The notes under the pieces were generated by a model. That model was not told where the DNA came from and made no database searches. It saw nothing but the letters and a program-made list of their open reading frames with translations. From positions 18,378 through 82,377 of the forward strand of contig JAAWAE010000036.1 of the NCBI GenBank assembly GCA_022792035.1: a DNA stretch of 64,000 bases, written 5' to 3'. The DNA comes from Ruminiclostridium sp. GTDB lineage: Bacteria; Bacillota; Clostridia; Oscillospirales; Oscillospiraceae. The position numbers and the translations under genes are program-made. Below, piece by piece: positions 1 to 64,000 of this stretch (its first letter is position 1; every line of letters starts with the position of its first letter).

Positions 1-56
1 GTGATGAGTTCCCGGCGCAGGGATACAAAATTTTGTCGTTTCTCTTCTGAAAGCAT
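1..56 (-). CDS. N-terminal fragment of an unidentified protein, cut by window edge
   Basis: An ATG on the minus strand at 56-54 opens a frame that runs off the window (MLSEEKRQNFVSLRRELI). It starts 4 bases after the stop of the NAD(P)H-hydrate epimerase gene, so it is probably the next gene in the same operon. Only 18 complete codons are visible. That is too few to assign a family, and the upstream ribosome binding site is weak (GAGAAAG). Confidence 0.45.
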   Translation of the reverse strand, partial: MLSEEKRQNFVSLRRELI

Positions 57-60
57 AGTT

Positions 61-783
61 TCACCGTGTTTCTTTCTCTACTAAGATAGGGTCCGAGCCG
101 CTAACATCCTCCAAGGGGATGCTGCGCAGCGGGAAGGGCAGCGTCTCCCCTTCTTCTAAAAAATACGCCGCCTCCAGCAGGCGGATGCCGATGTCGGCCA
201 CCGTGAGGGCCCCGATCACGGCCGCACTGTCCCCCTGAAAAAAGCCAGTCTTCAAAAAGCCGATGGTAACGGTAAGGTCCGAGCGCACCGCAAGCTCCCC
301 TAACCCAGTGTCGCCGTTCAAGCCGCTGTTGATGTCCACACTGACCACATAGGCCCCGGATGCGTTGATGGCCTGGATGGCCTTTTGAAACAAATCCCGG
401 GGCGTCCCGGCAAAGCCGGTGCCCAGGAGGCAGTCCACCAGGATGTCATAGTCCTCCAGGGCTGTCTCCGGGGTAAAGCGGGACACCGGCACCCCCTTCT
501 CCACAGCCCTGTCGTGGTAATACTGCCCGTCCTCGGAAAACTTCTCCGACACCCGCCAGAGCTCGCAGGGGACGCCTCGGTCCGCCAGGATGCAGGCCAA
601 GGCATACCCATCCCCGCCGTTGTTCCCAGAACCCGCCAAGATCCCGATCCGGCCCTTCCACTCCACGGCCAGCGCCACCCCCATGGCGGCGCGGTACATC
701 AGCGTCTTGCTGGGGACCAGATGGGCGATGGTATAGGCGTCGCTCTCCCGCATGGCGGCGACGGTGACAACAGGCTGCTTCAT
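61..783 (-). CDS. nnrE: NAD(P)H-hydrate epimerase (YjeF N-terminal domain)
   Basis: The 240-residue protein has the YjeF_N signature: GSGNNGGDGY near residue 51, DCLLGTGF near 117 and VSVDINSGLNGDTG near 147. The family epimerises R- and S-hydrated NAD(P)H in the cytoplasm so that a dehydratase can repair the cofactor. Only the epimerase half is present; the C-terminal ADP/ATP-dependent dehydratase domain of bifunctional Nnr proteins is absent. The start is backed by AAAGGAAAGAGGGG just upstream and by a sigma-A promoter at 816-844. The next frame starts 4 bases after the stop, suggesting an operon that leaves the window. Confidence 0.9.
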   Translation of the reverse strand: MKQPVVTVAAMRESDAYTIAHLVPSKTLMYRAAMGVALAVEWKGRIGILAGSGNNGGDGYALACILADRGVPCELWRVSEKFSEDGQYYHDRAVEKGVPVSRFTPETALEDYDILVDCLLGTGFAGTPRDLFQKAIQAINASGAYVVSVDINSGLNGDTGLGELAVRSDLTVTIGFLKTGFFQGDSAAVIGALTVADIGIRLLEAAYFLEEGETLPFPLRSIPLEDVSGSDPILVEKETR

Positions 784-815
784 TTTTTCGACCCCTCTCT
801 TTCCTTTTGTGCTCC

Positions 816-844
816 ATTATAACGGCGTCACGGGTAAATTTCAA
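816..844 (-). promoter_or_regulatory. Sigma-A promoter of nnrE
   Basis: On the minus strand a TTGAAA -35 box (844-839) and a TATAAT -10 box (821-816) are separated by exactly 17 bases. They lie about 35 bases upstream of the nnrE start codon. Confidence 0.7.
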
Positions 845-1041
845 GGAGAAACCCAAAAGTCTAAAGTGTGTAAGTTATGAGAATACTCTACGAATCATTC
901 CGTTTTTTCCTCGTTTTTTGCGTCCTTTTTATTGGAAATGACTTATGTTTTTCAGTGCGAGAACGCACCAAAGATAGCGAAAATCATGTTTTCACTAAGC
1001 TCCTCAGCCCTGTATCTTTTTTGGCCGAACGTGACACGCGC

Positions 1042-1086
1042 AAAAGCGTTGTGCCGCAAGAAAAACCTTGCGGCACAACGCTTTTT
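1042..1086 (-). terminator. Rho-independent terminator after the ECF gene
   Basis: A perfect 19-bp stem (AAAAGCGTTGTGCCGCAAG and its complement) encloses a 6-base loop. T-runs lie on both sides, so it could act in both directions; the likely client is the minus-strand ECF gene ending at 1187. Confidence 0.85.
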
Positions 1087-1186
1087 CTAATCTAGTCAGA
1101 CAATTCCAACGTGGACAATATAAGTCAATATAGTACAATGCAGGTAAGAAAAACCCTGTCAAAAATCTGCGCGAAATGCTGTCTTT

Positions 1187-1606
1187 TTATGATTCCGACG
1201 ACGGCTCTGCAGTCAGCGGTTCTGCCTCCGGCTCCTCTTCCGCCTTCTTCCACTCCTCACCATGGATGATATGGCGGGAGATGGTCTTATACACCAGGAA
1301 GGTCAAAATAGAGTTGACCCCCGCCTTGATGAGGTTGAACGGCAGGATGGCCGGCAGCAGCAGAGCGTCCACCACATCCACCGGCACCGTCATAAACATC
1401 GGCGTCAGGATCCCCGCCGCCGGACCATAGGCAAACGCCCCGATCAAAATGGGGATATCCGCCGGGTCGTACTCCAAAAAGGCCACAGCTGGAATAATGG
1501 GGAAATGGACCAGATACACCAGTACCACCGATACCGCCACCAGCATAGCCATCACGGCCAGCTTGCGGACATTTTGGACCCGCTGCCTCTTATCTTTCTC
1601 GTTCAT
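1187..1606 (-). CDS. Riboflavin-type ECF transporter S component, internally shortened
   Basis: The 139-residue reading starts at an ATG behind AGGGAGAG; the longer ORF in the track includes leader sequence. Residues 18-60 match the start of RibU-like S components (helix 1, then FLEYDPADIPILIGAF). Residues from about 68 match the family's C-terminal part (TPMFMTVPVDVV...ILPFNLIKAG...TFLVYK). The family is normally about 180-200 residues with six helices. Here GPAAGI runs straight into TPMF, so about 60 residues (helices 3-4) are missing in frame. A shortened FMN-riboswitch-like leader precedes it. It probably derives from a riboflavin or related vitamin uptake gene; whether it still folds is doubtful. 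Confidence 0.75.
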   Translation of the reverse strand: MNEKDKRQRVQNVRKLAVMAMLVAVSVVLVYLVHFPIIPAVAFLEYDPADIPILIGAFAYGPAAGILTPMFMTVPVDVVDALLLPAILPFNLIKAGVNSILTFLVYKTISRHIIHGEEWKKAEEEPEAEPLTAEPSSES

Positions 1607-1607
1607 A

Positions 1608-1668
1608 AAATCTCTCCCTCGGACGCTGCGGAACCATCGGTGGGGATTTTCCCCCTCCCGAAGATATC
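1608..1668 (-). promoter_or_regulatory. Shortened FMN-riboswitch-like leader
   Basis: On the minus strand the leader reads ATATCTTCGGG, then GGGGGAAAATCCCC, then ACCGATGGT, then GTCCGAGGGAGAGAT just before the start codon. These match the opening helix, a GGGUGAAAUUCCC-type hairpin plus ACCGGCGGU, and the GUCCGGAUGGGAGAAGAU end of the FMN (RFN) element. The element is normally about 115-140 nt; only about 60 nt are here, so several paired regions are missing. The family of the downstream gene fits this reading. Confidence 0.5.
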
Positions 1669-1691
1669 CTGCTCCTATATTGTTTCCTCCA

Positions 1692-1719
1692 ATTATAACG
1701 GATTTCCTCGGAAATACAA
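1692..1719 (-). promoter_or_regulatory. Sigma-A promoter of the ECF gene
   Basis: TTGTAT (1719-1714) and TATAAT (1697-1692) on the minus strand are spaced 16 bases. Transcription would begin about 15-20 bases before the riboswitch-like leader. Confidence 0.6.
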
Positions 1720-1745
1720 GCCCCATTTCGGTGGATGTCCTGCAC

Positions 1746-1783
1746 AAAAATCCCCCCTGGAACCCGTTGCTCCAGGGGGGACT
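1746..1783 (-). terminator. Rho-independent terminator after the DUF436 gene
   Basis: On the minus strand TCCCCCCTGGA, a short loop and TCCAGGGGGGA form a GC-rich stem followed by TTTTT. It sits directly after the stop codon at 1786. Confidence 0.85.
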
Positions 1784-1785
1784 GC

Positions 1786-2331
1786 TCATATCAGAGTCTC
1801 ATCATAAATGGCCCGCTCTCCGCCAATGTACTTGGGGCGGACCCGGGCCGCCAAAAGGATGGCCTGACCGATGTGCTTGCACTCCAGACGCACCGGCACC
1901 GCTACGTGCTTCATATGCATCCCGATCAGGGTCCCGCCGATATCCAGACCGGCATCCGCCCGGATGGTCTCCACCGCCACAGGATGGGCAAAGCCATGAT
2001 AGGCCGCTGTCGCAAACGAGCTCCCCGCCTTGGGCTGAGGCACCACGTTGCAGATCTCCGCATTGGGGACGGCCTCCCCCTCCACAATGATAGCCCGGTT
2101 CAAATGCTCACAGCACTGGGCCGCCAGATAGACGCCCTTGGGGCCCAGGACCTCCATAAGGCCCTCATAGATAGCCTTGCCGATCTCAGGGCTGGAACTG
2201 CTGCCCACTTTGTGTCCGGTCACTTCGCTGGTGGAACAGCCCACCACCAGAATCTGCCCCTTCTGCAGTTTAGCTGCTTGACAGATCTGCTCGGCCGCCT
2301 GTCTGGCTTCCGCCCGTACTTGCTCCAACAT
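1786..2331 (-). CDS. DUF436 / UPF0340 (YwlG-like) family protein
   Basis: The 181-residue protein has the layout and length of the DUF436 (TIGR01440, YwlG) family, with VVGCSTSEVTGHKVGSSSS near residue 29, an AAQCCEHLNRA segment near 89 and a conserved DIGGTLIGMHMKHV block. The family is cytoplasmic and its biochemical role is not established. The conserved Cys and Gly-Ser stretches suggest a binding pocket, but no reaction can be assigned from sequence. It has its own terminator, and a TATAAT-like -10 lies upstream near 2380. Confidence 0.88.
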   Translation of the reverse strand: MLEQVRAEARQAAEQICQAAKLQKGQILVVGCSTSEVTGHKVGSSSSPEIGKAIYEGLMEVLGPKGVYLAAQCCEHLNRAIIVEGEAVPNAEICNVVPQPKAGSSFATAAYHGFAHPVAVETIRADAGLDIGGTLIGMHMKHVAVPVRLECKHIGQAILLAARVRPKYIGGERAIYDETLI

Positions 2332-2437
2332 ATCCTTCCCCCTCTTTCGTATCTAAAGGTACTTGACCTGTTTCCTATTATAAACAGCTTTCACCGCTTT
2401 ACCATAGCCAAAGAGGTTTTTTTCCTCATGTCCAGAT

Positions 2438-2971
2438 TCAAGAGGTTTTTTCTCGAATCTTCTCCGCCTTTTCCCTGGCCTCGGCTTCGGCCAATGCCGC
2501 GGCAATGGCCGCCTCTTTCTCCTGCTGCTTCCTGCGCCGGAAACGGGCCGCCACCAGGAAGCAGCGGACGATCTCGGAGGCAATGAGAATGCCCCCCGCG
2601 ATGCCTACCGCCCCCAAAAGCGCCTCGATGCCTTTGGCGGTGAATACCTCTGTGTCTTCGTTGACCACCGCTTCCATGGCGTAGTACAGCGCACTACCGG
2701 GGAGCAGGGGGACAATGCCGGGGATGAGGTACACGTTGGCCGGAGCCTTGCGCCAGCGGGCCATCATTTCTGACCACAGACAGACCGCAACGCCTCCCGT
2801 CAGCGAGGAGAGGAAAACCCCTGCCCCAGCGAATCCCACAGCCAGATAGGCCGTCCAAGACAATGCCCCGCCCAGGGTCGCGAAGAGCAGATGCTCCCTC
2901 CGCACCCGGAACAGCAGCGCAAACCCCAAGGTACCCAGGGTCGCACAAAAAATCTGAATCAGTTCCTGCAT
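2438..2971 (-). CDS. Threonine/serine exporter, ThrE_2-type subunit (DUF3815, YjjB-like)
   Basis: This 177-residue membrane protein carries four or five hydrophobic helices and the family motif NVYLIPGIVPLLPGSALYYA, followed by a charged cytoplasmic tail rich in Lys, Glu and Ala (residues about 145-177). Family members pair with a DUF1212 partner to form a split version of the ThrE amino-acid exporter. The start ATG overlaps the stop of that partner by one base (TAATG), so the two are translationally coupled. The substrate is inferred from the family. Confidence 0.85.
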   Translation of the reverse strand: MQELIQIFCATLGTLGFALLFRVRREHLLFATLGGALSWTAYLAVGFAGAGVFLSSLTGGVAVCLWSEMMARWRKAPANVYLIPGIVPLLPGSALYYAMEAVVNEDTEVFTAKGIEALLGAVGIAGGILIASEIVRCFLVAARFRRRKQQEKEAAIAAALAEAEAREKAEKIREKTS

Positions 2972-3738
2972 TACAGTCCGCCTCCGATCATGAAGGACAC
3001 CGTGTATCCAATCGCAATGGCGCCTGCGCCCAAGACCGCCTCCACCATGCGGTAAATACCCGTAAGGATGTCTGCGTAAAACAGCTCCCGCACTCCATTC
3101 ACCAGGGCCAATCCCGGGATGAAGAGCATGATATCTCCGATGACGATCTTATCTAGGTCCACCCCCGGACAGAAATGCTTACACAGCTGGGCCAGCATCC
3201 CCGCGGCAAAGCAGGCCACCACGATATAAATAGTACGGTTCTGCAGGTTTCTCACCCTTAGATGGTCCAGACCGTAAATGCCGCAGGCGATGCAGGCCGA
3301 GAGCAGACCATCCAAAATGGTCCCACCGAAAAAGACTGCAAAGGCCCCTGTCCCTAAAATGTAGCCCATCAGCTCCTTCCAGGGCCAACGGGAGGGGCGT
3401 TCCTCGATTTTGGGCAGGTCGGACATCAGCGGAGGCTTTCTGCAGATCTCCCGCGCCGCAGTGTTGATGACCTCCAATCGCTTGAGGTTCATCGCCGTCT
3501 TCTCCGGGAGGACCATGCAGGTGCTGGTATAATGCTCTCCGCTCTTCGTTTTCACCGTGACCGCCGCCTGGGTAGCCATGGCGTGGGCGTCCAATACCTC
3601 CAGGCCATAAGCCCGAAAGATGCGGGCCATGGTGTTTTCCGTCCGCCAGGCCTCCGCGCCACATTCCATCATTTGACGGCCCAGGTTGAGGGTGTACTCC
3701 ACCAGGGCCTCACAGTCTGTCTGTGCCGTCCGTGTCAT
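2971..3738 (-). CDS. Threonine/serine exporter, ThrE_1-type subunit (DUF1212, YjjP-like)
   Basis: I chose the ATG at 3738 (MTRTAQTD), 255 residues, because AAAGGAGC sits just upstream; the ORF could extend to 3786. The N-terminal half is soluble with the conserved GRQMMECGAEAWRTENTM segment near residue 18. The C-terminal half has four or five membrane helices with FIPGLALVNGVRELFYADIL. This is the larger half of the two-gene ThrE system and is followed without a gap by its DUF3815 partner. Export of threonine or serine is the family role. Confidence 0.87.
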   Translation of the reverse strand: MTRTAQTDCEALVEYTLNLGRQMMECGAEAWRTENTMARIFRAYGLEVLDAHAMATQAAVTVKTKSGEHYTSTCMVLPEKTAMNLKRLEVINTAAREICRKPPLMSDLPKIEERPSRWPWKELMGYILGTGAFAVFFGGTILDGLLSACIACGIYGLDHLRVRNLQNRTIYIVVACFAAGMLAQLCKHFCPGVDLDKIVIGDIMLFIPGLALVNGVRELFYADILTGIYRMVEAVLGAGAIAIGYTVSFMIGGGL

Positions 3739-3891
3739 TGTGCGCTCCTTTCGTTTCATGCTCTCACCGTCCGTGGGTTGATGCATTTAGATAGGTAATG
3801 ATAGACCCATTTTGAAGGAAATACAATAGGAAAAGACAACAGAAGCCCTCGCTTCCCACCCTCCTTTTTCATACAAAATCCCACCTGCTGC

Positions 3892-3920
3892 TTGACTTTC
3901 TCTCTGGCAGGCCGTACAAT
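3892..3920 (+). promoter_or_regulatory. Sigma-A promoter of the DUF975-lipoprotein operon
   Basis: TTGACT (3892-3897) and TACAAT (3915-3920) are separated by exactly 17 bases, about 75 bases before the DUF975 start. Between promoter and gene an inverted repeat GCTTGAC...GTCAAGC (3944-3972) could bind a regulator. Confidence 0.75.
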
Positions 3921-3997
3921 ATGAAACATAGCTTTCAACCGCTGCTTGACCGTTCGTTCTCCCTCGTCAAGCGATTCCCAACACAAGGAGGTTTTTT

Positions 3998-4789
3998 ATG
4001 CCGAATATGTGGAACACTTCCCTGTTCAAGACCAACGCAAAAGCGAATTTCAGCCTGAGCTACTGGCCCTTTGTCGCTGTCAGCGTACTGCTGATCCTCT
4101 TGAACAGTGAATTTTTCACCGTCCAGCTCCAGACCTATATGGGAGATATATCATGGCTGGCTCCCTATCTTCCCTATGTCACGGACAACGCCGTCTTCCC
4201 CTGGGACGAGTGGACCTATCGAGTGATCTACCGCTTCCAGCTGCCTTGGTTCCTCCTCATTGCCATCCAGCTCCTGGTGACCAACCCTTACGAAGTGGGC
4301 GCCTGCCGCTTTTTCCTGGACAACAACGGGTCCCAACGGGCCCCGTTCTCCGTGACCATTGAGGCGGGTTTTCAGCGCAACTTTGGTAATATCGTCCTCA
4401 CCCAGTTTTTGCGCAACCTGTTCATCTTCCTTTGGTCTCTGCTCTTCCTCATCCCGGGGATCATCTGTGCCTTTTCCTACTTCGCCGTGCCCTATATCCT
4501 GGCGGAGAATCCCAACCTGGACCACAACCGGGTCTTACAGCTGAGCAAGGAGATGACGAAAGGCCACAAGATGGATATTTTCCTCACCCAGCTCTCCTTC
4601 TTCTTCTGGTTCTGCTTGGAAGTGATCACGGCCAACATCGTCGGTGTTTTTTATGTTCAGCCCTACTTCAATGCCACCAATGCGGAGATGTATCGATTCC
4701 TGCGTTTTGAAGCCCTGCAAAGAGGCATCGCCGCCCCTGGGGAACTCCCCGGCTCCGGTACCGGCTCCACACAATGGAGGTCTGTGTGA
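3998..4789 (+). CDS. DUF975 family integral membrane protein
   Basis: The 263-residue protein opens with LFKTNAKANFSLSYWPFVAVS, the typical DUF975 start. It has about five hydrophobic segments and a central LFLIPGIICAFSYFAVPYIL. DUF975 proteins are polytopic membrane proteins of Firmicutes with no firm function. AGGAGG precedes the start by 8 bases. The stop overlaps the next gene's ATG (TGATG), so this protein and the following lipoprotein are coupled and may act together at the membrane. Confidence 0.88.
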   Translation: MPNMWNTSLFKTNAKANFSLSYWPFVAVSVLLILLNSEFFTVQLQTYMGDISWLAPYLPYVTDNAVFPWDEWTYRVIYRFQLPWFLLIAIQLLVTNPYEVGACRFFLDNNGSQRAPFSVTIEAGFQRNFGNIVLTQFLRNLFIFLWSLLFLIPGIICAFSYFAVPYILAENPNLDHNRVLQLSKEMTKGHKMDIFLTQLSFFFWFCLEVITANIVGVFYVQPYFNATNAEMYRFLRFEALQRGIAAPGELPGSGTGSTQWRSV

Positions 4790-5625
4790 TGCTGAATTTG
4801 ACTCATTGGAAACGTCTCCTGCCGCTCTGTCTGACCGCGCTGCTCTTGGCCGGCTGCGGCGGCGGGGACCCCGACAGCGCAGATCCGGATTTACGGCAGA
4901 TCAAAACAAATTTGGGTCCCTTGGCCACCTATCTGGACTTGGATGGTCTCTCTGAGACCACCCTGTCCAACTGCTATCAGACGGTAGGCGAGGAGGAGAA
5001 GGCGGAGGGGGTTGTTCTCTCCGTCACCGAAACCGCTGGGGATGGGATGATCCTCCATACAGCCTTTACCTTCCAGCCCCCAAAGGGCAGCGATGTCTTT
5101 CTCTCTCCTAAAGATGTTTCCCTGGTTCAGGGTTCATCGGCGAATGACGGGTATATCGGGGCATCCCCTACGAACCTGCAATCCACAGAGAATGGAGAGG
5201 GCGGCTATGACTGTCTGGCGACCTTCCTCTATGACCGGGAAGTCCTGCGGGCGGGAGAGCCTCTTACCTTGGCTGTGCGGGGCAGCGGGGAGGAATCCTT
5301 TTCCTGCGCCGTCACCTGGACCCAGGAAAAGCTGGGAACTGTCACCTATGTGGATTTGAAGGACGGGCAGGGGACGATGGTGGGCACTGCCCTGCTCTCC
5401 CCTTTCGCCCTGAACATCTCTCTATGGGACACGCGGGGGGTGAGTCCTCAGGACTTGCAAGACTCCATTGCTCTTTGGGATGTCAACGGGGAGGCCCTGC
5501 CGGTTCAGGGGGCCTTCGTCACTGAAAGCGATACGTTCTTTTCTGGGCAGTTCTTTGCTCCGGTGGAGATGGAACAGGTGGATGCGGTACACGTCGGGTT
5601 GTTTACCACGTCTCTGCATTCGTAG
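4789..5625 (+). CDS. Secreted lipoprotein of unknown function
   Basis: I start at 4789 (MLNLTHWKR), 278 residues, because GGAGG lies 8 bases upstream and the stop of DUF975 overlaps this ATG. The signal peptide ends in a lipobox (LLLAGC, lipidated Cys about residue 22), placing the mature protein on the outer face of the membrane. The rest looks like beta-rich extracellular domain (VVLSVTET, LTLAVRGSGEESFSCAVTW) with no motif I recognise. It is the last gene of a two-gene operon with DUF975. Confidence 0.8.
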   Translation: MLNLTHWKRLLPLCLTALLLAGCGGGDPDSADPDLRQIKTNLGPLATYLDLDGLSETTLSNCYQTVGEEEKAEGVVLSVTETAGDGMILHTAFTFQPPKGSDVFLSPKDVSLVQGSSANDGYIGASPTNLQSTENGEGGYDCLATFLYDREVLRAGEPLTLAVRGSGEESFSCAVTWTQEKLGTVTYVDLKDGQGTMVGTALLSPFALNISLWDTRGVSPQDLQDSIALWDVNGEALPVQGAFVTESDTFFSGQFFAPVEMEQVDAVHVGLFTTSLHS

Positions 5626-5630
5626 GATCA

Positions 5631-5703
5631 TTGGGCTCTGCCCAAACCCGCCAGGGCTTTGCCCTGGACCCACCGCCCTTTGAAAAGGGCGGCCCTAAAC
5701 TTT
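5631..5703. repeat. Triple-hairpin intergenic palindromic element
   Basis: Three consecutive hairpins occur: TTGGGC-tct-GCCCAA, CCAGGGC-ttt-GCCCTGG and a CCGCCCTT...AAGGGCGG stem, each separated by a few bases. The spacing and the GGGCTNTGCCC style resemble the REP-like intergenic palindromes common in GC-rich gut Clostridia. No second copy was noticed in this window. Confidence 0.55.
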
Positions 5704-5720
5704 ATTCACTTCATTCACTG

Positions 5721-5766
5721 CAAAAAACGAGCGCGGGGAGTTCTTGCTCCTCGCGCTCGTTTTTCA
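5721..5766 (-). terminator. Bidirectional terminator between the lipoprotein gene and rpoD
   Basis: AAAAAACGAGCGCG...CGCGCTCGTTTTT forms a strong stem with a GGAG/CTCC extension. Runs of A and T on either side let it end both the plus-strand lipoprotein operon and the minus-strand rpoD operon. Confidence 0.85.
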
Positions 5767-5769
5767 TTG

Positions 5770-7074
5770 TTAGTTTAGGAAATCTTTTAACTTCTTGGAA
5801 CGGCTGGGGTGACGGAGCTTGCGCAGAGCCTTCGCCTCGATCTGGCGGATACGCTCCCTAGTGACGTTGAACTCCTTGCCCACCTCTTCCAGGGTGCGGG
5901 TACGTCCGTCCTCGATGCCAAAGCGCAGCTTCAGCACCTTTTCTTCCCGGGGGGTCAGGGTGCTCAGCACCTCCACCAGCTGCTCCTTGAGCAGGGTGAA
6001 GGAGGCGGCTTCCGAAGGTTCGGAGGCATCCTCGTCGGGGATGAAATCTCCCAGGTGGGAGTCTTCCTCCTCGCCGATGGGGGTCTCCAGGCTCACCGGT
6101 TCCTGGGCGATTTTCAGGATTTCCCGCACCTTATCCACAGGCATCCCGATCTCCTCGGCAGTCTCCTCGGGGGTGGGGTCGTGGCCCAGCTCCTGGAGGA
6201 GCTGGCGGTTGACGCGGATGACCTTGTTGATGGTCTCCACCATGTGCACCGGGATGCGGATGGTCCGGGCCTGGTCGGCAATGGCCCGGGTGATGGCCTG
6301 CCGAATCCACCAGGTGGCATAGGTGGAGAACTTGTATCCCTTGGTGTAGTCGAACTTCTCCACCGCCTTGATCAGGCCCAGGTTCCCCTCCTGGATCAGG
6401 TCCAGGAAGAGCATCCCACGGCCCACATACCGCTTGGCGATGGACACCACCAGACGCAGGTTCGCTTCCGCCAAGCTCTGCTTGGCCCGCTCCCCAGCCT
6501 TCACCAGGGCTCGCAGGGCCTTCGCGTCCTCTTCAGGCAGCACCGTACCCTCGCGCTCCATCTCCGCCAGCTGTTCCTTGGCCTCCTGTCCGGCCACCAT
6601 GGCCTGGGCCAGGGCCACTTCCTGGTCGCTGGTGAGAAGGTCCACCTTGCCGATCTCCTTTAAGTACATCCGTACCGGGTCGTCGATGCCAAAGGCGTCC
6701 ACCAGGGTGTTGGGGTCTACGATCTCCTCATCGGGGATCTCCTCGATCTCCTCGATGGGCGGCATGGCGTCGGGGTTCAGATCGGGGAGATAGTCCTCCC
6801 CTGCTGTGTCGATGCCCATGTTCTCCATGACATCGTAGAGCTTGTCCATCTGTTCGGAGTCCAGGTCCATTTCCTCCAAGGCCTCCATGAGTTCATTGGA
6901 GGATAGGCTTCCCTTCTTTCTTCCCCTGTCCAGCAGATCCCCCAGCTTTTCCGCTCCAGTGACGCCGGACACGATTTTTAAGATATCCGCCTTGCCGGCC
7001 TGGAACTGTTCCTCAGTCAGATGGAGCATCTTTTCTTTTTCCCGCTTGTTGTCCAGACTTTTCTTTTCGCTCAT
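5770..7074 (-). CDS. rpoD: RNA polymerase primary sigma factor (sigma-A, RpoD)
   Basis: The true start is the ATG at 7074, which overlaps the dnaG stop (ATGA). That gives 434 residues; the 518-residue ORF of the track includes out-of-frame dnaG sequence. Region 1.2 ([16 protein letters not shown]), region 2 ([27 protein letters not shown], then [17 protein letters not shown]), region 3 and region 4 ([18 protein letters not shown], then [17 protein letters not shown]) are all present. It directs RNA polymerase to the TTGACA/TATAAT promoters seen across this window. It is the last gene of a dgt-dnaG-rpoD operon. Confidence 0.97.
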
Positions 7075-8828
7075 GGCGTTCCATCTCCTATACTTTTCTT
7101 TTTTTGCAAACGTTCCCGCGCCGCCAAAAGCGCCGCCTCGTCCGTCTCGTTTCGTTTCTGATACTCCTGCCGGACTACGCTGCAGTAGTCCCCCATAGCC
7201 TGACGTCCCTTCTCCAGTGCCTCCGGCTGGCGGAGGATCTCCGCCAGGAGGCGGACTTCCTCCGGTTCCAGCTCCCCTTCCAGCATCCCCAGCTGGGTGG
7301 GACGGCCCTCCTGAAGGCGGCGGCACAGAACCTCGTATATTTTACCCAGGTGGGGGGCGGAAAACCACGCCGCCTCCAAGCCGCCGCAGGCAGAGCGAAG
7401 GGTGCCGTCCAAAAGGAGCAGACGCAGGATGCCCTCCTCCGCCCGGGCAGAGCGGAGATTTTCATAGCGCAGCTGCCGCTCCCGGGGCTGTGCCTGGACC
7501 GTGGGGGTCAGGTCCCGGCGGGTCTGCTTCTTCTTGGCCTGACGCAGACGCTGCTTCCGGCAGCGGTCGATCTCCTGAAGCAGGGCGCCCTTGCCGATGC
7601 CTGTGCCCTCGGATACCTTTCCCGCATAGACCTCCCGCTCCACGGGGCTGTCCAGCTCGGAGAGCAGCTCCGCCGCCGCCTGGGCAAAGGCCGTCTTCTC
7701 CATCGGGTCCTCCAGGCGATACTTGCTCTGCAGCTGGTCCAGGCGATAATCCACATAGTTCTCCGACTGATCCAGGAGCCTTGCGAAGGCCTCCGGGCCG
7801 TTTTTTCGGATAAATTCGTCGGGGTCCTTGGCCCCACTGACCCGGAGGACCCGGACCTTGAGTCCTGTGCGTTCCAAGAGCGGGATGGCCCGGTTGGCCG
7901 CTTGGGTCCCGGCCCCGTCAGTATCGTAGCTGATGACCACCTCTTTGGTAAAGCGGGAGAGGAGCTTGGCGTGGTCCGCCGTAAGGGCGGTGCCCAGACT
8001 GGCCACTGCACAGTCGAAACCCGCCTGGTGGAGGGCGATGGTGTCCATATATCCCTCCGTTAAAACAAGACGCCCCAGCTTGGTGGTCTTGGCTAGGTTC
8101 AGGGCAAAGAGATTGCGGCTTTTATTAAAGACGGGACTGTCCGGGGAGTTCAGGTACTTGGGGGTCCCATCCCCCAAAACCCGGCCGCCGAAGCCGATCA
8201 CATCCCCCCGCAGGTCGATGATAGGGAAGATCACCCGGCCCCGGAATCGGTCGTAAAGACCGCCCTTCTTGTTGTCCACCGCCAGACCCGCGTCCAGCAG
8301 CTCCCGTTTTTCAAACCCCTTTTGGGTCATGGCCCGAAGCAGGGAATCCCAGCTGTCCGGGGCATACCCCAGGCCGAAGCGGGTGATGGTCCGCTTGGAC
8401 AGGCCCCGGCCGCGGAGATAATCCAGCCCCTCCTGCCCCGCTGGGGCGTGGAGCTGGGCGTGGAAGTACCGGGCAGCCTCCTTGTTCAGGGCCAGGAGGC
8501 GTCCTCGCTTTCGGCGGCTGGCCTCGTCCATGCTTTGTTCGGGGAACTCCATCCCCGCCCGTTTGGCCAGCAGACGGGCCGCGTCCAAAAACGGCAGGTT
8601 TTCCAACTCCATGACAAAGGAGAGCACGCCGCCGCCCTTGCCGCAGCCAAAGCAGTGGTAGAGCTGACGGTCCGGCAGGACGTGGAAGGAGGCGGTTTTC
8701 TCCCCGTGGAAGGGACACAGGCCCCAATAGCTCCCCCCTTTGGGGGTAAGATTGACGTAGTCACCCACCACGTCCACGATGTCGCTGCGGGCCACCAGCT
8801 CGTCCAGGAATGCCGATGGAATCGCCAA
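7071..8828 (-). CDS. dnaG: DNA primase DnaG
   Basis: The 585-residue protein begins at a TTG codon behind GGAGGAG. It shows the N-terminal zinc ribbon ([13 protein letters not shown]...[10 protein letters not shown], residues about 38-65) and a Toprim catalytic core with [12 protein letters not shown] and [12 protein letters not shown]-terminal helicase-binding region follows. It makes RNA primers for the lagging strand at the replication fork. It lies between dgt and rpoD; the dnaG-rpoD pairing is the classical macromolecular-synthesis operon. Confidence 0.96.
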
Positions 8829-8866
8829 GTTCTCCTCCCCCCCTTTGCCGTCCTACGGCGCGAAGC

Positions 8867-9871
8867 TCACTTCACCGCCCAGGCGAAGGGGATGAAAGCC
8901 TCGCTGTATTTTTCCAATGCGTAGTTGTCGGTCATCCCGGCGATGTAGTCACACACCGCCCGGTCCACCCCCTCCCGGAAACGGATGTCCTGAAAGTCCG
9001 GGGGGAGCTTGTCCGGCTCCTTCTGATAGTATTCAAAAAGCCGGGCGAGCATGTCCTGGGCCTTGGATTCCTCACCCTTGGCCACCGGATTGTGATACAC
9101 CGCCTCGAACATGAACGCTCGCAGCTTTGCCATGGCCTCCCGGCAGGCCGGGGACTGCTGAACGCGGTCCTGACCCTGACTGGCCTGGATCACGTCGGCG
9201 GTGAGGGTGTTGATGCGTCCGCTGTGGTCGAAGCCCAGAATCTGGGAGACGTCCAGGGGGATATCCATGGGATAGATGATGTTGCCCCGCATGGCGTCGT
9301 CGATGTCGTGATTGATGTAGGCTATCTTGTCCGCAATGCGCACGATCTGCCCCTCCAGGGTCTCGGCGGTGTCCGGCCCTGTGTGGCAGAGGATGCCCCG
9401 GCGGACCTCATAGCACAGGTTCAAACCCTCGCCGCCGCTCTCCAGGCGGTCCACCACCCGGAGAGACTGCTCGTTGTGGCGGAAGCCCTCTGGAAGGATC
9501 TCATTGAGCAGACGTTCCCCCGCGTGCCCGAAGGGGGTGTGCCCCAGGTCATGGCCCAGAGCCACTGCCTCGGCAAGATCCTCGTTGAGCCGCAGCCCTC
9601 GGGCGATGGTCCGGGAGATCCGGGCTACCTCCAGGGTATGGGTCATACGGGTGCGGTAATGGTCCCCCTCCGGGCGGAGAAAGACCTGGGTCTTGTGCAT
9701 CAGGCGGCGGAAGGCTTTGGAATGGACGATGCGGTCCACGTCCCGCTGGTAGCAGGTGCGGATGGCGCAGGGCTCCATCGGGCGCCGCCGGCCCTTGGAG
9801 GCAGAGGCATAGGCTGCATAGGGAGAGAGGGTCTGGTGTTCCAGCGCCTCCCGTTCTTCCCGCAGGGTCAT
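8867..9871 (-). CDS. dgt: dNTP triphosphohydrolase (dGTPase-like, HD domain)
   Basis: I start at 9871 (MTLREERE) behind GGAGGGAGGAG, giving 334 residues; the upstream extension in the track is out of frame with any neighbour. The HD metal site is visible: RTRMTHTLEVARIS, GHDLGHTPFGHAGE and ADKIAYINHDIDD. The family hydrolyses dNTPs to deoxynucleoside and triphosphate and so tunes precursor pools. Its place ahead of dnaG-rpoD fits a replication role. A TATAAT (9926-9921) upstream may be its -10 box, but no convincing -35 accompanies it. Confidence 0.9.
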   Translation of the reverse strand: MTLREEREALEHQTLSPYAAYASASKGRRRPMEPCAIRTCYQRDVDRIVHSKAFRRLMHKTQVFLRPEGDHYRTRMTHTLEVARISRTIARGLRLNEDLAEAVALGHDLGHTPFGHAGERLLNEILPEGFRHNEQSLRVVDRLESGGEGLNLCYEVRRGILCHTGPDTAETLEGQIVRIADKIAYINHDIDDAMRGNIIYPMDIPLDVSQILGFDHSGRINTLTADVIQASQGQDRVQQSPACREAMAKLRAFMFEAVYHNPVAKGEESKAQDMLARLFEYYQKEPDKLPPDFQDIRFREGVDRAVCDYIAGMTDNYALEKYSEAFIPFAWAVK

Positions 9872-9930
9872 AATCTCCTCCCTCCTCCCCGTTTTGGGGT
9901 GTGTAAGATTCGAGTATTGTATTATATACG

Positions 9931-9969
9931 AAAAAAAGTCGTGATCTCCTGCCTGGGACCGGACTTTTT
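9931..9969 (-). terminator. Probable terminator after yigZ
   Basis: On the minus strand AAAAAAAGTCC, an imperfect GC-rich middle and GACTTTTTTT form a stem ending in a T-run, directly after the yigZ stop. The inner stem is imperfect, so confidence is moderate. Confidence 0.45.
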
Positions 9970-10608
9970 TTATTTTGCTTCGTCGGGCAGTGCGGCGCAC
10001 ATCCGCTCCCCCAGTTTTTCCGGGGTGAGCTGGCCGGCGGTCAGCTCCGTGACCCGGGCTGCAAAGGGCGCAAACCCTTCGGCTGGGAGCAGAGCTTGGA
10101 GGCGGACCTGTTCCCCGTACTCCATCTCGCCCAGTTCGCCCTGGGCGTTGGCTACCTCCAGCTTCATACGCTCCAGGAGGTGGTAGGGACACAGCAGCTG
10201 GGTCTCGGTCCACAGGCGCACCGGGGCGATGCCCGACTCCGTAAGGGCATCCTTGGCGGAGCGGGTATAGGCCCGCAGGAGCCCGCCTGCGCCCAATAAA
10301 ACCCCGCCGAAGTATCGAGTCACCACGCAGCAGACATTCTCCACCCCTTCCCGCTTAAACACCTCCAGCATAGGCTGGCCGGCGGTGCCCTGGGGCTCGC
10401 CGTCGTCGGAATAGCGGGTGATGCCCCCCTCATGGAGGATATAGCACCAGCAGTTGTGCCGGGCATCGTAGTGCTTGGCTTTCATCTCCGCAATGCGCTC
10501 TTTTGCCTCCGCCTCGTCCTCCACCCGCCAGACACGGCCGATGAAGCGGGAGCGTTTTTCCACAAATTCCGTCTCGCTGGCGCGGGCGGGGACGTAATAC
10601 TCCGTCAT
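9970..10608 (-). CDS. YigZ/IMPACT family protein (UPF0029)
   Basis: The 212-residue protein has the UPF0029 N-terminal domain: FVEKRSRFIGRV, YDARHNCWCYIL, RYSDDGEPQGTAGQPML and VVTRYFGGVLLGAGGL. A smaller C-terminal DUF1949-like domain follows. Relatives are YigZ in bacteria and IMPACT in eukaryotes, thought to act near translation; the reaction is not settled. It begins 4 bases after hflX and uses GGAGG inside the hflX end, so it belongs to the hflX operon. Confidence 0.92.
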   Translation of the reverse strand: MTEYYVPARASETEFVEKRSRFIGRVWRVEDEAEAKERIAEMKAKHYDARHNCWCYILHEGGITRYSDDGEPQGTAGQPMLEVFKREGVENVCCVVTRYFGGVLLGAGGLLRAYTRSAKDALTESGIAPVRLWTETQLLCPYHLLERMKLEVANAQGELGEMEYGEQVRLQALLPAEGFAPFAARVTELTAGQLTPEKLGERMCAALPDEAK

Positions 10609-10612
10609 GGCT

Positions 10613-11917
10613 TCAGTCCTCCCAGGGCTCTTTGGGCGGCGTCCAGCCGCCGGTGATATACTCCTTGACCTGTCCGGCGGTCTTTTCAGAGCAGACTGCC
10701 GTGACGTCGATGGTCTCGCCGTACTCCACCTTCTCCACCTTGGCGTCCCGGTAAAGGGTCTCCAGGATGCCCCCCTTGTCGTAGGGCAGGGCCAGCTGGA
10801 GGCGGTGACGGCCGGTGTCCAGGCGCTGGCCGATCTTGGTCAGCAGCTCCGGCAGGCCCTCCCCGGTGCGGGCGGAAATGGACACGATGTCCTCCCCGTG
10901 GGGAAGGATATCTCCGGTGTAGAGGTCCGACTTGTTGAAAATGTCCATGCGGGGGGTGGTCTCCGCCCCCAGCTGAACGATGAGGCTCTCCACCACCCGG
11001 GCCTGCTCCCGCCACTCCGGGTTGGAGGCATCCACCACATGGAGGATCAGATCGGCAAAGGTCAGCTCTTCCAAAGTAGCCTTGAATGCCTCCACCAGGT
11101 GGTGGGGGAGCTTGCGGATAAACCCTACTGTGTCGGAGATGAGGACCGTACAGGTGTCGGAGATCTCCAACATCCGGGTGGTGGTGTCCAGGGTGTCAAA
11201 GAGGCGGTTGCGGGCGGGGATCTCCGCCCCGGTGAGGGCGTTCAATAGCGTGGACTTCCCCGCGTTGGTGTAGCCCACGATGGCCACCACCGGGACCTCA
11301 TTTTTCTCCCGGCGGTCCCGCTGGACCCCGCGGACCCGGCGGACTTCCTCTAACTCTTCCGTGAGTTTGGCGATCTTTCGTCGGATGTGACGGCGGTCCG
11401 TCTCCAGCTGGGTCTCGCCGGGGCCGCGGGTCCCGATGGGGGATTTCCCCCCGGAGGCCGTCTGGCGGACCAGATGGCCCCACATCCCCGTGAGCCGGGG
11501 CAGGAGGTATTTATATTGGGCCAGCTCCACCTGGAGACGGCCCTCCCGGGTCCGGGCCCGCTGGGCGAAGATGTCCAAAATCAGCCCCGCCCGGTCGATG
11601 ACCTGGACGCCGATCTCCTCGGTGAGCACCCGCTGCTGGGAGGGGGAGAGCTCGTTGTCAAAGACCACCAGGTCCGCCTCTTGGGCAGCAACCAGCTCCG
11701 CCGTTTCCAGCATCTTGCCCTCACCGATAAAAGTCCGGGCCTCGGGGGCATCCCGGTGCTGGAGGATGGTACCCACGCACTCGCCTCCGGCGGTCTCCAC
11801 CAAGGCGGCCAGCTCCTCTAAGGTCGTATCGCTGGCGTTGTCCTCCCGGGGCAGGCTGTTGGCACTCAGGCCCACCAGGACGGCCCGGTTGCGTTTCTCT
11901 TCTGCTCGTTCGGTCAT
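10613..11917 (-). CDS. hflX: Ribosome-associated GTPase HflX
   Basis: The 434-residue protein has the HflX N-terminal domain (VFDNELSPSQQRVLTEEIGVQVIDR), a Gly-rich linker (TRGPGETQLETDRR) and a GTPase domain with G1 GYTNAGKST near residue 215, G3 DTVGF and G4 NKSD. HflX binds 50S or 70S ribosomes and splits stalled ones under stress. AAGGAGG precedes the ATG. It follows a flavin reductase-like gene by 27 bases and is followed closely by yigZ. Confidence 0.95.
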   Translation of the reverse strand: MTERAEEKRNRAVLVGLSANSLPREDNASDTTLEELAALVETAGGECVGTILQHRDAPEARTFIGEGKMLETAELVAAQEADLVVFDNELSPSQQRVLTEEIGVQVIDRAGLILDIFAQRARTREGRLQVELAQYKYLLPRLTGMWGHLVRQTASGGKSPIGTRGPGETQLETDRRHIRRKIAKLTEELEEVRRVRGVQRDRREKNEVPVVAIVGYTNAGKSTLLNALTGAEIPARNRLFDTLDTTTRMLEISDTCTVLISDTVGFIRKLPHHLVEAFKATLEELTFADLILHVVDASNPEWREQARVVESLIVQLGAETTPRMDIFNKSDLYTGDILPHGEDIVSISARTGEGLPELLTKIGQRLDTGRHRLQLALPYDKGGILETLYRDAKVEKVEYGETIDVTAVCSEKTAGQVKEYITGGWTPPKEPWED

Positions 11918-11944
11918 AAAGGACCTCCTTTGTATGGCCTGCCC

Positions 11945-12442
11945 TCAGCGGCGGAGGGCTTGAACGATCTCCCCGATGTACATCCGGTGGAAATCATTCT
12001 CCTTGTAGTGCTTCCTATCCTCGAGGGGAATATGGGCGGGGTCCAGATCATTCCAGTAGAGTTTCCTGCACACCAGGACCAACCGGGCCTCCTGGGGATA
12101 GGCCGCCTGGCCTTGGGCGGCGCTTTGGATGTGATACCCCCGGGCGGCGAACTTATCCTCGTCCCGTCCGCTTGTGCTGCCGAAGTATTGTAAATCCTTG
12201 TGTCTGTCCTCATCGAAAAAGGAGAGGGTAAAATAGTCCTCACGCTCCAAAAACTCATAGGTGTAACGCTGGGGACGGACGTAGATGGTGGCTACATCCT
12301 TGTGCCACAGCACGCCCAGGCCGCCCCAGCTGGCGGTCATGGGGTTGCAGCGGTCCGGGGGACCGGCTGTGATAAGGGTCCACTGCTGGTCAAAAAGGGA
12401 AAATACATTTTCCTCCAGCTTTCTCAGATCAAAGGGCTCCAT
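11945..12442 (-). CDS. Flavin reductase-like FMN-binding protein
   Basis: The protein begins at MEPFDLRK; I prefer this ATG because AGGAGG sits 7 bases upstream, although an ATG two codons earlier is also possible. It is 166 residues, close to the flavin reductase-like/flavoredoxin family, with CNPMTASWGGLGVLW near residue 33 and YVRPQRYTYEFL. Family members bind FMN and move electrons to flavins or other acceptors. The exact substrate cannot be read from sequence. It leads the hflX-yigZ genes. Confidence 0.8.
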   Translation of the reverse strand: MEPFDLRKLEENVFSLFDQQWTLITAGPPDRCNPMTASWGGLGVLWHKDVATIYVRPQRYTYEFLEREDYFTLSFFDEDRHKDLQYFGSTSGRDEDKFAARGYHIQSAAQGQAAYPQEARLVLVCRKLYWNDLDPAHIPLEDRKHYKENDFHRMYIGEIVQALRR

Positions 12443-12550
12443 GGTCATTCCTCCTTTGTCCTCCGGGGCGCGGACGCCTCCAGGGTCTTTCTAGTCTATG
12501 CACTTCCCGTCCCGTCCAAAACAAAGGACCGGGGCAAAAGAATAGCCAAA

Positions 12551-12578
12551 AACCCGTGCCGCTTTCCCGGCACGGGTC
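12551..12578 (-). terminator. Rho-independent terminator after rpmE
   Basis: ACCCGTGCCG, a 7-base loop and CGGCACGGGT make a perfect stem with TTTTTGG on the minus strand, 15 bases after the rpmE stop. Confidence 0.85.
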
Positions 12579-12593
12579 AAAAGCCAATCACAT

Positions 12594-12797
12594 TCAGTTT
12601 TCCAAACCGAACTTCTTGTTGAAGCGGCTGACGCGGCCGCCGGTATCCACCATCTTCTGCTTACCGGTAAAGAAGGGGTGACACTTAGAGCAAACTTCAA
12701 CACGGATGTCCTTCTTGGTGGACCTCGTCTCGATGACGTTGCCGCAAGCACACCGGATGGTGGTCAGCTCGTAGGCGGGATGGATGCCTTCCTTCAT
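12594..12797 (-). CDS. rpmE: 50S ribosomal protein L31 (zinc-binding type)
   Basis: This 67-residue protein is a full-length L31 starting [27 protein letters not shown]. It keeps the zinc cysteines (CAC near residue 16 and CSKC near 37), so it is the C+ form rather than the zinc-free paralogue. It sits at the base of the 50S central protuberance. It stands alone between its own promoter and terminator; GAGGTG precedes the start. Confidence 0.97.
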
Positions 12798-12853
12798 GGG
12801 TGTTCACCTCTTTCTCATACAAAAAATCAATGCACCATTCAAGCGCGGTATTT

Positions 12854-12882
12854 ATAATACCACTATCCGGGAAAAAATGCAA
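12854..12882 (-). promoter_or_regulatory. Sigma-A promoter of rpmE
   Basis: TTGCAT (12882-12877) and TATTAT (12859-12854) on the minus strand are spaced exactly 17 bases, leaving a leader of about 50 bases before the rpmE start. Confidence 0.75.
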
Positions 12883-12929
12883 CGGTTTTTTCGCATTTCT
12901 TCCGAAATTTTTTCGTTTTTCCGCCGCAC

Positions 12930-15900
12930 TCACAGCTCCACGGTGCAGCCGGGGAAGAGAAAACACAAGATCCGCCGCCGCACCGGCCTGCCCAAGACGG
13001 TCTCCAGGGCGTAGGCGTAGGCGGAAATCTGTCCCTGATAGCGTCGGGCCCGCTGGGGGGCCTGGGCGGCAGAGATGTGATCCGTTTTGAAATCTAGTAG
13101 AGTGATGCCCTCCCCGTCCTCAAACCAGCAGTCGATGACGCCCTGGAGCAGGACCTGTTCCCCCTGGGGCAGGCCGGGGTAGAAGTAATCGGCAGGCGCC
13201 AGGAGGGAGAAGGGATATTCTCGGTGCGGGTCTTGGCAGGTTTTCAGCTGCCGGCCCAAGGGTGAGCGGAAAAAGCGCGCCATGGCGCCCACCTCTACCG
13301 CCTGGGCCTCCTGCTGGCTGAGATAGCCCTCTTGGAGCAGACGGCTGATCTCCTGCCCCAGTTCTTCCGCTGAGCCGGTGCGCTCCAGGCGGACGCACTG
13401 CATGGCCGTATGCAGTGCGGTACCCCGCTGGGCTGGGGTGAGGCCAAGGCTTTCCTGGGCAAACTGAGGGCGGTAAAAGGTCACGGCCTCCTCCCGCTCC
13501 TCCAAGAGGAAAACCCCTGGCTCCTCCCCTTCCTGGCTCAGCTGGGTGGCCGTAATCTTGGCGGGGGCAGCCGACAGCGCCTGATAGGGATACTGCCAGC
13601 GCAGGGTCCGCAAGAGGTCCTCTGGGGGGAGGGTGGGCAGCAAGACCTCCTGACTGCCCTCCCGGCGGGAGGCCTCCTGGGAGGCCGCGCCGCTGTGGTA
13701 CTCGATCCGCCAGCGGGGACCCCAGGGCGCAGCAGGCAGGGGCAGGTCCTCCCGTCCCGCCGCGCGGCGCAGGGCGGTCCCCTCGGGACGGGACAGCGCC
13801 GTCAAAAGCACCCACTGCCCCACGCTGGAGCATCGGCCCAGGATGCGGGGGTCCGCCGGATACGACACCCCGTCGGCCAAAGCACTCAGGTCCTTGGGGC
13901 CGTAGGACAGGGCATGGGTCATGATGAGCTTTTCCTTGGCCCGGGTCATGGCGACGTACAAAAGGCGCATTTCCTCTGCCAATAATTCTTTTTTTAAGGC
14001 GAGGGCCGTCCCTGTGCGGGCCAGGGTGGAGAATTCCACCATGGTCTCCCGGTCTAGGCATTTGGGCCCCAGGCCCAACTTGGGGTGGAAGAGCACCGGC
14101 TTTTTCAAGTCCGACTCGTTGAAGCGCCGTCCCAGACCGCAGAGGAACACCACCGGATACTCCAGGCCCTTGGAGCGGTGAATGCTCAAAATTTTCACGC
14201 CCTCACTACTCTGTCCGCCGCTGCCGCTCTGGCGCACGCCGCCGCTGGCACGGACCCGTTCCAAGTGCCCCAGAAAACCAAAGAGCCCTTTGTGTCCGCT
14301 GCCCTCGAAGCGTCGGGCCAAGTCGTAGAGAGAGAGCAGATTTTCCCGCCGCCCCTCCCCGCCCGGCATGGCGGAGACGATCTCCAAAAGCCCTGTGCGG
14401 CGATAGAGCTCCAGGAGGAGCTTGTGGCTGCTCTGCTCCCCAGCGTCAAAGCGCAGGGCTTGGAGTTGGTCCAGGAAGGCAAGGCAGTCCGCCTCACCCC
14501 GGGCCGCGGCAGCGGTAACGGCGGTGTAAATGTCCCCGGGGGTCTCCCGCAGGGCCGCCAGACGGTCCCCTGTAAAACCCCAGGCCGGAGAACGAAGCAC
14601 GGCCAAGAGGGGGATATCCTGCCGGGGGTTGTCGATGATCTGGAGCCAGGACAGGGCGATGGACACCTCTGTCGTCTGAAAAAAGTCGCCGCCCTCCTCC
14701 GCGCTCCAAGCCACCATCTCCTCCTCCAAAGCCAGGGTGTAGTAATGGCGCACCGGCCCGGGGGAACGCAGGAGGATGGCGATGTCCTCGGGACGCAGGG
14801 GGCGCGTCCCCCCCTCCCCGTCGGATACCTGGAAGCCGCTTTTCAGAAGCCCCGCGATCTCTCGGGCCACGAAACGAGCCTCCAGGTAGTGTTTGTTCTG
14901 TTTTTCCTCAGTAAAGGCAGGGTCCTGAGAAAAGTCCAGGACGTGGAACTCCGTCTCGTATCCCTCCCCCGGCGGGAAGGTCCCGGCGGGGTAAAGGGCC
15001 TCCGCGCCGGTGTAGTCCATCTCTCCCAAGTCCCGGGACATGATGGTGCGGAAGAGGTCGTTGCAGGCCTCCAGCACCTGGGGACGGGAGCGGAAATTTT
15101 GGGACATGGTGACGTATCGGGGTTCCCCCGCCTTCGCCTGGGTCCAAGGGGCGAAGCGGCGGTATTTCTCCAAAAAGATGGTGGGGTCCGCCAGACGAAA
15201 GCGGTAGATGGACTGCTTCACGTCCCCCACCATGAAGAGGTTTTTCCCCTCCTGGGAGAGGGCGTCAAAAATCGTGTTCTGGACCTGATTGGTATCCTGG
15301 TACTCGTCCACCATGATCTCCACATAGCAGCTCCCCCACTGACGGGCTAGCTCTGTGGGTCTCCCCTCCTGGTCGGTAAGCAGGCGGACCGTCAGGTGCT
15401 CCAGGTCAGAGAAATCCAGCAGAGCACGGCGGCGCTTCTCCTCCTGGTAAGCGGCGGAAAAATCCTCCACCAGGGACAGCAGCCCCCGCATGGCGGGTTT
15501 CATCCGCGCCATGTCCTCCAGAAGGGCGGCGCTGGTGCTTTCAAAGTTCGCTTTGAGCTTCTCCGCTTCCTTCTTGCAGCGGTCCCGGAGGTTCTTGATC
15601 TCCATCTGGGCCCCCTTGTCCTCCACGTTCCTGGCACTGCCCAGGCGAGGAAAGCGGATGTCCAGCTTGGCAGCGGCATCCCACCCCTCCCCCGCCCCTT
15701 GGGCGAAGGCTTGCAGGTCCTGGCAGGTCGCGGTGAGGCTCCCCAGGTACGCCTTTTCCAAAGCCGGGTCCCCCTGGGCCAAATCGCAGGCATAGGCGAT
15801 CCGTTCGCCCCAATAGGCCGCACTGCCCCGGGCCTCCTCCAGCAGCAGACGCCCCCAAGGAGTCTGCCCCGCGTCGGCAACGCCCGTCAGCTCCAAGGCC

Positions 15901-16490
15901 TCCCGCTGCTCTGCCAACCACGCCAGGGGGTCCGGATAGCTCTGGATCTTGGCGAATACGTCCAGGGTGATCTCCGCCAGACGGCTGTCGTCCCGTCCGG
16001 CGGAGAGGACGTCCAGCAGCTGGGCAAACTCCCCTAGGGGGTCGATATCCACATAGCGTGCCTCCAGCACCTCCTCCAGGGTCCGGGCCATCAGGACCTG
16101 GCTCTCCTCGTCCTCGCAGAGGGTGAAGTCCGTGGGCACGTCCAGAAGGTGGCCGAACTGCCGCAGCAGGACGGTGCAGAAGGCATGAATGGTAGAGATT
16201 TGGGTCTGGTAGAGCAGGACCGTCTGACGGCGCAGATGGGCATTGTCCGGATTCGCCCGGACCGCCTGGTTCAGCTCCCCCGCGATGCGGCTGCGCAGCT
16301 CCTCTGCCGCCGCTCGGGTGAAGGTGATGATGAGAAATTCATCCACCCGGCGTCCTTCCTGCATCACCCGGTCCAGCAGGCGTTCCACCAGGACCCGGGT
16401 CTTTCCCGAACCCGCCGCCGCCGAGACCAGCAGGGCTCCGCCCCGGCTCTGGACCGCCGCTTCCTGTTCCGCTGTCCGCTTCACTGCCAT
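12930..16490 (-). CDS. addA: ATP-dependent helicase/nuclease AddA
   Basis: The 1186-residue protein has the UvrD/Rep helicase motifs: Q-motif TAEQEAAV, Walker A AAAGSGKTRVLVE near residue 27, Walker B MVDEYQDTN, and the later SIHRSKGLEYPVVF and RLLYVAMTRAKEKL. The C-terminal RecB-like nuclease shows GVIDCWFEDGEGITLLDFKTD. With AddB it resects double-strand breaks for RecA. GGAGGAG precedes the ATG. Its start lies 152 bases inside the annotated end of the addB frame, which is unusual. Confidence 0.96.
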   Translation of the reverse strand: MAVKRTAEQEAAVQSRGGALLVSAAAGSGKTRVLVERLLDRVMQEGRRVDEFLIITFTRAAAEELRSRIAGELNQAVRANPDNAHLRRQTVLLYQTQISTIHAFCTVLLRQFGHLLDVPTDFTLCEDEESQVLMARTLEEVLEARYVDIDPLGEFAQLLDVLSAGRDDSRLAEITLDVFAKIQSYPDPLAWLAEQREALELTGVADAGQTPWGRLLLEEARGSAAYWGERIAYACDLAQGDPALEKAYLGSLTATCQDLQAFAQGAGEGWDAAAKLDIRFPRLGSARNVEDKGAQMEIKNLRDRCKKEAEKLKANFESTSAALLEDMARMKPAMRGLLSLVEDFSAAYQEEKRRRALLDFSDLEHLTVRLLTDQEGRPTELARQWGSCYVEIMVDEYQDTNQVQNTIFDALSQEGKNLFMVGDVKQSIYRFRLADPTIFLEKYRRFAPWTQAKAGEPRYVTMSQNFRSRPQVLEACNDLFRTIMSRDLGEMDYTGAEALYPAGTFPPGEGYETEFHVLDFSQDPAFTEEKQNKHYLEARFVAREIAGLLKSGFQVSDGEGGTRPLRPEDIAILLRSPGPVRHYYTLALEEEMVAWSAEEGGDFFQTTEVSIALSWLQIIDNPRQDIPLLAVLRSPAWGFTGDRLAALRETPGDIYTAVTAAAARGEADCLAFLDQLQALRFDAGEQSSHKLLLELYRRTGLLEIVSAMPGGEGRRENLLSLYDLARRFEGSGHKGLFGFLGHLERVRASGGVRQSGSGGQSSEGVKILSIHRSKGLEYPVVFLCGLGRRFNESDLKKPVLFHPKLGLGPKCLDRETMVEFSTLARTGTALALKKELLAEEMRLLYVAMTRAKEKLIMTHALSYGPKDLSALADGVSYPADPRILGRCSSVGQWVLLTALSRPEGTALRRAAGREDLPLPAAPWGPRWRIEYHSGAASQEASRREGSQEVLLPTLPPEDLLRTLRWQYPYQALSAAPAKITATQLSQEGEEPGVFLLEEREEAVTFYRPQFAQESLGLTPAQRGTALHTAMQCVRLERTGSAEELGQEISRLLQEGYLSQQEAQAVEVGAMARFFRSPLGRQLKTCQDPHREYPFSLLAPADYFYPGLPQGEQVLLQGVIDCWFEDGEGITLLDFKTDHISAAQAPQRARRYQGQISAYAYALETVLGRPVRRRILCFLFPGCTVEL

Positions 16491-19400
16491 GGTCCTCTCC
16501 TCCTTCCTCTTCCAATAAGGCCCAAAAATCGCTGTTCTTCACTGTGGGCAGATAACGCCGCCGGTCCCGTCCTTCCTCGAAGTGACAGGCAGGAAAATAG
16601 GGGCACCAGCGGCAGGCGCTGCGCTCCGGCCCCCGCCAGACCGGGTCGGCATCGATGTTTCCCGCGGCGATCTCCCGGCAAATCTGTCCCAGGATGCTCT
16701 GGGTGTGTCTTTTCAGCCGGCCTAACCGCTCCGCGCTCACCAAGGTCTCCCCGGTGATCTGCCCTGTCCGGCTGCTGACGCGCAGGGGCAGGAAGCGCAG
16801 GCCATCCTCTGGGTGCTCCATGGCGGTCAGCACCGCTTCATCGTCCAGGATCAGCCCCCGGCGGGTGAGCTGCTTGTCGATCTCCCGCCGCCGGGCCTCC
16901 TCGGGCATATCCCGGGTCCCGGAGACGATGGCATCCCGGGCGGGGAGGTAGAGCATTCCCGCCGGGACCGGCTGCTTTCCGAACAGGCGCATCCCCTTCT
17001 CCTCCAAAGCGAAGAGATAGAGCAGCATTTGCAGCCCCAGGCCGTTCCAGACCTCCGTTAAGTCGAAGGATTTTCGGCCGGTCTTGTAGTCCACCACCCG
17101 GAGGTAGAGACGGCCGTCCTTCTCCCAACCGTCCACCCGGTCCACGAAGCCGGAGATGTGCAGGGTGATCCCCCCCTCCCGCAGTTCCACCGGAGGGAGC
17201 TCTTGGCCGCTGCCAAAGCCCAGCTCAAAATAGAGCGGCTGGAAGTCGGAGGCCCGCAGCTCCTCCACCACGTTCTCCACCACCAGCAGCACATTGCGCT
17301 CCAGGCGGCGGAAGAGATAGCGGAAGCGGGGGGTCTGATGCTCCATCCCTCCCAGCTGGGTCTGTATGTACTCCTGCACCGCCTGACGGGTGAGCTCTTT
17401 TAAGGTCTCCTCCCCACACTGCGCCGCGCCGCCGGACTGTCCCACCGCCTTCACCACCCGTTCCAGAACGTAGTGGATAAAGGAGCCGTATTCCGGGGCG
17501 TGGAAGCCCGCTCGCTTCCGCTCCTGGGCCCCCAGGCCGTAGCGCAGGAAGTAGCCGAAGTGGCAGGACCCATACTGGTCCATTCGAGAGGCCGACATAG
17601 CCACCCGCTCACCGTAGAGCTGGCGCACCGCCTTGGGGGAGAGTTTCCCCCGCTCCCAGGCCGCCGCCCGGTCCAGCTGAGCGAAGAGGGCCTCACAAGC
17701 TGGGTCCTCCTTTAAGGCTTCTCGAAGTTCCGGAAATGCCGCTGCCACGGCCCGGAGCTGGTCCGGAGCAGGGGCGGGAGCGGCCTCCGGCTCCCACCCC
17801 TGGGGGAAGAGGGCGTGGAGCCGCTCCACCAGGAAGGACGGACGTTTTTCCCCGCCGTCCTCCCCCCCGGAGGGCCAGGTCACATAGAGCTTGTCGGTGG
17901 GCTGGCTGCAAATCGTGTAAACGATGGTGCTCTCCCGGCTGAGCCGTTCCTCCATCCGGGGGCCCAGGTCTAAGCCGTAGTCCTCCAGCAGCTCCCGGTC
18001 CCGGTCGGTGAGCAGGCCCTGGCCAGGGGCCACCAGGGGGATGGAGCCGTCGTCTGCCCCCAGGAGAAAGAGCACCTTGCTTTTCCGCCCGCCCAAACGC
18101 TGGGCGTCTCCCGCCGTGATGCGGTCCAGGGAGGCGGGGATGGTCCCCACGCTGTAGCGGGACAGCAGCAGGCGCAGGAGGCGGGAGAACTCCGACAGGG
18201 CCGCTTCCGTCTCCCCCAAGATCGCAATGCACTGCTCTAGGCCCTGACAGAAAATCTGCCAGAGCTGACTGTATTCCCGGGCCAGTTCCGGCTCTCCCCG
18301 CTCCAGCAGCACCGCCGCCCGTTCCTCCAAGGCTTCGGGAGCCTGGATCTCTTCTAAAAAACGGTAAAGGGAGAGGACCTGGGCGCCGATGGTGTCCCCT
18401 GCCCCTTTACGCAGGCGTTCCAACGGACCGATCACCCGCAAACGCAGGGCGTTGAGTTCCTCCAGCTCTTCCTCATCCTCCGGGGCAAAGGTGTGGCGGT
18501 AGCCGCTGGGATGCTGCGTCCAACCCTTAGAGGAAGTCCAGCGGCTCCCTCGGATATCCCAGGTGAGGACGTAGTTTTCCAGGCGGTCGCACTCCTCCAG
18601 GTTCAGCCCCGCCAAACCAGTTTTTAAGTAACGAAAGATATCCTCATAGAGATAGCCGCCGGTGACGGTGTCTAGGGCGGCGGTGATGAGGGTGAAAATG
18701 GGTTTCTGCAAAATATCCGTCTTCTCTGACTGGAACACCGGCAGACCGTACTGGGCAAAGGTGCCCTCGATCTGCTCCCAATACCGGTCCATGGTCCGGG
18801 CGGAGAGGGCGATGTCCCGGCAATGCAAACCCTCCTCTTCCAGCAGACGGCGGATCTCCCCTGCCGCGAAGCGGACCTCCTCCCGGGGGGTGGGCAGGGC
18901 AGCAATCGAAACGCTGCCGTCCCAGGGGCCGTCGTAGGGTTGGATCTCCTGGGCGAAGAGGTTTTGTTCCAGGTGGGTCAGCACACTGGTGCGGCGGCTC
19001 TCCCGGACTGGGACCCACTCCTCCGATACCGAGCAGTTCGCCTTTTCCGCCAAGCGGGTCAGCCACGCGATGGTGGCCTTTGCCGGAGCAAAGACCGCTT
19101 CCTCTCCCTCCCCTTCTCCACAGGTGAGGCAGACGCTGACGCTGTGCGCCTGACGTAAAATCTGTTCCAGCACCAGGCCCTGCTGGGGGGTGAAGTCCGT
19201 AAATCCGTCCAGGTAGACGTCCCTCCCCTGGAAGAAGGGATACCCCCGCAGCTTTTCCGCCAAGCGGGTCAGGCGGTCCCGGGGGTCCAGGCTGCCTCGG
19301 GCGGTGAGGGCTTCGTAGGCGGCGAAGATCAGCCCCAGGTCCCGGAGCTTGTCCCCGTCCAGGCCCTCGGTGTCCTCGCCCACCTGAGTGAGCTGTTCCC

Positions 19401-19794
19401 CGGTGACACAGCAGCTTTTCAGCTCGTCCATAGTGGTGATGAGGCTGGACAAAAACTCCGGGCGCTGGGAGGGCATGGCATAGACCGTCAGCTTCCCGCT
19501 GAGGGATTTTAAGGCGGCGTACATGGTCAGCAGGCGTCCGCCCTCGTCCAGCACCGGCTGCGCGCCTCCCCCCGTCAGGGAGAGGACCCGGTTTTCCAGA
19601 CGGGTGAAGGAGAGGACCTCTCCGTATCGTCCCACCTGGTTTCCATTCTCCCGGCAGAGCCGCTGCTCCGCCTCAAAGGACGCCTGCTCCGGCACCAGCA
19701 GCAGCTGAGGGCGGTGTCTCCCCTCTGTCTGCATCCGCTGTAAGGCCAGGGTGGTCTTCCCCTGGCCCGCTCGTCCCTTTATGATCCGCAGCAT
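16339..19794 (-). CDS. addB: ATP-dependent nuclease AddB
   Basis: The open frame is 1151 residues. It has an N-terminal Walker A (GRAGQGKTTLAL, residue about 7) and a C-terminal nuclease (ISGFVDRVDGW...LRVVDYKTGRKSF). Three clustered cysteines (SACRWCPYFPACHF) fit the Fe-S staple of AddB. Family resemblance ends near VKNSDFWALLEEEGGED. The last 50 or so residues are Gly-Pro-rich (GSGGPEPGRSPAGLGGGGFG) and overlap addA out of frame, so the real C-terminus may be shorter. A one-base shift would give a stop just after the addA start. Confidence 0.93.
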   Translation of the reverse strand: MLRIIKGRAGQGKTTLALQRMQTEGRHRPQLLLVPEQASFEAEQRLCRENGNQVGRYGEVLSFTRLENRVLSLTGGGAQPVLDEGGRLLTMYAALKSLSGKLTVYAMPSQRPEFLSSLITTMDELKSCCVTGEQLTQVGEDTEGLDGDKLRDLGLIFAAYEALTARGSLDPRDRLTRLAEKLRGYPFFQGRDVYLDGFTDFTPQQGLVLEQILRQAHSVSVCLTCGEGEGEEAVFAPAKATIAWLTRLAEKANCSVSEEWVPVRESRRTSVLTHLEQNLFAQEIQPYDGPWDGSVSIAALPTPREEVRFAAGEIRRLLEEEGLHCRDIALSARTMDRYWEQIEGTFAQYGLPVFQSEKTDILQKPIFTLITAALDTVTGGYLYEDIFRYLKTGLAGLNLEECDRLENYVLTWDIRGSRWTSSKGWTQHPSGYRHTFAPEDEEELEELNALRLRVIGPLERLRKGAGDTIGAQVLSLYRFLEEIQAPEALEERAAVLLERGEPELAREYSQLWQIFCQGLEQCIAILGETEAALSEFSRLLRLLLSRYSVGTIPASLDRITAGDAQRLGGRKSKVLFLLGADDGSIPLVAPGQGLLTDRDRELLEDYGLDLGPRMEERLSRESTIVYTICSQPTDKLYVTWPSGGEDGGEKRPSFLVERLHALFPQGWEPEAAPAPAPDQLRAVAAAFPELREALKEDPACEALFAQLDRAAAWERGKLSPKAVRQLYGERVAMSASRMDQYGSCHFGYFLRYGLGAQERKRAGFHAPEYGSFIHYVLERVVKAVGQSGGAAQCGEETLKELTRQAVQEYIQTQLGGMEHQTPRFRYLFRRLERNVLLVVENVVEELRASDFQPLYFELGFGSGQELPPVELREGGITLHISGFVDRVDGWEKDGRLYLRVVDYKTGRKSFDLTEVWNGLGLQMLLYLFALEEKGMRLFGKQPVPAGMLYLPARDAIVSGTRDMPEEARRREIDKQLTRRGLILDDEAVLTAMEHPEDGLRFLPLRVSSRTGQITGETLVSAERLGRLKRHTQSILGQICREIAAGNIDADPVWRGPERSACRWCPYFPACHFEEGRDRRRYLPTVKNSDFWALLEEEGGEDHGSEADSGTGSGGPEPGRSPAGLGGGGFGKDPGPGGTPAGPGDAGRTPGG

Positions 19795-19822
19795 GGCGTT
19801 CCCTCCTCTGTCTCTGTATGGC

Positions 19823-21412
19823 TCATCTGAGAAGGCCCGACAGGCCCTCCGTCTTAAACTTCTCTTTGTAATAGCTTAACTCTTCTTGGATGAGGTCGTC
19901 GATCGCCCGCATCCCCAACACCTCCACCGGGGCCTGATCGTCGGTGAGGATATGGGAACCGCCCTGGTAGGGGGTCAGGCGCTGGGATACCTTTTCCAAA
20001 TGCGCGCGCAATTCCCCATCGGCCACGCCGGACAGGTTCTGGGTCAGCCAGTCCGCCGGGTCCCCGTCCAGGGCGGCGAACAACTCCCGGTTGGTGGAGC
20101 CGGGGACATCTGCCGTGTACACGCTGGGGAAAAGGGCGGCGATGGTGTCACATAAGGCTTGGTTGATGCTCCCCTCCCCGTCGGAGTGCATATTCAGGTT
20201 CACCACCATCACCCCGCCGGGGTTCAGATGGTCCCGCACCAGGGTGAAAAACTCCGTGGAGGACATTTGGAAGGGGATGGTGATGTCCTGGTAGGCGTCC
20301 ACCAGGATCACGTCGTAGCAGGTGTCCACCGCGTGGAGGTAGGCCCGGCCGTCGTAGGTGCTCACATCCACGGTGTCCGGCATATCGAAATACTGATCGG
20401 CCAGTTCGGTGATCTTCTCGTCGATCTCCACCCCCTCCACCTGGGCAGAGGGGAAGTATTTGGCGCACTGGCGGGCATAGGTCCCGGTGCCGTTGCCCAA
20501 GATCAGGATTTGGGCGTCCTTCCCGGCCATGGCCATGACGGGGGCCGCTAAGGCGTAGTCGTAGTACATCCCCGTTAAACCCTCCTCCTTCATCATCACC
20601 GACTGCACCCCGAAGAGGACGTTGGTGGAGAGGATGGTCCGGTCGGAGGTCTCCTTCACCTGGAGGTAGTTATAGACCGACTCCCCCTCGTAGGTCAGGT
20701 CCTTTTCCCAAAAGGCAAAGCTGCTGCCTGTGGCTCCCAGGGCGCAGAGGACGAACAGGACGATGGCAATGACACAGGCGCGCAACTTCGCCTTGGCACT
20801 GAAGAAATACACCAGGGCGATGAGCAGCAAGATGCCCGAGAAGAGCAGGAAGGTCACCGCCGTCCCCACGGCGGGGATGGTGACGAAGGTGGGCAGGAAG
20901 GTGCCCAGGATGCTGCCGATGGTGTTGCAGGCGTTGAGACGGCCCACGATACTTCCGCTGTCCTCCAAGCTGTCCACAGTGTACTTCACCAGAGAGGGCG
21001 TCACCGTACCCAGGAGGAAGAGGGGGAAGACGAAAATCACCATGCAGGCGCAGAAGGCCGCAATGATCAGGAAGTTGGTGTTCACCGTCAGCACCAGTAC
21101 CCCGGAGATGCCCAGGATGACGTATTTCCCCAAAACGGGGATGGCCGCAATCCACACCGCCGCGAAGAGCAGACGGCGGTAGAGCCGGTCGGGGTTCGGG
21201 TCCCGGTCAGCGGCCCGCCCACCCCAGAGGTTGCCCAGGGCCATAGCGATCATGATGGTGCCGATGATGATGGTCCAGACGATCTGGGAGGAGCTGAAAT
21301 ACGGGGCCAGCAGGCGGCTGGCCCCCAGCTCCACGGCCATGACGGAGACCCCGGCAAAAAATTCCGTCAGGTAGAGGTAGGCTTTGTTGTGTAAAATGGG
21401 TCGCTGGTTCAT
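19823..21412 (-). CDS. Membrane-fused spermidine synthase-like protein
   Basis: Residues 1-230 form about seven or eight membrane helices starting with YLTEFFAGVSVMAVELGASRLLAPYF, as in fused MFS/spermidine-synthase proteins. Residues about 250-500 form an SAM-binding-type fold with ILILGNGTGTYARQCAKYFP, VEGVEIDEKITELA and DVILVDAYQDITIPFQMSS. Soluble SpeE transfers an aminopropyl group to putrescine; for the membrane-fused class the substrate is not established. It lies directly upstream of addB (28 bases), after an orphan gene. Confidence 0.85.
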   Translation of the reverse strand: MNQRPILHNKAYLYLTEFFAGVSVMAVELGASRLLAPYFSSSQIVWTIIIGTIMIAMALGNLWGGRAADRDPNPDRLYRRLLFAAVWIAAIPVLGKYVILGISGVLVLTVNTNFLIIAAFCACMVIFVFPLFLLGTVTPSLVKYTVDSLEDSGSIVGRLNACNTIGSILGTFLPTFVTIPAVGTAVTFLLFSGILLLIALVYFFSAKAKLRACVIAIVLFVLCALGATGSSFAFWEKDLTYEGESVYNYLQVKETSDRTILSTNVLFGVQSVMMKEEGLTGMYYDYALAAPVMAMAGKDAQILILGNGTGTYARQCAKYFPSAQVEGVEIDEKITELADQYFDMPDTVDVSTYDGRAYLHAVDTCYDVILVDAYQDITIPFQMSSTEFFTLVRDHLNPGGVMVVNLNMHSDGEGSINQALCDTIAALFPSVYTADVPGSTNRELFAALDGDPADWLTQNLSGVADGELRAHLEKVSQRLTPYQGGSHILTDDQAPVEVLGMRAIDDLIQEELSYYKEKFKTEGLSGLLR

Positions 21413-21467
21413 AGCTGGTCCTCGCCTTCTTTCGTGTCCGCTCTCAATCTCAAAAATATGCCCCGCA

Positions 21468-22172
21468 TCACTGGCTCATCCTCCGGCGGTATTTGCGCTG
21501 CTGGGCATGGTGCAGGGGGTTTTTCCAAAACAGGGCCCGCTCCGCCTCCAGCAGCTTTCGGGCCGCGGTGATGTTCCGCTTCTTGTCCGTAGGGAGGCGG
21601 CAGAAAAATTCGTCGAAGTAGAGGCTGCTGTAGTCCCACTCAAGGCCCTGGTCCGGGGGGACGTACCCCCCGGCATAGCACAGCTCAAAGCAGCCCTGGG
21701 CCCGGTGGAAGAACACCACGCAGTCCTCCAGCCCCCGCTTCACGTCCGGGAGACCGATCCGCCAGAGAAAGTCGCTGGCCCAGATCCGGTGTCCGGCGCT
21801 GTCCTCCCCGGTGAGCAGGGTATAGGGCAGGCTGGCGCGGGTCTTGTAGTAGGGCAAACGCTCCACTTGGACCTCGGCATGAGGGTCCCCGTACAGCGCC
21901 GCCCGGAGGAGCCAGAACATATAGCCCTGGGCATTGCACTCCTCGGAGAAATTCCGGGTGAAATGCTCCTCCAGCTGCTCCACCAGAAACGGTGTCGGCT
22001 CCGCCTCATAGCGTCCCAGCAAGGTCTGTAAGGTCCGGGAACAGCGGCGGCGCAGGAGCTGCGCCATGTCCCCCATGGCTGTGATATCCCCCATCCTGCA
22101 CCGCTGCGCCAGCCGGAACGCCTTTGGGTCCAGATAGAGATTGCCGGTATGCCCTCTGTCTTTCCGTCTCAT
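21468..22172 (-). CDS. Hypothetical protein, 234 residues
   Basis: I do not recognise a family. The protein is soluble, rich in Arg and aromatic residues, and has no signal peptide or membrane helix. Its start is backed by AAGGGGAGAGG. The N-terminal half (LAQRCRMGDITAMGDMAQLLRRR) looks like helical repeats of the Sel1/TPR kind, but only one repeat is clear. The middle has FELCYAGGYVPPDQGLEWDYSSL. It is the first gene of the run leading to the membrane spermidine-synthase-like gene and addBA. Confidence 0.7.
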   Translation of the reverse strand: MRRKDRGHTGNLYLDPKAFRLAQRCRMGDITAMGDMAQLLRRRCSRTLQTLLGRYEAEPTPFLVEQLEEHFTRNFSEECNAQGYMFWLLRAALYGDPHAEVQVERLPYYKTRASLPYTLLTGEDSAGHRIWASDFLWRIGLPDVKRGLEDCVVFFHRAQGCFELCYAGGYVPPDQGLEWDYSSLYFDEFFCRLPTDKKRNITAARKLLEAERALFWKNPLHHAQQRKYRRRMSQ

Positions 22173-22197
22173 GCCTCTCCCCTTCTTTTCTGCTGGT

Positions 22198-22232
22198 GAA
22201 AAAGGGGCCGCCCTCTGGTGGGACAGCCCCTT
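22198..22232 (-). terminator. Rho-independent terminator after the aldolase gene
   Basis: On the minus strand AAGGGGCTGTCC...GGGCGGCCCCTT is followed by TTTCA. The stem has one mismatch and lies 15 bases after the fba stop. Confidence 0.75.
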
Positions 22233-22246
22233 CCTGTCTATGGGTT

Positions 22247-23182
22247 TTACGCCTTCCCGTCGCTGCCCAGGACGTTGATGATCTTGTCCTTCACCAGGTC
22301 CTTTACATATTGACGTCCTACTTTCAAGTAACCTCTGGGGTCAAAACCGGCGGGATCTGCCAGGATCTGCTGCCGCACCCCGGCAGTCATGGCCAGACGC
22401 AGGTCGGAGTCGATGTTGATCTTGCATACTGCCATCCGGGCCGCTTGGCGCAGCTGGTCCTCGGGGACCCCGATGGCGTCCTTCAGGGCTCCGCCGTTGG
22501 CGTTGATGAGCTCCACATACTTGGGCGTCACAGAGGACGCCCCGTGGAGGACGATGGGGAAGCCCGGCAGGCGCTTGGAAACCTCCTCCAGAATGTCAAA
22601 GCGCAGCTGGGGCTTGGTGCCCGGTTTGAACTTGAAGGCCCCATGGCTGGTGCCGATGGCGATGGCCAGACTGTCCACGCCGGTGGCCCGGACGAACTCC
22701 TCCACCTGCTCGGGGTTGGTGTAGGAGGATTCCTCAGCGGAGACGTTCACGTCATCCTCGATGCCGGCCAGACGGCCCAGCTCCCCCTCCACCACCACGT
22801 CGTGGGCGTGGGCGTACTCCACCACCCGGCGAGTGAGGGCGATGTTGTCCTCAAAACTGTGCTTGGAGCCGTCGATCATCACGGAGGTGAAGCCGCCGTC
22901 GATGCAGGCTTTGCAGATCTCAAAATCCTCACCGTGGTCCAGGTGCAGGGCCATGGGCAGGCCCGTGTCCTGGACGGCAGCCTCTACTAACTTCATCAGA
23001 TAGGTGTGCTTGGCGTACTTCCGGGCACCGGCGGAGACCTGAAGGATCACAGGGGAATTGGCCTCTTTGGCCGCCTCGGTGATACCCTGGACGATCTCCA
23101 TATTGTTGACGTTGAAGGCTCCGATGGCGTATCCGCCCTCATAAGCCTTGCGGAACATTTCTGTGGTAGTAACTAACGGCAT
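22247..23182 (-). CDS. fba: Class II fructose-1,6-bisphosphate aldolase
   Basis: The 311-residue protein has the class II signatures: GAFNVNNMEI near residue 21, the zinc-ligand motif ALHLDHGEDFE near 78, GELGRLAGIEDD, the NPEQVEEF loop, GTSHGAF and VLHGASSV. It splits fructose-1,6-bisphosphate into DHAP and GAP in glycolysis and runs backwards in gluconeogenesis. AAGGAG precedes the start. It follows the coiled-coil lipoprotein gene by 42 bases with no terminator between, so some co-transcription is possible. Confidence 0.95.
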   Translation of the reverse strand: MPLVTTTEMFRKAYEGGYAIGAFNVNNMEIVQGITEAAKEANSPVILQVSAGARKYAKHTYLMKLVEAAVQDTGLPMALHLDHGEDFEICKACIDGGFTSVMIDGSKHSFEDNIALTRRVVEYAHAHDVVVEGELGRLAGIEDDVNVSAEESSYTNPEQVEEFVRATGVDSLAIAIGTSHGAFKFKPGTKPQLRFDILEEVSKRLPGFPIVLHGASSVTPKYVELINANGGALKDAIGVPEDQLRQAARMAVCKINIDSDLRLAMTAGVRQQILADPAGFDPRGYLKVGRQYVKDLVKDKIINVLGSDGKA

Positions 23183-23224
23183 AATAACCGCTCCTTTCCT
23201 TTTGTCGTATCGTAAGCGATGAAA

Positions 23225-24934
23225 TCAGTCGCCGAAGAATCCGTTCTCCGGGTCCCAGCTGCCGGAATTCCAGTTGCGCTCCAAGTCTTGATAGCTCTCG
23301 TAGGCATCCGGGTCGTTGTCCCGAAGATAGTCCTCGAAGGAGTAATCGTCAGAACCGCTGAAACTGCTGGAGGAATCGGAGGAGCCGCTGCTGGAAGAGC
23401 TTCCGCCGCTGGAGCGGCTGCCTCCACTGTAACTGCCGCCCCCACTATAACTGCTGCTCCCGCTGCTGGAGGAATGGGTCAGGTTCTCATTTTGATAGGC
23501 GATGTAGTCCGGATTCAGCGTGCCCCACTGACCCGCCTCGGCCTGATACTCCGTGGTCTCGAGGGCTTTCATGGCGCAGACGTACTCATATAAGATTTCC
23601 TGCTCGGCCTGGGCGGCATTGTCCTGCTTACGCTCCTCTTCCTCCTGGTCCAGTTCCTTCACGTCGCTCTCAGCCTCGGACTTCACCTCATCGGCTTCCT
23701 CTTTGGCCGCTTTCGCCGACGATTCCAGCGTTTCCTTTTCTTTCAGGACGCTCTCATACTTGAGCTGGAGTTTGATGTAATCCACGTCTTCGGCGTAGTC
23801 CTCACCCACGCGGTCCTTGATTTCTTTCTCCCCGTTTTGGTAGTCGGTGAGTTCCTGGGCGTGGGCCGTCTCAAACTCTTTCAGCGCCTGATCTTTTTGG
23901 ATCGAATCATACATGGCGGCGGCATAGTCGGCCATGGCTGTGACCACCACCGCATTGCGCTCTTCAAGGTACTCCCGCTCCTCCAGGTCCTCTGTCTGGG
24001 CACACTGCTCCAGCACCGCCAGGGAGGTCTCTTCGATCACCTGCTGACGCAGGAGGCTGTCACAGGAGATCGCCTCTCTGCTGCCCAGGCACAGACGGAG
24101 GTACTCTTCCGTGAAGAGCACCGAGGGGTCCTCCACCGCGTTCTGGGTCTTCCCCTTCAAATTGGACAGGACCCCCTGGTCCTGCTCCGCCAGCTCGGCC
24201 TGGACCTTCCGGAGCATTTGGCGCAGCTCCAGTTCCTGGTCCTGCAGCTCTTCGTTGGAATCCAACAGCGCCCCGGCCTCTTGGCGCTGCATGGAAGGGC
24301 AATCGCTCAGCGTGTCCAGACGCTCTTCCAGGCGGCGGGCTGTGCGCAGGGCCGCGCCGTATTGAAGAAACTCCGATTTCCCAGCACAGTCGTCGAGGAA
24401 TGCCTCACTCTCCAAGTAACCCGCATCGGATTTGCACTTCTTGGCCGCTTGATCGGCAAAAGCTTTGAGCTCCTCGCTTCGCTCCGCCATGGTTTCCGCG
24501 TCCAGCTGGGCCTGCGCCACCTCACGGCGCAGGTCGCTGAGGGATTCCCCGCTGTCACCGGCGGAAGTCTCTCCCATACCGGGTGTTTTTTTGTATACGA
24601 TCTCCTTCTCTTCGTCCATGAGAAATAGGAGCGGCTGGTTGTTCTCTGTAGTCTCCTCCCCTTCTCTGCCGGGCTGGACCAGGACCACAGCGGTCACATC
24701 CGACACATCCCAGGATTTCATCTCCACCGCGTTGAGATCCGCTTTCAAGTCGGTGGTCAGCAGAACGCTGGCGTTTTTGATCTCATAGCCTGAGGCCATC
24801 TTATAGCTGTCCATCGCCGCTTTGGCGTAATCTTGGGCTGGGGTGAGGGCGTCAGCAGAAAATCGGGGGGTTCCGCAGGCAGTCAGAGACAGGGTCAGCA
24901 GCGCTGCCAGCGTCAGACAAATACTTCGTTTCAT
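23225..24934 (-). CDS. Large coiled-coil lipoprotein with Ser/Gly-rich tail
   Basis: The 569-residue protein starts with a lipoprotein signal (MKRSICLTLAALLTLSLTAC, lipid Cys at 20) behind AAGGAGG. Residues about 30-110 resemble a small globular domain. Residues about 130-430 are charged and predicted coiled coil (SLSDLRREVAQAQLDAETMAERSEE and KEKETLESSAKAAKEEADEVKSE). Residues about 465-520 are a Ser/Gly/Tyr linker, followed by an acidic, aromatic end. I do not recognise a family; an extracellular structural or tether role is only a guess. Its promoter carries a perfect palindrome at 24981-25009. Confidence 0.8.
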   Translation of the reverse strand: MKRSICLTLAALLTLSLTACGTPRFSADALTPAQDYAKAAMDSYKMASGYEIKNASVLLTTDLKADLNAVEMKSWDVSDVTAVVLVQPGREGEETTENNQPLLFLMDEEKEIVYKKTPGMGETSAGDSGESLSDLRREVAQAQLDAETMAERSEELKAFADQAAKKCKSDAGYLESEAFLDDCAGKSEFLQYGAALRTARRLEERLDTLSDCPSMQRQEAGALLDSNEELQDQELELRQMLRKVQAELAEQDQGVLSNLKGKTQNAVEDPSVLFTEEYLRLCLGSREAISCDSLLRQQVIEETSLAVLEQCAQTEDLEEREYLEERNAVVVTAMADYAAAMYDSIQKDQALKEFETAHAQELTDYQNGEKEIKDRVGEDYAEDVDYIKLQLKYESVLKEKETLESSAKAAKEEADEVKSEAESDVKELDQEEEERKQDNAAQAEQEILYEYVCAMKALETTEYQAEAGQWGTLNPDYIAYQNENLTHSSSSGSSSYSGGGSYSGGSRSSGGSSSSSGSSDSSSSFSGSDDYSFEDYLRDNDPDAYESYQDLERNWNSGSWDPENGFFGD

Positions 24935-24980
24935 CGTGTTTCCTCCTTCACAGGCGGCACGGGGCCGTCTGCTCTCTTCA

Positions 24981-25017
24981 CTTGGTAAAGTATATCAAAC
25001 TTTACCAAGGATTGCAA
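24981..25017 (-). promoter_or_regulatory. Promoter with palindromic operator upstream of the coiled-coil lipoprotein
   Basis: TTGCAA (25017-25012) and TATACT (24994-24989) on the minus strand are spaced 17 bases. A perfect inverted repeat, CTTGGTAAAGT-N7-ACTTTACCAAG (24981-25009), covers the spacer and the -10 box. That position is typical of a repressor operator. The regulator is unknown; the neighbouring DtxR-type protein is one candidate, although the site differs from the feo sites. Confidence 0.7.
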
Positions 25018-25062
25018 CCGAAACAGCGGACCCCTACAGGCCCGCTGCTGGCTGGAAGTCGC

Positions 25063-25431
25063 TCACTCAAAGCCCGCGTGTTTTTTCAGCGCCGCAAAGG
25101 ACTTGTCGCTGATCACGTGCTCCATCTTGCAGGCGTCTTCTGTGGCGGTGGTCTCATCCACCCCCAGGTCCATGAGGAATTTGGAGAGGATGGTGTGCTT
25201 TTCATAGATCTTCTCTGCCACGGTCCGGCCGGACTGCGTCAGGGTGAGATGCCCGTCCCGGCCATCCATGAGTACATATCCCCCGGATTTCAGCAGTCCG
25301 ATGGCGCGGCTGACGCTGGGTTTGGAAAACCCCATGTATTCGCTCACATCAATGGAGCGGACAGGTTTCCCACCCTTGGACAGGATCAGGATCGTCTCCA
25401 GATACATCTCCCCGGATTCCTGCAATGTCAT
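25063..25431 (-). CDS. DtxR/MntR-family metal-dependent transcriptional regulator
   Basis: The 122-residue protein has an N-terminal winged helix (SGEMYLETILILSK, VRSIDVSEYMGFSKPSVSRAIGLL) and a dimerisation/metal domain with TATEDACKMEHVISD. That carries the Cys-x2-Glu-His ligands of DtxR and MntR. There is no C-terminal SH3/FeoA domain, so it is a short MntR-like form. It is transcribed away from the feo operon. Iron or manganese sensing is inferred from that position. The start is backed by GGGGGCGGG. Confidence 0.9.
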   Translation of the reverse strand: MTLQESGEMYLETILILSKGGKPVRSIDVSEYMGFSKPSVSRAIGLLKSGGYVLMDGRDGHLTLTQSGRTVAEKIYEKHTILSKFLMDLGVDETTATEDACKMEHVISDKSFAALKKHAGFE

Positions 25432-25607
25432 CGTCCCGCCCCCTTTTTACATAATATAGGATATGTTAAGATACCATAAATCCCGTACATTTTCAAGTCC
25501 ATCCATCCCGTTTATAGCAAAACACCCACTTCTTCCCTTGAGTATCAGGGTTCTATTATGCAAAATGACAAAATCCATTGCTCCCTTTGAAAAAAGAGAG
25601 TTAGCCG

Positions 25608-25636
25608 TTGACAACCGACACAAGAGGCGGTACAAT
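25608..25636 (+). promoter_or_regulatory. Sigma-A promoter of the feo operon
   Basis: TTGACA (25608-25613), a 17-base spacer and TACAAT (25631-25636) make a near-consensus promoter. Transcription should start at about 25643, the first base of a palindrome that is probably the operator. Confidence 0.85.
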
Positions 25637-25642
25637 GTCCCT

Positions 25643-25662
25643 AGATTAGCAAGGGCTAATCT
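25643..25662. promoter_or_regulatory. Probable DtxR-type operator at the feo start site
   Basis: AGATTAGC-aagg-GCTAATCT is a perfect inverted repeat with 8-base arms and contains TTAG-N6-CTAA. It begins at the predicted transcription start, so a metal-loaded repressor bound here would block initiation. Confidence 0.65.
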
Positions 25663-25745
25663 CCACTGATGTCGGAAGAATCTTTTGCTTTTTCAACCGA
25701 GATAGAACAACGAAAAATGCTGCGGCGGAATTGGAGGAGGAGAAC

Positions 25746-25958
25746 ATGATGCCATTGACCTTAGCCGACCCCGGTGAAGAAAACATCATCCTCAGAGTAG
25801 GCGGAAAGCCCGAGGTGAAAAAACACCTGGAGAACCTTGGATTTGTGGTCGGCGGCTGCGTGCGCGTGGTCTCCACAACTGGCGGGAACCTCATCGTCAA
25901 CGTAAAAGAGGCCCGCATTGCCATCAGCCAGGAGATGGCCCAAAAGATCATGGTTTAA
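25746..25958 (+). CDS. FeoA-domain protein (first copy)
   Basis: A small SH3-like protein of about 70 residues. The frame begins at TTG 25731, but GGAGGAGG (25733-25740) points to ATG 25746 or 25749. It has the FeoA pattern GGKPEVKKHLENLGFVVGGCVRVVS followed by the ending NVKEARIAISQEMAQKIMV. FeoA proteins bind or regulate FeoB at the cytoplasmic face. This copy is more divergent than the one after it. It is the first gene of the operon and 12 bases ahead of the second feoA. Confidence 0.88.
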   Translation: MMPLTLADPGEENIILRVGGKPEVKKHLENLGFVVGGCVRVVSTTGGNLIVNVKEARIAISQEMAQKIMV

Positions 25959-25970
25959 GGAGGAGCAGGT

Positions 25971-26192
25971 ATGAACACACTCAAGGAAGTCCCCGTGGGC
26001 CAGAGTGCCCATGTTATCAAGCTCCATGGCGAGGGCGCCATTAAGCGCCGGATTATGGACATGGGCATCACCAAAGGGGTGGAAGTGTATGTGCGAAAGG
26101 TTGCGCCCCTAGGGGACCCGATAGAAATCACTGTCCGAGGTTACGAGCTTTCCCTGCGCAAGGCTGATGCAGAGATGGTCGAAGTCCAATGA
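25971..26192 (+). CDS. feoA: FeoA ferrous iron transport accessory protein (second copy)
   Basis: The 73-residue protein is a canonical FeoA: GQSAHVIKLHGEGAIKRRIMDMGITKGVEVYVRKVAPLGDP then ITVRGYELSLRKADAEMV. It has a full SD (AGGAGGAG). Two FeoA proteins in tandem before FeoB are common in Clostridia and may form a mixed complex. A hairpin terminator and an iron-box-like site separate it from feoB. Confidence 0.93.
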   Translation: MNTLKEVPVGQSAHVIKLHGEGAIKRRIMDMGITKGVEVYVRKVAPLGDPIEITVRGYELSLRKADAEMVEVQ

Positions 26193-26224
26193 GACCGCAT
26201 CTCCATGCGTTCAGAGTACAGAAC

Positions 26225-26251
26225 GAAAACGGGAGCCACTCCCGTTTTTTT
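26225..26251 (+). terminator. Terminator or attenuator between feoA and feoB
   Basis: ACGGGAG-cca-CTCCCGT is followed by seven T residues. The short stem suggests partial termination, so feoB may be expressed at a lower level than the feoA genes or from its own start. Confidence 0.75.
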
Positions 26252-26257
26252 ACCCCT

Positions 26258-26276
26258 TTCAGTTAGTCTAACCTAA
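26258..26276. promoter_or_regulatory. DtxR/IdeR-like iron box upstream of feoB
   Basis: TTCAGTTAGTCTAACCTAA matches 16 of 19 positions of the classical DtxR box TTAGGTTAGCCTAACCTAA. It also has the TTAG-N6-CTAA core seen at the operon promoter. It lies 40 bases before the feoB start. No clear -35/-10 pair was found around it. Confidence 0.6.
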
Positions 26277-26316
26277 CCGAAGTCCCAAAGATTTTTTAGA
26301 GAAAAGGAGTGCAGCA

Positions 26317-28728
26317 ATGGAGCAGCAAATCAAAATTGCCCTGGCGGGTAATCCCAACTGCGGCAAGACCACCCTCTTCAACGCGCTCACCGGTTCCAAC
26401 CAGTTCGTGGGCAACTGGCCTGGTGTTACGGTAGAGAAAAAAGAAGGGCAGCTGAAGGGTCACAAGAACGTGGTCATCATGGACCTTCCCGGTATCTACT
26501 CCCTCTCCCCCTACACCCTGGAGGAAGTCGTAGCCCGGAACTACCTCATTGAGGAACGCCCCGATGCCGTCCTAAATATCGTGGATGGCACCAACCTGGA
26601 GCGCAACCTCTATCTGACCACCCAACTTACCGAGCTGGGCATCCCTGTAGTCATCGCCGTAAACATGATGGATCTGGTAGAAAAGAATGGTGACACCATC
26701 AATATCCCAGAACTCTCTCGAGCGCTAGGGTGCCAGGTTATGGAAATCTCCGCCCTGAAAAGCAGCGGCGTTATGGAAGCCGCCGAAGCGGCTGTCCGGG
26801 CCGCCCACTCCACCAAGACCGTTCCCATGCACACTTTCTCCGGTCCGGTAGAGCATGCTTTGGCCCATATCGAAGAAGCCGCTCTGCACGATATGCCCGC
26901 TGAACAGCAGCGGTGGTATGCCATCAAAATCTTCGAGCGGGATGAAAAAGTTCTGGAGAAGATTCAGCTGGATCCCACCCTCCTCTCCCACATCGAGGAA
27001 GATATTGCCGCCACAGAAACCGAATTGGACGATGATGCCGAGAGCATCATCACCAATGAACGCTATATTTATATCGGCTCTATCTTAAAGGGTACTTATA
27101 AGAAAAAAGCCGTCGGGCAGCTGACCACCTCCGACAAAATTGACCGCATTGTCACTCACCGCATCTTGGCCCTGCCGATCTTCGCAGCCATCATGGTCTT
27201 GGTGTACTTTATTGCTGTGTCCACTGTGGGCGCCTGGGCAACAGACTGGACCAATGACTGCCTCTTCGGTGACGGCTTCCATCTCTTCGGCAACGGCAGC
27301 GAGGAGTATACCGAAGCCATCAACGAGTACGCTGCGGAAAACCTCTGGACCAGCAGCTATATCTCCACCCTAGAGGACGCCGCTCAGGCCGGAGTCATTG
27401 GCGCGGACGAAATTCTCGGCGCCATAGAAGAAGGCGACTTCGCCGCCTTTGACGAAGCCTACAGCCTCTATACAGACGCCCTGGCAGAAGAAGGGTATGA
27501 CATCTCCCAGGACTACGACATCGTCATGGAAGGCGCCCCGGACACTTCCACATTCGGCACCTGGGTCCCCGGCCTTCCCGTCCTCATTGAGAACGGCCTG
27601 GACGCTGTCGGCTGCGCGGACGGCTTGAAGAGTCTGATCTTGGACGGCATCGTAGCCGGTGTTGGTGCGGTGTTGGGCTTTGTGCCTCAGATGCTGGTTC
27701 TCTTCATCATGCTGGCCTTCCTGGAAGCCTGCGGCTATATGGCTCGGGTAGCCTTCGTCATGGACCGAATCTTCCGCCGATTCGGCCTCTCCGGCAAGTC
27801 TTTCATCCCCATGCTCATTGGGACTGGCTGCGGCGTCCCCGGCGTCATGGCCTCCCGTACCATTGAAAATGAGCGGGACCGGCGTATGACCATCATGACC
27901 ACCACCTTTATCCCCTGCGGAGCTAAAATGCCCATCATTGCCCTCATCGCCGCGGCCCTCTTCGGCGGGGCCTGGTGGGTAGCACCCAGCGCCTATTTCC
28001 TAGGTGTTGCCGCCATCGTCTGCTCCGGTATTATGCTGAAGAAGACCAAAATGTTCTCTGGAGAACCCGCTCCCTTTGTCATGGAACTGCCCGCTTATCA
28101 TTGGCCCACCACCGGCAATGTCCTGCGCTCCATGTGGGAACGCGGCTGGTCCTTCATCAAAAAGGCCGGCACTATCATCCTCCTGGCCTCCATCGTCATC
28201 TGGGCCGGCTCCCACTTCGGTGTGGTGGATGGCGCCTTCCTCTTCGATCAGGAAATGGAGTTGGAGAACAGCATTCTGGGAATCATTGGCGGCGCGATCT
28301 GCTTCCTCTTCTCCCCGCTGGGTTTTGGCAGCATCAAGGCCACTGTAGCTACCATCATGGGTTTGGTGGCTAAGGAAGAAGTTGTGGGTGTCTTTGGCGT
28401 GCTGGACTTTGAGGGACTCACTCCCTTGGCCGGTTACTCTTTCCTTGCCTTCAACCTCCTCTGCGCCCCCTGCTTCGCCGCCATCGGAGCCATCCGGCGG
28501 GAAATGAATTCCGCCAAGTGGACCTGGTTCGCCATCGGCTATCAGTGTGCCCTTGCCTATATTGTTTCCCTCATCATTTATCAGCTGGGGAGTTTGGTCT
28601 CTGGCAGCGGTCATATTGTTGGGACCATCGCCGCCGTTCTGTGCGTTGTGTTCCTCCTCTATATGCTCTTTCGGCCAGTAAAAGTAAAAGAGACCAAGCG
28701 CCTGGAGGGCAGCATGGCTGGCCGCTGA
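26317..28728 (+). CDS. feoB: Ferrous iron transporter FeoB
   Basis: The 803-residue protein has an N-terminal GTPase domain (G1 GNPNCGKTTLFN near residue 10, G3 DLPGIYSLSPYT, G4 NMMD) and a helical linker. The membrane part carries two Gate motifs (FIPMLIGTGCGVPGVMASRTI and FIPCGAKMPIIALI). It imports Fe2+ across the cytoplasmic membrane. Between the first helix and the first Gate region an acidic stretch of about 95 residues (roughly 318-410) lengthens the extracytoplasmic loop. The start is backed by AAAAGGAG. Confidence 0.97.
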   Translation: MEQQIKIALAGNPNCGKTTLFNALTGSNQFVGNWPGVTVEKKEGQLKGHKNVVIMDLPGIYSLSPYTLEEVVARNYLIEERPDAVLNIVDGTNLERNLYLTTQLTELGIPVVIAVNMMDLVEKNGDTINIPELSRALGCQVMEISALKSSGVMEAAEAAVRAAHSTKTVPMHTFSGPVEHALAHIEEAALHDMPAEQQRWYAIKIFERDEKVLEKIQLDPTLLSHIEEDIAATETELDDDAESIITNERYIYIGSILKGTYKKKAVGQLTTSDKIDRIVTHRILALPIFAAIMVLVYFIAVSTVGAWATDWTNDCLFGDGFHLFGNGSEEYTEAINEYAAENLWTSSYISTLEDAAQAGVIGADEILGAIEEGDFAAFDEAYSLYTDALAEEGYDISQDYDIVMEGAPDTSTFGTWVPGLPVLIENGLDAVGCADGLKSLILDGIVAGVGAVLGFVPQMLVLFIMLAFLEACGYMARVAFVMDRIFRRFGLSGKSFIPMLIGTGCGVPGVMASRTIENERDRRMTIMTTTFIPCGAKMPIIALIAAALFGGAWWVAPSAYFLGVAAIVCSGIMLKKTKMFSGEPAPFVMELPAYHWPTTGNVLRSMWERGWSFIKKAGTIILLASIVIWAGSHFGVVDGAFLFDQEMELENSILGIIGGAICFLFSPLGFGSIKATVATIMGLVAKEEVVGVFGVLDFEGLTPLAGYSFLAFNLLCAPCFAAIGAIRREMNSAKWTWFAIGYQCALAYIVSLIIYQLGSLVSGSGHIVGTIAAVLCVVFLLYMLFRPVKVKETKRLEGSMAGR

Positions 28729-28759
28729 TCTCTTGAACGCATCCTATTAGGAGGTTTTT

Positions 28760-28924
28760 ATGTTTCACTTTCTCAGTACCCACGCAGGGACCCTTTTTAC
28801 AGCCATCGTGCTCATAGTGGTAGTCGCCGCTGTGGTGGTCCATCTGGTCCGCACCAAGAAGCGGGGCGGCTGCTCCTGCAGCTGCGGCTGCGGACAGTGC
28901 CACGGGGATTGCCATTCCCGCTGA
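28760..28924 (+). CDS. FeoB-associated Cys-rich membrane peptide
   Basis: This 54-residue gene is too short for the ORF track. AGGAGG precedes ATG 28760. One membrane helix (LFTAIVLIVVVAAVVVHLV) is followed by a Cys-rich cytoplasmic tail (CSCSCGCGQCHGDCHSR). That is the layout of the FeoB-associated Cys-rich protein family found after feoB in Firmicutes. It probably binds iron emerging from FeoB or helps assemble the complex. It is the last gene of the operon, 31 bases after feoB and just before a terminator. Confidence 0.88.
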   Translation: MFHFLSTHAGTLFTAIVLIVVVAAVVVHLVRTKKRGGCSCSCGCGQCHGDCHSR

Positions 28925-28950
28925 ATTCGAAAATGATCCCGTCAACGACA

Positions 28951-28990
28951 GAAACCAAGGGCCTGCCAAACCGGCAGGCCCTTGGTTTCT
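28951..28990 (+). terminator. Bidirectional terminator between feo operon and fapA
   Basis: AAACCAAGGGCCTGCC-aaacc-GGCAGGCCCTTGGTTT is a long stem. A- and T-rich flanks let it serve both the plus-strand feo operon and the minus-strand fapA gene ending at 29027. Confidence 0.85.
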
Positions 28991-29026
28991 CTTCCAATCC
29001 TTTCATTCTCCAACGACAGAGGCGAA

Positions 29027-30757
29027 TCACATCACCACGATCTCCCCGTGGATCATCTTGGCGATACATTGACGGGAATCGTGCCGCAGGCGGACCATCT
29101 CCTCCCCGAAGCGGATCTCCGTTCCCGCATACGCGATGCCGCACTCCATCCGGGCGCTGTCCTTTTCTCCCGGCGGGACCTTCGTGTTGCTCATCTCCGC
29201 TTCCAGCTGCTTGCGCTTGAGTTCCGCCACAGAGAGCTTCATCCGGGTCTTGCTCAGCAAACTCTCCCGCACAGGACTATCCAGCTGATTCTCCAGCTTC
29301 TCCAGCTCCTGTTCCAGCTCTTCGATCTCCTGGGTGGTCATATCCCGCTCAAAGCTGGTGCAGGGCAGGCCGCCCATGGAAACCATGGTCTTGCACTCCG
29401 ACATAGAGCCCACCACTCTGGCGTTGATCGCCTTGGCGGCCCAGGTGCTGCCGCCGATGATGCTGCCCCGGCCGGAGCGCACCACGATCTCCCCATCACA
29501 GTAGACACTGCCGTTGACGATGCAGTCCGTCTGAAGGTTCTCCTTGACGTATATCGTGGCGTTTTCTATGTACTTGGTGAAAATACACTTTTGAGACCGG
29601 ACAACGGTGCTCCCGTCCCCCAAAATCCCCTTGACCACCACCAAGTCGCCGCCAGCCTCCACGATGCTGCCAGCCTCGATCACGCCGCCCACATGGATGT
29701 TTCCCATGGCCCGGACTTCAAAGCCGCTGAGTACGTCGCCTTGGATGTTCACGTCACCCAGGAAGTTGATATCTCCCGTGGAGTAGTCCACGTTGCCTTG
29801 AATATCCAGCACCGGCTTCACCTGGAAGCTCCGGCCATTGAACTCCACGTGGCCGTCAATCGACGCCACCAATGTGATGCCGTCCTCACTGATCTCCGTG
29901 TTCCGGCCTTGGGGCAGTGACACGGCCTTGCCGCTCTTGGCCGGGATCTCCTGGTCCAGCACAGTCCGGCCCGGCTCACCCTCGGTGGGCAGGATCAGAC
30001 GGCAGATCTCCTGCCCCTCTTTCACATTGCGGATCATGTTCAGGGCGGTGTAGTCCACCTGATCGTATTCGTCAATCTCCAGGATCCGCTCGATGACCCG
30101 GGGGAAATAGTCCACGATGTTCCCGTTCTTCCCATCAAAGGCCGGCTTTCCCCGGGCAATGAGATAGAGGGTGAAATACCGCCGGTCCTCCCGGTGCAGG
30201 TGGTCCGCCAAACGGGTGTCCACCCCATAGAGAATGCCCTGCTCCTTCATGGTCCAATAGAGCATTTCCCGAGAGATCTCCTTCCCTCCTCCCGTGGGCG
30301 GGAAGATGATCACCCAAGCGTAAAGTTTGTCAGCGGACAGGAAGTAAAGCGGCAGCGCGTCCAGCACCGGCGGCTTCTCCTCCTCCTCTTCCTCTCCCTT
30401 CTTGCGTCGTCTGCCTTCGTTGCCTCTTGCTTCCTTCCAGCGCGCGGTACAGGCGCTGTTGAGGACGCTGCGCAGTCTGTTGCGCTCCTTCTTCACCATA
30501 TCCAGAGGAAGTTCCTCTTCCTCATCCAGACAGATCCTCGGTTTGGGCAGCATCCCGGACTCCGTGCGCCGCCGTTCATAAAGGCGGTACATGGAATGGT
30601 CCCGGGGCAGCTCAAGCAGGGCTTCCTCTGCCATGTTGATCGGCACCTCCAAGGGTTCCTCCGCCCCGAGCTCCTGTTCTACATTGATTTCTTCCTCCTC
30701 CGGACGCTTCGCCCCAAAGGATTGCAGGAAGGACGTGAGTTTATCCTTGATCGACAT
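29027..30757 (-). CDS. FapA family protein (DUF342)
   Basis: The 576-residue protein has a charged N-terminal region (1-130) and the DUF342 core. The core shows a beta-helix of short hexapeptide-like repeats (GNVDYSTGDINFLGDVNIQGDVLSGFEVRAMGNIHVGGVIEAG, residues about 320-370). A coiled coil follows near 440-490 (TTQEIEELEQELEKLENQ). DUF342 proteins are cytoplasmic; Vibrio FapA is linked to flagellar protein and enzyme-IIA interaction, but no general function is known. It is the last gene of an operon with two hybrid histidine kinases, so it may be an output or partner of them. Confidence 0.85.
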   Translation of the reverse strand: MSIKDKLTSFLQSFGAKRPEEEEINVEQELGAEEPLEVPINMAEEALLELPRDHSMYRLYERRRTESGMLPKPRICLDEEEELPLDMVKKERNRLRSVLNSACTARWKEARGNEGRRRKKGEEEEEEKPPVLDALPLYFLSADKLYAWVIIFPPTGGGKEISREMLYWTMKEQGILYGVDTRLADHLHREDRRYFTLYLIARGKPAFDGKNGNIVDYFPRVIERILEIDEYDQVDYTALNMIRNVKEGQEICRLILPTEGEPGRTVLDQEIPAKSGKAVSLPQGRNTEISEDGITLVASIDGHVEFNGRSFQVKPVLDIQGNVDYSTGDINFLGDVNIQGDVLSGFEVRAMGNIHVGGVIEAGSIVEAGGDLVVVKGILGDGSTVVRSQKCIFTKYIENATIYVKENLQTDCIVNGSVYCDGEIVVRSGRGSIIGGSTWAAKAINARVVGSMSECKTMVSMGGLPCTSFERDMTTQEIEELEQELEKLENQLDSPVRESLLSKTRMKLSVAELKRKQLEAEMSNTKVPPGEKDSARMECGIAYAGTEIRFGEEMVRLRHDSRQCIAKMIHGEIVVM

Positions 30758-30801
30758 ACTCGATGCACCACCTTTTCATCATGCTCTCTTGCTTCCTCTT
30801 A

Positions 30802-32247
30802 TCATTCTATTCTATCCCGTACCGGACGGACCCTGCGCCGGGACAGCGTGTCCATGGCATCCAGCAATGCCGCAAGATCCATGGGTTTGGTCAAGTGCTC
30901 GTCGATCCCACAGGCCCGAGACCTGCGCCGGTCGCTCTCCATGGCGTTGGCCGAGAGCGCGATGATGGGGATGTCCGCCAGCACCGGGTCCGGCAGGCTC
31001 CGAATGGCCCGGGAAGCCTCCCAGCCATCCATCACCGGCATCTGGATATCCATGAGGACCAGGTCATAGGCTCCCAGAGGGGCAGAGAGGATCTTGTCCA
31101 GCGCCGCTTGGCCATGCTCCGCGGTCTCCACCAAAAACCCTTCCTGCTCCAGCAGCTCCGTCTCGATCTCCGCGTTGATCTCGTTATCCTCCACCAGGAG
31201 GATCTTCCGAAACGGCGTCCCTGCGTCGGGGAGGGTCTGGCTGGTGACCTCCTGGAGCCGGAGGCGGAGGGTGATGGTAAAGACCGTGCCCTCGTCTACC
31301 CGGCTGCGCACATCGATGCTGCCGTCCATCCTGTCTACGATACTCTTCACGATGGTCAACCCCAATCCAGCCCCGTGGATACCGCTGATGGTAGAGCTGC
31401 GCTCACGCTCAAAGGGTTCATAAATCTGGGATAAAAATGACTCATCGATCCCTATGCCGGTGTCCGCGATCTTGATGCGGTAAACCCCATAGTCATTGGG
31501 CAATGTGTCCGTCTGGGCCACACTGATGCAGACCTGCCCCCCAGAGCGGGTATAGGTCACGGCGTTGCTGGCCAAGCTGAACACCATCTGTTTCAATTTT
31601 TCCCGGTCAGCGTAAACACCGCTCTGCTTCACATCCGCGCAGTCCAGCACAAAATCCAGGGACTTCCCCCGGGCCTGGAGCTGCAGACCCGCATAAACTT
31701 CCCCTACCGTCTCACACAGATCACAGGGGGTCTCCACAAGACCATTATCCCCGGACAGGGCCGAGACCTCCAGCAGCCGGGAAATCATGTCCAGCAGCTG
31801 CCGGCCGGCCTTCTCCGTCCGCTCCAGGTAGTTCAGCACAGTCTCCCGCTCCTCCAGCTTTCCCTTGGCCAGGGTGAGGAAGCCGAAGATGGCGTTGAGG
31901 GGGGTACGCATATCGTGGGAGATATGGGACAGGAAGGCGTCCTTGGCCTGGACCGCCAGATTCGCCTGTTCCAGGGCCTCCGCCAGCAGACGCTTCTGCT
32001 CCAGTTCCCGGCGCAGTTCCTCGTCCATGCGGCGGTATCCCATGATCACTTGAGAAAGCTGTCCCTGTTCCGACGCGCTGACGATGCGCATTTGCAAGTA
32101 TTGGACCTCCTCTTCCTGGAGTACTCGGAAGTTGACATAGAGTCCTGTATCCGCCTGGAGCGTTTGCTTGAGATGGTCCGGGTCCGTGGATTCCCGAAAC
32201 AGCTCCCGGTCCTCTGGGTGGACCCAAGTCTGCAAATAACGCGCCAA
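30802..32247 (-). CDS. Hybrid histidine kinase, C-terminal piece (HisKA-HATPase-REC) of a frameshifted gene
   Basis: The 481-residue frame contains a PAS remnant (LQTWVHPEDRELFRES), HisKA with intact phospho-acceptor (SHISHDMRTPLNAIFGF, His 111), HATPase_c (N box LASNAVTYTRSGG, G1 DTGIGI, G2 GAGLGL) and a receiver with LVLMDIQMPVMDG. Upstream in the same frame the protein reads on as FHDKLEACSYSEIL before the nominal start. It therefore continues the preceding PAS ORF after a frameshift at the G6 tract 32294-32299. Alone it has no convincing ribosome binding site. Confidence 0.85.
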   Translation of the reverse strand: MARYLQTWVHPEDRELFRESTDPDHLKQTLQADTGLYVNFRVLQEEEVQYLQMRIVSASEQGQLSQVIMGYRRMDEELRRELEQKRLLAEALEQANLAVQAKDAFLSHISHDMRTPLNAIFGFLTLAKGKLEERETVLNYLERTEKAGRQLLDMISRLLEVSALSGDNGLVETPCDLCETVGEVYAGLQLQARGKSLDFVLDCADVKQSGVYADREKLKQMVFSLASNAVTYTRSGGQVCISVAQTDTLPNDYGVYRIKIADTGIGIDESFLSQIYEPFERERSSTISGIHGAGLGLTIVKSIVDRMDGSIDVRSRVDEGTVFTITLRLRLQEVTSQTLPDAGTPFRKILLVEDNEINAEIETELLEQEGFLVETAEHGQAALDKILSAPLGAYDLVLMDIQMPVMDGWEASRAIRSLPDPVLADIPIIALSANAMESDRRRSRACGIDEHLTKPMDLAALLDAMDTLSRRRVRPVRDRIE

Positions 32248-33044
32248 GATTTCAGAGTAGGAACAGGCTTCCAGCTTGTCGTGAAACAGTGGTCCCCCCG
32301 CTCACTGAGCAGATAGGGCAAGATCCGGTCCCGTTCCAGGTCCACATAGAAGATGGAGTCGTAGCTCCTCCCAAGACCGCGGATCACCTCCAGGCGGCGC
32401 AGATGCTCCCGGTCCATTCGATCCCGCTCCTGCTGGTACTTCTCCATCAGCGCCTGGAGCTGCTGCTCCCCTTTGCGCTTTTCATCCCGAAGGATCTCCC
32501 GCTCGGCAAGCTGCCGCTGGCGGCGTTCAGTACTCTCGCTCAAAAAGACATAGAAGAGCTCTCCCACCGCCTCGCTGCGGACGAAATGCCCGTAGTCCTC
32601 CAGCCAGCGCACGCTCCCATCCCGGCGGATGATCCGGTATTCCACATAGTCCAGGTCATGGGGACTGCTGACGATCTGGGCCCGGATGCTCTCTTCCACC
32701 GCCTCCACGTCCTCAGGGTGGACCATCCCATGAAACGAATTGCCCGTCAAGGTCCGAAACTGCGCCATGTCCTCACAGAGGAACATCCGCTGCACAGCAC
32801 GGTTGGCGTACACGATCTCTTCCTTTCCATAGGCATAGTAGATCAAAAAGCCGCCGGGCATCTCGTCCATGAACTGCATCACCTCGTAGGCGGACTGGAA
32901 AGCAGGGGGAAGGGACAGCCCCTCCAGGGCCTCCGCCATCCCCTGCTCCAGTACCCGGTCCGGGTCTAGCTGGTGGTCTTGGAGAAAGTGCAGAAAATCT
33001 ACGATATTTTGAATCAGCTCATCCCTTCGCCCTCGTTCTATCAT
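32046..33044 (-). CDS. PAS-domain sensor piece, N-terminal part of a frameshifted hybrid kinase
   Basis: The 332-residue frame starts MIERGRRDELIQ. It has a PAS/PAC region (residues about 58-170, with FLIYYAYGKEEIVYANRAVQRMF and VEYRIIRRDGSVRWLEDYGHF), a coiled coil and the start of a second PAS (YDSIFYVDLERDRILPYLLSERG). After residue about 250 it leaves the family (HCFTTSWKPVPTLKS), exactly at six G residues. One extra G would join it to the kinase/receiver frame. Real coding sequence is about 32295-33044; the rest is shifted frame. Operon: after the 1044-residue kinase, before fapA. Confidence 0.8.
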   Translation of the reverse strand: MIERGRRDELIQNIVDFLHFLQDHQLDPDRVLEQGMAEALEGLSLPPAFQSAYEVMQFMDEMPGGFLIYYAYGKEEIVYANRAVQRMFLCEDMAQFRTLTGNSFHGMVHPEDVEAVEESIRAQIVSSPHDLDYVEYRIIRRDGSVRWLEDYGHFVRSEAVGELFYVFLSESTERRQRQLAEREILRDEKRKGEQQLQALMEKYQQERDRMDREHLRRLEVIRGLGRSYDSIFYVDLERDRILPYLLSERGDHCFTTSWKPVPTLKSWRVICRLGSTQRTGSCFGNPRTRTISSKRSRRIQDSMSTSEYSRKRRSNTCKCASSARRNRDSFLK

Positions 33045-33096
33045 GCTTCTCCTCTTTCCGGCCTTTACGGGCCATTACGCCTGGCGCGCGCTTCTC

Positions 33097-36000
33097 TCAG
33101 CTCAGGATCTCGTCCAGCGTGTCCAGGAGCTTTTCTATGTCAATGGGCTTTGCAATGTGTCCGTTCATCCCGCACTGCAGCGCCGCCCGTTTGTCCTCTT
33201 CAAACGCGTTGGCTGTCATGGCCAGGATGGGCAGCGACGCCACCGCCTTGTTCTCCATGGCGCGGATGGCACGGGTGGCCTCATAGCCATCCATCACCGG
33301 CATCTGTACATCCATGAGGACCAGATCGTAGTCACCGGGCTTGGCGTTTTTCAGCTTGTTCACCGCCACTTGTCCATTCTCCGCAATCTCCGTGGTGAAG
33401 CCTGCCTCGGTGAGGATGGCTACGGCGATTTCCTGGTTGAGCTCGTTGTCCTCAGTGAGGAGGATGTGCCCGTTGTGCAGACGGTCCGGACCCCTGCGGG
33501 GGCGCTCCGCGTCCGAATCCCCTTCCACCACCGAGTGCAGGCAGGCCCGCAGCTCCGAGCAGAAGAGGGGTTTGCTGCAGAAGGCCGTAACCCCGGCTTC
33601 CCGGGCCTCCTCCTCGATATCCGCCCAATCGTAGGCGGTGAGGACGATGATGGGCACGTCTTCCTCGGTCTCCTTGCGGATGCGTCGGGCCACCTCGACC
33701 CCGTTCATGTCCGGCATCAGCCAGTCGATGAGGTAGACGCTGTAGTTGTCGTTGCGCATGATCGCCTGACGGGTCCGCAGCACCGCTTCCCGTCCGGACA
33801 TGGTCCACTCAGCCCGCAGCCCCATCTGCTGGAGCATATAGGATACGCTGTCACAGGTGTTGAAGTCATCGTCCACCACCAAGGCCCGACAATTCTTCAG
33901 CTTAGGGATCACCTGGGACTCTTTGGCACGCGCCCCCAGACGGAAAGTGAAGGTGACGATGAATTCCGTCCCCACCCCCTGCTCACTGCGCACTTCGATG
34001 GTCCCGTTCATCATGTCTACGATATTCTTTGTGATGGCCATGCCAAGGCCAGTGCCCTGGATGCCGCTGATGGTAGAGTTGCGCTCACGCTCGAAGGGTT
34101 CGAAAATGTGTTCCACGAACTCTTGGCTCATACCGATGCCGGTATCCTTGATGTAAAATTCATAGTTGGCAAAGCCGTCAGGCGCACCAGTCTTCTCCGT
34201 GATGCGGATGCTGACGATCCCTCCGGGGCCGGTGTACTTGATACAGTTGCTCAGAAGGTTCAGCAGGACCTGATTCAGGCGCAGCTTGTCGCAGAAAATC
34301 TCCTCGTCCAAAACGTCCACAGTATCGATGAACAAGTCCAGCTGCTTGGCCCGGATGTCCCCCTGGATGATGCTGCGCAGACCGTGGAGGATGTCCGGCA
34401 GGCTGCACTGGTTCTCCTCCAGGTGCATCTTCCCGCTCTCAATGCGGCTCATGTCCAGGACATCGTTGATGAGGCTCACCAGATGGTTGCCGGAGGTCAG
34501 GATCTTCTTCAGGTATTCCTCCACCTGCTCCTTCTGGTCGATATGGGTGATAGCCAGGGTGGTGAAGCCTACAATCGCATTCATGGGGGTGCGGATGTCG
34601 AGGGACATATTGGACAGGAAGACGCTCTTGGCCTTGCTGGCCCGGTTGGCTTGGAAGAGGGCATCCTCTAAAAGGCTCTTTTTCTGCATCTCTTTCCGGG
34701 TCTCATCGTCCACATTGAGAAAACCTAGTACGACGCCGCACTCCTGCTCCCAGTCCCCCGTCCGGACGACCTTCATCTGGAAATAACGGATTTCATTGCC
34801 GCAGAAGGTGCGATAGTTGAAATAGTATTGTTTCTTGTCTGCCAGCTCCCGGCACAGGGTCTCCCGGCTGCAAAGCTGACGCATGGTTTCCTGATCATCT
34901 TTGTAGACACAAGTGTCGATGTATGCCTGCATACACGTCTCGAGCTGCAGGGGCTTTCCGAACAAATCCTCCAGCACACCGAACTCGCAGGAACTGATCC
35001 GCAGGGAGGCACCCTTCCCAGTGCTCAGATCGAAGACGCAGACCAAGTTGTAATCCTCGCTGAGAGCGTGGATCAGCTCCATCTGCTGGCGTTCCTTCTG
35101 CATCTCCCGCAGCTTTTGATCGGTGCAGTCCAGGAGCAGACGCTGGAAGAAGAGCTCTCCGTTCTCCTCCACCACCTTGATGTTGCCCATAACGTGGGTA
35201 ATCGCGCCGCTGTCCTTTTGATGGACGCGGTACTCCACACTGACAGAATCCCCCACCTCATTGAGCTTGTGGATGGCCTCCAACAGCATATCCTTGTCCT
35301 CGTCCACAACAGAAGCCGCCACCATATCAAACCCGTCGGCGTTCATCTCCTCCCGGGAACTGTAGCCCAGAAGCTTCAATGCCGCCCGGTTGACACTGAG
35401 GATGTGGGAACCGTCCATACTGTGGCAGACCATGCCGCAGTCCATAGAGGTGAAGATCATCTCCATGGTCTGATTCTGGCGGACGATCTCCTGCTTATAG
35501 GCCCGCTCCTGGGTTATGTCAATGGCTACGCCTACGGTGCCCATAACGCTGCCATCCACATTATAAAGGGGGGATTTATAGGTGGTCAGCAACCGTGTCC
35601 CCTCACCGGTCTGGACGATCTCTTCCGAGATCTTGGTCTGACGGCTCTCCATCACGATACGTTCGGATTCAATGCACACCGGGTCGTCATACTCCACATC
35701 CCAGATGTAGGCATGACCCTGACCCTCGACTTGCTCCTTCGTCTTCTTCACCGTGCTGCAAAAGCTGTCGTTTACCTTTTCATGAATCCCGTTCTTATTT
35801 TTGTACCAGACGAGATTGGGCACACTGTTGATGGTGGCTTCCAAATATTGGCTGGTCTGCCAAAAGTCCTTCTCCTGCTTCCACGCCTGCTGGAGGCGCT
35901 GGAAACGAAAGCGCAGCTCCGCCTGGGACAGCGGGGTATGCCACAAGTCCTGGAGTTTTGGCAGATAGGGATCCAGCCCCTGCCCTTGGGGCGCCAACAG

Positions 36001-36231
36001 AATCAGCTGGGCCTGGGCCCGCTTTCCTTTCAGCAGGGCTTCCAGCCGGCTGGCCCCTAAAGCGCGCCAGTCGGCCAAGATCACATCGGCCCGGGCCATG
36101 GGGCCAGGTTCCGGGACGCTGCTCTCTGTAAAGCTATGGTCAAAGCCTGCAAGGGGCGCAATCCCCCTGAGCTGAACGGTCAGTTCCGTTGGACATCCTA
36201 TAAAATAAAAGTGGATTTGGCAGTGATACAT
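33097..36231 (-). CDS. Multi-PAS hybrid histidine kinase lacking the catalytic histidine
   Basis: I start at 36231 (MYHCQIHFYF) behind GGAGGAAG, giving 1044 residues. Order: a receiver-like N-terminal domain (1-110), PAS domains (about 125-245 and 255-375, perhaps a third to 510), HisKA, HATPase_c (N box LNLLSNCIKYT, G1 DTGIGM, G2 GTGLGM) and two receivers (LIDWLMPDMNG and LVLMDVQMPVMDG). The H box reads FLSNMSLDIRTPMNAIVGF, where related proteins have SHDIRTP. Leu 544 (CTC) replaces the phospho-acceptor His. The ATP site and receiver Asp residues look intact. It cannot autophosphorylate in the usual way; it may be a pseudokinase or decayed. Confidence 0.88.
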   Translation of the reverse strand: MYHCQIHFYFIGCPTELTVQLRGIAPLAGFDHSFTESSVPEPGPMARADVILADWRALGASRLEALLKGKRAQAQLILLAPQGQGLDPYLPKLQDLWHTPLSQAELRFRFQRLQQAWKQEKDFWQTSQYLEATINSVPNLVWYKNKNGIHEKVNDSFCSTVKKTKEQVEGQGHAYIWDVEYDDPVCIESERIVMESRQTKISEEIVQTGEGTRLLTTYKSPLYNVDGSVMGTVGVAIDITQERAYKQEIVRQNQTMEMIFTSMDCGMVCHSMDGSHILSVNRAALKLLGYSSREEMNADGFDMVAASVVDEDKDMLLEAIHKLNEVGDSVSVEYRVHQKDSGAITHVMGNIKVVEENGELFFQRLLLDCTDQKLREMQKERQQMELIHALSEDYNLVCVFDLSTGKGASLRISSCEFGVLEDLFGKPLQLETCMQAYIDTCVYKDDQETMRQLCSRETLCRELADKKQYYFNYRTFCGNEIRYFQMKVVRTGDWEQECGVVLGFLNVDDETRKEMQKKSLLEDALFQANRASKAKSVFLSNMSLDIRTPMNAIVGFTTLAITHIDQKEQVEEYLKKILTSGNHLVSLINDVLDMSRIESGKMHLEENQCSLPDILHGLRSIIQGDIRAKQLDLFIDTVDVLDEEIFCDKLRLNQVLLNLLSNCIKYTGPGGIVSIRITEKTGAPDGFANYEFYIKDTGIGMSQEFVEHIFEPFERERNSTISGIQGTGLGMAITKNIVDMMNGTIEVRSEQGVGTEFIVTFTFRLGARAKESQVIPKLKNCRALVVDDDFNTCDSVSYMLQQMGLRAEWTMSGREAVLRTRQAIMRNDNYSVYLIDWLMPDMNGVEVARRIRKETEEDVPIIVLTAYDWADIEEEAREAGVTAFCSKPLFCSELRACLHSVVEGDSDAERPRRGPDRLHNGHILLTEDNELNQEIAVAILTEAGFTTEIAENGQVAVNKLKNAKPGDYDLVLMDVQMPVMDGYEATRAIRAMENKAVASLPILAMTANAFEEDKRAALQCGMNGHIAKPIDIEKLLDTLDEILS

Positions 36232-36330
36232 AGATTCTTCCTCCCGCTGCGAAAGCCCCAGGCCCGTCTCCCTGGCACAGCCTTGGCTCACCGGTCTTGG
36301 TCTGAGGGACCAGCAATCGGTCTCTTTCCT
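36232..36330 (-). other. Structured leader of the kinase operon
   Basis: About 100 bases separate the promoter from the kinase start. On the minus strand they can form several hairpins: GGTC-cctca-GACC, AGCC-aa-GGCT and CCAGG-gagacggg-CCTGG. I cannot match them to a known riboswitch class. It may be an unrecognised leader RNA or simply GC-rich spacer. Confidence 0.35.
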
Positions 36331-36333
36331 TCT

Positions 36334-36362
36334 ATTTTATCAATCGTAAAGCCACCTGTCAA
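36334..36362 (-). promoter_or_regulatory. Sigma-A promoter of the kinase-fapA operon
   Basis: TTGACA (36362-36357), a 17-base spacer and TAAAAT (36339-36334) on the minus strand form a near-consensus promoter, about 100 bases upstream of the kinase start. Confidence 0.8.
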
Positions 36363-36394
36363 CATGAGACGGCGCAGCAGCGGCAGAAACCCTA

Positions 36395-36433
36395 AAAAAT
36401 CCCCGCGTGGACGGTGCTCACGCGAGGAGTTTT
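36395..36433 (-). terminator. Rho-independent terminator after pilT
   Basis: On the minus strand TCCTCGCGTG-agcaccgtc-CACGCGGGGA is followed by TTTTTT. It closes the pilus-like operon. Confidence 0.85.
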
Positions 36434-36447
36434 CAGCTTCTTTCTTC

Positions 36448-37506
36448 TTATCCCAAGCGCCGCTGGAGCTGCTCCGGGTGGTCGGAGCTGGACAGCGCCG
36501 TCTCCTTGGAGATCCGCCCTGCCTTATACAGCGAGAAAATGGACTGATCCATGGAAATCATCCCCTCCGCGCCGCCGGCGGCAATGGCGTTGTCAATCTG
36601 GTGGCTCTTGCTGTCCCGGATCAGACTGCGGATGCCGTTGTTGACGTGCATCACCTCAAAGGCCGGGGCCAGCTTCCCGTCCACGGTCTGCAGCAGCTGC
36701 TGGGACACCATGGTGTGCAGAACCATGCTCAGCTGGATGCGGACCTGGGCCTGCTGGTCACTGGGGAAGGCGTCCACGATGCGGTCCACTGTGTTTACCG
36801 CCCCCTGGGTGTGGAGGGTGGCGATGAGGAGATGGCCCGTCTCCGCTGCGGTCATGGCAGTGCGGATGGTCTCCGGGTCCCGCATCTCCCCCAAGAGCAC
36901 CACGTCCGGGGCCTGGCGCAGACAGGCGCGAAGGGCGGAGTTGTAGTCCTCAGTGTCAATGGAGATCTCCCGCTGGCTGACGATGCTCTTATAATTGCGG
37001 TGGAGATATTCGATGGGGTTCTCCATGGTGATGATGTGGCACTCCCGGTCCCGGTTGATCTGGTCGATGATGCAGGCCTGGGTGGTGGACTTGCCGCTGC
37101 CGGCAGTGCCCGTGACCAAAATCATGCCGTGGCGGACCTGGGAGAGCTTGATGACTTCTTCCGGAATCCCCATCTCCTGCCAGTCCGGGATGCCGAAGGC
37201 CACCACCCGGATCACCGCCGCCATGGAACCTCTCTGCCGGTATGTGTTGGCCCGGAAGCGGGCCAAGCCCGGCAGGGCAAAGGAGAAGTCATCGTCTCCC
37301 CGACCCATGAACAGGTCCATAGAGCGGCCTGCTCGAGCGTAGAGATCCGTAATCAGCCGTTCCGTATCCGAAGGCATCATCCGCTCCTCGCCGATGGGGC
37401 AGAGCCGTTGATCCAGCTTCTGGCACACCGGACTGCCGGCGATGATGAACAAATCGGAGGCGTTGTCCTCCACAGAGCGGGTCAAATAGTCCAGCAATTC
37501 TGCCAT
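36448..37506 (-). CDS. pilT: Type IV pilus retraction-type ATPase PilT
   Basis: The 352-residue cytoplasmic ATPase has the PilT layout: an N-terminal domain (NASDLFIIAGSPV), Walker A GTAGSGKSTT (the usual first residues are GPTG), an Asp box, Walker B VVLLGEMRDPETI, a His box (IATLHTQGAVNTVDRIV) and an AIRNLIRE-like motif near the end (GIRSLIRDSKSHQI). PilT powers pilus retraction in classical systems. No PilB extension ATPase is in this window, so this may be the locus's only motor. It is the last gene of the operon, 10 bases after a small membrane protein gene. Confidence 0.92.
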   Translation of the reverse strand: MAELLDYLTRSVEDNASDLFIIAGSPVCQKLDQRLCPIGEERMMPSDTERLITDLYARAGRSMDLFMGRGDDDFSFALPGLARFRANTYRQRGSMAAVIRVVAFGIPDWQEMGIPEEVIKLSQVRHGMILVTGTAGSGKSTTQACIIDQINRDRECHIITMENPIEYLHRNYKSIVSQREISIDTEDYNSALRACLRQAPDVVLLGEMRDPETIRTAMTAAETGHLLIATLHTQGAVNTVDRIVDAFPSDQQAQVRIQLSMVLHTMVSQQLLQTVDGKLAPAFEVMHVNNGIRSLIRDSKSHQIDNAIAAGGAEGMISMDQSIFSLYKAGRISKETALSSSDHPEQLQRRLG

Positions 37507-37516
37507 GTCGTTCCTC

Positions 37517-37951
37517 CTATTCCCCGTCCCAAACCGTCAGGCTGTCGTCGATGGACCAGTCGCCGGTGGGGACGGCCTGCCAGCGCCGGACCATATACTC
37601 CTCGCCCCGAAACTCCACCGTGACCCTGAGTGTCTGGGTCTCGGAGATGGGACAGTCGTAGGAATAACTCACATCCCCGGCGTCGTTGATCTTCTTACTT
37701 TTTATTTTGATGTCCTTGGACACCGTCTCACCGCTGCGCAGCTGAGCCAGGACCTCCTGGGCCTTGCTGTCAGCGTTGTAATATTCTTCTACAGATCGGG
37801 CCGAAATTTGGCTGAGCCGTCCGTCGGCCCGGACGGTGGAGAGGCTCAGCAGCGCGAACACCGTCAGGCACAGCACGGCGAACACCACCAGCAGAGAGGC
37901 CCCGCCGATGGCCGGAGGCGAGATGCGCCCGTCCTCTTTCTTAGCTGCCAT
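37517..37951 (-). CDS. Small membrane-anchored pilus-locus protein
   Basis: This 144-residue protein has one N-terminal helix (ASLLVVFAVLCLTVFALLSL) followed by an extracytoplasmic domain with a YNADSKAQEVLAQLRSG segment. It has a single-helix pseudopilin-like layout but no clear prepilin peptidase site (no GFTLIE-type motif). It overlaps the previous gene by 11 bases and precedes pilT by 10, so it belongs to the pilus-like operon. I infer a minor pilin or assembly role from position only. Confidence 0.7.
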   Translation of the reverse strand: MAAKKEDGRISPPAIGGASLLVVFAVLCLTVFALLSLSTVRADGRLSQISARSVEEYYNADSKAQEVLAQLRSGETVSKDIKIKSKKINDAGDVSYSYDCPISETQTLRVTVEFRGEEYMVRRWQAVPTGDWSIDDSLTVWDGE

Positions 37952-38372
37952 GGATGCTCACCTCCTGCCATGCCGCCTCCAGGCGGAACAGTTCCGTTTC
38001 CTCCTGTTCGTCCCGCAGCCACACGGCGGCCCGGCCCAGACCGGGCTGGTCCTCCTCCAGGCGGGTGACGCCCAGGGTATAGCGCATGGTATCCTCTGCC
38101 GGAGTCCAATCCTTGGCATAGTCCACCATCAGGGAATCCGAGTCATATGTATCAGCGCCCAGCAGTTTGGCAGCTTGGGCGAAGTCACCCTTGGAAGCCC
38201 GGATGGCCTCCGCTGCGTTCTGGCACAGGGACACGGCTTGGTCCCGGTCCACAATCTGCTGGGAGAGCTGGTCGGACTTCACAAAAGCCTGCATACACAG
38301 CGCCGCCGCCAAGGCGAACACCAGCAGCATGACCATCTGCTCCATGAGCACCAAAGGCGCTTTGCTCCTCAT
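37941..38372 (-). CDS. Pseudopilin-like membrane protein
   Basis: The 143-residue protein begins MRSKAPLVLMEQMVMLLVFALAAALCMQAF. That is a short basic start, a Glu just before a long hydrophobic helix and then a soluble domain with two Cys. It is reminiscent of pilins but without the standard cleavage motif. The start overlaps the stop of the DUF4860 gene (ATGA). I infer a minor pilin-like component of the same system. Confidence 0.7.
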   Translation of the reverse strand: MRSKAPLVLMEQMVMLLVFALAAALCMQAFVKSDQLSQQIVDRDQAVSLCQNAAEAIRASKGDFAQAAKLLGADTYDSDSLMVDYAKDWTPAEDTMRYTLGVTRLEEDQPGLGRAAVWLRDEQEETELFRLEAAWQEVSIHGS

Positions 38373-38860
38373 GCCGCCGCCCCCCTCTCACTGCGCAGGG
38401 ACAGCAGCAGCTCCGCTTCCCTGCCCTCCTGGGTGGTCAGGGACAGCTTCAATACCCCTCGGGACAGCTCCGCCGACAGAGACTGGGCCGGCATGATCTC
38501 CTCTCCGTCCGCCGGGGAGACCTCATTGCTGGCGGCACAGAAGAGCTCCTTCAGATGACCCTCGTCCACATAGACATAGGTCACATAGTCCGCTCCGTCA
38601 ATCTCTTCCCGCAGGAGCAGGGCGTCCCTGCCGTCAAAGTCCTCCACGCTGACCCCGTTGATCCGGTCAGCCTGACGCACTCTGGCCGCCAGATATTGGG
38701 CGCAGACCCGGTAATCATAAGCCGCCTGATCCCGGTCCGTCAAGGCCCGGTACGTATTGGCCCCCGTCAGCAGCACTGCCATCAGACAGACGGCGAACAC
38801 GCCAAAAAGCAGCAGGGCCAGCAGACCCTCTAATTGATGTTTTTGCCCACTTCTTGTCAT
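38369..38860 (-). CDS. DUF4860-like pilus-locus protein
   Basis: The 163-residue protein (MTRSGQKHQLEGLLALLLFGVFAVCLMAVLL) has one N-terminal helix preceded by an EGLL segment and a soluble domain with YRVCAQYLAARVRQAD and YVDEGHLKELFCAA. It resembles DUF4860, a clostridial family found next to pilC-like genes; the function is unknown. It is preceded by a GC-rich hairpin in the 95-base gap after the 107-residue protein gene, which might attenuate transcription. Confidence 0.7.
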   Translation of the reverse strand: MTRSGQKHQLEGLLALLLFGVFAVCLMAVLLTGANTYRALTDRDQAAYDYRVCAQYLAARVRQADRINGVSVEDFDGRDALLLREEIDGADYVTYVYVDEGHLKELFCAASNEVSPADGEEIMPAQSLSAELSRGVLKLSLTTQEGREAELLLSLRSERGAAA

Positions 38861-38955
38861 TTTTCATAGCCTCAAGCTCTTAAAAATGTCACAGCTTCAA
38901 GAAAAGGCAGGGGACAGCGCGACCTCGCGCGGCCCCCCTCCTTATCCGTTACGGG

Positions 38956-39279
38956 TCAGGACCCGGTCCCCTGCACCGGCACCACCGTGATATCCGGCAT
39001 CAGGTTTTGGGCAATGGCCACGTAATGCACCGTGCAATGCGTCTCGTCGATCTGCAGGCCGAAGCGCTCCTGAAGGGCCTCCAGGCTGGGGGGATAGACC
39101 CCCTCCGCCGCGTAGCAGGCTACGCTGCTGCGGCGCACCGCTTCTTCTACCTGCTTGAGCTGCTCCTGGGCCTGTCCGCTGCCCAGCTCGTCCAGGGCGG
39201 TGGAAAAAAACAATAAAACCACCGCCACCGCCAGCACCGGCAGGGCCATTCGCAGCAGGTTCTTCCATCTTTTTTTCAT
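38956..39279 (-). CDS. Small single-helix protein of the pilus-like operon
   Basis: The 107-residue protein has a basic start (MKKRWKNLLRM), one helix (ALPVLAVAVVLLFFSTAL) and a short soluble part with EEAVRRSSVACYAAEGVYPPSLEALQERFGL. That is the kind of segment seen after the N-terminal helix of type II secretion and pilus pseudopilins. It begins 4 bases after pilC. The absence of a prepilin cleavage motif leaves the exact role open. Confidence 0.72.
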   Translation of the reverse strand: MKKRWKNLLRMALPVLAVAVVLLFFSTALDELGSGQAQEQLKQVEEAVRRSSVACYAAEGVYPPSLEALQERFGLQIDETHCTVHYVAIAQNLMPDITVVPVQGTGS

Positions 39280-39283
39280 GGTC

Positions 39284-40318
39284 TCACCCGATGGTACTCA
39301 TGATGTGCATCAGCGGCAGCATCACAGACAGCAGGATCAGGCCCACCAGCACCGAGCAGATCAGCACCAGTGCCGGCTCCACCCGGCTCACCATCTCCTC
39401 CACAGCGGCTTCGCTGTCTTCGGAGAGGTCCCGGGCAATCTTCTCCATGGCCATATCGGCCGAACCGCTGCGCTGACCCAGCTCCAACAGCCGGCAGGCG
39501 CTGCTGGGGAGCAGGTCGCTGCTGCGCACCGCCTCGGACAGGGAACTCCCCTCCTCCAGCTTATCGCAGCAGGACTGGCAGCGGGCCTGGGCCAGAGGCA
39601 CATCCGCCAGCAAGGTGGCTGAGAGCTCCAGCGCCTTCTCCAGCGGCAGGCCGCTGGTCATGCCCATGGACAGCGCCTGAATCAGGCGCGCGTTATTCAT
39701 ACGCCGGGAAACGCCCCGGTCTCCCCGGCTCCTGCGCCAGGAAGAGAGAATCTTGCCGCGAAAGCGGTCGCTCTGGGCAAAGGCGGCGCATAGCACCACC
39801 ACCACTGCCAGCAACACCCACAGCAAGGGCATCACAGATCCCAACCCGCGGCCCAAGGCCAGCAGGCCCCCGGCTACGCCGGTAAGCCTGCTGCCCAGGG
39901 AGATATATACATCATTGAATATGGGCAGGACCCGGATCAGGAGCACCCCGATGACCACCAGCATCAGCACCAGCATCACCGCCGGATACAGCAGCGCGCT
40001 GCGCACCTGACGCTCCAGGCGCATCCTGCGCTCGTAGTACTGGGACAGCCCGGCCAGGGCCTCCTCGGTGCGGCCGGTCTCCTCCCCCACCTGGATCAGT
40101 CCGCAAACGTAGGCAGGGAAGCGTCCGCTCTGCCGCAGGCACTCCGAGAGCGGTGCGCCCAGGTCAGCCTGTTCTGCCATGCCCTCCAGCAGGTCCTGGT
40201 AGGCGCCCTCCTGGCCCAGAAGGGCCAGGGCGTCGCCTACGCTGACACCAGCGTGGAGGAGCAGATACAGTTCCATGGTCAAACCGGAGAGTTCCCGGTT
40301 CGTGATCGTCTTTGCCAT
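39284..40318 (-). CDS. pilC: Type IV pilus/type II secretion inner-membrane platform protein (PilC/GspF)
   Basis: The 344-residue protein has two GspF domains. The first contains DLGAPLSECLRQSGRFPAYVCGLIQVGEETGRTEEAL and the second contains SLSEAVRSSDLLPSSACRLLELGQRSGSADMAM. Three membrane helices follow the family pattern, ending VGLILLSVMLPLMHIM. PilC is the inner-membrane base that couples the motor ATPase to pilin assembly. It lies 11 bases after a transglutaminase-like lipoprotein gene and ahead of the pilin-like genes. Confidence 0.9.
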   Translation of the reverse strand: MAKTITNRELSGLTMELYLLLHAGVSVGDALALLGQEGAYQDLLEGMAEQADLGAPLSECLRQSGRFPAYVCGLIQVGEETGRTEEALAGLSQYYERRMRLERQVRSALLYPAVMLVLMLVVIGVLLIRVLPIFNDVYISLGSRLTGVAGGLLALGRGLGSVMPLLWVLLAVVVVLCAAFAQSDRFRGKILSSWRRSRGDRGVSRRMNNARLIQALSMGMTSGLPLEKALELSATLLADVPLAQARCQSCCDKLEEGSSLSEAVRSSDLLPSSACRLLELGQRSGSADMAMEKIARDLSEDSEAAVEEMVSRVEPALVLICSVLVGLILLSVMLPLMHIMSTIG

Positions 40319-40329
40319 CGTGCAGGATC

Positions 40330-41334
40330 TTAGTAGAGGTACTTGGTGGTGTAGTTGCTGCCGTCACCCACGTACTGCTGAATCGCCGCACTGTTTTTGC
40401 TGGAAGAGATGAAGGTGGGGTCCATCCGCTGCCAGGAGGTGCCGTCAAAGAAGATGGCGCCGTCCACCCAGCCGCTCTCCTCGGTATAGACGCTGACCCA
40501 GGCATGGTATGCCTGACCGGCGTAGCCCACCACCAGCTTGCAGGGGATATCCTGGCTGCGCAGCATCCCGGTCATCAGGGCGGCATAGTCGAAGCAGATG
40601 CCCTTGCCCTCAGCCAGGGTGGTATCCAGGACAGGCAGATAGCCGGACTTCACCGTAGCGGCCTTCTGGCTGTCATAGGTGATGTGGGAGACCACAAAGT
40701 CATAGACCTTCTGCACCTTTTTCAAGGTGTCCGTCTCCCCGCTGGTGAGCTCCGCGGCCTTGGCCACGGTGTTCTTGGCCACACCATAGTCTACATACTG
40801 GTTGGGATAGAGGAAGGGGCCGAACTCGTTGGCCAGAGTCACGTCAAAGGACTCGGACAGAACGGTGGCATAGCGGTCGCTCTCGATGTTCTCGAAAACC
40901 GTCACCTGATACTTCCCGTTGCCGTCGGACAGGGGGAAGGTGGTCCAGGTGTCCGCCTTCAGGTCATAGGTGTAAGTGGTCTTTGCCGTCACCTGGACCT
41001 TCAGCCGCTTTCCGGAGGCAGAGGAGCTGGTGATCATGATATAACCATCCTTGGCGTTGGAATAATCGATGGTAGCCTGATCGCTCTTCTTAGCCTGGGT
41101 CCCGGGGGCCGTGGGCTTGAGGTTGCCAGATTGTACGGGCTGAGGTGCGTCAGCCAGTGCTACCGCCTCGTCGCTGATTTTAGCCACTTCCACCACAGGC
41201 GAGACGTCGATATACATCGACTCAGAGTCGTTCTCCTGGGCCGGCTGGGACGCGCTTTCGTCCTGTGTGCCGCAGCCTGCCAGCAGCATCAGCAACATAG
41301 AGGCCAGGAGAACCAATGAAAGTTTTTTCTTCAT
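40330..41334 (-). CDS. Transglutaminase-like lipoprotein
   Basis: I start at MKKKLSLVLL (41334), where GGAGG is 8 bases upstream; 334 residues. The signal peptide ends LLMLLAGC (lipid Cys about 21). A Ser/Gly linker and a beta-domain precede a transglutaminase-like core with Cys 247 (GKGICFDYAALM), His 277 (AYHAWVSVY) and Asp 305 (RMDPTF), a complete catalytic triad. Such surface proteins act as cysteine proteases or cross-linkers. It opens the pilus-like operon, so processing or cross-linking of surface fibres is a reasonable but untested idea. Confidence 0.88.
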   Translation of the reverse strand: MKKKLSLVLLASMLLMLLAGCGTQDESASQPAQENDSESMYIDVSPVVEVAKISDEAVALADAPQPVQSGNLKPTAPGTQAKKSDQATIDYSNAKDGYIMITSSSASGKRLKVQVTAKTTYTYDLKADTWTTFPLSDGNGKYQVTVFENIESDRYATVLSESFDVTLANEFGPFLYPNQYVDYGVAKNTVAKAAELTSGETDTLKKVQKVYDFVVSHITYDSQKAATVKSGYLPVLDTTLAEGKGICFDYAALMTGMLRSQDIPCKLVVGYAGQAYHAWVSVYTEESGWVDGAIFFDGTSWQRMDPTFISSSKNSAAIQQYVGDGSNYTTKYLY

Positions 41335-41360
41335 ATACATTTCCTCCCTTAGACGATGTT

Positions 41361-41403
41361 TGGAAGCTATACCCGCTGTGCACGCAAACAGGTACAGCTT
41401 CCA
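41361..41403 (-). other. Strong leader hairpin before the pilus-like operon
   Basis: On the minus strand TGGAAGCTGTACC pairs with GGGTATAGCTTCCA (one wobble) around a 17-base loop. It lies in the untranslated leader between promoter and first gene and has no T-run, so it is not a terminator. It may be a protein- or ligand-binding element, or stabilise the mRNA. Confidence 0.5.
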
Positions 41404-41408
41404 TGGGC

Positions 41409-41437
41409 ATTTTACCATAGAGGATATGACAAAGCAA
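41409..41437 (-). promoter_or_regulatory. Sigma-A promoter of the pilus-like operon
   Basis: TTGCTT (41437-41432), a 17-base spacer and TAAAAT (41414-41409) on the minus strand would give a leader of about 70 bases containing the 41361-41403 hairpin. Confidence 0.6.
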
Positions 41438-41505
41438 GCACATTTTTCTTTCTTTTCTGCCTATCTATATCCTATGAATTCCCTCCCTTTTGTGCTACTT
41501 TTCGC

Positions 41506-41554
41506 AAAGGAAGGCCCGACCCAGAGAAGTCTTCCCCGGGACGGGCCTTCCTTT
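41506..41554 (-). terminator. Rho-independent terminator after nifU
   Basis: AAAGGAAGGCCCG and CGGGCCTTCCTTT form a 13-bp stem with an inner CCC/GGG extension, immediately after the nifU stop on the minus strand. Confidence 0.8.
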
Positions 41555-41950
41555 TTATGATTTTTCAGCTGCTGCCACCGCCTGCCGCCGGCGGTAGTCC
41601 TCCAGCGCCGCCTGGATGGCCTCCTCCGCCAGCACCGAACAGTGGAGCTTGTGGGCCGGCAGGCCGTCCAGGGCCTGGGTCACGGCCTTGTTGCTCAGCT
41701 GCGCGGCCTCCTCCAAGGGCCTGCCCTTGATCAGCTCAGTGGCCATGGAGCTGGAGGCAATGGCACTGCCGCAGCCGAAGGTCTCGAAGCGGACGTCTGT
41801 GACGATGCCGTCGTCGATCTTCAAATAGATCTTCATGATATCGCCGCAGACCGCGTTGCCCACCTCACCGACCCCGTCGGCGTCCTCGATCACCCCCACG
41901 TTCCGGGGATTTCTGAAATGATCCATCACTTTTTCGCTGTATAGCGCCAT
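41555..41950 (-). CDS. Fe-S cluster scaffold protein (NifU/IscU type)
   Basis: The 131-residue protein is a single-domain IscU/NifU-N scaffold with the three cluster cysteines in context: GNAVCGDIMKIYL, ETFGCGSAIASSSM and HKLHCSVLAEEAIQ. Residue EDADGVG near the start is also typical. It receives sulfur from the cysteine desulfurase encoded just upstream and assembles [2Fe-2S] or [4Fe-4S] clusters in the cytoplasm. It ends the metY-cysK-nifS-nifU operon. Confidence 0.94.
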   Translation of the reverse strand: MALYSEKVMDHFRNPRNVGVIEDADGVGEVGNAVCGDIMKIYLKIDDGIVTDVRFETFGCGSAIASSSMATELIKGRPLEEAAQLSNKAVTQALDGLPAHKLHCSVLAEEAIQAALEDYRRRQAVAAAEKS

Positions 41951-41981
41951 CGTACCCTTCCTCCTTATGATCTATTGTTTA

Positions 41982-43166
41982 TTATAGGATAAATGCCTGC
42001 TTCCCGCTGCACTTGTCCCTCCATAGGGGAGACATGGCCCGCAGGCAGGCCACTGTCTCCGGGACTGCCTTTAGAATCGCCTCTACATCCGCCTCGCTGT
42101 TCTCCTCGCTCAGGGACAGCCGCAGAGAGCCGTGGGCTACCTCATGAGGACGGCCCAAAGCCAGCAGGACATGGCTGGGGTCCAGAGAACCAGAGGTACA
42201 GGCCGAGCCGGAGGAGGCACAGATTCCTTTGTCATCCAGCAGCAGAAGCAAGCTCTCCCCTTCCACACCCTCGAAGCAGAAGCTGACATTGCCGGGGAGG
42301 CGGTCCACCGGGTCGCCGTTGAGCGCGGAATGCGGGATCGCTCCCAGCCCCGCGATCAGCTTGTCCCGCAGGGCGGAGACCTTGGCGGCATTCTCCGCCC
42401 TGTGGGCACAGGCTTCCTCTAGGGCCGCCGCCATGCCCACGATCCCCGGAACGTTCTCCGTCCCCGCCCGCTTACCCCGCTCCTGGGCGCCGCCCTGGAT
42501 GAGGCTGGTCAGAGGGAGGCCCTGTCGGGTATAGAGCACCCCCACGCCCTTGGGTCCGTGGAACTTATGCGCCGACAGCGAGAGCATATCTATCTTCTGC
42601 GCCCGGACGTCCACTGGCAGGTGTCCCACCGCCTGGACCGCGTCGGTGTGGAAGAGCACCTTCCTCTCCCGGCACAGTGCCCCGATCTCCGGAATGGGCA
42701 GAACGGAGCCTACCTCGTTGTTGGCGTACATGATGGTCACCAGGGCCGTATCCTCTCGGATGGCCTGGGCCACCTGCTGGACCGTAACGGTCCCCTTCTC
42801 CCCCACCGGGAGCAGCTCTATTTCATAGCCCTCCTTCCCCAGCTGCTCCAGGGTGTGCAGGACGGCGTGGTGCTCGAAGGCCGTGGAGAGGATATGCCGT
42901 TTCCCGCGCTCCGCCCCGATCCGGGCGGCAGAGCGGATCGCTTGGTTGTCCGCCTCACTGCCCCCGGAAGTAAACGTGATCTCTCGGGGCTGCGCGCCGA
43001 TGCAGGCGGCAATTCTGGCCCGGGCATCCTCTAAAACCTCCGCCGCCCGCTGGCCCAGGTCGTAGAGGCTGGAGGGATTGCCCCAAGTCTCTTTCATGCA
43101 GGTGAGCATAGCATCGAGCACTGTGGGACTCATCCGGGTGGTGGCCGCGTTGTCTGCGTAAATCAT
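41982..43166 (-). CDS. Cysteine desulfurase (NifS/IscS type)
   Basis: I start at 43166 (MIYADNAATTRMSP) with GGAAGGGA upstream; 394 residues. The PLP-binding Lys lies in SLSAHKFHGPKGVGVLY near residue 200 and the catalytic Cys in the short loop SSGSACTSGSLDPSHVL near 325. The enzyme removes sulfur from cysteine as a persulfide for Fe-S assembly on the adjacent scaffold. Its place directly after cysK suggests cysteine made there is partly channelled to clusters. Confidence 0.95.
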   Translation of the reverse strand: MIYADNAATTRMSPTVLDAMLTCMKETWGNPSSLYDLGQRAAEVLEDARARIAACIGAQPREITFTSGGSEADNQAIRSAARIGAERGKRHILSTAFEHHAVLHTLEQLGKEGYEIELLPVGEKGTVTVQQVAQAIREDTALVTIMYANNEVGSVLPIPEIGALCRERKVLFHTDAVQAVGHLPVDVRAQKIDMLSLSAHKFHGPKGVGVLYTRQGLPLTSLIQGGAQERGKRAGTENVPGIVGMAAALEEACAHRAENAAKVSALRDKLIAGLGAIPHSALNGDPVDRLPGNVSFCFEGVEGESLLLLLDDKGICASSGSACTSGSLDPSHVLLALGRPHEVAHGSLRLSLSEENSEADVEAILKAVPETVACLRAMSPLWRDKCSGKQAFIL

Positions 43167-43200
43167 GAGACTTTCCCTTCCTTTCTCTGTTTCGTTCGTG

Positions 43201-44136
43201 TTACACTTCCGCGAAGAGCGGGGTAGATAGGTACCGCTCGCCGGTGTCCGGCAGCAGGACCACGATGGTCTTATCTGCATTCTCCGGCCGCTTGGCCAGG
43301 GTCAAGGCCGCGTGGAGGGCCGCGCCGGAGGAAATACCCACCAGAACCCCCTCTGTACGACTCATCAGGCGTCCGGCGGCAAAGGCGTCCTCGTTGGATA
43401 CCGGGAGGATCTCATCATAAACCGACGTATCCAGTATCTCCGGGACGAAGCCCGCGCCGATGCCTTGAATCTTGTGGGCGCCTGCGCGGCCCTCGCTGAG
43501 GACCGGAGAGTCCTTGGGTTCCACCGCTACCACTTTTACCGCTGGGTTTCGCTCCTTCAAATACTGGCCCACGCCGGTGATGGTCCCGCCTGTGCCGACA
43601 CCCGCCACGAAAATATCTATCTTGCCCTCGGTATCCTCCCAGATTTCCGGGCCGGTGGTGATCTTATGCGCGGCGGGGTTGGCGGGGTTGACGAACTGCC
43701 CGAGGGTCACACTGCCTGGGATCTCCACCGCCAACTCCTCTGCCTTGGTAACGGCCCCCTTCATGCCCTTGGCCCCTTCTGTGAGGATCAGCTCCGCACC
43801 GTAAGCGCCCATCAGCTGACGGCGCTCCACGCTCATAGTCTCCGGCATGGTGATGATAAGACGGTATCCCTTTGCCGCCGCTACCGACGCTAAGCCGATG
43901 CCGGTGTTCCCGGAAGTGGGTTCGATGAGGACCGCGCCGGGTTTCAGTCTGCCGCTGGCCTCGGCTTCGTCGATCATGGCTTTGGCAATCCGGTCCTTTA
44001 CCGACCCGGCGGGGTTGAAATACTCCAGCTTCGCCAGAACACGGGCCTGTAAGCCCTGGGCTTCCTCCATGCGTTTGAGCTCCAGGAGGGGTGTTTTGCC
44101 GATCAGCTGCTCGATAGATGTATAGATCTTAGCCAC
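43201..44136 (-). CDS. cysK: Cysteine synthase A (O-acetylserine sulfhydrylase)
   Basis: The 311-residue PLP enzyme has the CysK signatures: [16 protein letters not shown] (Lys 47 region), [13 protein letters not shown] near 88, a Gly-rich phosphate loop [12 protein letters not shown] near 180 and a C-terminal [10 protein letters not shown]. It forms cysteine from O-acetylserine and sulfide. It starts at GTG and overlaps the metY end by 8 bases. No serine acetyltransferase gene is in this window. Confidence 0.96.
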
Positions 44137-45433
44137 GGTCTGCTCCTTTCTCTGCGGCGGCGGAAAAACCCCGCTCTAAGTCGGCCAGGATGTCATCGAT
44201 GTGCTCAGTCCCGATGGACAGACGGATGGTGTTGGGGCGGATGCCCTGGTCCAGCAGCTCCTCCTCCGTGAGCTGGGCGTGGGTGGTAGTCGCCGGGTGG
44301 ATCACCAGAGATTTGACGTCCGCTACGTTGGCCAGCAGAGAGAAAAGCTCCAGGTGGTCGATAAATCGATGGGCCTCGGCTTGTCCGCCCTTGATCTCAA
44401 AGGTGAAGATAGAAGCTCCGCCGTGGGGGAAATAACGCTGGTACAAGGCGTAGTCGGGATGCTCTGGAAGGCTGGGGTGGTTCACCGCCTCCACCTGGGG
44501 ATGGGTCCGGAGGAAATCCACCACCTTCTTCGTGTTCTCCCCATGCCGTTCTAGCCGCAGGGAGAGGGTCTCCACCCCCTGAAGCAGCAGGAAGGCATTG
44601 AAGGGCGAAAGGGTCGCTCCAGTGTCCCGGAGGAGGATCGCCCGGATGTAGGTGGCAAAAGCGGCAGGTCCGGCGGCTTCCGTGAAGCTGACGCCGTGGT
44701 AGCTGGGGTTGGGTTCCGCAATGGGGGCATACTTCCCGCTGGCCTTCCAGTCGAACGTCCCCCCGTCTACGATGATCCCGCCCAGGGTGGTGCCGTGCCC
44801 GCCGATGAACTTCGTGGCAGAGTGGACCACGATGTCCGCCCCGTGCTCGATGGGCCGGAGCAGGTACGGTGTGGCGAAGGTGTTGTCGATCACCAGGGGC
44901 AGGCCGTGGGCATGGGCGATGGCCGCAATGGCGTCGATGTCCGGGATGTCGCTGTTGGGATTGCCCAGGGTCTCCAGGTAGATGGCCTTGGTGTTGGGCT
45001 GGATGGCCCCCTCCACCTCTGAGAGGTCATGGGCATCCACAAAGGTGGTCTGGATACCGTACTGAGGGAGGGTATGGGCCAGGAGGTTATAGCTCCCGCC
45101 ATAGATGGTCTTTTGGGCTATGATGTGCTCCCCCGCCTGGGCCAGGGCTTGGATCGTATAGGTGATTGCCGCCGCGCCGGAGGCCAGAGCTAAGGCTGCT
45201 GTGCCGCCCTCCAAGGCCGCGATGCGGCGTTCCAGGACGTCCTGGGTGGAGTTGGTCAGACGTCCGTAAATATTGCCCGGGTCTGCCAGGCCAAAGCGGG
45301 CAGCAGCATGGGCGCAGTCCCGGAAAACGTAAGACGTGGTCTGGTAGATCGGCACTGCCCGAGCATCGGTGGCCGGGTCGGGCTGCTCCTGGCCCGCGTG
45401 GAGCTGGATGGTCTCAAATCTATGCTTTTCCAT
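44129..45433 (-). CDS. metY: O-acetylhomoserine sulfhydrylase (MetY type)
   Basis: The 434-residue protein belongs to the Cys/Met metabolism PLP family. Motifs: [62 protein letters not shown] and the PLP Lys in [15 protein letters not shown]. The length and the [12 protein letters not shown] segment favour O-acetylhomoserine (thiol)-lyase over MetB/MetC. It makes homocysteine from O-acetylhomoserine and sulfide. It is the first gene of the sulfur operon, behind a near-perfect promoter. Confidence 0.94.
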
Positions 45434-45469
45434 GGATGGATTCCCTCTTTCTTCGTTTAGGCTGCCGCT

Positions 45470-45502
45470 ATTATAATCCTATTTCCCCACTATGTCAATA
45501 GG
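45470..45502 (-). promoter_or_regulatory. Sigma-A promoter of the metY operon with inverted repeat
   Basis: TTGACA (45498-45493), a 17-base spacer and TATAAT (45475-45470) on the minus strand are consensus boxes. An inverted repeat CCTATT-N13-AATAGG (45478-45502) overlaps the -35 and spacer and could be the site of a sulfur or Fe-S responsive repressor; no such regulator gene lies next to it. Confidence 0.8.
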
Positions 45503-45523
45503 TATTTTGGATATAACTCCCAC

Positions 45524-45567
45524 AAAAAAAGAAAACCTGCCGCAGGCTGTTTTGTCCTGCGGCAGGT
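45524..45567 (-). terminator. Rho-independent terminator after sipL
   Basis: ACCTGCCGCAGG and CCTGCGGCAGGT form a perfect 12-bp stem. On the minus strand it is followed by TTTTCTTTTTTT, and it lies 21 bases after the sipL stop. Confidence 0.9.
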
Positions 45568-45588
45568 CCCGTGTCATAGAATGCCGGT

Positions 45589-47112
45589 TCAGCTGCTCTT
45601 GCGGGGGATGAGCAGCATCTGTCCGGGATACAGCTCCCCGGAGGTCAGGCCCGTGGCCTCCATGATGGCGCCGTCGCTGGTGCGGTAGGCCTTGGCCACG
45701 TCCCAGAGGCTCTCCCCCTGGCGGACGGTGCGCAGGACCACCGAGGGCTGGCCGTCTGCATCCTCTCTCTTCTCTCCCAGGCTCACATGGCTGATGGCCT
45801 GGGTACTCCCTTTCTCCAAGAGCATCCAGTGGAAGGCCAGGGGGAAGGTGATCTCCACCCCCTCCTCGCCCAGCACCGCCGTGGGTTCCCGCAGCAGCTC
45901 CGCTCGATAGATGCAGTGCAGCTCTCCCCCCTCCGGGACGCGGTGCGTCACCAGGATGCTCTTCTTGACCGCCGCGGGTCCTTCCGCCGTTTCATAGAGG
46001 GCCATCAGTTCCGCCTGCTGCTTCAAGGCCAGATCCTGGCCCTCCCGGCTTTGGTCCAGGCGGCCCAGACGAACTTGGATATCCAGAAGGCCCGTGGCCT
46101 CCGCTTCCAGGGGCAGGACCTCCCGCAGACTCTCCTGGGTCTGGTCTTGCTGGACCATGCGCAGGGTGCTGAGGGTACTGCTCTCCGATTCCAGCTCATA
46201 ATCTGTGCTGTACAGATCCGTGAGCACCGGGACCTCCACCTGCCGGCGGAGCACCGCCTGGGCCTGGAGGGCCAGGTCCACTTGGAAGGAGCGGGCCTCT
46301 CCCTCCACCAGGGTACACTTCACATCGTTGAAGAACAGTTCCAAATCGCAGAGACTGTCCTCCCGGTCCTCCCCCACCTCCATGATCTGGGAGTAGGGCA
46401 GGTGGAAGTCCGCGGAGAACACTCCGCCGCCCTCCTCCCGGCACAGCAGCTTCAGCACCGCTTCCCCCTTGAACACCAGCTTGCTGCCGATGACCTTGGC
46501 CTCTGTGCAGGTGCACTCCGCCCGGGTGCGCAGCAGCTCCGCCGCGTCCGGGCGGCCGGCGGGGAGGTTGAGCACATCGCTGTAAGTAAAATCCTTCTCT
46601 TGGGCGCAGACTGTGACCAGGCTTTCCAAAACCCCCGGCCGCTGCCGTACCCCGTAGTCCTCCCCCTCCACCACATGGCTGGCGGGGTCCAGCACCTGGG
46701 GCGAGTACACCTCCAGCTCCAGACAGCAGCCCACACGGACCAATACCTTTCGGGGATTGAGCAGGTGGACGTCGGTAGAGAGCACCCGAGGCGTCACGCG
46801 GAGCACCGAGCGCCGGGTGATGCAGGACAGCTCCGGGGACGCGGCGAAGGGCAGCGTCACCTCCATGGTCTGCAAGCCCCCCTCCCCTTCCGGGCGGTAG
46901 AGGATGGTGGTCTTGAGCAGCCCGGAAAACTCCGCCTTCCCATCCTGGGGTTCCTTGCGCTGTAGGAGAAGGCGGGTCTCCCCATCCACTACCTGAAAAA
47001 TATCCGGACGGGCGTCGGGGACGATCATTTCCGCCGTTTCTTCCTGTTCGATCGTGGTGCGGCAGGCGGTTTCCCAGCACTGCACGGTCTCTTGCCGCAG
47101 CTCCAATTCCAT
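45589..47112 (-). CDS. sipL: SipL-like spore coat morphogenetic protein (DUF3794 + LysM)
   Basis: I prefer the start at 47112 (MELELRQE), giving 507 residues, because the earlier ATG abuts AAAGGA with no spacing. The protein has repeated DUF3794 (SPOCS) segments across residues about 30-430 (QEETAEMIVPDARPDIFQVV is typical). A C-terminal LysM domain follows (TVRQGESLWDVAKAYRTSDGAIMEATGL...GQMLLIP). This is the layout of Clostridioides SipL, which binds the coat ATPase SpoIVA through LysM and fixes the coat to the forespore. Position 74 bases after spoVM strengthens the assignment. Confidence 0.85.
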   Translation of the reverse strand: MELELRQETVQCWETACRTTIEQEETAEMIVPDARPDIFQVVDGETRLLLQRKEPQDGKAEFSGLLKTTILYRPEGEGGLQTMEVTLPFAASPELSCITRRSVLRVTPRVLSTDVHLLNPRKVLVRVGCCLELEVYSPQVLDPASHVVEGEDYGVRQRPGVLESLVTVCAQEKDFTYSDVLNLPAGRPDAAELLRTRAECTCTEAKVIGSKLVFKGEAVLKLLCREEGGGVFSADFHLPYSQIMEVGEDREDSLCDLELFFNDVKCTLVEGEARSFQVDLALQAQAVLRRQVEVPVLTDLYSTDYELESESSTLSTLRMVQQDQTQESLREVLPLEAEATGLLDIQVRLGRLDQSREGQDLALKQQAELMALYETAEGPAAVKKSILVTHRVPEGGELHCIYRAELLREPTAVLGEEGVEITFPLAFHWMLLEKGSTQAISHVSLGEKREDADGQPSVVLRTVRQGESLWDVAKAYRTSDGAIMEATGLTSGELYPGQMLLIPRKSS

Positions 47113-47186
47113 ACCAGTGACCATTCCTTTCTTGTGGCGTTGCGTATGCGTATGCCAAAGTCTATGCTGTCACCGGAGGTTCTATG

Positions 47187-47258
47187 CTACTTCATGCCAA
47201 AGAGCTTTTTCAGCAGTCCGGCCAGCGCCTTGGGCGCATTCACCACCACCATCTTCAT
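47187..47258 (-). CDS. spoVM: Stage V sporulation peptide SpoVM
   Basis: A 23-residue ORF, too short for the track, reads MKMVVVNAPKALAGLLKKLFGMK behind AAGGGAGGCGAGGG. It matches Bacillus SpoVM at the MK start, Pro 9, Lys 10, Leu 12, Gly 14 and Gly 21. It is an amphipathic basic helix of the right length. SpoVM sits on the convex forespore membrane and recruits SpoIVA. The position after prpC-prkC-rsgA is where spoVM lies in Bacillus (with rpe and thiN between), and sipL follows, so the identification rests on sequence, synteny and partner gene. Confidence 0.85.
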   Translation of the reverse strand: MKMVVVNAPKALAGLLKKLFGMK

Positions 47259-47395
47259 ACCCTCGCCTCCCTTCCCGGCGCAGAAAACGCCGGCCTGTTC
47301 TCCGTGGGGGAACACGTCTCGTGTTCATCCCATCCTATGTCAGAGACAGGCCGGCGGTTCATGACACGCCCTTCTTTGGGCGGTTTTTGTTTCAT
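47255..47395 (-). CDS. Possible 46-residue peptide bracketed by rsgA and spoVM
   Basis: An ORF of 46 codons starts at an ATG overlapping the rsgA stop (ATGA) and ends at a TGA overlapping the spoVM start (ATGA). The peptide (MKQKPPKEGRVMNRRPVSDI...) is basic, Pro- and Arg-rich, and matches nothing I know. The double overlap looks like translational coupling from rsgA into spoVM. However, the DNA also forms a large hairpin ending in TTTT, so it may be a non-coding attenuator instead. Confidence 0.35.
   Translation of the reverse strand: MKQKPPKEGRVMNRRPVSDIGWDEHETCSPTENRPAFSAPGREARV
47284..47356 (-). terminator. Large hairpin with T-tract between rsgA and spoVM
   Basis: On the minus strand CGCCGGCCTGT and ACAGGCCGGCG (perfect 11-bp arms) close a 47-base loop that holds an inner hairpin GAACAC-gagac-GTGTTC. 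TTTTCT follows the outer stem. It looks like an intrinsic terminator or attenuator that would separate vegetative rsgA transcription from sporulation genes. Confidence 0.6.
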
Positions 47396-48288
47396 TCAGG
47401 GGTTTTCTTCTCCCAAGGGTGGCAGGCACTGGCCAGCTCGTAGAGCCGTATGTAGCTGCTATGGCGGCTCACGGAGATCTTCCCCGCCTCCATGGCCTCC
47501 AGTACAGCACAGCCCTGCTCCTTCACATGGGCACAGCCCTGGAAGCGGCACTTGTCCAGGTAGGGGCGGAACTCCCGAAAAGTCTCTGCCAGATGTTCTG
47601 TGTCCTCCAGTTCGGTCCCCTCGATGTCAAAGGCGGCAAAGCCGGGGGTGTCCGCCGCCAAGCCCCCGGACAAGGGCAGCAGCTCAACATGACGGGTGGT
47701 GTGCCGGCCCCGGCCCAGTTTGGTGCTGATCTCTCCGGTCTCCAGGCCAAAACCCGGCTCCAGGGCGTTCAAGATGCTGGACTTGCCCACGCCGGAGTTC
47801 CCGGTGAAGGCGGAGACTTTGCCGGAAACCATGCCGCGCAGTTCCTCAATGCCCTGACCCGTCTGCGCGCTCACCCGCAGGGTGGGAATCCCGGCTGCGG
47901 TGTAGAGCTCCGCCAGCTCCTCCGGCGCGGCAAGATCCCACTTATTGAAGCAGAGGATGGGCGTACAGCCTTTGGCCTCCGCCAGAGAGATCATGCGGTC
48001 CAGCAGGAAGGGGTCCGTCACCGGGACAGCCCCGGAGGCGATGATGACCAGCTGCTCAATGTTGGCCACGGCGGGACGCTGGAAGGAATTGCGCCGTGGG
48101 AGAACATCATCCAGAGACCCGGTGCCGTCGGGCTGGAGAGTGATTGTGACCCGGTCCCCCACCAGAGGCGTGACCCCCTGGTGGCGGAGCTTTCCTCGAG
48201 CATGGCAGGTCACCAAGTCAGACCCGCACTGTACATAATAGAAGCCGCTGAGGGCTTTCAAAATGATACCTTCTCTTTGTTCCATCAT
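47392..48288 (-). CDS. rsgA: Ribosome small-subunit-dependent GTPase RsgA
   Basis: The 298-residue protein has the circularly permuted GTPase order: G4 NKWD (near 120), then G1 GNSGVGKSS (near 168), then G3 DTPGF. An N-terminal OB fold precedes and a C-terminal zinc site (CRFQGCAHVKEQGC) follows. RsgA checks late 30S subunit maturation. The start overlaps the prkC stop (ATGA). Confidence 0.95.
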   Translation of the reverse strand: MMEQREGIILKALSGFYYVQCGSDLVTCHARGKLRHQGVTPLVGDRVTITLQPDGTGSLDDVLPRRNSFQRPAVANIEQLVIIASGAVPVTDPFLLDRMISLAEAKGCTPILCFNKWDLAAPEELAELYTAAGIPTLRVSAQTGQGIEELRGMVSGKVSAFTGNSGVGKSSILNALEPGFGLETGEISTKLGRGRHTTRHVELLPLSGGLAADTPGFAAFDIEGTELEDTEHLAETFREFRPYLDKCRFQGCAHVKEQGCAVLEAMEAGKISVSRHSSYIRLYELASACHPWEKKTPE

Positions 48289-50276
48289 TCAAAATCCACC
48301 ATTCCACGATTTGTCTCTGTCCCATCAATATAGGTGACGACCTCTTGATTCTTACCGGTTCCCTCCACTGTCACGGTAAGGGACTCCCGGTCAGTGTTGA
48401 CGTGCTGACTGTACTTTTCAACTCCGTCTACTGTGATACGGACCTGTACCGACTCCCGGCCGTCCTGGGGGATCGCTACTTCCACGTTCCGCCGCTGGGG
48501 CGTCGGCGGTTCAGGCTCCGGCGGCGGTTCCTCCTGCTTGGGGCCTTTGCTGACGGTGAGTGCCACCCCAGTCCCCTTGGGAACCTCCACATAGTTGAGA
48601 CTTTGCCGGATCACCTCGCCCTTGGGCGAATCGCTTTCCTCTTCCACTACACTGGAAACGGTCAGTCCCGCCTCACTCAATAGTTTGCGCGCATTATTGA
48701 TACTGCTCCCTATGACAGTGGGAACCACCACCGGCGCGGGACCCTCGCTGACGACCAGGTGGACCTTATCCCCCGGCTGCATCTTGGTGCCCTCGCTGGG
48801 AGAGTGGGAGATCACCTTGCCTTTTTCCACGTCGTCGCTGGTCTCGGTCTCCGGGTCGTCTACCTCCAGACCGATCTCCCGCAGGGCGTTGATGGCGTCC
48901 TGCTGTTTGTAGCCCTTCACGTCGATCATCTCGATCTCCTCGGGCTCCTCCTCATCGCCGCAGACCCACACCTTGATGGTGGAGCCTTCCTCCGCCATCG
49001 TATCCGAATTCGGGTCCTGGCGGATTACCTGTCCGGGCTGGAAGCCCTCGGCCTGCTCATCTGGCTGCCGTTCTATTCGGAACTTCTCCTGCAGCTCATC
49101 GTCCTTGTAAACCGCGTCGATATTCAGTCCGATCAGGTTGGGTACCTCGAACTCCTCCGCACGGTTGAACAGTCCGCTGAAAAATGCCAGCCACAGGAAG
49201 AGGGCGATACCCAGAAGAAAAACTACCACCACGATGGGAATCACCAGACTGCGCTTCGGCTCGTCGTCGTCCTCCTCGTAGTCCCGTTCCCGCTCCGGCG
49301 GGGGACGGCGGCGGGGCTGCTGCTGGGTCCTGGCCCGGGCCCGCTGCCGGTTGAGCTCCCCGGTGTCGCTGAGCTTACGGGTAGGCTCGTCGGGGCTGGG
49401 CTGGGCGCCGTGAAAACTGGCCAGGTTGTAGTCAAAGACCACCCGGGGATTTTTACGAAATTCCTCCAAGTCCCGGAGCATAGCCTCAGCGTTGGCATAA
49501 CGCTGGTCGATGCGGGAGGCCATGGCCTTCATGGTGATCTCCTCCAGGCCCACGGGGATCTCCGGGTTGATCTCGGTGGGCGAGAGGGGCGTGGCGTTGA
49601 TGTGCTGGAGGGCCACTGCCACGGGGGTGTCCCCGTCGAAGGGCAGGCGTCCGGTGAGCATCTCGTAGAGGACCACGCCGGCGGAGTAGATGTCCGCCCG
49701 GGCGTCGATGTGACTGCCCCTGGCCTGCTCCGGGGAGATATAGTGCACCGAACCCAGGACCTCTTGGGTCATGGTCTTCTGGGCGGCGGAGACGATGCGG
49801 GCGATGCCGAAGTCGGCCACCTTCACCGTCCCGTCCCGCAGGACCATGATGTTCTGGGGCTTAATGTCCCGGTGGATGATCCCCCGGCTATGGGCGTGGC
49901 CCAGGGCCCGGACGATCTGGGTGATGAAGTAGAGGGATTCCCGCCAGCCGATGACGCCCTTCTTCTTCTCCATATACTGCTTGAGGGTGATGCCCTCGAT
50001 GAGCTCCATGACGATATAATCCAGCTCATCCCCCCGGCTGATGTCGTACACCGCCACGATGTTGGGATGGGAGAGCATGGCCACCGCCTGGGCCTCCTCG
50101 TGGAAACGGCGGCGAAACTCCGCGTCCGCAGCCAGCTCCCGCTTGAGGATCTTTACCGCCACAAAGCGTTTGAGCCGGTGACAGTAGGCCCGGTAGACCA
50201 CTGCCATCCCGCCTGCCCCGATGACCTCAAGGATTTCATATCGGTTGTCGAGCATTTTACCGATGTATTGATCCAT
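48285..50276 (-). CDS. prkC: PASTA-domain Ser/Thr protein kinase (PrkC/StkP type)
   Basis: The 663-residue membrane kinase has an N-terminal Hanks kinase (GAGGMAVVYRAY, catalytic Lys in FVAVKILKRE, HRDIKPQNIMV, DFGIARIV, SPEQARG). A Pro/Arg-rich linker and one helix (PIVVVVFLLGIALFLWLAFF, residues about 348-368) follow. The extracellular part holds three PASTA repeats and a C-terminal beta domain after a Pro/Glu linker. It senses muropeptides or lipid II in relatives and controls growth, wall synthesis and germination. The phosphatase gene prpC is directly upstream. Confidence 0.95.
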   Translation of the reverse strand: MDQYIGKMLDNRYEILEVIGAGGMAVVYRAYCHRLKRFVAVKILKRELAADAEFRRRFHEEAQAVAMLSHPNIVAVYDISRGDELDYIVMELIEGITLKQYMEKKKGVIGWRESLYFITQIVRALGHAHSRGIIHRDIKPQNIMVLRDGTVKVADFGIARIVSAAQKTMTQEVLGSVHYISPEQARGSHIDARADIYSAGVVLYEMLTGRLPFDGDTPVAVALQHINATPLSPTEINPEIPVGLEEITMKAMASRIDQRYANAEAMLRDLEEFRKNPRVVFDYNLASFHGAQPSPDEPTRKLSDTGELNRQRARARTQQQPRRRPPPERERDYEEDDDEPKRSLVIPIVVVVFLLGIALFLWLAFFSGLFNRAEEFEVPNLIGLNIDAVYKDDELQEKFRIERQPDEQAEGFQPGQVIRQDPNSDTMAEEGSTIKVWVCGDEEEPEEIEMIDVKGYKQQDAINALREIGLEVDDPETETSDDVEKGKVISHSPSEGTKMQPGDKVHLVVSEGPAPVVVPTVIGSSINNARKLLSEAGLTVSSVVEEESDSPKGEVIRQSLNYVEVPKGTGVALTVSKGPKQEEPPPEPEPPTPQRRNVEVAIPQDGRESVQVRITVDGVEKYSQHVNTDRESLTVTVEGTGKNQEVVTYIDGTETNRGMVDFE

Positions 50277-50290
50277 GGTAACACACTCCT

Positions 50291-51028
50291 TTACACTTGC
50301 AGCAGCACGATGGTCACATTATCCGGCGCTCCGCCGGAGAGCGTCCGCTCCAGAAGGCGCTGGCAGATGTCCTGGGGGGCACCGCCGGCCTGAAACTCCT
50401 GGTGGATCTCCTCGTCTGTGACCGCGCACAGCAAACCGTCGGAACATAGGAGGACGGCCTCCCCCTCTTCCACGGTCTCACGGAACAGGTCGGCTTTCAC
50501 CTGTCTGGCGGTGCCCAGGGCCCGGGTAATGAGGTTCTTTTGGGGATGGTGACGGGCTTCCTCCTGTGTCAGCTCCCCCCGCTGGACCATTTCCTCCACC
50601 ACGGAGTGGTCCCGGGTGATGCGCCGGATGCCCTCCTGGCTGAGCAGGTAGCCCCGGCTGTCGCCCACGTTCACCACCCACAGGTTCTTCCCCCGCAGGA
50701 GCATCCCCACCAGGGTGGTGCCCATGCCGGCGTAGTCCAGGTCCCGCTGGGACTCTTCAAATATGGCCTGATTGGCCTCCTCCACCGCCCGGAGCAGCAC
50801 CTCCCCTTCCTTCTCCTTCTGGAAGAGACGGGGCTTCCCTGCTGCCTCCAGGTGGCCGCGAAACTGCTCCACGGCCATGGTGCTGGCGATGTCGCCGGCA
50901 TTGGCGCCGCCCATGCCATCGCACACTACGCCCCAGGTCCCGCCCTCGGTGACTTCGTAGGCGTAAGAATCCTGGTTATTGCTTCGGACGATCCCTCGGT
51001 CCGTCAGTCCCCAGATGGAAACCATCAT
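50291..51028 (-). CDS. prpC: PP2C-type Ser/Thr protein phosphatase (PrpC/Stp)
   Basis: The 245-residue phosphatase carries the PPM motifs: RSNNQDSYAYEV, GVVCDGMGGANAGDIAS near residue 34, VNVGDSRGYLL, ITRDHSVVEEMV, LLCSDGL and a final GGAPDNVTIVLLQV. These supply the two-metal site. It reverses phosphorylation by the neighbouring kinase. The start overlaps the rlmN stop (ATGA) and prkC follows by 14 bases. Confidence 0.95.
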   Translation of the reverse strand: MMVSIWGLTDRGIVRSNNQDSYAYEVTEGGTWGVVCDGMGGANAGDIASTMAVEQFRGHLEAAGKPRLFQKEKEGEVLLRAVEEANQAIFEESQRDLDYAGMGTTLVGMLLRGKNLWVVNVGDSRGYLLSQEGIRRITRDHSVVEEMVQRGELTQEEARHHPQKNLITRALGTARQVKADLFRETVEEGEAVLLCSDGLLCAVTDEEIHQEFQAGGAPQDICQRLLERTLSGGAPDNVTIVLLQV

Positions 51029-52071
51029 AAATCCTCTCCTTTCTTGCCCTCCTGGGCCTTGGCGGCCTTTCGCCGCAGCTGGCCGCAGGAGGCGTCGATC
51101 TCGCTGCCCAGACGCCGCCGTATCGTGGCGTTGATCCCTCGCTGCGTCAGCTGCCGCTGGAAGGCCGGGACCCGCCGGCTGGGGCGCAGGCTGCTCTCGG
51201 CCACGTCGTTGAGGGGGATGAGGTTGACATGGGCTGCTTTCCCCGCAAGACGCTCTGCCAGAAGCTGAGCGTGGCGGGGGGTGTCGTTGACGCCGTCGAT
51301 GAGGGCGTACTCATAGGATATGCGCCGGCCTGTGGCTTCAAAATAGTCTTGGCAGGCCCGCAGTAATTCTTTGACTGGATAGGCCCGATTCACGGGCATG
51401 AGGGCGGTGCGGGTCTCGTCGTCCGGGGCGTGGAGGGAGACCGACAGGGTCAGCTGCAGGCCCTCCTGGGCCAGACGCCGGATGCCCGGGATCAGCCCGC
51501 AGGTGGACAGGGAGATGTGCCGCATCCCGATGTTCAAGCCCTCGGGGCTGTTCACCAGGGTCAGGAAGCGCAGGACGTTGTCGTAGTTGTCCAAAGGCTC
51601 CCCGATGCCCATGAGGACGATGTTGGAGATGGTCACTCCGGCGTCCTTCTGGGTAAAGATCACCTGATCCAGCATTTCCGCCGCCGTCAAGTTCCGGACC
51701 CGCCCGCCCAGGGTGGAGGCGCAGAAGGCACAGCCCATGGCGCAGCCCACTTGGGTGGAGATGCACACGGAATTGCCGTGGCGGTAGCGCATCAGGACAG
51801 TCTCGATGCAGTTGCCGTCGGCCAGACGCCAGAGGTACTTGATGGTCCCGTCCTGTCCGTCCACCTGTTTGCGTTGCGCCTTGGGGGGCGACAGGGCCCC
51901 CTCCCGGGCGATGATCTCCCGAAAGGCTTTGGGGAGGTCTGTCATTTCTTCCACGCTGGACAGCCCCCGGGCAAACCATTGAAAGAGCTGCTTGCCCCGG
52001 AAGGCCGGCTGACCCTGCTCCCTGCACCAGTCCGTCAGCTCCTGCAGGGTCATGGAGCGCAGGTCCGTCAT
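51025..52071 (-). CDS. rlmN: 23S rRNA (A2503-C2)/tRNA (A37-C2) methyltransferase RlmN
   Basis: I start at 52071 (MTDLRSMTLQELTDW), which overlaps the rsmB stop (ATGA); 348 residues. The radical-SAM cluster motif is CAMGCAFC within QVGCAMGCAFCASTLGGRVRNLTAAEM. The SISHA-like segment and LSVSLHAPDDETRTALMPVN identify RlmN rather than Cfr. A conserved Cys near the C-terminus (EIDASCGQLR) is the methylated/adduct cysteine. It methylates A2503 in the peptidyl-transferase centre. Confidence 0.95.
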   Translation of the reverse strand: MTDLRSMTLQELTDWCREQGQPAFRGKQLFQWFARGLSSVEEMTDLPKAFREIIAREGALSPPKAQRKQVDGQDGTIKYLWRLADGNCIETVLMRYRHGNSVCISTQVGCAMGCAFCASTLGGRVRNLTAAEMLDQVIFTQKDAGVTISNIVLMGIGEPLDNYDNVLRFLTLVNSPEGLNIGMRHISLSTCGLIPGIRRLAQEGLQLTLSVSLHAPDDETRTALMPVNRAYPVKELLRACQDYFEATGRRISYEYALIDGVNDTPRHAQLLAERLAGKAAHVNLIPLNDVAESSLRPSRRVPAFQRQLTQRGINATIRRRLGSEIDASCGQLRRKAAKAQEGKKGEDL

Positions 52072-53405
52072 AGCAGCGACCCCTCCTTTTGGAGCTTGCA
52101 CAGATAGAAGCCGTCGGTCCCCAGGCGCTGGGGCCAGAGGGTGGCCTCTCCTGCCGTCACCTCTCCCATCGGTCCAGGGAGGGGGAAGCCCTCCCGGTGA
52201 AACTCCGGATGGGCGGAGAGGAAGCGGGCTGTGACGGCCTCGTTCTCCCGCTCCCGCAGGGTGCAGGTGGAGTACAGCAGCACTCCGCCAGGGCAGAGGT
52301 AGCGCGATACGTTCTCTAAAATATCATATTGGAGTTCTGGCAGGCCCGCCCAATCCTGGGGGTCCTTGTACCGGATCTCCGGTTTTTTCTGTAAGACGCC
52401 GAGACCGGAGCAGGGTACGTCGGCCAGGACGGCATCGAAGGTGCCCTCCCACTCCGGCCTGAACTCCCGTCCGTCCGCCGTCTGGGCTGTGATGGAGGTC
52501 AGGCCCAGCCTCTGGGTCCCCGCCTCGATGAGGGCTTTCTTGTGGGGATGGAGGTCACAGGCGACGACCTCCCCCTCGTCCTCCATGTCGATGGCCGCGG
52601 CGAAGGATTTTCCTCCGGGGGCAGCGCAGGCGTCCAAAACGCGCATCCCCGGCCGAAGCCTCGCAGCCAGGACGGTGAGCCGGGCAGCGGGATCCTGGAC
52701 GTAAAATTGTCCGTCCAGGTAGGCCTTGCGGCGGCTCAGGTCCCCTGTCCCCGAGAGGAGCAGGCAGTCCGGCATCCAGGGGTGGGGCGTTACGGTGACG
52801 CCCTGGGCCTCTAAGGCGGCGGTGGTCTCCTCCGCAGTGGCGCGGCAGGTGTTTACCTGGACCGTAACGGGGGGTTCCCCGTTGTCCCAGCGCAGCAGGT
52901 CCTCCAGCTCCCGGTCTGGCAGCCGCTGCCCCATCTCCTCCACAAACCACTTCGGGTGGCTGTGGAGCAGGGAGAGATAGCCGGCGGTGCTGTCCCGGGG
53001 CAGGTCGGGCAAGTGGTCCAGCTGCCGGGAGAGGGTGCGTAAAATGCCATTGACCATCCCCGGCGCCCTGGGGTTCTTGCAGTGCTTTCGGGTCAGGGCC
53101 ACTGCCCGGCTCACAGCCGCGCTGGAGGGGATCTTGGTCAAAAACAGCATCTGGTACAGGCCGATGCGCAGGTTCAGGCGCACCTTGCGCTCCATCCGTT
53201 CCAATTTCATGGCGGCGTAGTGCTGGAGGTAGTAGTCCAGCAGCATCTGGTTTTGCAGGACCCCCAGGCACAAGCGGGTGGCCAAGGCGGCGTCCCGCTG
53301 CTCCATCTGCCGTTCCCGGAGGACTTTTTGCAGTTGTCCGTTGGACCAGGCCCCCTGCCGCTCCATGGCTGTGAGGGTCAAAAGGGCCGCTTCTCTGGCA
53401 GGCAT
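52068..53405 (-). CDS. rsmB: 16S rRNA (cytosine-967-C5) methyltransferase RsmB
   Basis: I start at 53405 (MPAREAALLTL) behind AGGAGGCGG; 445 residues. The N-terminal NusB-like domain (residues 1-140) is followed by a Rossmann methyltransferase with VLDACAAPGGKSFAAA. The catalytic-site segments are ADVPCSGLGVLQKKPEIRY and LLYSTCTLRERENEAV, supplying the two cysteines. It methylates C967 of 16S rRNA. It follows fmt by 37 bases. Confidence 0.93.
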   Translation of the reverse strand: MPAREAALLTLTAMERQGAWSNGQLQKVLRERQMEQRDAALATRLCLGVLQNQMLLDYYLQHYAAMKLERMERKVRLNLRIGLYQMLFLTKIPSSAAVSRAVALTRKHCKNPRAPGMVNGILRTLSRQLDHLPDLPRDSTAGYLSLLHSHPKWFVEEMGQRLPDRELEDLLRWDNGEPPVTVQVNTCRATAEETTAALEAQGVTVTPHPWMPDCLLLSGTGDLSRRKAYLDGQFYVQDPAARLTVLAARLRPGMRVLDACAAPGGKSFAAAIDMEDEGEVVACDLHPHKKALIEAGTQRLGLTSITAQTADGREFRPEWEGTFDAVLADVPCSGLGVLQKKPEIRYKDPQDWAGLPELQYDILENVSRYLCPGGVLLYSTCTLRERENEAVTARFLSAHPEFHREGFPLPGPMGEVTAGEATLWPQRLGTDGFYLCKLQKEGSLL

Positions 53406-53442
53406 GATCCGCCGCCTCCTTTCTATCCTTCCTAGACAGGGT

Positions 53443-54363
53443 TCAGCCCACAGGGATGGGATGCCCCCGGAGGAAGTCCGCACTCTTCATACGCTTCTTC
53501 CCATCGGGCTGGAGCTCGTCGATGGAGAGGACCGTACCCTCCCCGCAGGCCAGCTTCAGCCCATGTTTATCCGCAGCCAGCACCGTCCCCGGCGCCTTGT
53601 CCGTGGTCTCCTGGACCACCGTGGTGGCTAGGACCTTGCAGCGGGTGCCGTCCAATTCCGTCACCGCCGCCGGCCAGGGGATCAGCCCCCGGACCTGGTC
53701 GTGAAGAGCCCGGGCAGGCCGGGTCCAATCCAGGGGGGACAGGTCCCGGCTGAGCATCGGCGCCAAGCTCACCTGACTCTCCTCCTGGGGGATGCGCTGG
53801 GCGCGCCCCGCTGCCATATCCTCCACCGTCTCCGCCAGCAGCGCCGCGCCGATCTCCGCCAAACGGTCGTGGAGGGTCTCCACGGTCTCGTCGGGGTCGA
53901 TGGGGGTGCTGCGCTGGGCGATGATGTCCCCGGCGTCCAGGGCCAGGGCCATGTGCATGATGGTCACGCCGGTCTCCCGCTCCCCGTTGAGGATGGCCCA
54001 GTTGATGGGGGCCGCTCCCCGGTACTTGGGCAGGAGGGAGGAGTGGACATTGATGCACCCCAAAGCCGGGGCATCCAGGATCTCCTGGGGCAGGATGCGC
54101 CCGTAAGCCGCCACCACGATCAGTTCGGGGGCCAGCGCCTGGATGGTCTCCAGGGCGCTGCCGTCCCTCAGCTTCGTGGGCTGGAAGACCGGGAGGTCAT
54201 GGCTCTGGGCACAGACCTTCACCGGGGGAGGCTGCAGCTTCATGCCCCGATTCTTGGGCCGGTCCGGCTGGGTGAATACCCCCGCCACTTCATGCCCGGC
54301 CTCCAGCAGGGCTTCCAGAGAGGGCACCGCAAAATCCGGGGTACCCATGAATACGATCTTCAA
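53443..54363 (-). CDS. fmt: Methionyl-tRNA formyltransferase
   Basis: The 306-residue protein starts at TTG behind GGAGGCG. It has the Fmt catalytic domain (IVFMGTPDFAVPSLEALL, QPDRPKNRGMKLQ, YGRILPQEIL, CINVHSSLLPKYRGAAPINWAI with the conserved Asn-His, and DAGDIIAQ). The C-terminal OB fold (PAAVTELDGTRCKVLATTV) binds tRNA. It formylates initiator Met-tRNA. It is paired with def, as in many bacteria. Confidence 0.95.
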   Translation of the reverse strand: MKIVFMGTPDFAVPSLEALLEAGHEVAGVFTQPDRPKNRGMKLQPPPVKVCAQSHDLPVFQPTKLRDGSALETIQALAPELIVVAAYGRILPQEILDAPALGCINVHSSLLPKYRGAAPINWAILNGERETGVTIMHMALALDAGDIIAQRSTPIDPDETVETLHDRLAEIGAALLAETVEDMAAGRAQRIPQEESQVSLAPMLSRDLSPLDWTRPARALHDQVRGLIPWPAAVTELDGTRCKVLATTVVQETTDKAPGTVLAADKHGLKLACGEGTVLSIDELQPDGKKRMKSADFLRGHPIPVG

Positions 54364-54384
54364 AGGCTTCGCCTCCTGGGGTCC

Positions 54385-54876
54385 TTATTTCTTCTCGTTG
54401 AGGATCTTCTCCACCTCTTCCTCTGTGAAGAGGCGGCCCTCAACCTTTTCGTAATACATATGGCCGTCCATGTGCTCGATCTCATGGCAGAAGCAGCGGG
54501 CGGTCATGCCGCTGCGGTGGAACTCCACCGGGTTGCCCCGGCGGTCCTGGGCCTTCACCGTCACGTCCATGGGACGCTTCACCATGCCATACATCCCGGT
54601 AAAGCTCAGACAGCCCTCAAAGCCCTCCTGCTCTCCCTCCTGGTGGACGATCTCGGGATTCACCAGCTCCAGGTAATTCCCGTCGTCCTCGTCCAGAACG
54701 ATGCACACCCGGCGAAGGATGCCCACCTGAGGCGCCGCAAGACCCATGCCGCCGGATTCCTTCAAGGTCTCGGTCAGATCATCGAGAAGGGCGGCTAACT
54801 TCTTGTCGAACTTGGTCACGGGATGGCATACCTTATGCAGTACAGCGTCTTCCTTTTGGAGAATTTGTCTGATCAT
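54385..54876 (-). CDS. def: Peptide deformylase
   Basis: The 163-residue protein has the three deformylase motifs: GLAAPQVGI near residue 44, EGCLSF near 87 and CHEIEHMDGHMYYEKV near 130, giving Cys plus two His for the metal. It removes the formyl group from nascent proteins. It is followed by fmt after 21 bases and comes 86 bases after priA. Confidence 0.95.
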   Translation of the reverse strand: MIRQILQKEDAVLHKVCHPVTKFDKKLAALLDDLTETLKESGGMGLAAPQVGILRRVCIVLDEDDGNYLELVNPEIVHQEGEQEGFEGCLSFTGMYGMVKRPMDVTVKAQDRRGNPVEFHRSGMTARCFCHEIEHMDGHMYYEKVEGRLFTEEEVEKILNEKK

Positions 54877-54962
54877 GGTTCTCTTTCCTTCCTTCCTGTC
54901 TTCCTTCTCAAAGACAAGGTTCCTTGATTCGGTCTATGATTGATATGGGACTGTCCTGCGGG

Positions 54963-57422
54963 TCAGTCCATAGGGTTCACGTCGATAAACAGGGAGAGGC
55001 CGCGGTTCACCTTGTCCTGCTGGGCCTGACGCAGCAGCTGCGCCAGGGTTCCCCGGGCGTCCTTGTCGCTGCGGCATTTCACCTGGACGCAGTAGCGGTA
55101 GCGGTTGTTCACCTTCAGCACCGCCGCCGGGGCAGGACCCAGGACCTCCGTCTCCCGTCCCTGGGTTTGGCGCTCCCGCGCCCAAGGTTCCAAGCTCCGG
55201 CGGAGCATGGCGCACAGGCGCAGCACCTGGCTCTCCTCCCCCCCGGAGACGGTGATGCGGAACAGGTCCGTCATGGGCGGGAAGCGCAGCAGGGCGCGCA
55301 GGTCCCGCTCTCCCTGATAAAAGGTGTCGTAATCCTGGCGGGCCGCCAGGGTGATGATGTCGTTGTTCGGCGTCCAGGTCTGGAGCACCGCACGGCCGGG
55401 CTTCTCCCCCCGGCCCGCCCGGCCCACCACCTGGGTGAGCAGGGAAAAGGTGCGCTCAGCGGCGCGGTAGTTATCTGTGTACAGGGAGAGGTCCGCGTCC
55501 ACTACTCCCACCAGGGTCACGTTGGGGAAATCCAAGCCCTTGGCCACCATTTGGGTGCCCAGGAGGATGGGGACGTTTTTTTGCCGGAACCGGTCCAGCA
55601 GGACCTCATGGGACTGGGTGGCGGAGACGGTGTCGGCATCCATGCGCATGATCTCCGTCCCCGGATAGCGGCTCTCCAGCTCCTCTTGCAGCTTTTGGGT
55701 CCCCATGCCCACAAAGGCGTAGCGCCCGTAACAGCGGGGGCAGACCTGGGGCAGGGACTCTGAGTGGCCGCAGTAGTGGCACATGAGCCGTCCGTTGGCG
55801 CTGTGATAGGTCAGGCGGACGGAGCAGCGGGGACAGCTGGGGGCCTCTCCGCACTGGGTACACACCGCCATGCGGCTGTTTCCCCGGCGGTTCAAGAAGA
55901 GGATGCTCTGCTCCCCTCGAGACAGGTTCTCCTCCAGCTCCTCCTGGAGCAGGCGGGACAGGCCCGTGTCGTTGCCTTGGCGCAGTTCCTGCTTCATGTC
56001 CGCCAGCTTCACTTGGGGAAGATGACGGGCGTTGAATCGCTCCGGGAGGGTGAAGAGATGATACTGCCCCTCCTGGGCCGCGTAGCGGCTCTCCACCGCC
56101 GGGGTAGCGGAGGCTAAGAGCAGCAGCGCCTTGTGCTGGGTACAGCGGAGCTTGGCCACTTCCCGGGCATGGTAGCGCACCATGCTCTCGGACTGGTAAC
56201 TGCTCTCCTGTTCCTCGTCCAGGACGATGAGGCCGATGTCCTCCAAGGGGGCGAAGATAGCGGAGCGGGTCCCGACCACCACCCGGGCCTTTCCGTCCCG
56301 GATGCGCTTCCACTCGTCATAGCGGGCCCCGGTGGATAAACAGCTGTGGAGCACCGCCACGGTTCGGCCAAAGTATGTGAGAAAGGTCCGCAGCAGACTG
56401 GGGGTCAGGCCGATCTCCGGCACCAGGACGATGGCGCCCCGTCCCGCCTCCAGCGTCTGCCGGATGAGGTGGAGATAGACCTGGGTCTTGCCGCTGCCGG
56501 TGACCCCGTACAGCAGGGCCGCCTGGGGCGTCCCCTGCTCCATCAGGGCGGAGAGGCCCTGGAATGCCTGCGTCTGGGCGGCGTTGAGGGGCGGCAGGGG
56601 CTGCTGCTCCCCCACCTCCGGCAGTTCATAGCGGAACGTCTCCTGCTCCCGCAGGGTCAAGATCCCGCTCTTTTCCAAACTTTTTAAGGTCTGCATGGAC
56701 GCGCCGGTGAAATAGCAGATCTCTTTCGCGCTGGCGCTGCCCAGACCGCAGAGCAGCTGCGTAACATGAAAGCGCATGGGCGCGGATTTGCGCCGGGGCT
56801 CCACCAGGGCCAGGGCGTCTGCGGGTTCCATGGCCAGTACGGCCACTTTCTCCGTCTTGTCCCCGACCTTGCGCCGGACGGTGGTCTGGCGGCGGACCAG
56901 GCCCGACTCCACCAGACGCTTGAGCACCCGCCGGGGATCCTTGATTTGGGTGAGCTGGGTCAGCTGAGACAGTTCCAGCGCCCCGCCGTGGGCGCAGAGC
57001 AGCTCCAGCAGGCGGCAGGCCTGGGGGTCCTGGGCCATGTCCGACTCGGCCCGCTCCCGGTCCACCCCCGGGGCCAGGACACAGCCCTCTTTCAGGACGT
57101 ACCACAGCCCCGTGGGCAGCATGGTCATGGCGGCGGCGTAGACGGTGCAGAAAAACCGCTCCCGCATCCATAGGGCAAGGCGCAGGCCCTCCCCATTCAG
57201 CACCGGGCGCTGGTCCAGGAGCATGGCGATCTCCTTGAGCCCTCGCCCCTCCCCCTCCTCCAGGGAGAGGATCAGCCCCTCGCTGGGGCGGTTGCCCTGG
57301 CCAAAGGGGGCCAGGACCCGCATCCCCGGCTGGAGACGGGGCTCCAGCTCCAGCGGGACCCGGTAGTCATAGGGCCGGTCGATGGCAAAGGTCGCCGCGG
57401 AGAGGACCAGCTTGGCGATCAC
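54963..57422 (-). CDS. priA: Primosomal protein N' (replication restart helicase PriA)
   Basis: The 819-residue protein starts at GTG, 3 bases after the rpoZ stop. It has the N-terminal 3'-end-binding domain (RPYDYRVPLELEP), a winged helix and a DEAD-like helicase (LLYGVTGSGKTQVYLHLI, VLDEEQESSYQSE). The zinc-binding cysteines (CTQCGEAPSCPRCSVRLTYH and CHYCGHSESLPQVCPRCYG) sit inside the helicase. The usual DEEH box reads DEEQ here. It reloads the replicative helicase at stalled forks. Confidence 0.95.
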   Translation of the reverse strand: MIAKLVLSAATFAIDRPYDYRVPLELEPRLQPGMRVLAPFGQGNRPSEGLILSLEEGEGRGLKEIAMLLDQRPVLNGEGLRLALWMRERFFCTVYAAAMTMLPTGLWYVLKEGCVLAPGVDRERAESDMAQDPQACRLLELLCAHGGALELSQLTQLTQIKDPRRVLKRLVESGLVRRQTTVRRKVGDKTEKVAVLAMEPADALALVEPRRKSAPMRFHVTQLLCGLGSASAKEICYFTGASMQTLKSLEKSGILTLREQETFRYELPEVGEQQPLPPLNAAQTQAFQGLSALMEQGTPQAALLYGVTGSGKTQVYLHLIRQTLEAGRGAIVLVPEIGLTPSLLRTFLTYFGRTVAVLHSCLSTGARYDEWKRIRDGKARVVVGTRSAIFAPLEDIGLIVLDEEQESSYQSESMVRYHAREVAKLRCTQHKALLLLASATPAVESRYAAQEGQYHLFTLPERFNARHLPQVKLADMKQELRQGNDTGLSRLLQEELEENLSRGEQSILFLNRRGNSRMAVCTQCGEAPSCPRCSVRLTYHSANGRLMCHYCGHSESLPQVCPRCYGRYAFVGMGTQKLQEELESRYPGTEIMRMDADTVSATQSHEVLLDRFRQKNVPILLGTQMVAKGLDFPNVTLVGVVDADLSLYTDNYRAAERTFSLLTQVVGRAGRGEKPGRAVLQTWTPNNDIITLAARQDYDTFYQGERDLRALLRFPPMTDLFRITVSGGEESQVLRLCAMLRRSLEPWARERQTQGRETEVLGPAPAAVLKVNNRYRYCVQVKCRSDKDARGTLAQLLRQAQQDKVNRGLSLFIDVNPMD

Positions 57423-57425
57423 CGC

Positions 57426-57779
57426 TTACGCTTCCGGCGCCTGCTCAGGCTCCGGCTGGGCTTCCTGGTCCGGCTCCGCCGTCCCGGCCTGCTCCTGGAC
57501 CGCTTCCTGGTCCTCTGGAGACGGCGCAGGTTCCAGGGACTGGGCCGCTTCCTCGGCTTCCTCTGGGACCTCCGCAGCCTCCAGGACCTCTTCTTCCTCC
57601 ATCTCCACGCCCTCGGCGATCTCGCGGATGGCGATGCTTACGGGCTTATCCTCCAGCATCCTCTCCTCCCGCTCGGCCTTGCTGGCGATCTTCCTGGCCC
57701 GGGCGGCCACCACGTTCACCAGCTGGTAACGGCTGGGCACCTTGTCCAAGAGTTCATTCATTGCGGGATACAGCATCAT
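57426..57779 (-). CDS. rpoZ: RNA polymerase omega subunit with long acidic tail
   Basis: The first 65 residues are a clear omega subunit (MNELLDKVPSRYQLVNVVAARARKIASKAE, then KPVSIAIREIAEG). The remaining 50 or so residues are almost entirely Glu, Ala, Pro and Gln (EEEEVLEAAEVPEEAEEAAQ). Omega is usually 65-90 residues, so the 117-residue form is long. The position between gmk and priA is the usual one. It helps assemble and stabilise the beta' subunit. Confidence 0.92.
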   Translation of the reverse strand: MMLYPAMNELLDKVPSRYQLVNVVAARARKIASKAEREERMLEDKPVSIAIREIAEGVEMEEEEVLEAAEVPEEAEEAAQSLEPAPSPEDQEAVQEQAGTAEPDQEAQPEPEQAPEA

Positions 57780-57785
57780 AGTGCG

Positions 57786-58382
57786 TCACACTCCTTCGAT
57801 TTGGTCGATCCGTCTCTGCGTGCGGCAGTCCTGGGCGGTGAGGATGGCCAGAACCTCCTGGGCCGCGTGCTCTACCGTATCGTTGACGACGATATAGTCG
57901 TAATATTTGATCTCCTTGGCCTCCCGGCGGGCGGTGTCCAGACGCTGGCGGATCTTCTCCTCGCTGTCCGTCCCCCGGCCCCGGAGCCGGTTGGCCAGCT
58001 CCTCAAAGGAGGGGGGCACGATGAACACCGACGCCGCCTCCGGCAGCTTTTCCCGGACTTTGGCCGCGCCCTGGACCTCGATGTCCAGCAGGACGTCCAC
58101 GCCCTTCTCCAGCTTCTCCCGGATGACGGTCATGGAGGTGCCGTAGTAGTTGCCCACGTATTCGGCATACTCCAAAAATTCTCCCCGGTCGATGCGTCCT
58201 TGAAACTCCTCCCGGGAGATAAAATAGTAGTTCACGCCGTCCACCTCCCCGGGCCGGGGGGGACGGGTGGTGCAGGATACGGAAAAATAAACGTCCGGTC
58301 TGTGTTCCAATACCTGGGCGATCACCGTACTCTTGCCGACTCCAGACGAGCCGGAGAGCACCAGCAGCGTTCCCTTCCTCAT
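57786..58382 (-). CDS. gmk: Guanylate kinase
   Basis: The 198-residue protein has the P-loop [15 protein letters not shown] at residue about 8, the GMP-binding [19 protein letters not shown] and [15 protein letters not shown]. Further on are [16 protein letters not shown] and the Arg-rich lid. It phosphorylates GMP to GDP. Its start overlaps the remA stop (ATGA), and rpoZ follows after 6 bases. Confidence 0.97.
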
Positions 58383-58645
58383 GTTTCCTCCTCCTCTCCA
58401 CTCTCCTCTTCCCGCCCGTTGAGCCGTCCGGCCACCGTTTCCGGCTGAAGGGCAGAGAGGATGATGTGGTCACTGTCTGTGATAATGACGGCTCGGGTGC
58501 GGCGGCCATAGGTGGCATCCACCAAAATCCCCCGGTCCCGGGCCTCCTGAACCATGCGCTTGATGGGCGCGGACTCCGGGCTCACGATGGCGATGAGACG
58601 CCCGGCGGAGACCATGTTCCCAAAGCCGATGTTGATGAGCTTCAC
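58379..58645 (-). CDS. remA: RemA-like DNA-binding regulator (DUF370)
   Basis: The gene starts at GTG 58645 ([30 protein letters not shown]); the longer frame in the track is not coding upstream of this. The 88 residues match RemA/DUF370 closely and end in an acidic tail ([12 protein letters not shown]). In Bacillus RemA forms rings that bind DNA and activates matrix and osmoprotection genes. It sits between yicC and gmk as in Bacillus. Confidence 0.93.
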
Positions 58646-58655
58646 GGTCCACCCC

Positions 58656-59534
58656 CTACTCGATGTTCTGCACCTGCTCCCGGATCTTCTCGATCTCGCC
58701 CTTGAGCTCCACCACCGTGTGGGACAGGGCGATGTCGCTGCACTTGGAGCCGATGGTGTTAGCCTCCCGGTTGAACTCCTGGATGAGGAAGTCCAGCTTC
58801 CGGCCCACGGCCCCGCCCTGGCAGAGCATCTCCTCCAGCTGGAAGAGATGGCTGCGCAGGCGGACGGTCTCCTCATCTACGGAGACCTTGTCAGCAAAGA
58901 TGGCCGCCTCCGTGAGGATGCGGCTCTCGTCCAGCTGCTTGCTCTCCAGGACTTCCTGCATCCGGGCGGTGAGCTTTTGGCGATACTCCGCCACGGTCTC
59001 TGGGGAACGGGCCTCCACCTGCTCCACCAGCTGGGTGATCCGCTCCGCCTTGCGGCGAAGATCCGCGCAGAGCTTCTCCCCCTCCCGCTCCCGCATGGCA
59101 TTGAACCCCTCCAGGGCCTGGGTCAGGACAGTACGGATATCTTGGGCGATAAGCTCCGCGTCCGCCTCCTCCTTCTCCACCAGCAGCACGTCGGGGAAAC
59201 GGGAGAGCAGGGAGATGGACAGATCGTCCCGCAGGCCGTAAACCTGCCCCAGCTCCTTCAGGGCCGCGTAGTAGCCGTCGGCCACAGGCCGGTTCAGCTT
59301 GACGTTCACCTGATCGGCGGCGGAGCTGTCGATGCTCACAAAGACATCCACCTTCCCCCGGCCTACGCTCTCCTGGACCTGGGACTTGATCCCCTCCTCG
59401 GCAAAGACATAGAGCCGGGGGATCTTGACGGAGCAGTCTAAGTAGCGGTTGTTCACGGCCCGGACCTCTATGCTGATGCCGCGCTGGTGGAGCACAGCCT
59501 CCCCCCGGCCATAGCCCGTCATGCTTCGGATCAA
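58656..59534 (-). CDS. yicC: YicC family endoribonuclease-like protein
   Basis: I start at TTG 59534 ([14 protein letters not shown]) because the family begins [10 protein letters not shown] and GAGGTGG lies 5 bases upstream. An ATG at 59561 overlapping the dnaJ stop is the alternative. The 292 residues show [30 protein letters not shown] and the C-terminal DUF1732 block ([24 protein letters not shown]). Family members act as endoribonucleases or adaptors in RNA decay. Confidence 0.93.
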
Positions 59535-59560
59535 GGAAACCACCTCATCTCTTTCGTTCA

Positions 59561-60142
59561 TCAGTTGCCGCAGGAGCAGGCGTTGCACAGGCAGTTCATG
59601 CACAGCATGGCAGAGCACAGCTCCATCATGTCATTGCCGCCATAGCTGCCCCGGCGGGCCTGGACGTTCATGTTGTTCATGGCCTGCCGGTACTCCAGAT
59701 TGCCGGGGTCCATGTTGCAGGCGGTCATGAAGTTCTGCCGGGCGTCGTCCAACCAGCCCCGGCGATAGGAGACCACACCCATGAGATAGTACCACTCTGC
59801 CGAGTTGGTCCGGGATGTCCGCAGGATGCGCTCGGCCTCCATGATGTTGCCCTGATTGAGCAGCTGGCGCACCTGGACGAAGGCAGGCGAGCCGCTGCTG
59901 TAATAGCCCTGGCTCCCGCCGCTGTAGCTCCCGGCGCTTTGATAGCCGCCTTGGGTGCGCATTTTTACGATGGCATCGTAGGCCTCGTTGATCTCTTTCA
60001 TTTTGGCCTCCGCCAGATCAGCCAGAGGATTGTCGCTGTAATGATCGGGGTGGTACTTCTTCACCAGCTCCCGATAGGCCCGCTTGATTTCCTCGTCGCT
60101 GGCAGAGGCGCTGACACCTAGTACAGAATAGGGATCGTTCAT
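59561..60142 (-). CDS. J-domain protein with TPR-like and Cys-rich tail
   Basis: Residues 1-65 are a J domain with the HPD motif ([32 protein letters not shown]). A Gly/Ser/Tyr linker follows (about 70-90). Residues 90-165 form two or three TPR-like helices ([33 protein letters not shown]). The C-terminus is Cys-rich ([18 protein letters not shown]). The J domain stimulates a DnaK-type ATPase; the tail may bind metal. It is not the canonical DnaJ. It lies between DUF5685 and yicC. Confidence 0.88.
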
Positions 60143-60155
60143 AGGGTTTGTCTCC

Positions 60156-61058
60156 TTATCCTCCCTCTCCCCCAGGCAGGGCCGGGGGCGGAGTGTTGTC
60201 CTTTCTTGTCTTGTTTCGCTGCTTCCAAGTCCCGCTGAAGACGGCCTCCTCTACCACAGGAAGGCCCGTGCGCAGGATGTGGCCCAGCAGGCTCTCCCAA
60301 GCCCCCCAGTCCAGCAGGGCATAGGCGGTATCCGCCAGACCCAGGGAGACGTGGAGGGTCTCCCGCAGGGCCTCCGGCTCCTTTTGGACCTGGGGCCCGT
60401 AGCGCAGCAGGAGGGGGTTGTAGTTCCCCCGGGCCTGATCCTCTTCCAAATCGTCAAAGGCATCGGTAAGATAGATCCACCGGCCTACATGATAGAGGAT
60501 CTGCCCCGCGGCGGAGCCTCGGGCGGCCGGTTCCAGCTCCGCCGCGGCTCCCTGAAGGATGCGGGCGAAGGTGTCCGCCGGACGGTCCAAGGAGGGCAGG
60601 CGCTGCGTTTCCATCTCGTGGAGTTCCTCCAGACAGCCCTGGACCAGAGCGTCAAAGGCCGGACGGAAGGCCGACGCCCGCCGGTAATGCCGCCGCAGCG
60701 GCAGGCAGGCCAGACGGCTCACCAGGCGGCGGAACAAGCCGCCGTCCCGGATCTCATCCCGGAGCTTCCACCACGTCAGGATGATGCTCTCGTCCGCCGC
60801 CAAGGCCAAAGCCTCCCCCGCCTGCCAGCAGGTCTTTTTCACCCAGGGCTTGGCGGGGCAGCGTATGCACACCGTCCCCTCCTCCTCCGGCGGGGCCAGA
60901 AGGAGGGCCAGGAAAACAAAGTCGTAGTTCAAGGTCATCCGGGCGGTCCAGCCGTAGCGCTGGCCCAGGGCGCGGCACAGGCCGCAGTAGAGCCCCTCGT
61001 AGCGCTGCCGGTCCTCCGGACTCAGAGCCGCGGGAACGGCCCTCACATACCCGAACAC
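60156..61058 (-). CDS. DUF5685 family protein
   Basis: The 300-residue protein starts at GTG and has the DUF5685 opening ([36 protein letters not shown]) with a CGLC pair. Further cysteines follow in [14 protein letters not shown], then a late [23 protein letters not shown]. The Cys set suggests a metal or Fe-S site. The Asp-rich segment recalls helical isoprenoid-type enzymes, but no function is known. It overlaps the rseC-like gene by 16 bases and precedes dnaJ, a pairing that hints at a shared job. Confidence 0.8.
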
Positions 61059-61486
61059 GTCCGCTTGACCTCCACGATGTGGAAGCGCAGTCCGTTGACC
61101 TTCTTCATATGCCGGTCCCAGAGGATGGCGGCCAGGACCCCCACCACAAAGCCCAGGGCCCCTACCAGCAGCCGCATCCCTTCTCCGCCCAGTGCAGCGG
61201 CGGTGGCCGCAATATAAAACGCCAGCAGCAGCGCCAGGGGCAGGAGATAGACAATGGCCGCTGTCTTGAAAAAGGCCGCGTTCTCGCTGCGTACCTTCAC
61301 CACATCCCCGGGATTGGCCCGGGCATCGTTGTAGGCCGTTACTACATTTTCGGTACGGGTCATCATCTTCTCACAGCCGGCGCACTCCGAACAGCTGTGG
61401 GCCGCGCCGCAGGCGGTCTCCCGCTCCACGGCGATCTTCGCCATGCCGTTGGCCAGCACTGTCTTTACCACTGCGATTTGTTCCAT
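61043..61486 (-). CDS. RseC/MucC-like SoxR-reducing system protein
   Basis: I start at ATG 61486 (MEQIAVVKTVL), 8 bases after GGAGGAGG; 147 residues. The N-terminal soluble part has the Cys motif CGAAHSCSECAGC near residue 25. Two helices follow (AAIVYLLPLALLLAFYIA and LLVGALGFVVGVLAAILW). RseC-family proteins sit beside Rnf or SoxR-reducing systems and may carry an Fe-S centre. No rnf genes are in this window, so the partner is unknown. Confidence 0.85.
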   Translation of the reverse strand: MEQIAVVKTVLANGMAKIAVERETACGAAHSCSECAGCEKMMTRTENVVTAYNDARANPGDVVKVRSENAAFFKTAAIVYLLPLALLLAFYIAATAAALGGEGMRLLVGALGFVVGVLAAILWDRHMKKVNGLRFHIVEVKRTCSGM

Positions 61487-61519
61487 GGTCAAAGCCTCCT
61501 CCTCATCGGGGTCTTTTTT

Positions 61520-62755
61520 CTATTTACTCAGCCGAACCGCCACGCTGTAGCGGCTGCCGAGAACGTCTACATTGTTGTATGCCCCCCGGATGGACACCGA
61601 GGCCGGGAAACGCTGGATGGTCTCGTCCTTCCGGTCCGCCTGGGACAGGTCCACCACGGCGGAGAGCCGGTCCGGCTCCAACGCCGTAACCTGGCGGACA
61701 TCTCCCCATACCCAGACAAACAGTTCCTGGGTCAGTTGATCAATGTGGTACCCTTTGGGTACGTTCACCAAGGTGATCTCCTCCACGGGGACGAGACGGG
61801 CCGAATACCGGTTCGTCGTCAGATGGACCGTGGCATAGGCCGGGACGTTCCAGCCCCGGATGCCCTCCGGCAGCTGGATGGGCAGGCCGCAGTCCGTATC
61901 GTTATAAATGCCCCCGAGGTCCAAAGTTCCCAGGGAGATGGATTCCGGGACTTCCTTCTCCGGGTCCTCTACCACGGTAATATAGGACGGCTCAATGGTC
62001 CAGCGGAAAACGTCCTGGGACAGGGTCCCATCCTGGATGTTCACCTCCAGCGGGACGATGGATACCTTTTCCACCGGCACCATCACACGTACATGGTTCA
62101 AACTGCAGGTGATGTCCCGCCCGTCTACGGCGGCGCCGCTGGTGTTCACCAGCACCAAGGATGCCTCCTCCCGCAGGGCCTCCGACACACTGTCGCCCCC
62201 CACCTGGGCCTGAGCATAGTCGATCTCCTCCAATACGTCCGCAGGGCCTGTGAGCACGACGCTATCTGCCTCAGTCACCACCTCGCCGGTCATATACCCC
62301 GTCTGGGTGGTCCCGATGAATTCGCCCCGGATGGGGACCGTCTTTTCCTCCACACGCTGGACCGTGACCGTGACCTGTAAGTCCTCCCAATCCGACAAGG
62401 TCACATTGTCCGTGTTCACATTGGCTGGAAAGGAAGTCCGACAGTTCAAGGGCCACTCCCCTTCCTCCTCAATGCTGGACACGTCCAGCAGGAGGGAGAC
62501 GTTTTTCGCGCTGAGCTTCATCAGCGTCTTCTTGCGTCCAGTGACCCGCAGGTCCACTTCCTTCTGGCTCACAGCGGTGACCATCAGGCCCTTTTCCTCC
62601 AGTTGGCTCTGCCCCTGGACGATCACTTTCAAATCCCGCAGATGGGCACGCCCGCTGGGGTTCTCCACATTGATGACATACAGCCACAAAGCCACCGCCA
62701 GGATCAGGGCAAAGGCGGCGTTGAGGGCACGGCGGCCTTTCTTATTCCCTTTCAC
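61520..62755 (-). CDS. cdaR: CdaR-like YbbR-domain protein
   Basis: The 411-residue protein starts at GTG, has one N-terminal helix (ALNAAFALILAVALWLYVINV) and then four or five YbbR repeats of about 80 residues outside the membrane. EKGLMVTAVSQKEVDLRVTGRK and FIGTTQTGYMTGEVVTEADSVVLTGP are typical. CdaR binds and controls the diadenylate cyclase CdaA, whose gene directly precedes it with a 14-base overlap. No glmM follows, unlike the common cdaA-cdaR-glmM order. Confidence 0.92.
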   Translation of the reverse strand: MKGNKKGRRALNAAFALILAVALWLYVINVENPSGRAHLRDLKVIVQGQSQLEEKGLMVTAVSQKEVDLRVTGRKKTLMKLSAKNVSLLLDVSSIEEEGEWPLNCRTSFPANVNTDNVTLSDWEDLQVTVTVQRVEEKTVPIRGEFIGTTQTGYMTGEVVTEADSVVLTGPADVLEEIDYAQAQVGGDSVSEALREEASLVLVNTSGAAVDGRDITCSLNHVRVMVPVEKVSIVPLEVNIQDGTLSQDVFRWTIEPSYITVVEDPEKEVPESISLGTLDLGGIYNDTDCGLPIQLPEGIRGWNVPAYATVHLTTNRYSARLVPVEEITLVNVPKGYHIDQLTQELFVWVWGDVRQVTALEPDRLSAVVDLSQADRKDETIQRFPASVSIRGAYNNVDVLGSRYSVAVRLSK

Positions 62756-63626
62756 GCTTGTGCGACCTCCCTTGCCAGAACGTCAGAAGGCCCTTTCGCT
62801 CCCGGCCCTCTGCCTCCCCGGCGCCGGGGAGCAGCTCATTGCGCAAAACCCGGTCCAGGGTGACGGGAGATAAATGCCGGCGCAGGTTCCCCCGGAGCAT
62901 GATGGAGATGGCGCCGGTCTCCTCCGAGACCACAGCCACCACGGCGTCTGAACGCTCGCTCATCCCTAGGCCCGCCCGGTGCCGCATTCCCAGGTCCTTG
63001 CTCAGGCTCATACTGTCGGACATGGGGAGCATACAGCCCGCCGCCACAATCCGGCCCCGGCGGATGATCACCGCGCCGTCGTGGAGGGGCGCTTTGTTAT
63101 AAAACAGGTTCTTCAGCAGTTCACTGTTGACGGTGGACTGGAAGGATGTACCGGAGGAGATGATGTTGTCCAGCTTGGTGTCCCGCTCAAAGACAATCAG
63201 CGCCCCCACCTTGTTCTGGGACATCTCGGCATAGGCGCTGACCGTCTCCCGGATGGCCTGCTCCAGCTCACTGCTGGGGGCATCGTTCCGGAAGAAACGG
63301 GTCAGAGAGGAACGGCCGCTGCTGCCCACCTGCTCCAGGAAGCGGCGGATCTCCGGCTGGAAGAGGATCACCAACGCCAGGAAGCCCAGCTCCACCGCCT
63401 TGCTCAGCACGAAGTTGATGGCGTTCAAGTTGAACTGGTAGGAGATCCACAGAAAGGCCACCATCAGCAGCAGGGCCTTGGCCACCTTCGCCGCGTTGGT
63501 CCATTGGAGGAGATTGATGCACTGGTAGATGAGGTAGGTGAGGATGAGGATATCCACCAAATCGGAGATGGTGATCAGGCGCAGATATTCCACGACCATG
63601 ATACAGTAATTCAGGAACGTATCCAC
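62742..63626 (-). CDS. cdaA: Diadenylate cyclase CdaA
   Basis: The 294-residue protein starts at GTG. Three N-terminal helices (residues about 10-95) precede a DAC domain with the catalytic DGA (LHDGAVIIRRGRI) and RHR (GMRHRAGLGMSERSDAVVAVVSEETGAIS) motifs. It makes c-di-AMP, which controls potassium and osmotic balance and wall integrity. It leads the long minus-strand cluster, behind a good sigma-A promoter. Confidence 0.96.
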   Translation of the reverse strand: MDTFLNYCIMVVEYLRLITISDLVDILILTYLIYQCINLLQWTNAAKVAKALLLMVAFLWISYQFNLNAINFVLSKAVELGFLALVILFQPEIRRFLEQVGSSGRSSLTRFFRNDAPSSELEQAIRETVSAYAEMSQNKVGALIVFERDTKLDNIISSGTSFQSTVNSELLKNLFYNKAPLHDGAVIIRRGRIVAAGCMLPMSDSMSLSKDLGMRHRAGLGMSERSDAVVAVVSEETGAISIMLRGNLRRHLSPVTLDRVLRNELLPGAGEAEGRERKGLLTFWQGRSHKRERE

Positions 63627-63690
63627 ACGGCACCCCCTTGCCCCTCCGTCCGGCCCTATGCGGCCATAGGTATCGATTCCAATTCAAGTT

Positions 63691-63719
63691 ATTATACGAT
63701 ATTTTCCCTCCATTTACAA
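63691..63719 (-). promoter_or_regulatory. Sigma-A promoter of cdaA and the long cluster
   Basis: TTGTAA (63719-63714), a 17-base spacer and TATAAT (63696-63691) on the minus strand lie about 65 bases upstream of the cdaA start. Confidence 0.8.
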
Positions 63720-63761
63720 GTATGTATTTTCGTCTCCCCTCCCCTTGCTTTGCAAACGGGC

Positions 63762-63793
63762 AAAAGCGCCGCAGTTTCTCCCTGCGGCGCTTT
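63762..63793 (-). terminator. Terminator-like hairpin upstream of cdaA
   Basis: AAAGCGCCGCAG-tttctc-CTGCGGCGCTTT form a strong stem, with TTTTGCC on the minus strand. It probably ended a minus-strand gene that lay to the right before or beyond the transposase. Confidence 0.65.
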
Positions 63794-63803
63794 CCAGTCT
63801 GTC

Positions 63804-63840
63804 AAAAAACCTCGCCAAGGGCGAGGTTTTTTGGTATAAT
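63804..63840 (+). promoter_or_regulatory. Hairpin and extended -10 promoter in front of the transposase
   Basis: AAAAAACCTCGCC-aag-GGCGAGGTTTTTT is a perfect palindromic hairpin. It is followed at once by TGGTATAAT, an extended -10 box 20 bases before the transposase start. A hairpin here could stop transcription from outside the element while leaving its own promoter free. Confidence 0.5.
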
Positions 63841-63859
63841 AAAGCAGGAGGTGTGGAAA

Positions 63860-64000
63860 ATGGAGCGATGGAAAAAAGACAAGCGAACAGAGGTAACGAT
63901 AGTAGACCTAGAGGGCCTAGTGCCGAAGGATCATCTTCTGCGAAAAATAGAGAAAGTCATGGATTACGAGTGGATCTATCGGCGGTTAGAGCCCTATTAC
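63860..64000 (+). mobile_element. Start of an IS1182-like transposase gene, cut by window edge
   Basis: After AGGAGGTG, ATG 63860 opens a frame still running at the window end (47 codons). The peptide includes EVTIVDLEGLVPKDHLLRKI followed by a YEWIYRRLEPYY segment. That is the DUF772-type N-terminal domain of IS1182-family transposases. No terminal inverted repeat could be fixed from one end. It is the only clear mobile DNA in the window and sits just upstream of the cdaA cluster. Confidence 0.75.

Follow-up and report, generated by a model that had tools for sequence, protein, structure and literature searches.

The window, by which we mean the whole stretch of 64,000 nucleotides of Ruminiclostridium sp. 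DNA analysed here, encodes on its minus strand a hybrid histidine kinase that has a leucine at the phospho-acceptor position: nucleotides 34600-34602 are GAG on the plus strand, that is, CTC in the gene. Probably, though by no means surely, one base changed here very recently and cost a hybrid kinase of gut Clostridia, otherwise under constraint, its phospho-acceptor. By its sequence the protein is a descendant of the HisKA family without its autokinase residue. None of the other 141 related domains that we compared has Leu, and for that reason it looks like the outcome of one recent inactivating mutation, or of a base-calling error, and not like a new type of signalling protein.

The original prediction for this DNA was that a CTC leucine codon stands where a histidine codon is expected, and re-reading the codon within SNMSLDIRTPMNAI bears it out. 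That segment belongs to an open frame of 1064 codons (36291-33097). The features discussed below are the following.

33097 to 36231, minus strand: hybrid histidine kinase of about 1044 aa, with an N-terminal region, PAS domains, HisKA, HATPase_c, REC1 and REC2 (open reading frame, Pfam, homologue alignment).
34600 to 34602, minus strand: the CTC codon for Leu, against CAY for His in the family; residue 564 in GTG numbering (codon reading and homologue alignment).
34570 to 34614, minus strand: H box SNMSLDIRTPMNAIV, with D565 and T568, the kinase acid and the phosphatase residue, kept (homologue comparison).
36334 to 36362, minus strand: promoter-like site upstream of the kinase, TTGACA-17-TAAAAT with TG before the -10, 11 of 12 matches, a consensus match only.
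30802 to 33044, minus strand: a second, adjacent hybrid histidine kinase with PAS, HisKA (His present), HATPase_c and REC, divided by a frameshift (open reading frames, Pfam).
32294 to 32299, minus strand: six G on the coding strand (six C on the plus strand), where the frame of the neighbour changes (frame comparison).

The reading frame is uninterrupted from the GTG at 36291 down to 33097. Since most homologue alignments begin near residue 11-25 (GTG numbering), the ATG at 36231, preceded by GGGAGGA, is likely to be the better start, giving a protein of about 1044 aa. We keep the GTG numbering for L564 and H564L; the same Leu is residue 544 when counted from the ATG. Both the promoter-like site and the ribosome-binding site are intact. 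Pfam profiles identify HisKA (E = 6e-16), PAS domains, HATPase_c and two REC domains, and HisKA, HATPase_c and REC follow one another in the order of a HisKA hybrid histidine kinase of the HPK1 type; the phospho-acceptor His of that type is the element that the protein lacks. A Kyte-Doolittle search for a membrane helix over the whole kinase found none (best 19-residue mean 0.98), so the protein is probably cytoplasmic throughout.

The rest of the catalytic machinery is in place. In comparison with 35 homologues, the kinase keeps the family residues D565, T568, P569, N678, N682, D716, G718, G720, G746, G748 and G750. The ATP-binding domain has its N, G1, F and G2 boxes, and each receiver retains its acidic pair, phospho-Asp, Thr and Lys. 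The N, G1 and G2 boxes and the receiver aspartates had looked intact in the sequence, and we observe that this holds against the homologues, with the F box intact as well. We also considered whether the phospho-acceptor could have been relocated. The nearest further His in the DHp helix sits in ITHID, and the family consensus also reads ITHID, so that this His is an ordinary residue and no moved acceptor.

In order to see how the family reads at this position, we took 80 loci that encode related proteins in public genomes, added other hits within the genus, and noted which residue aligns with L564. Among 142 aligned HisKA domains, 141 have His, and the only Leu is that of the kinase itself; the acceptor codons are CAC (81), CAT (60) and CTC (1). 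All 35 of the nearest homologues have His. These come from Lawsonibacter, Flintibacter and many other Oscillospiraceae and Lachnospiraceae, and most are 61-70% identical, some down to about 52%. They are full-length PAS-HisKA-HATPase_c-REC-REC kinases of gut bacteria with the same domain order and an H box that is alike except for one residue, which is His in all of them, for instance in a Lawsonibacter sp. MAG contig (L039) and in Flintibacter muris (L047), and Leu in the present copy. In the source genome itself, where the HisKA domains were read from short stretches, His is found in all 27 of the other HisKA domains detected. The 1.9 Mb draft genome has 28 HisKA domains in total.

With the degenerate H-box pattern NMS-X-DIRTPMN we surveyed 301 genomes of the bacterial family, and also 394 genomes of the order. 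In both sets the acceptor codon could be any with C, G or T as its middle base; of the codons with a middle A (which also stand for Tyr, Asn, Asp, Lys, Glu and Gln), the family survey took in CAY alone. Within the 301 family genomes, the CAY version occurs at 145 places among the matches listed, in 62 genomes, and a version with C, G or T in the middle occurs at one place, which is the kinase described here. The 394 genomes of the order hold no further H box of the latter kind that matches the degenerate pattern. No clade of Leu H boxes thus came to light in these genomes with this pattern. To judge by the nearest homologues and the 142 aligned domains, the acceptor position is no loose site at which the family varies.

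The Leu form is known from one assembled genome of the species. A search of 15 other genomes of the genus returned no full-length close homologue, the best matches being 53-61% identical over the C-terminal half or two thirds. With relatives of 61-70% identity found in other genera, this patchy distribution suggests gene transfer or repeated loss.

Alignment of the 35 homologues gives 185 invariant columns, and the Leu-bearing kinase differs at one of them only, H564L. Other family members depart from columns invariant in the rest between 0 and 12 times, usually 0 to 3. In the CA (ATP-binding) domain, just one of 85 well-conserved columns is off consensus, the third lowest count of 33 sequences, and the divergence of the remaining domains is inside the family range. 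There is no stop or frameshift in the gene, and no domain with an excess of changes. A decaying pseudogene, which the original prediction had offered as one option, would carry several disabling or unconstrained changes; we find a single private one. This sole private change in an unrelaxed remainder indicates that H564L is younger than any relaxation of constraint that the alignment can detect, or that it is not real.

In HisKA chemistry, ATP bound by the CA domain phosphorylates the His of the DHp domain, which then loads the receiver. From this established chemistry, the protein as written would be unable to autophosphorylate on the acceptor residue. We propose that CTC arose through one A-to-T change from the His codon, which relatives have as CAC or CAT. 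The Leu protein would still be made, fold, dimerise and bind ATP; its DHp helix would take no phosphate, and the two receivers of the kinase would not be loaded by it. As the D-x-x-T motif keeps its Asp and Thr, a reduced phosphatase activity may remain, in what would be a locked-off form. Mutational work on other kinases bears on this last point: in CrdS, H371A reduces phosphatase activity, and in EnvZ the phospho-acceptor His enhances phosphatase activity and is not required for it (PMC3510030). In CrdS, N375, four residues past the His, is needed for phosphatase activity, and the acidic neighbour of the His for kinase activity (PMC3510030); T568 occupies the place of N375 in the present kinase. 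We thus predict a product without kinase activity that would still form dimers and bind ATP, and that is perhaps a weak phosphatase.

The next gene downstream is a second hybrid histidine kinase, which had been described as broken, and indeed its PAS half and its HisKA-HATPase_c-REC half lie in different frames, the frame changing at the six-base run 32294-32299. Alignments of homologues with the C-terminal kinase half begin at the first residues of that half, which has kept its acceptor His. This frameshifted gene is unlikely to be the phosphate donor for the receivers of the Leu-bearing kinase, since its N-terminus and its kinase half are not in the same frame. Real slippage, an error of sequencing or a phase-variable switch may lie behind the frameshift, and its position beside the Leu allele mildly favours a recent local inactivation. 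We rejected the neighbour as a partner conserved by synteny. In the homologue loci nothing matches its N-terminal half, and the genus offers a single substantial match (in G014, 42% over 128 residues), so the two kinases form no conserved pair. In two other genomes (loci L050 and L085), a relative of the Leu-bearing kinase has pilT and type IV pilus-like genes close by, as at 36448-41418 of the window, with a different gene order; a functional link between kinase and pili is possible.

Elsewhere in the genome, four paralogous hybrid kinases (on contigs C94, C104, C62 and C76) are 41-48% identical to the Leu-bearing kinase over the kinase-receiver part. There are four HPt matches, one of them a short frame of 126 codons on C94, near the 48%-identical paralogue. 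The receivers of the Leu-bearing kinase could in principle supply a phosphorelay at that place.

How should the Leu codon then be interpreted? The uniqueness of Leu, H564L as the sole private change, and a CA domain that has diverged so little together speak against a pseudokinase lineage and against general decay, and most likely we are looking at a loss of function at the level of the strain; the second kinase of the locus is broken too. Against a recent real loss stands the fact that it is seen in one genome, and that a base-calling or consensus error would look identical. Such an error in a draft genome of metagenome type, with an organism that truly has His and a normal kinase, is unlikely in our estimate, though it has to be taken seriously. 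It would account for a single-base difference seen once with no further sign of decay, the assembly is a draft (104 contigs, 84.7% complete), and the neighbour breaks in a mononucleotide run, a common place for sequence errors. On the other hand, substitution errors are rare in well-covered consensus sequence, and the conserved genes of the window that were examined are intact (sigma factor, DnaG, formyltransferase, deformylase, RlmN-like, RsmB-like and others). A two-kinase locus already pseudogenising under relaxed selection is very improbable: the adjacent frameshift would fit, but without a stop, a frameshift, a domain with excess changes or another private change at invariant columns in the Leu-bearing gene, only the very first step of such a decay would agree with what we observe.

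It is also improbable that the loss of His was selected, making a young functional pseudokinase that dimerises with or titrates partners, or acts as a phosphatase, in the manner of DivL, RetS or the evolved ChrS. The fully kept ATP-binding domain and receivers would suit such a role, as would the four paralogues as possible partners, and kinase-dead forms can be beneficial (PMC9491836); but a mutation that had simply happened recently would leave the domains just as intact, and with Leu in no relative examined there has been no evolutionary time in which to see selection on the new form. Improbable, too, is the particular version in which Leu is fixed in the species and the newborn protein, with no other drift, serves as a kinase-dead regulator of a paralogous hybrid kinase, as an ATP-bound dimer partner or a phosphatase. 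DivL of Caulobacter and other alphaproteobacteria is likewise a HisKA-type DHp protein without the phospho-acceptor His, but its Tyr replacement is conserved across homologues and its ATP binding is weak (PMC4211667), whereas here the change is private, shared by 0 of the 35 nearest homologues, and the CA domain is unaltered. The ChrS pseudokinase form arose spontaneously in laboratory evolution of C. glutamicum and, as we propose for the present kinase, results from a recent single mutation; it is catalytically dead and can still dimerise with a paralogue, acting through heterodimers. Its lesion is a CA-domain frameshift with a measured benefit (PMC9491836), while ours is a replaced His. RetS of Pseudomonas aeruginosa, also a hybrid kinase, can act on another kinase through a heterodimer, with phosphorelay residues that are dispensable or not fully required (PMC4866733); in our case the paralogues are candidate partners only. 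Thus, of the pseudokinase originally proposed, the inability to autophosphorylate on Leu stands; a conserved branch of DivL type finds no support, every relative examined having His. For a recent loss, the pseudokinase or phosphate-sink reading is not needed.

More generally, when a catalytic residue is missing in one draft genome, the orthologues should be compared before a pseudokinase is named. The Leu allele leaves the picture of histidine kinase function unaltered. If real, the change would give a hybrid kinase that is widespread in the gut a clean, naturally occurring kinase-dead allele, useful as a ready-made loss-of-function variant.

Follow-up and report, generated by a model that had tools for sequence, protein, structure and literature searches.

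Does every type IV filament machine need an extension ATPase and a prepilin peptidase? A recent review names four proteins common to all type IV filament systems: a pilin, a prepilin peptidase, an extension ATPase, and a platform protein (PMC10191384). The locus described here would break the rule with respect to the extension ATPase (PilB) and the prepilin peptidase (PilD). In near-closed genomes it occurs without two of the four universal proteins, yet it is conserved and under selection. It is thus a natural system in which to ask whether a machine can run on PilT alone and whether pilins function without cleavage.

A conserved seven-gene module

The locus lies in a stretch of 64,000 nucleotides from Ruminiclostridium sp. 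(the window). The original prediction described a tightly packed group composed of a transglutaminase-like lipoprotein (TG), PilC, four small proteins, and PilT, and all seven genes are indeed present on the minus strand between positions 36448 and 41334. The order is TG, PilC, p107, the DUF4860 protein, p143, p144, and PilT, with intergenic gaps of 11, 4, 95, -4, -11, and 10 bp. The unit and its flanking hairpins comprise the following features:

41490-41560, minus strand: strong hairpin in the interval that separates TG from an IscU-like gene (RNA fold -42.3 kcal/mol, z -7.09)
40330-41334, minus strand: TG, transglutaminase-like lipoprotein of 334 aa, secreted (PF01841 Transglut_core, E 1.7e-23; lipobox LLAGC)
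39284-40318, minus strand: platform protein of the PilC/GspF/ComGB type, 344 aa (PF00482, two T2SSF domains, E 8.1e-42)
38956-39279, minus strand: p107, small pilin-like protein (GspG- or major-pilin-like by its size and a CYAxEGxYPP region)
38369-38860, minus strand: DUF4860 protein, GspJ-like minor pseudopilin (PF16152, E 5.5e-26)
37941-38372, minus strand: p143, pilin-like minor subunit (Glu at +5 kept, KAP^LVLMEQ; Gly-1 missing)
37517-37951, minus strand: p144, pilin-like minor subunit (N-terminus resembling GspK/PilX/ComGG, Gly followed by hydrophobic residues, no E5)
36448-37506, minus strand: PilT-class ATPase (TIGR01420, 392 bits, cut-off 319)
36385-36445, minus strand: terminator-like hairpin followed by UUUUUU, directly 3′ of pilT (RNA fold -26.8 kcal/mol, z -4.96)

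The hairpins at both ends are consistent with an independent transcription unit for the seven genes. The hairpin downstream of pilT is absent from the output of a consensus scan. The upstream hairpin sets the operon apart from the sulfur genes that precede it.

The full seven-gene order is found on one strand in 53 of 80 related loci, mainly from Oscillospiraceae and Lachnospiraceae, and the order from PilC to PilT is kept in 70 of the 80, so the arrangement goes beyond chance. With DUF4860 as the marker, the module is present in approximately 11% of the sampled genomes from the window's class, and it is carried by many gut bacteria. A search of open-access papers found no description of it, and the module appears to be undescribed. 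The reduced gene set and the lost cleavage sites could be taken as signs of a decaying remnant of an earlier pilus cluster. This explanation is highly improbable, as decay is contradicted by the purifying selection on the module genes (dN/dS of 0.02-0.30 in the pairs where it was computable); in addition, the gene order is conserved across distant families and the catalytic residues are intact.

The neighborhood of the module is mixed. The neighbors of the 80 modules were examined for a conserved gene that could encode a cargo or substrate, and none was general. BTAD regulators accompany 16 of the 80 modules, GGDEF or response-regulator signaling proteins, a cluster of mixed composition, lie beside 15, and sortase genes are found near 11, approximately seven of these directly downstream. 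Large SLH or β-helix surface proteins adjoin the module at some loci.

The motor and the platform

The window ATPase is a member of the PilT retraction family within the hexameric PilT/VirB11-like ATPases of the type IV filament superfamily. In addition to the TIGR01420 match, it reaches only 100 to 118 bits against the ComGA, GspE, and PilB models (ComGA 112, cut-off 300). The profile of the module PilTs scores 433 bits to PilT 2GSZ and 116 bits to PilB. An AIRNLIRE-like motif is present as GIRSLIRD in the window and as AIRNMIRE in the majority of 24 homologs, and the P-loop, Asp/Glu, and His motifs are conserved in the aligned PilT homologs. Seventy module PilTs form one clade (SH-aLRT 98), the nearest relatives of which are the PilTs of T4aP-like clusters from Lachnospiraceae.

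PilC is a GspF/PilC-type platform that takes on only the core of the family. It does not contain the N-domain of approximately 55 residues found in canonical PilC, and the GspF model is matched from position 58. Module PilCs have a median length of 349 aa compared to 404 aa in canonical PilC. The N-domain is dispensable in PulF (PMC10790770).

In the window's assembly, which is 84.7% complete, neither a PilB nor an A24 prepilin peptidase was found, in agreement with the predicted lack of PilB, and the module PilT is the sole T2SSE-family ATPase above the cut-off. The same holds in near-closed relatives. Eight genomes, among them the one-contig G192 and the five-contig G372, encode the module PilT as their single T2SSE ATPase, and in seven of the eight no A24 peptidase was found. 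An extension-type ATPase (PilB, GspE, ComGA, or TadA) was not found in the window's assembly, G192, or G372; the A24 peptidase was not found in these three, nor in G278, G651, and G754. Together with the loss of cleavage sites described below, these genomes support the idea of a reduced machine with PilT as its only motor.

Alternatively, the module could serve as an ordinary accessory set and depend on PilB and PilD, or on Tad parts, from other loci in the genome. PilB and/or A24 genes are present in many carriers, several have PilB, PilD, or Tad systems, and prepilin peptidases can be common to several systems (PMC6668835). Pseudobutyrivibrio ruminis AD2017, a cultured rumen commensal that carries the module and has no PilB, encodes only a Tad-type ATPase besides the module PilT. 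A complete PilB/PilD set elsewhere, which would have argued for ordinary use of these parts, thus exists in some relatives (e.g., G006, G023, and G422); it does not exist in the window's assembly and is not general. As a general rule, borrowing is refuted by G192, G372, G278, G651, and G754, each with one T2SSE ATPase and no A24 found, and cleavage sites are lost despite the presence of PilD in G006 and G297. Borrowing is therefore improbable.

The pilin-like subunits

As predicted, each of the four small proteins harbors one N-terminal hydrophobic helix and none has the G^xxxxE prepilin site. Their description as atypical can be refined, as p143 retains the Glu at +5 and an acidic residue occupies the equivalent position in the DUF4860 protein. 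A class III signal peptide is absent in all four window proteins and present in homologs outside of the TG-linked group. Because the Pfam N_methyl motif (PF07963) is found in related clusters, namely in homologs of p107 (in G201 and G080), the DUF4860 protein, and p143 (with G^FTLIE), the four small proteins are, judged by their sequences, descendants of true prepilins, and the TG-linked versions are mostly without the cleavage site.

The DUF4860 protein has a degenerate prepilin-type N-terminus (QKHQLE). Its AF2 model (pLDDT 90.1) finds GspJ (3ci0_J) as the top Foldseek match, followed by EpsJ and XcpW, with probabilities of 0.94-1.0 and weak E-values (0.036 at best); a profile search against PDB sequences gave no meaningful match. 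DUF4860 is thereby given a role as a GspJ-like minor pilin. In p107, both E5 and the cleavage site are missing. Its model (pLDDT 91.5) consists of a long α1 helix and two strands, and its best Foldseek matches are type IV pilins, all weak. Both models take on the pilin lollipop fold. The Glu of p143 is invariant across 25 aligned homologs. In p144, Gly16 is invariant in 24 homologs, the ComGG model is matched weakly (E 0.041), and from its sequence and the gene order we infer a GspK-like role. The GspG-, GspI-, and GspK-like roles of p107, p143, and p144, respectively, are putative.

Of the 56 TG-adjacent loci, 44 encode a p143 that lacks Gly-1 and 12 encode one that keeps it. The strict canonical site occurs in 0/56 TG-adjacent loci versus 12/24 other loci, a difference for which the tree-controlled test has no power. 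Cleavage sites are lost even in carriers with PilD (G006 and G297). Given the 12 loci that retain Gly-1 and the Gly kept in p144, cleavage is possible wherever a peptidase exists.

The subunits resemble the pseudopilin set and the order of the T2SS F-G-(J)-I-K genes, which raises the possibility of a type II secretion-like endopilus. Its piston would export or present surface proteins that TG, and sometimes a sortase, finish on the wall. The sortase genes and large surface proteins near some modules point in this direction; both are found in a minority of loci, however, and a conserved substrate gene, a secretin, and GspLM are missing. In addition, the T2SS motor is GspE and not PilT. An endopilus is thus unlikely.

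The transglutaminase-like lipoprotein

TG consists of an N-terminal β-type region followed by Transglut_core. Its Cys-His-Asp triad (C247/H277/D305) is invariant in 32 homologs and places it in the transglutaminase-like superfamily. Among the solved sequences nearest to TG are 3ISR, a putative protease, and 6G49, a protein-glutamine glutamyltransferase. The invariant triad is compatible with cross-linking or processing of a product at the surface. The linkage of the lipoprotein in relatives, whose absence would have spoken against the original prediction, is strong. Homologs above 350 bits are found in 12/13 module genomes and 0/47 others, which makes the family nearly exclusive to module genomes. 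TG was also considered as a replacement prepilin peptidase and was rejected, because TG is exported and prepilin leaders are cytoplasmic. The module also bears on the role of a surface transglutaminase in gut commensals.

A true surface fiber, close to the idea of the original prediction, would assign extension to PilT, polymerization to uncleaved p107, and covalent cross-linking to TG. A single Tad ATPase performs both extension and retraction. The resemblance of p107 to a small major pilin, the invariant TG triad, and the joint occurrence of platform, pilin set, and motor fit such a fiber. An extension ATPase and a prepilin peptidase, however, accompany every type IV filament studied (PMC10191384; PMC10790768), PilT is modeled as rotating toward depolymerization (PMC6858323), and the module ATPases are PilTs by every score. 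A surface fiber is therefore unlikely.

Proposed mechanism

The reading that we prefer, as a tentative one, is an anchored pseudopilus or actuator that is driven by PilT, needs no peptidase, and works with a surface TG enzyme. The type IV filament machine would be reduced to a core of PilC, four pilin-fold subunits with GspG-, GspJ-, GspI-, and GspK-like roles, a PilT hexamer, and a dedicated TG. No prepilin peptidase would cleave the subunits, and the basic leaders would therefore remain at the cytoplasmic membrane, which makes a short anchored complex likelier than a long pilus. Most likely, the subunits would assemble on PilC into a pseudopilus or a tip-like complex, short and anchored in the membrane. 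PilT docked below PilC would turn or pull this complex and pass ATP work through the membrane to the wall-facing heads of the subunits. Outside, the target of TG would be the wall, a surface protein, or the subunit complex. We infer the short anchored stalk, the direction of the motor, and the substrate of TG. Pili of the minimal Com system require processing by ComC and every one of the com genes (PMC10790768), and a long uncleaved fiber is thus unlikely; the supposed inability of uncleaved subunits to polymerize is extrapolated from other systems.

It is also possible, and held with more reserve, that the machine is an ATP-driven trans-envelope actuator entirely without a fiber, in which the anchored subunits moved by PilT via PilC operate TG or its target. 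Such an actuator would have descended from type IV filaments and would operate without a filament, PilB, or a prepilin peptidase.

Comparison with known systems

The module resembles the Com pilus (ComGA-GG and ComC, T4dP), which is a minimal monoderm system with one ATPase, one short platform, four to five pilins, no PilMNO, and one operon. The Com pilus, however, uses the extension ATPase ComGA and the peptidase ComC, and all of its pilins are cleaved. The module has PilT as its ATPase, has neither ComGA nor ComC, has lost the cleavage sites, and has gained TG. With the type IVa pilus (PilB/T/C/D/MNO) it shares PilT and PilC homologs and pilin-fold subunits, whereas PilB, PilD, and a cleavable major pilin are absent, and PilMNO was not found within the operon.

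The T2SS pseudopilus (GspF-G-H-I-J-K) is similar in its GspF platform followed by G/J/I/K-like subunits, with a DUF4860 model that resembles GspJ. The module differs in the use of PilT instead of GspE and in the absence of GspL/M, a secretin, and GspO. The PilB-PilT-PilC-DUF4860 clusters of G080, G110, and G201 contain a DUF4860-type minor pilin of the same family, but with a canonical prepilin site. They retain PilB and cleavable prepilins, and their PilTs belong to another clade.

To our knowledge, genomes with an MSH pilus always hold a peptidase elsewhere, and the MSH pilus has an extension ATPase. The likeness to the module lies in an MSH locus without its own prepilin peptidase (PMC6668835). 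In its motor, the module is the reverse of the known reductions of the superfamily, with PilT kept and the extension motor lost. All reductions that we know of have lost PilT and kept the extension motor.

Operon organization

The predicted seven-gene layout was recovered in full, with all genes in place and closely spaced on the minus strand (36448-41334): a transglutaminase-like lipoprotein (TG), PilC, p107, a DUF4860 protein, p143, p144, and PilT. Pfam and NCBIfam assign TG, PilC, and PilT. Of the small pilin-like proteins, only the DUF4860 protein has a family match above the cut-off (PF16152); p107, p143, and p144 have none. Hairpins 3′ of pilT and 5′ of TG suggest a separate transcription unit, which is flanked by the following genes:

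33097-36291, minus strand: hybrid histidine kinase containing receiver domains, immediately downstream of pilT
41555-45433, minus strand: upstream genes for an IscU-like protein, a cysteine desulfurase, a cysteine synthase, and an O-acetylhomoserine sulfhydrylase-like protein

The upstream genes belong to ordinary sulfur metabolism.

Distribution and gene neighborhood

DUF4860 scores above the cut-off in 13 of 60 related genomes, 41 of 392 sampled genomes of the class, 11 of 399 in the phylum sample, and none of 14 control genomes. It accompanies PilC wherever the contig is long enough, and PilT too in nearly all cases. Iterated profiles gathered 80 module loci, of which 53 keep the order from TG to PilT on one strand and 70 keep that from PilC to PilT. 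Named carriers are Oscillospiraceae, Lachnospiraceae, Blautia, Mogibacterium, Anoxynatronum, and one Erysipelotrichaceae MAG. Among GTDB genomes, the top PilT matches are nearly all module members, followed by canonical PilTs.

The neighbors vary (BTAD regulators, GGDEF and response-regulator signaling, ECF sigma factors, sortases). BTAD/SARP-type transcriptional regulators adjoin 16 of the 80 modules (including L024, L027, L028, L094, L095, L103, L111, and L140), and sortase genes directly follow pilT on the same strand at L097, L098, L030, L109, L135, and L148. A protein similar to the hybrid histidine kinase adjoins the module at L139; further modules have GGDEF or response-regulator proteins beside them.

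Motor and platform

Judged by family model, profile, and motif, the module ATPase is PilT; its profile scores 433 bits against PilT and 116 bits against PilB among solved structures. In a tree built by a quick method without bootstrap, 70 module PilTs group in a single clade (98) adjoining canonical PilTs of Lachnospiraceae clusters, and the PilTs of PilT-first and PilB-DUF4860 clusters lie within a different clade (100). Two genomes, G083 and G260, carry the module without its own PilT and encode an unlinked canonical-type PilT; G260 has no PilB. Module PilC is ~55 residues shorter than canonical PilC, a stretch equal in length to the PulF N-domain, which is reported to be non-essential (PMC10790770).

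The original prediction also noted no PilB in the operon. In the window's own assembly (G000; 1.9 Mb, 104 contigs, 84.7% complete), the module ATPase is the only PF00437 protein above the cut-off, and PF01478 finds no prepilin peptidase at this completeness. Since absence is unprovable from an incomplete assembly, relatives were searched. At E ≤ 1e-12, the module PilT is the only ATPase of the T2SSE family in the single-contig G192 (100% complete), the five-contig G372 (99%), G278, G380, G651, G754, and G661, and all except G661 lack an A24 (PilD-type) peptidase. The module is thus not in general dependent on PilB or PilD. A full PilB/PilD set elsewhere, which could use these parts in the ordinary way, does occur in some carriers (e.g. 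G006, G422, [Clostridium] asparagiforme) but not in G000 or the single-ATPase carriers; others have a Tad-type system (e.g. G277, Pseudobutyrivibrio ruminis). One locus holds pilin-like parts without a motor:

L133 (G048:C2:64000-80000), 6504-9266, minus strand: divergent PilC-p107-DUF4860-p143-p144 set

Its genome, G048 (100% complete, 20 contigs), contains neither a T2SSE ATPase nor an A24 peptidase.

Pilin-like subunits

Homologs of the subunits that lie outside the TG-linked group have canonical prepilin sites. In p143 the site is G^FTLIE or G^FTLVE (G099, G125, G149, G120, G165), in DUF4860 it is G^FSVIE or G^YSLIE (G080, G300), and in p107 it is G^FTLIE (G201, G080). Pfam N_methyl exceeds the cut-off in several of these homologs. 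The strict p143 motif occurs in 0 of 56 TG-adjacent modules versus 12 of the 24 remaining loci. In the TG-adjacent modules, residue -1 is S, P, T, R, or another residue in 41, A in 3, and G in 12, and Glu+5 is kept in nearly all. These counts depend on phylogeny: with about two changes of the motif across the PilT tree, a causal link to TG cannot be drawn from them. In p144 the Gly is kept, as in GspK/PilX-like proteins.

The confident AF2 model of the DUF4860 protein has a 60-residue helix and an eight-stranded head, with GspJ, EpsJ, and XcpW as best PDB matches (prob 0.94-1.0, E about 0.04-0.1). That of p107, also confident, is a small pilin-like lollipop with weak pilin matches. A Cys is nearly invariant across p107 homologs (38956-39279, minus strand; residues 55-63, motif CYAxEGxYPP) and may be a disulfide partner, TG target, or structural residue. 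At L126 (G110), L127 (G080), and L128 (G201), the DUF4860 protein is a canonical prepilin within PilB-PilT-PilC clusters, which offer a useful comparison of ancestral type.

TG lipoprotein

Linkage of TG in relatives, set beforehand as a test, was borne out: of the 60 relatives, 12 of the 13 with the module have a match above 350 bits, as against none of the 47 others, where the best score is 239 bits. The one exception among module genomes is G040, a 55% complete assembly whose contig stops at the locus. TG is dispensable in some modules, being absent from one branch (G099, G125, G149, G251, G380). The triad is invariant among homologs. Both a putative cysteine protease and a glutamyltransferase are among the closest solved sequences, so the enzyme may act by either chemistry. 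A solitary TG gene lies beside a BTAD/SARP-like protein (L217), and second module-type copies lie away from the operon:

L214 (G000:C27:12074-13042): TG lipoprotein, 418 bits
L215 (G011:C1:145920-146756): TG lipoprotein, 415 bits

Proposed function

All module genes are under purifying selection (dN/dS 0.02-0.30 in close pairs where computable), and hence the module is not a decaying former pilus cluster. Type IV filaments require leader removal and an extension ATPase (PMC10191384; PMC10790768), and PilT is modeled as moving the platform inwards (PMC6858323). If these rules hold, a long pilus would be beyond the module's reach. On the simplest, inferred reading, the module would be an anchored pseudopilus or actuator driven by PilT and partnered at the surface by the TG enzyme. 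Should the rules fail, extension would be an acquired role of PilT, and the pilins would have to polymerize uncleaved. Either outcome would be informative.

Comparison with known systems

No mention of DUF4860 was found in the open-access literature searched. Denise et al. describe repeated loss of PilT, and the part of their study at hand reports no case of PilB being lost and PilT retained (PMC6668835). The module type is likewise absent from the part at hand of the survey of Gram-positive pil, tad, and com operons by Imam et al. (PMC3244431). We file the module as a new, reduced derivative of the type IV filament superfamily: it falls outside the superfamily as strictly defined by a peptidase, an extension ATPase, and cleaved pilins, but has the working parts in common, namely platform, PilT-family motor, and pilin-fold subunits.
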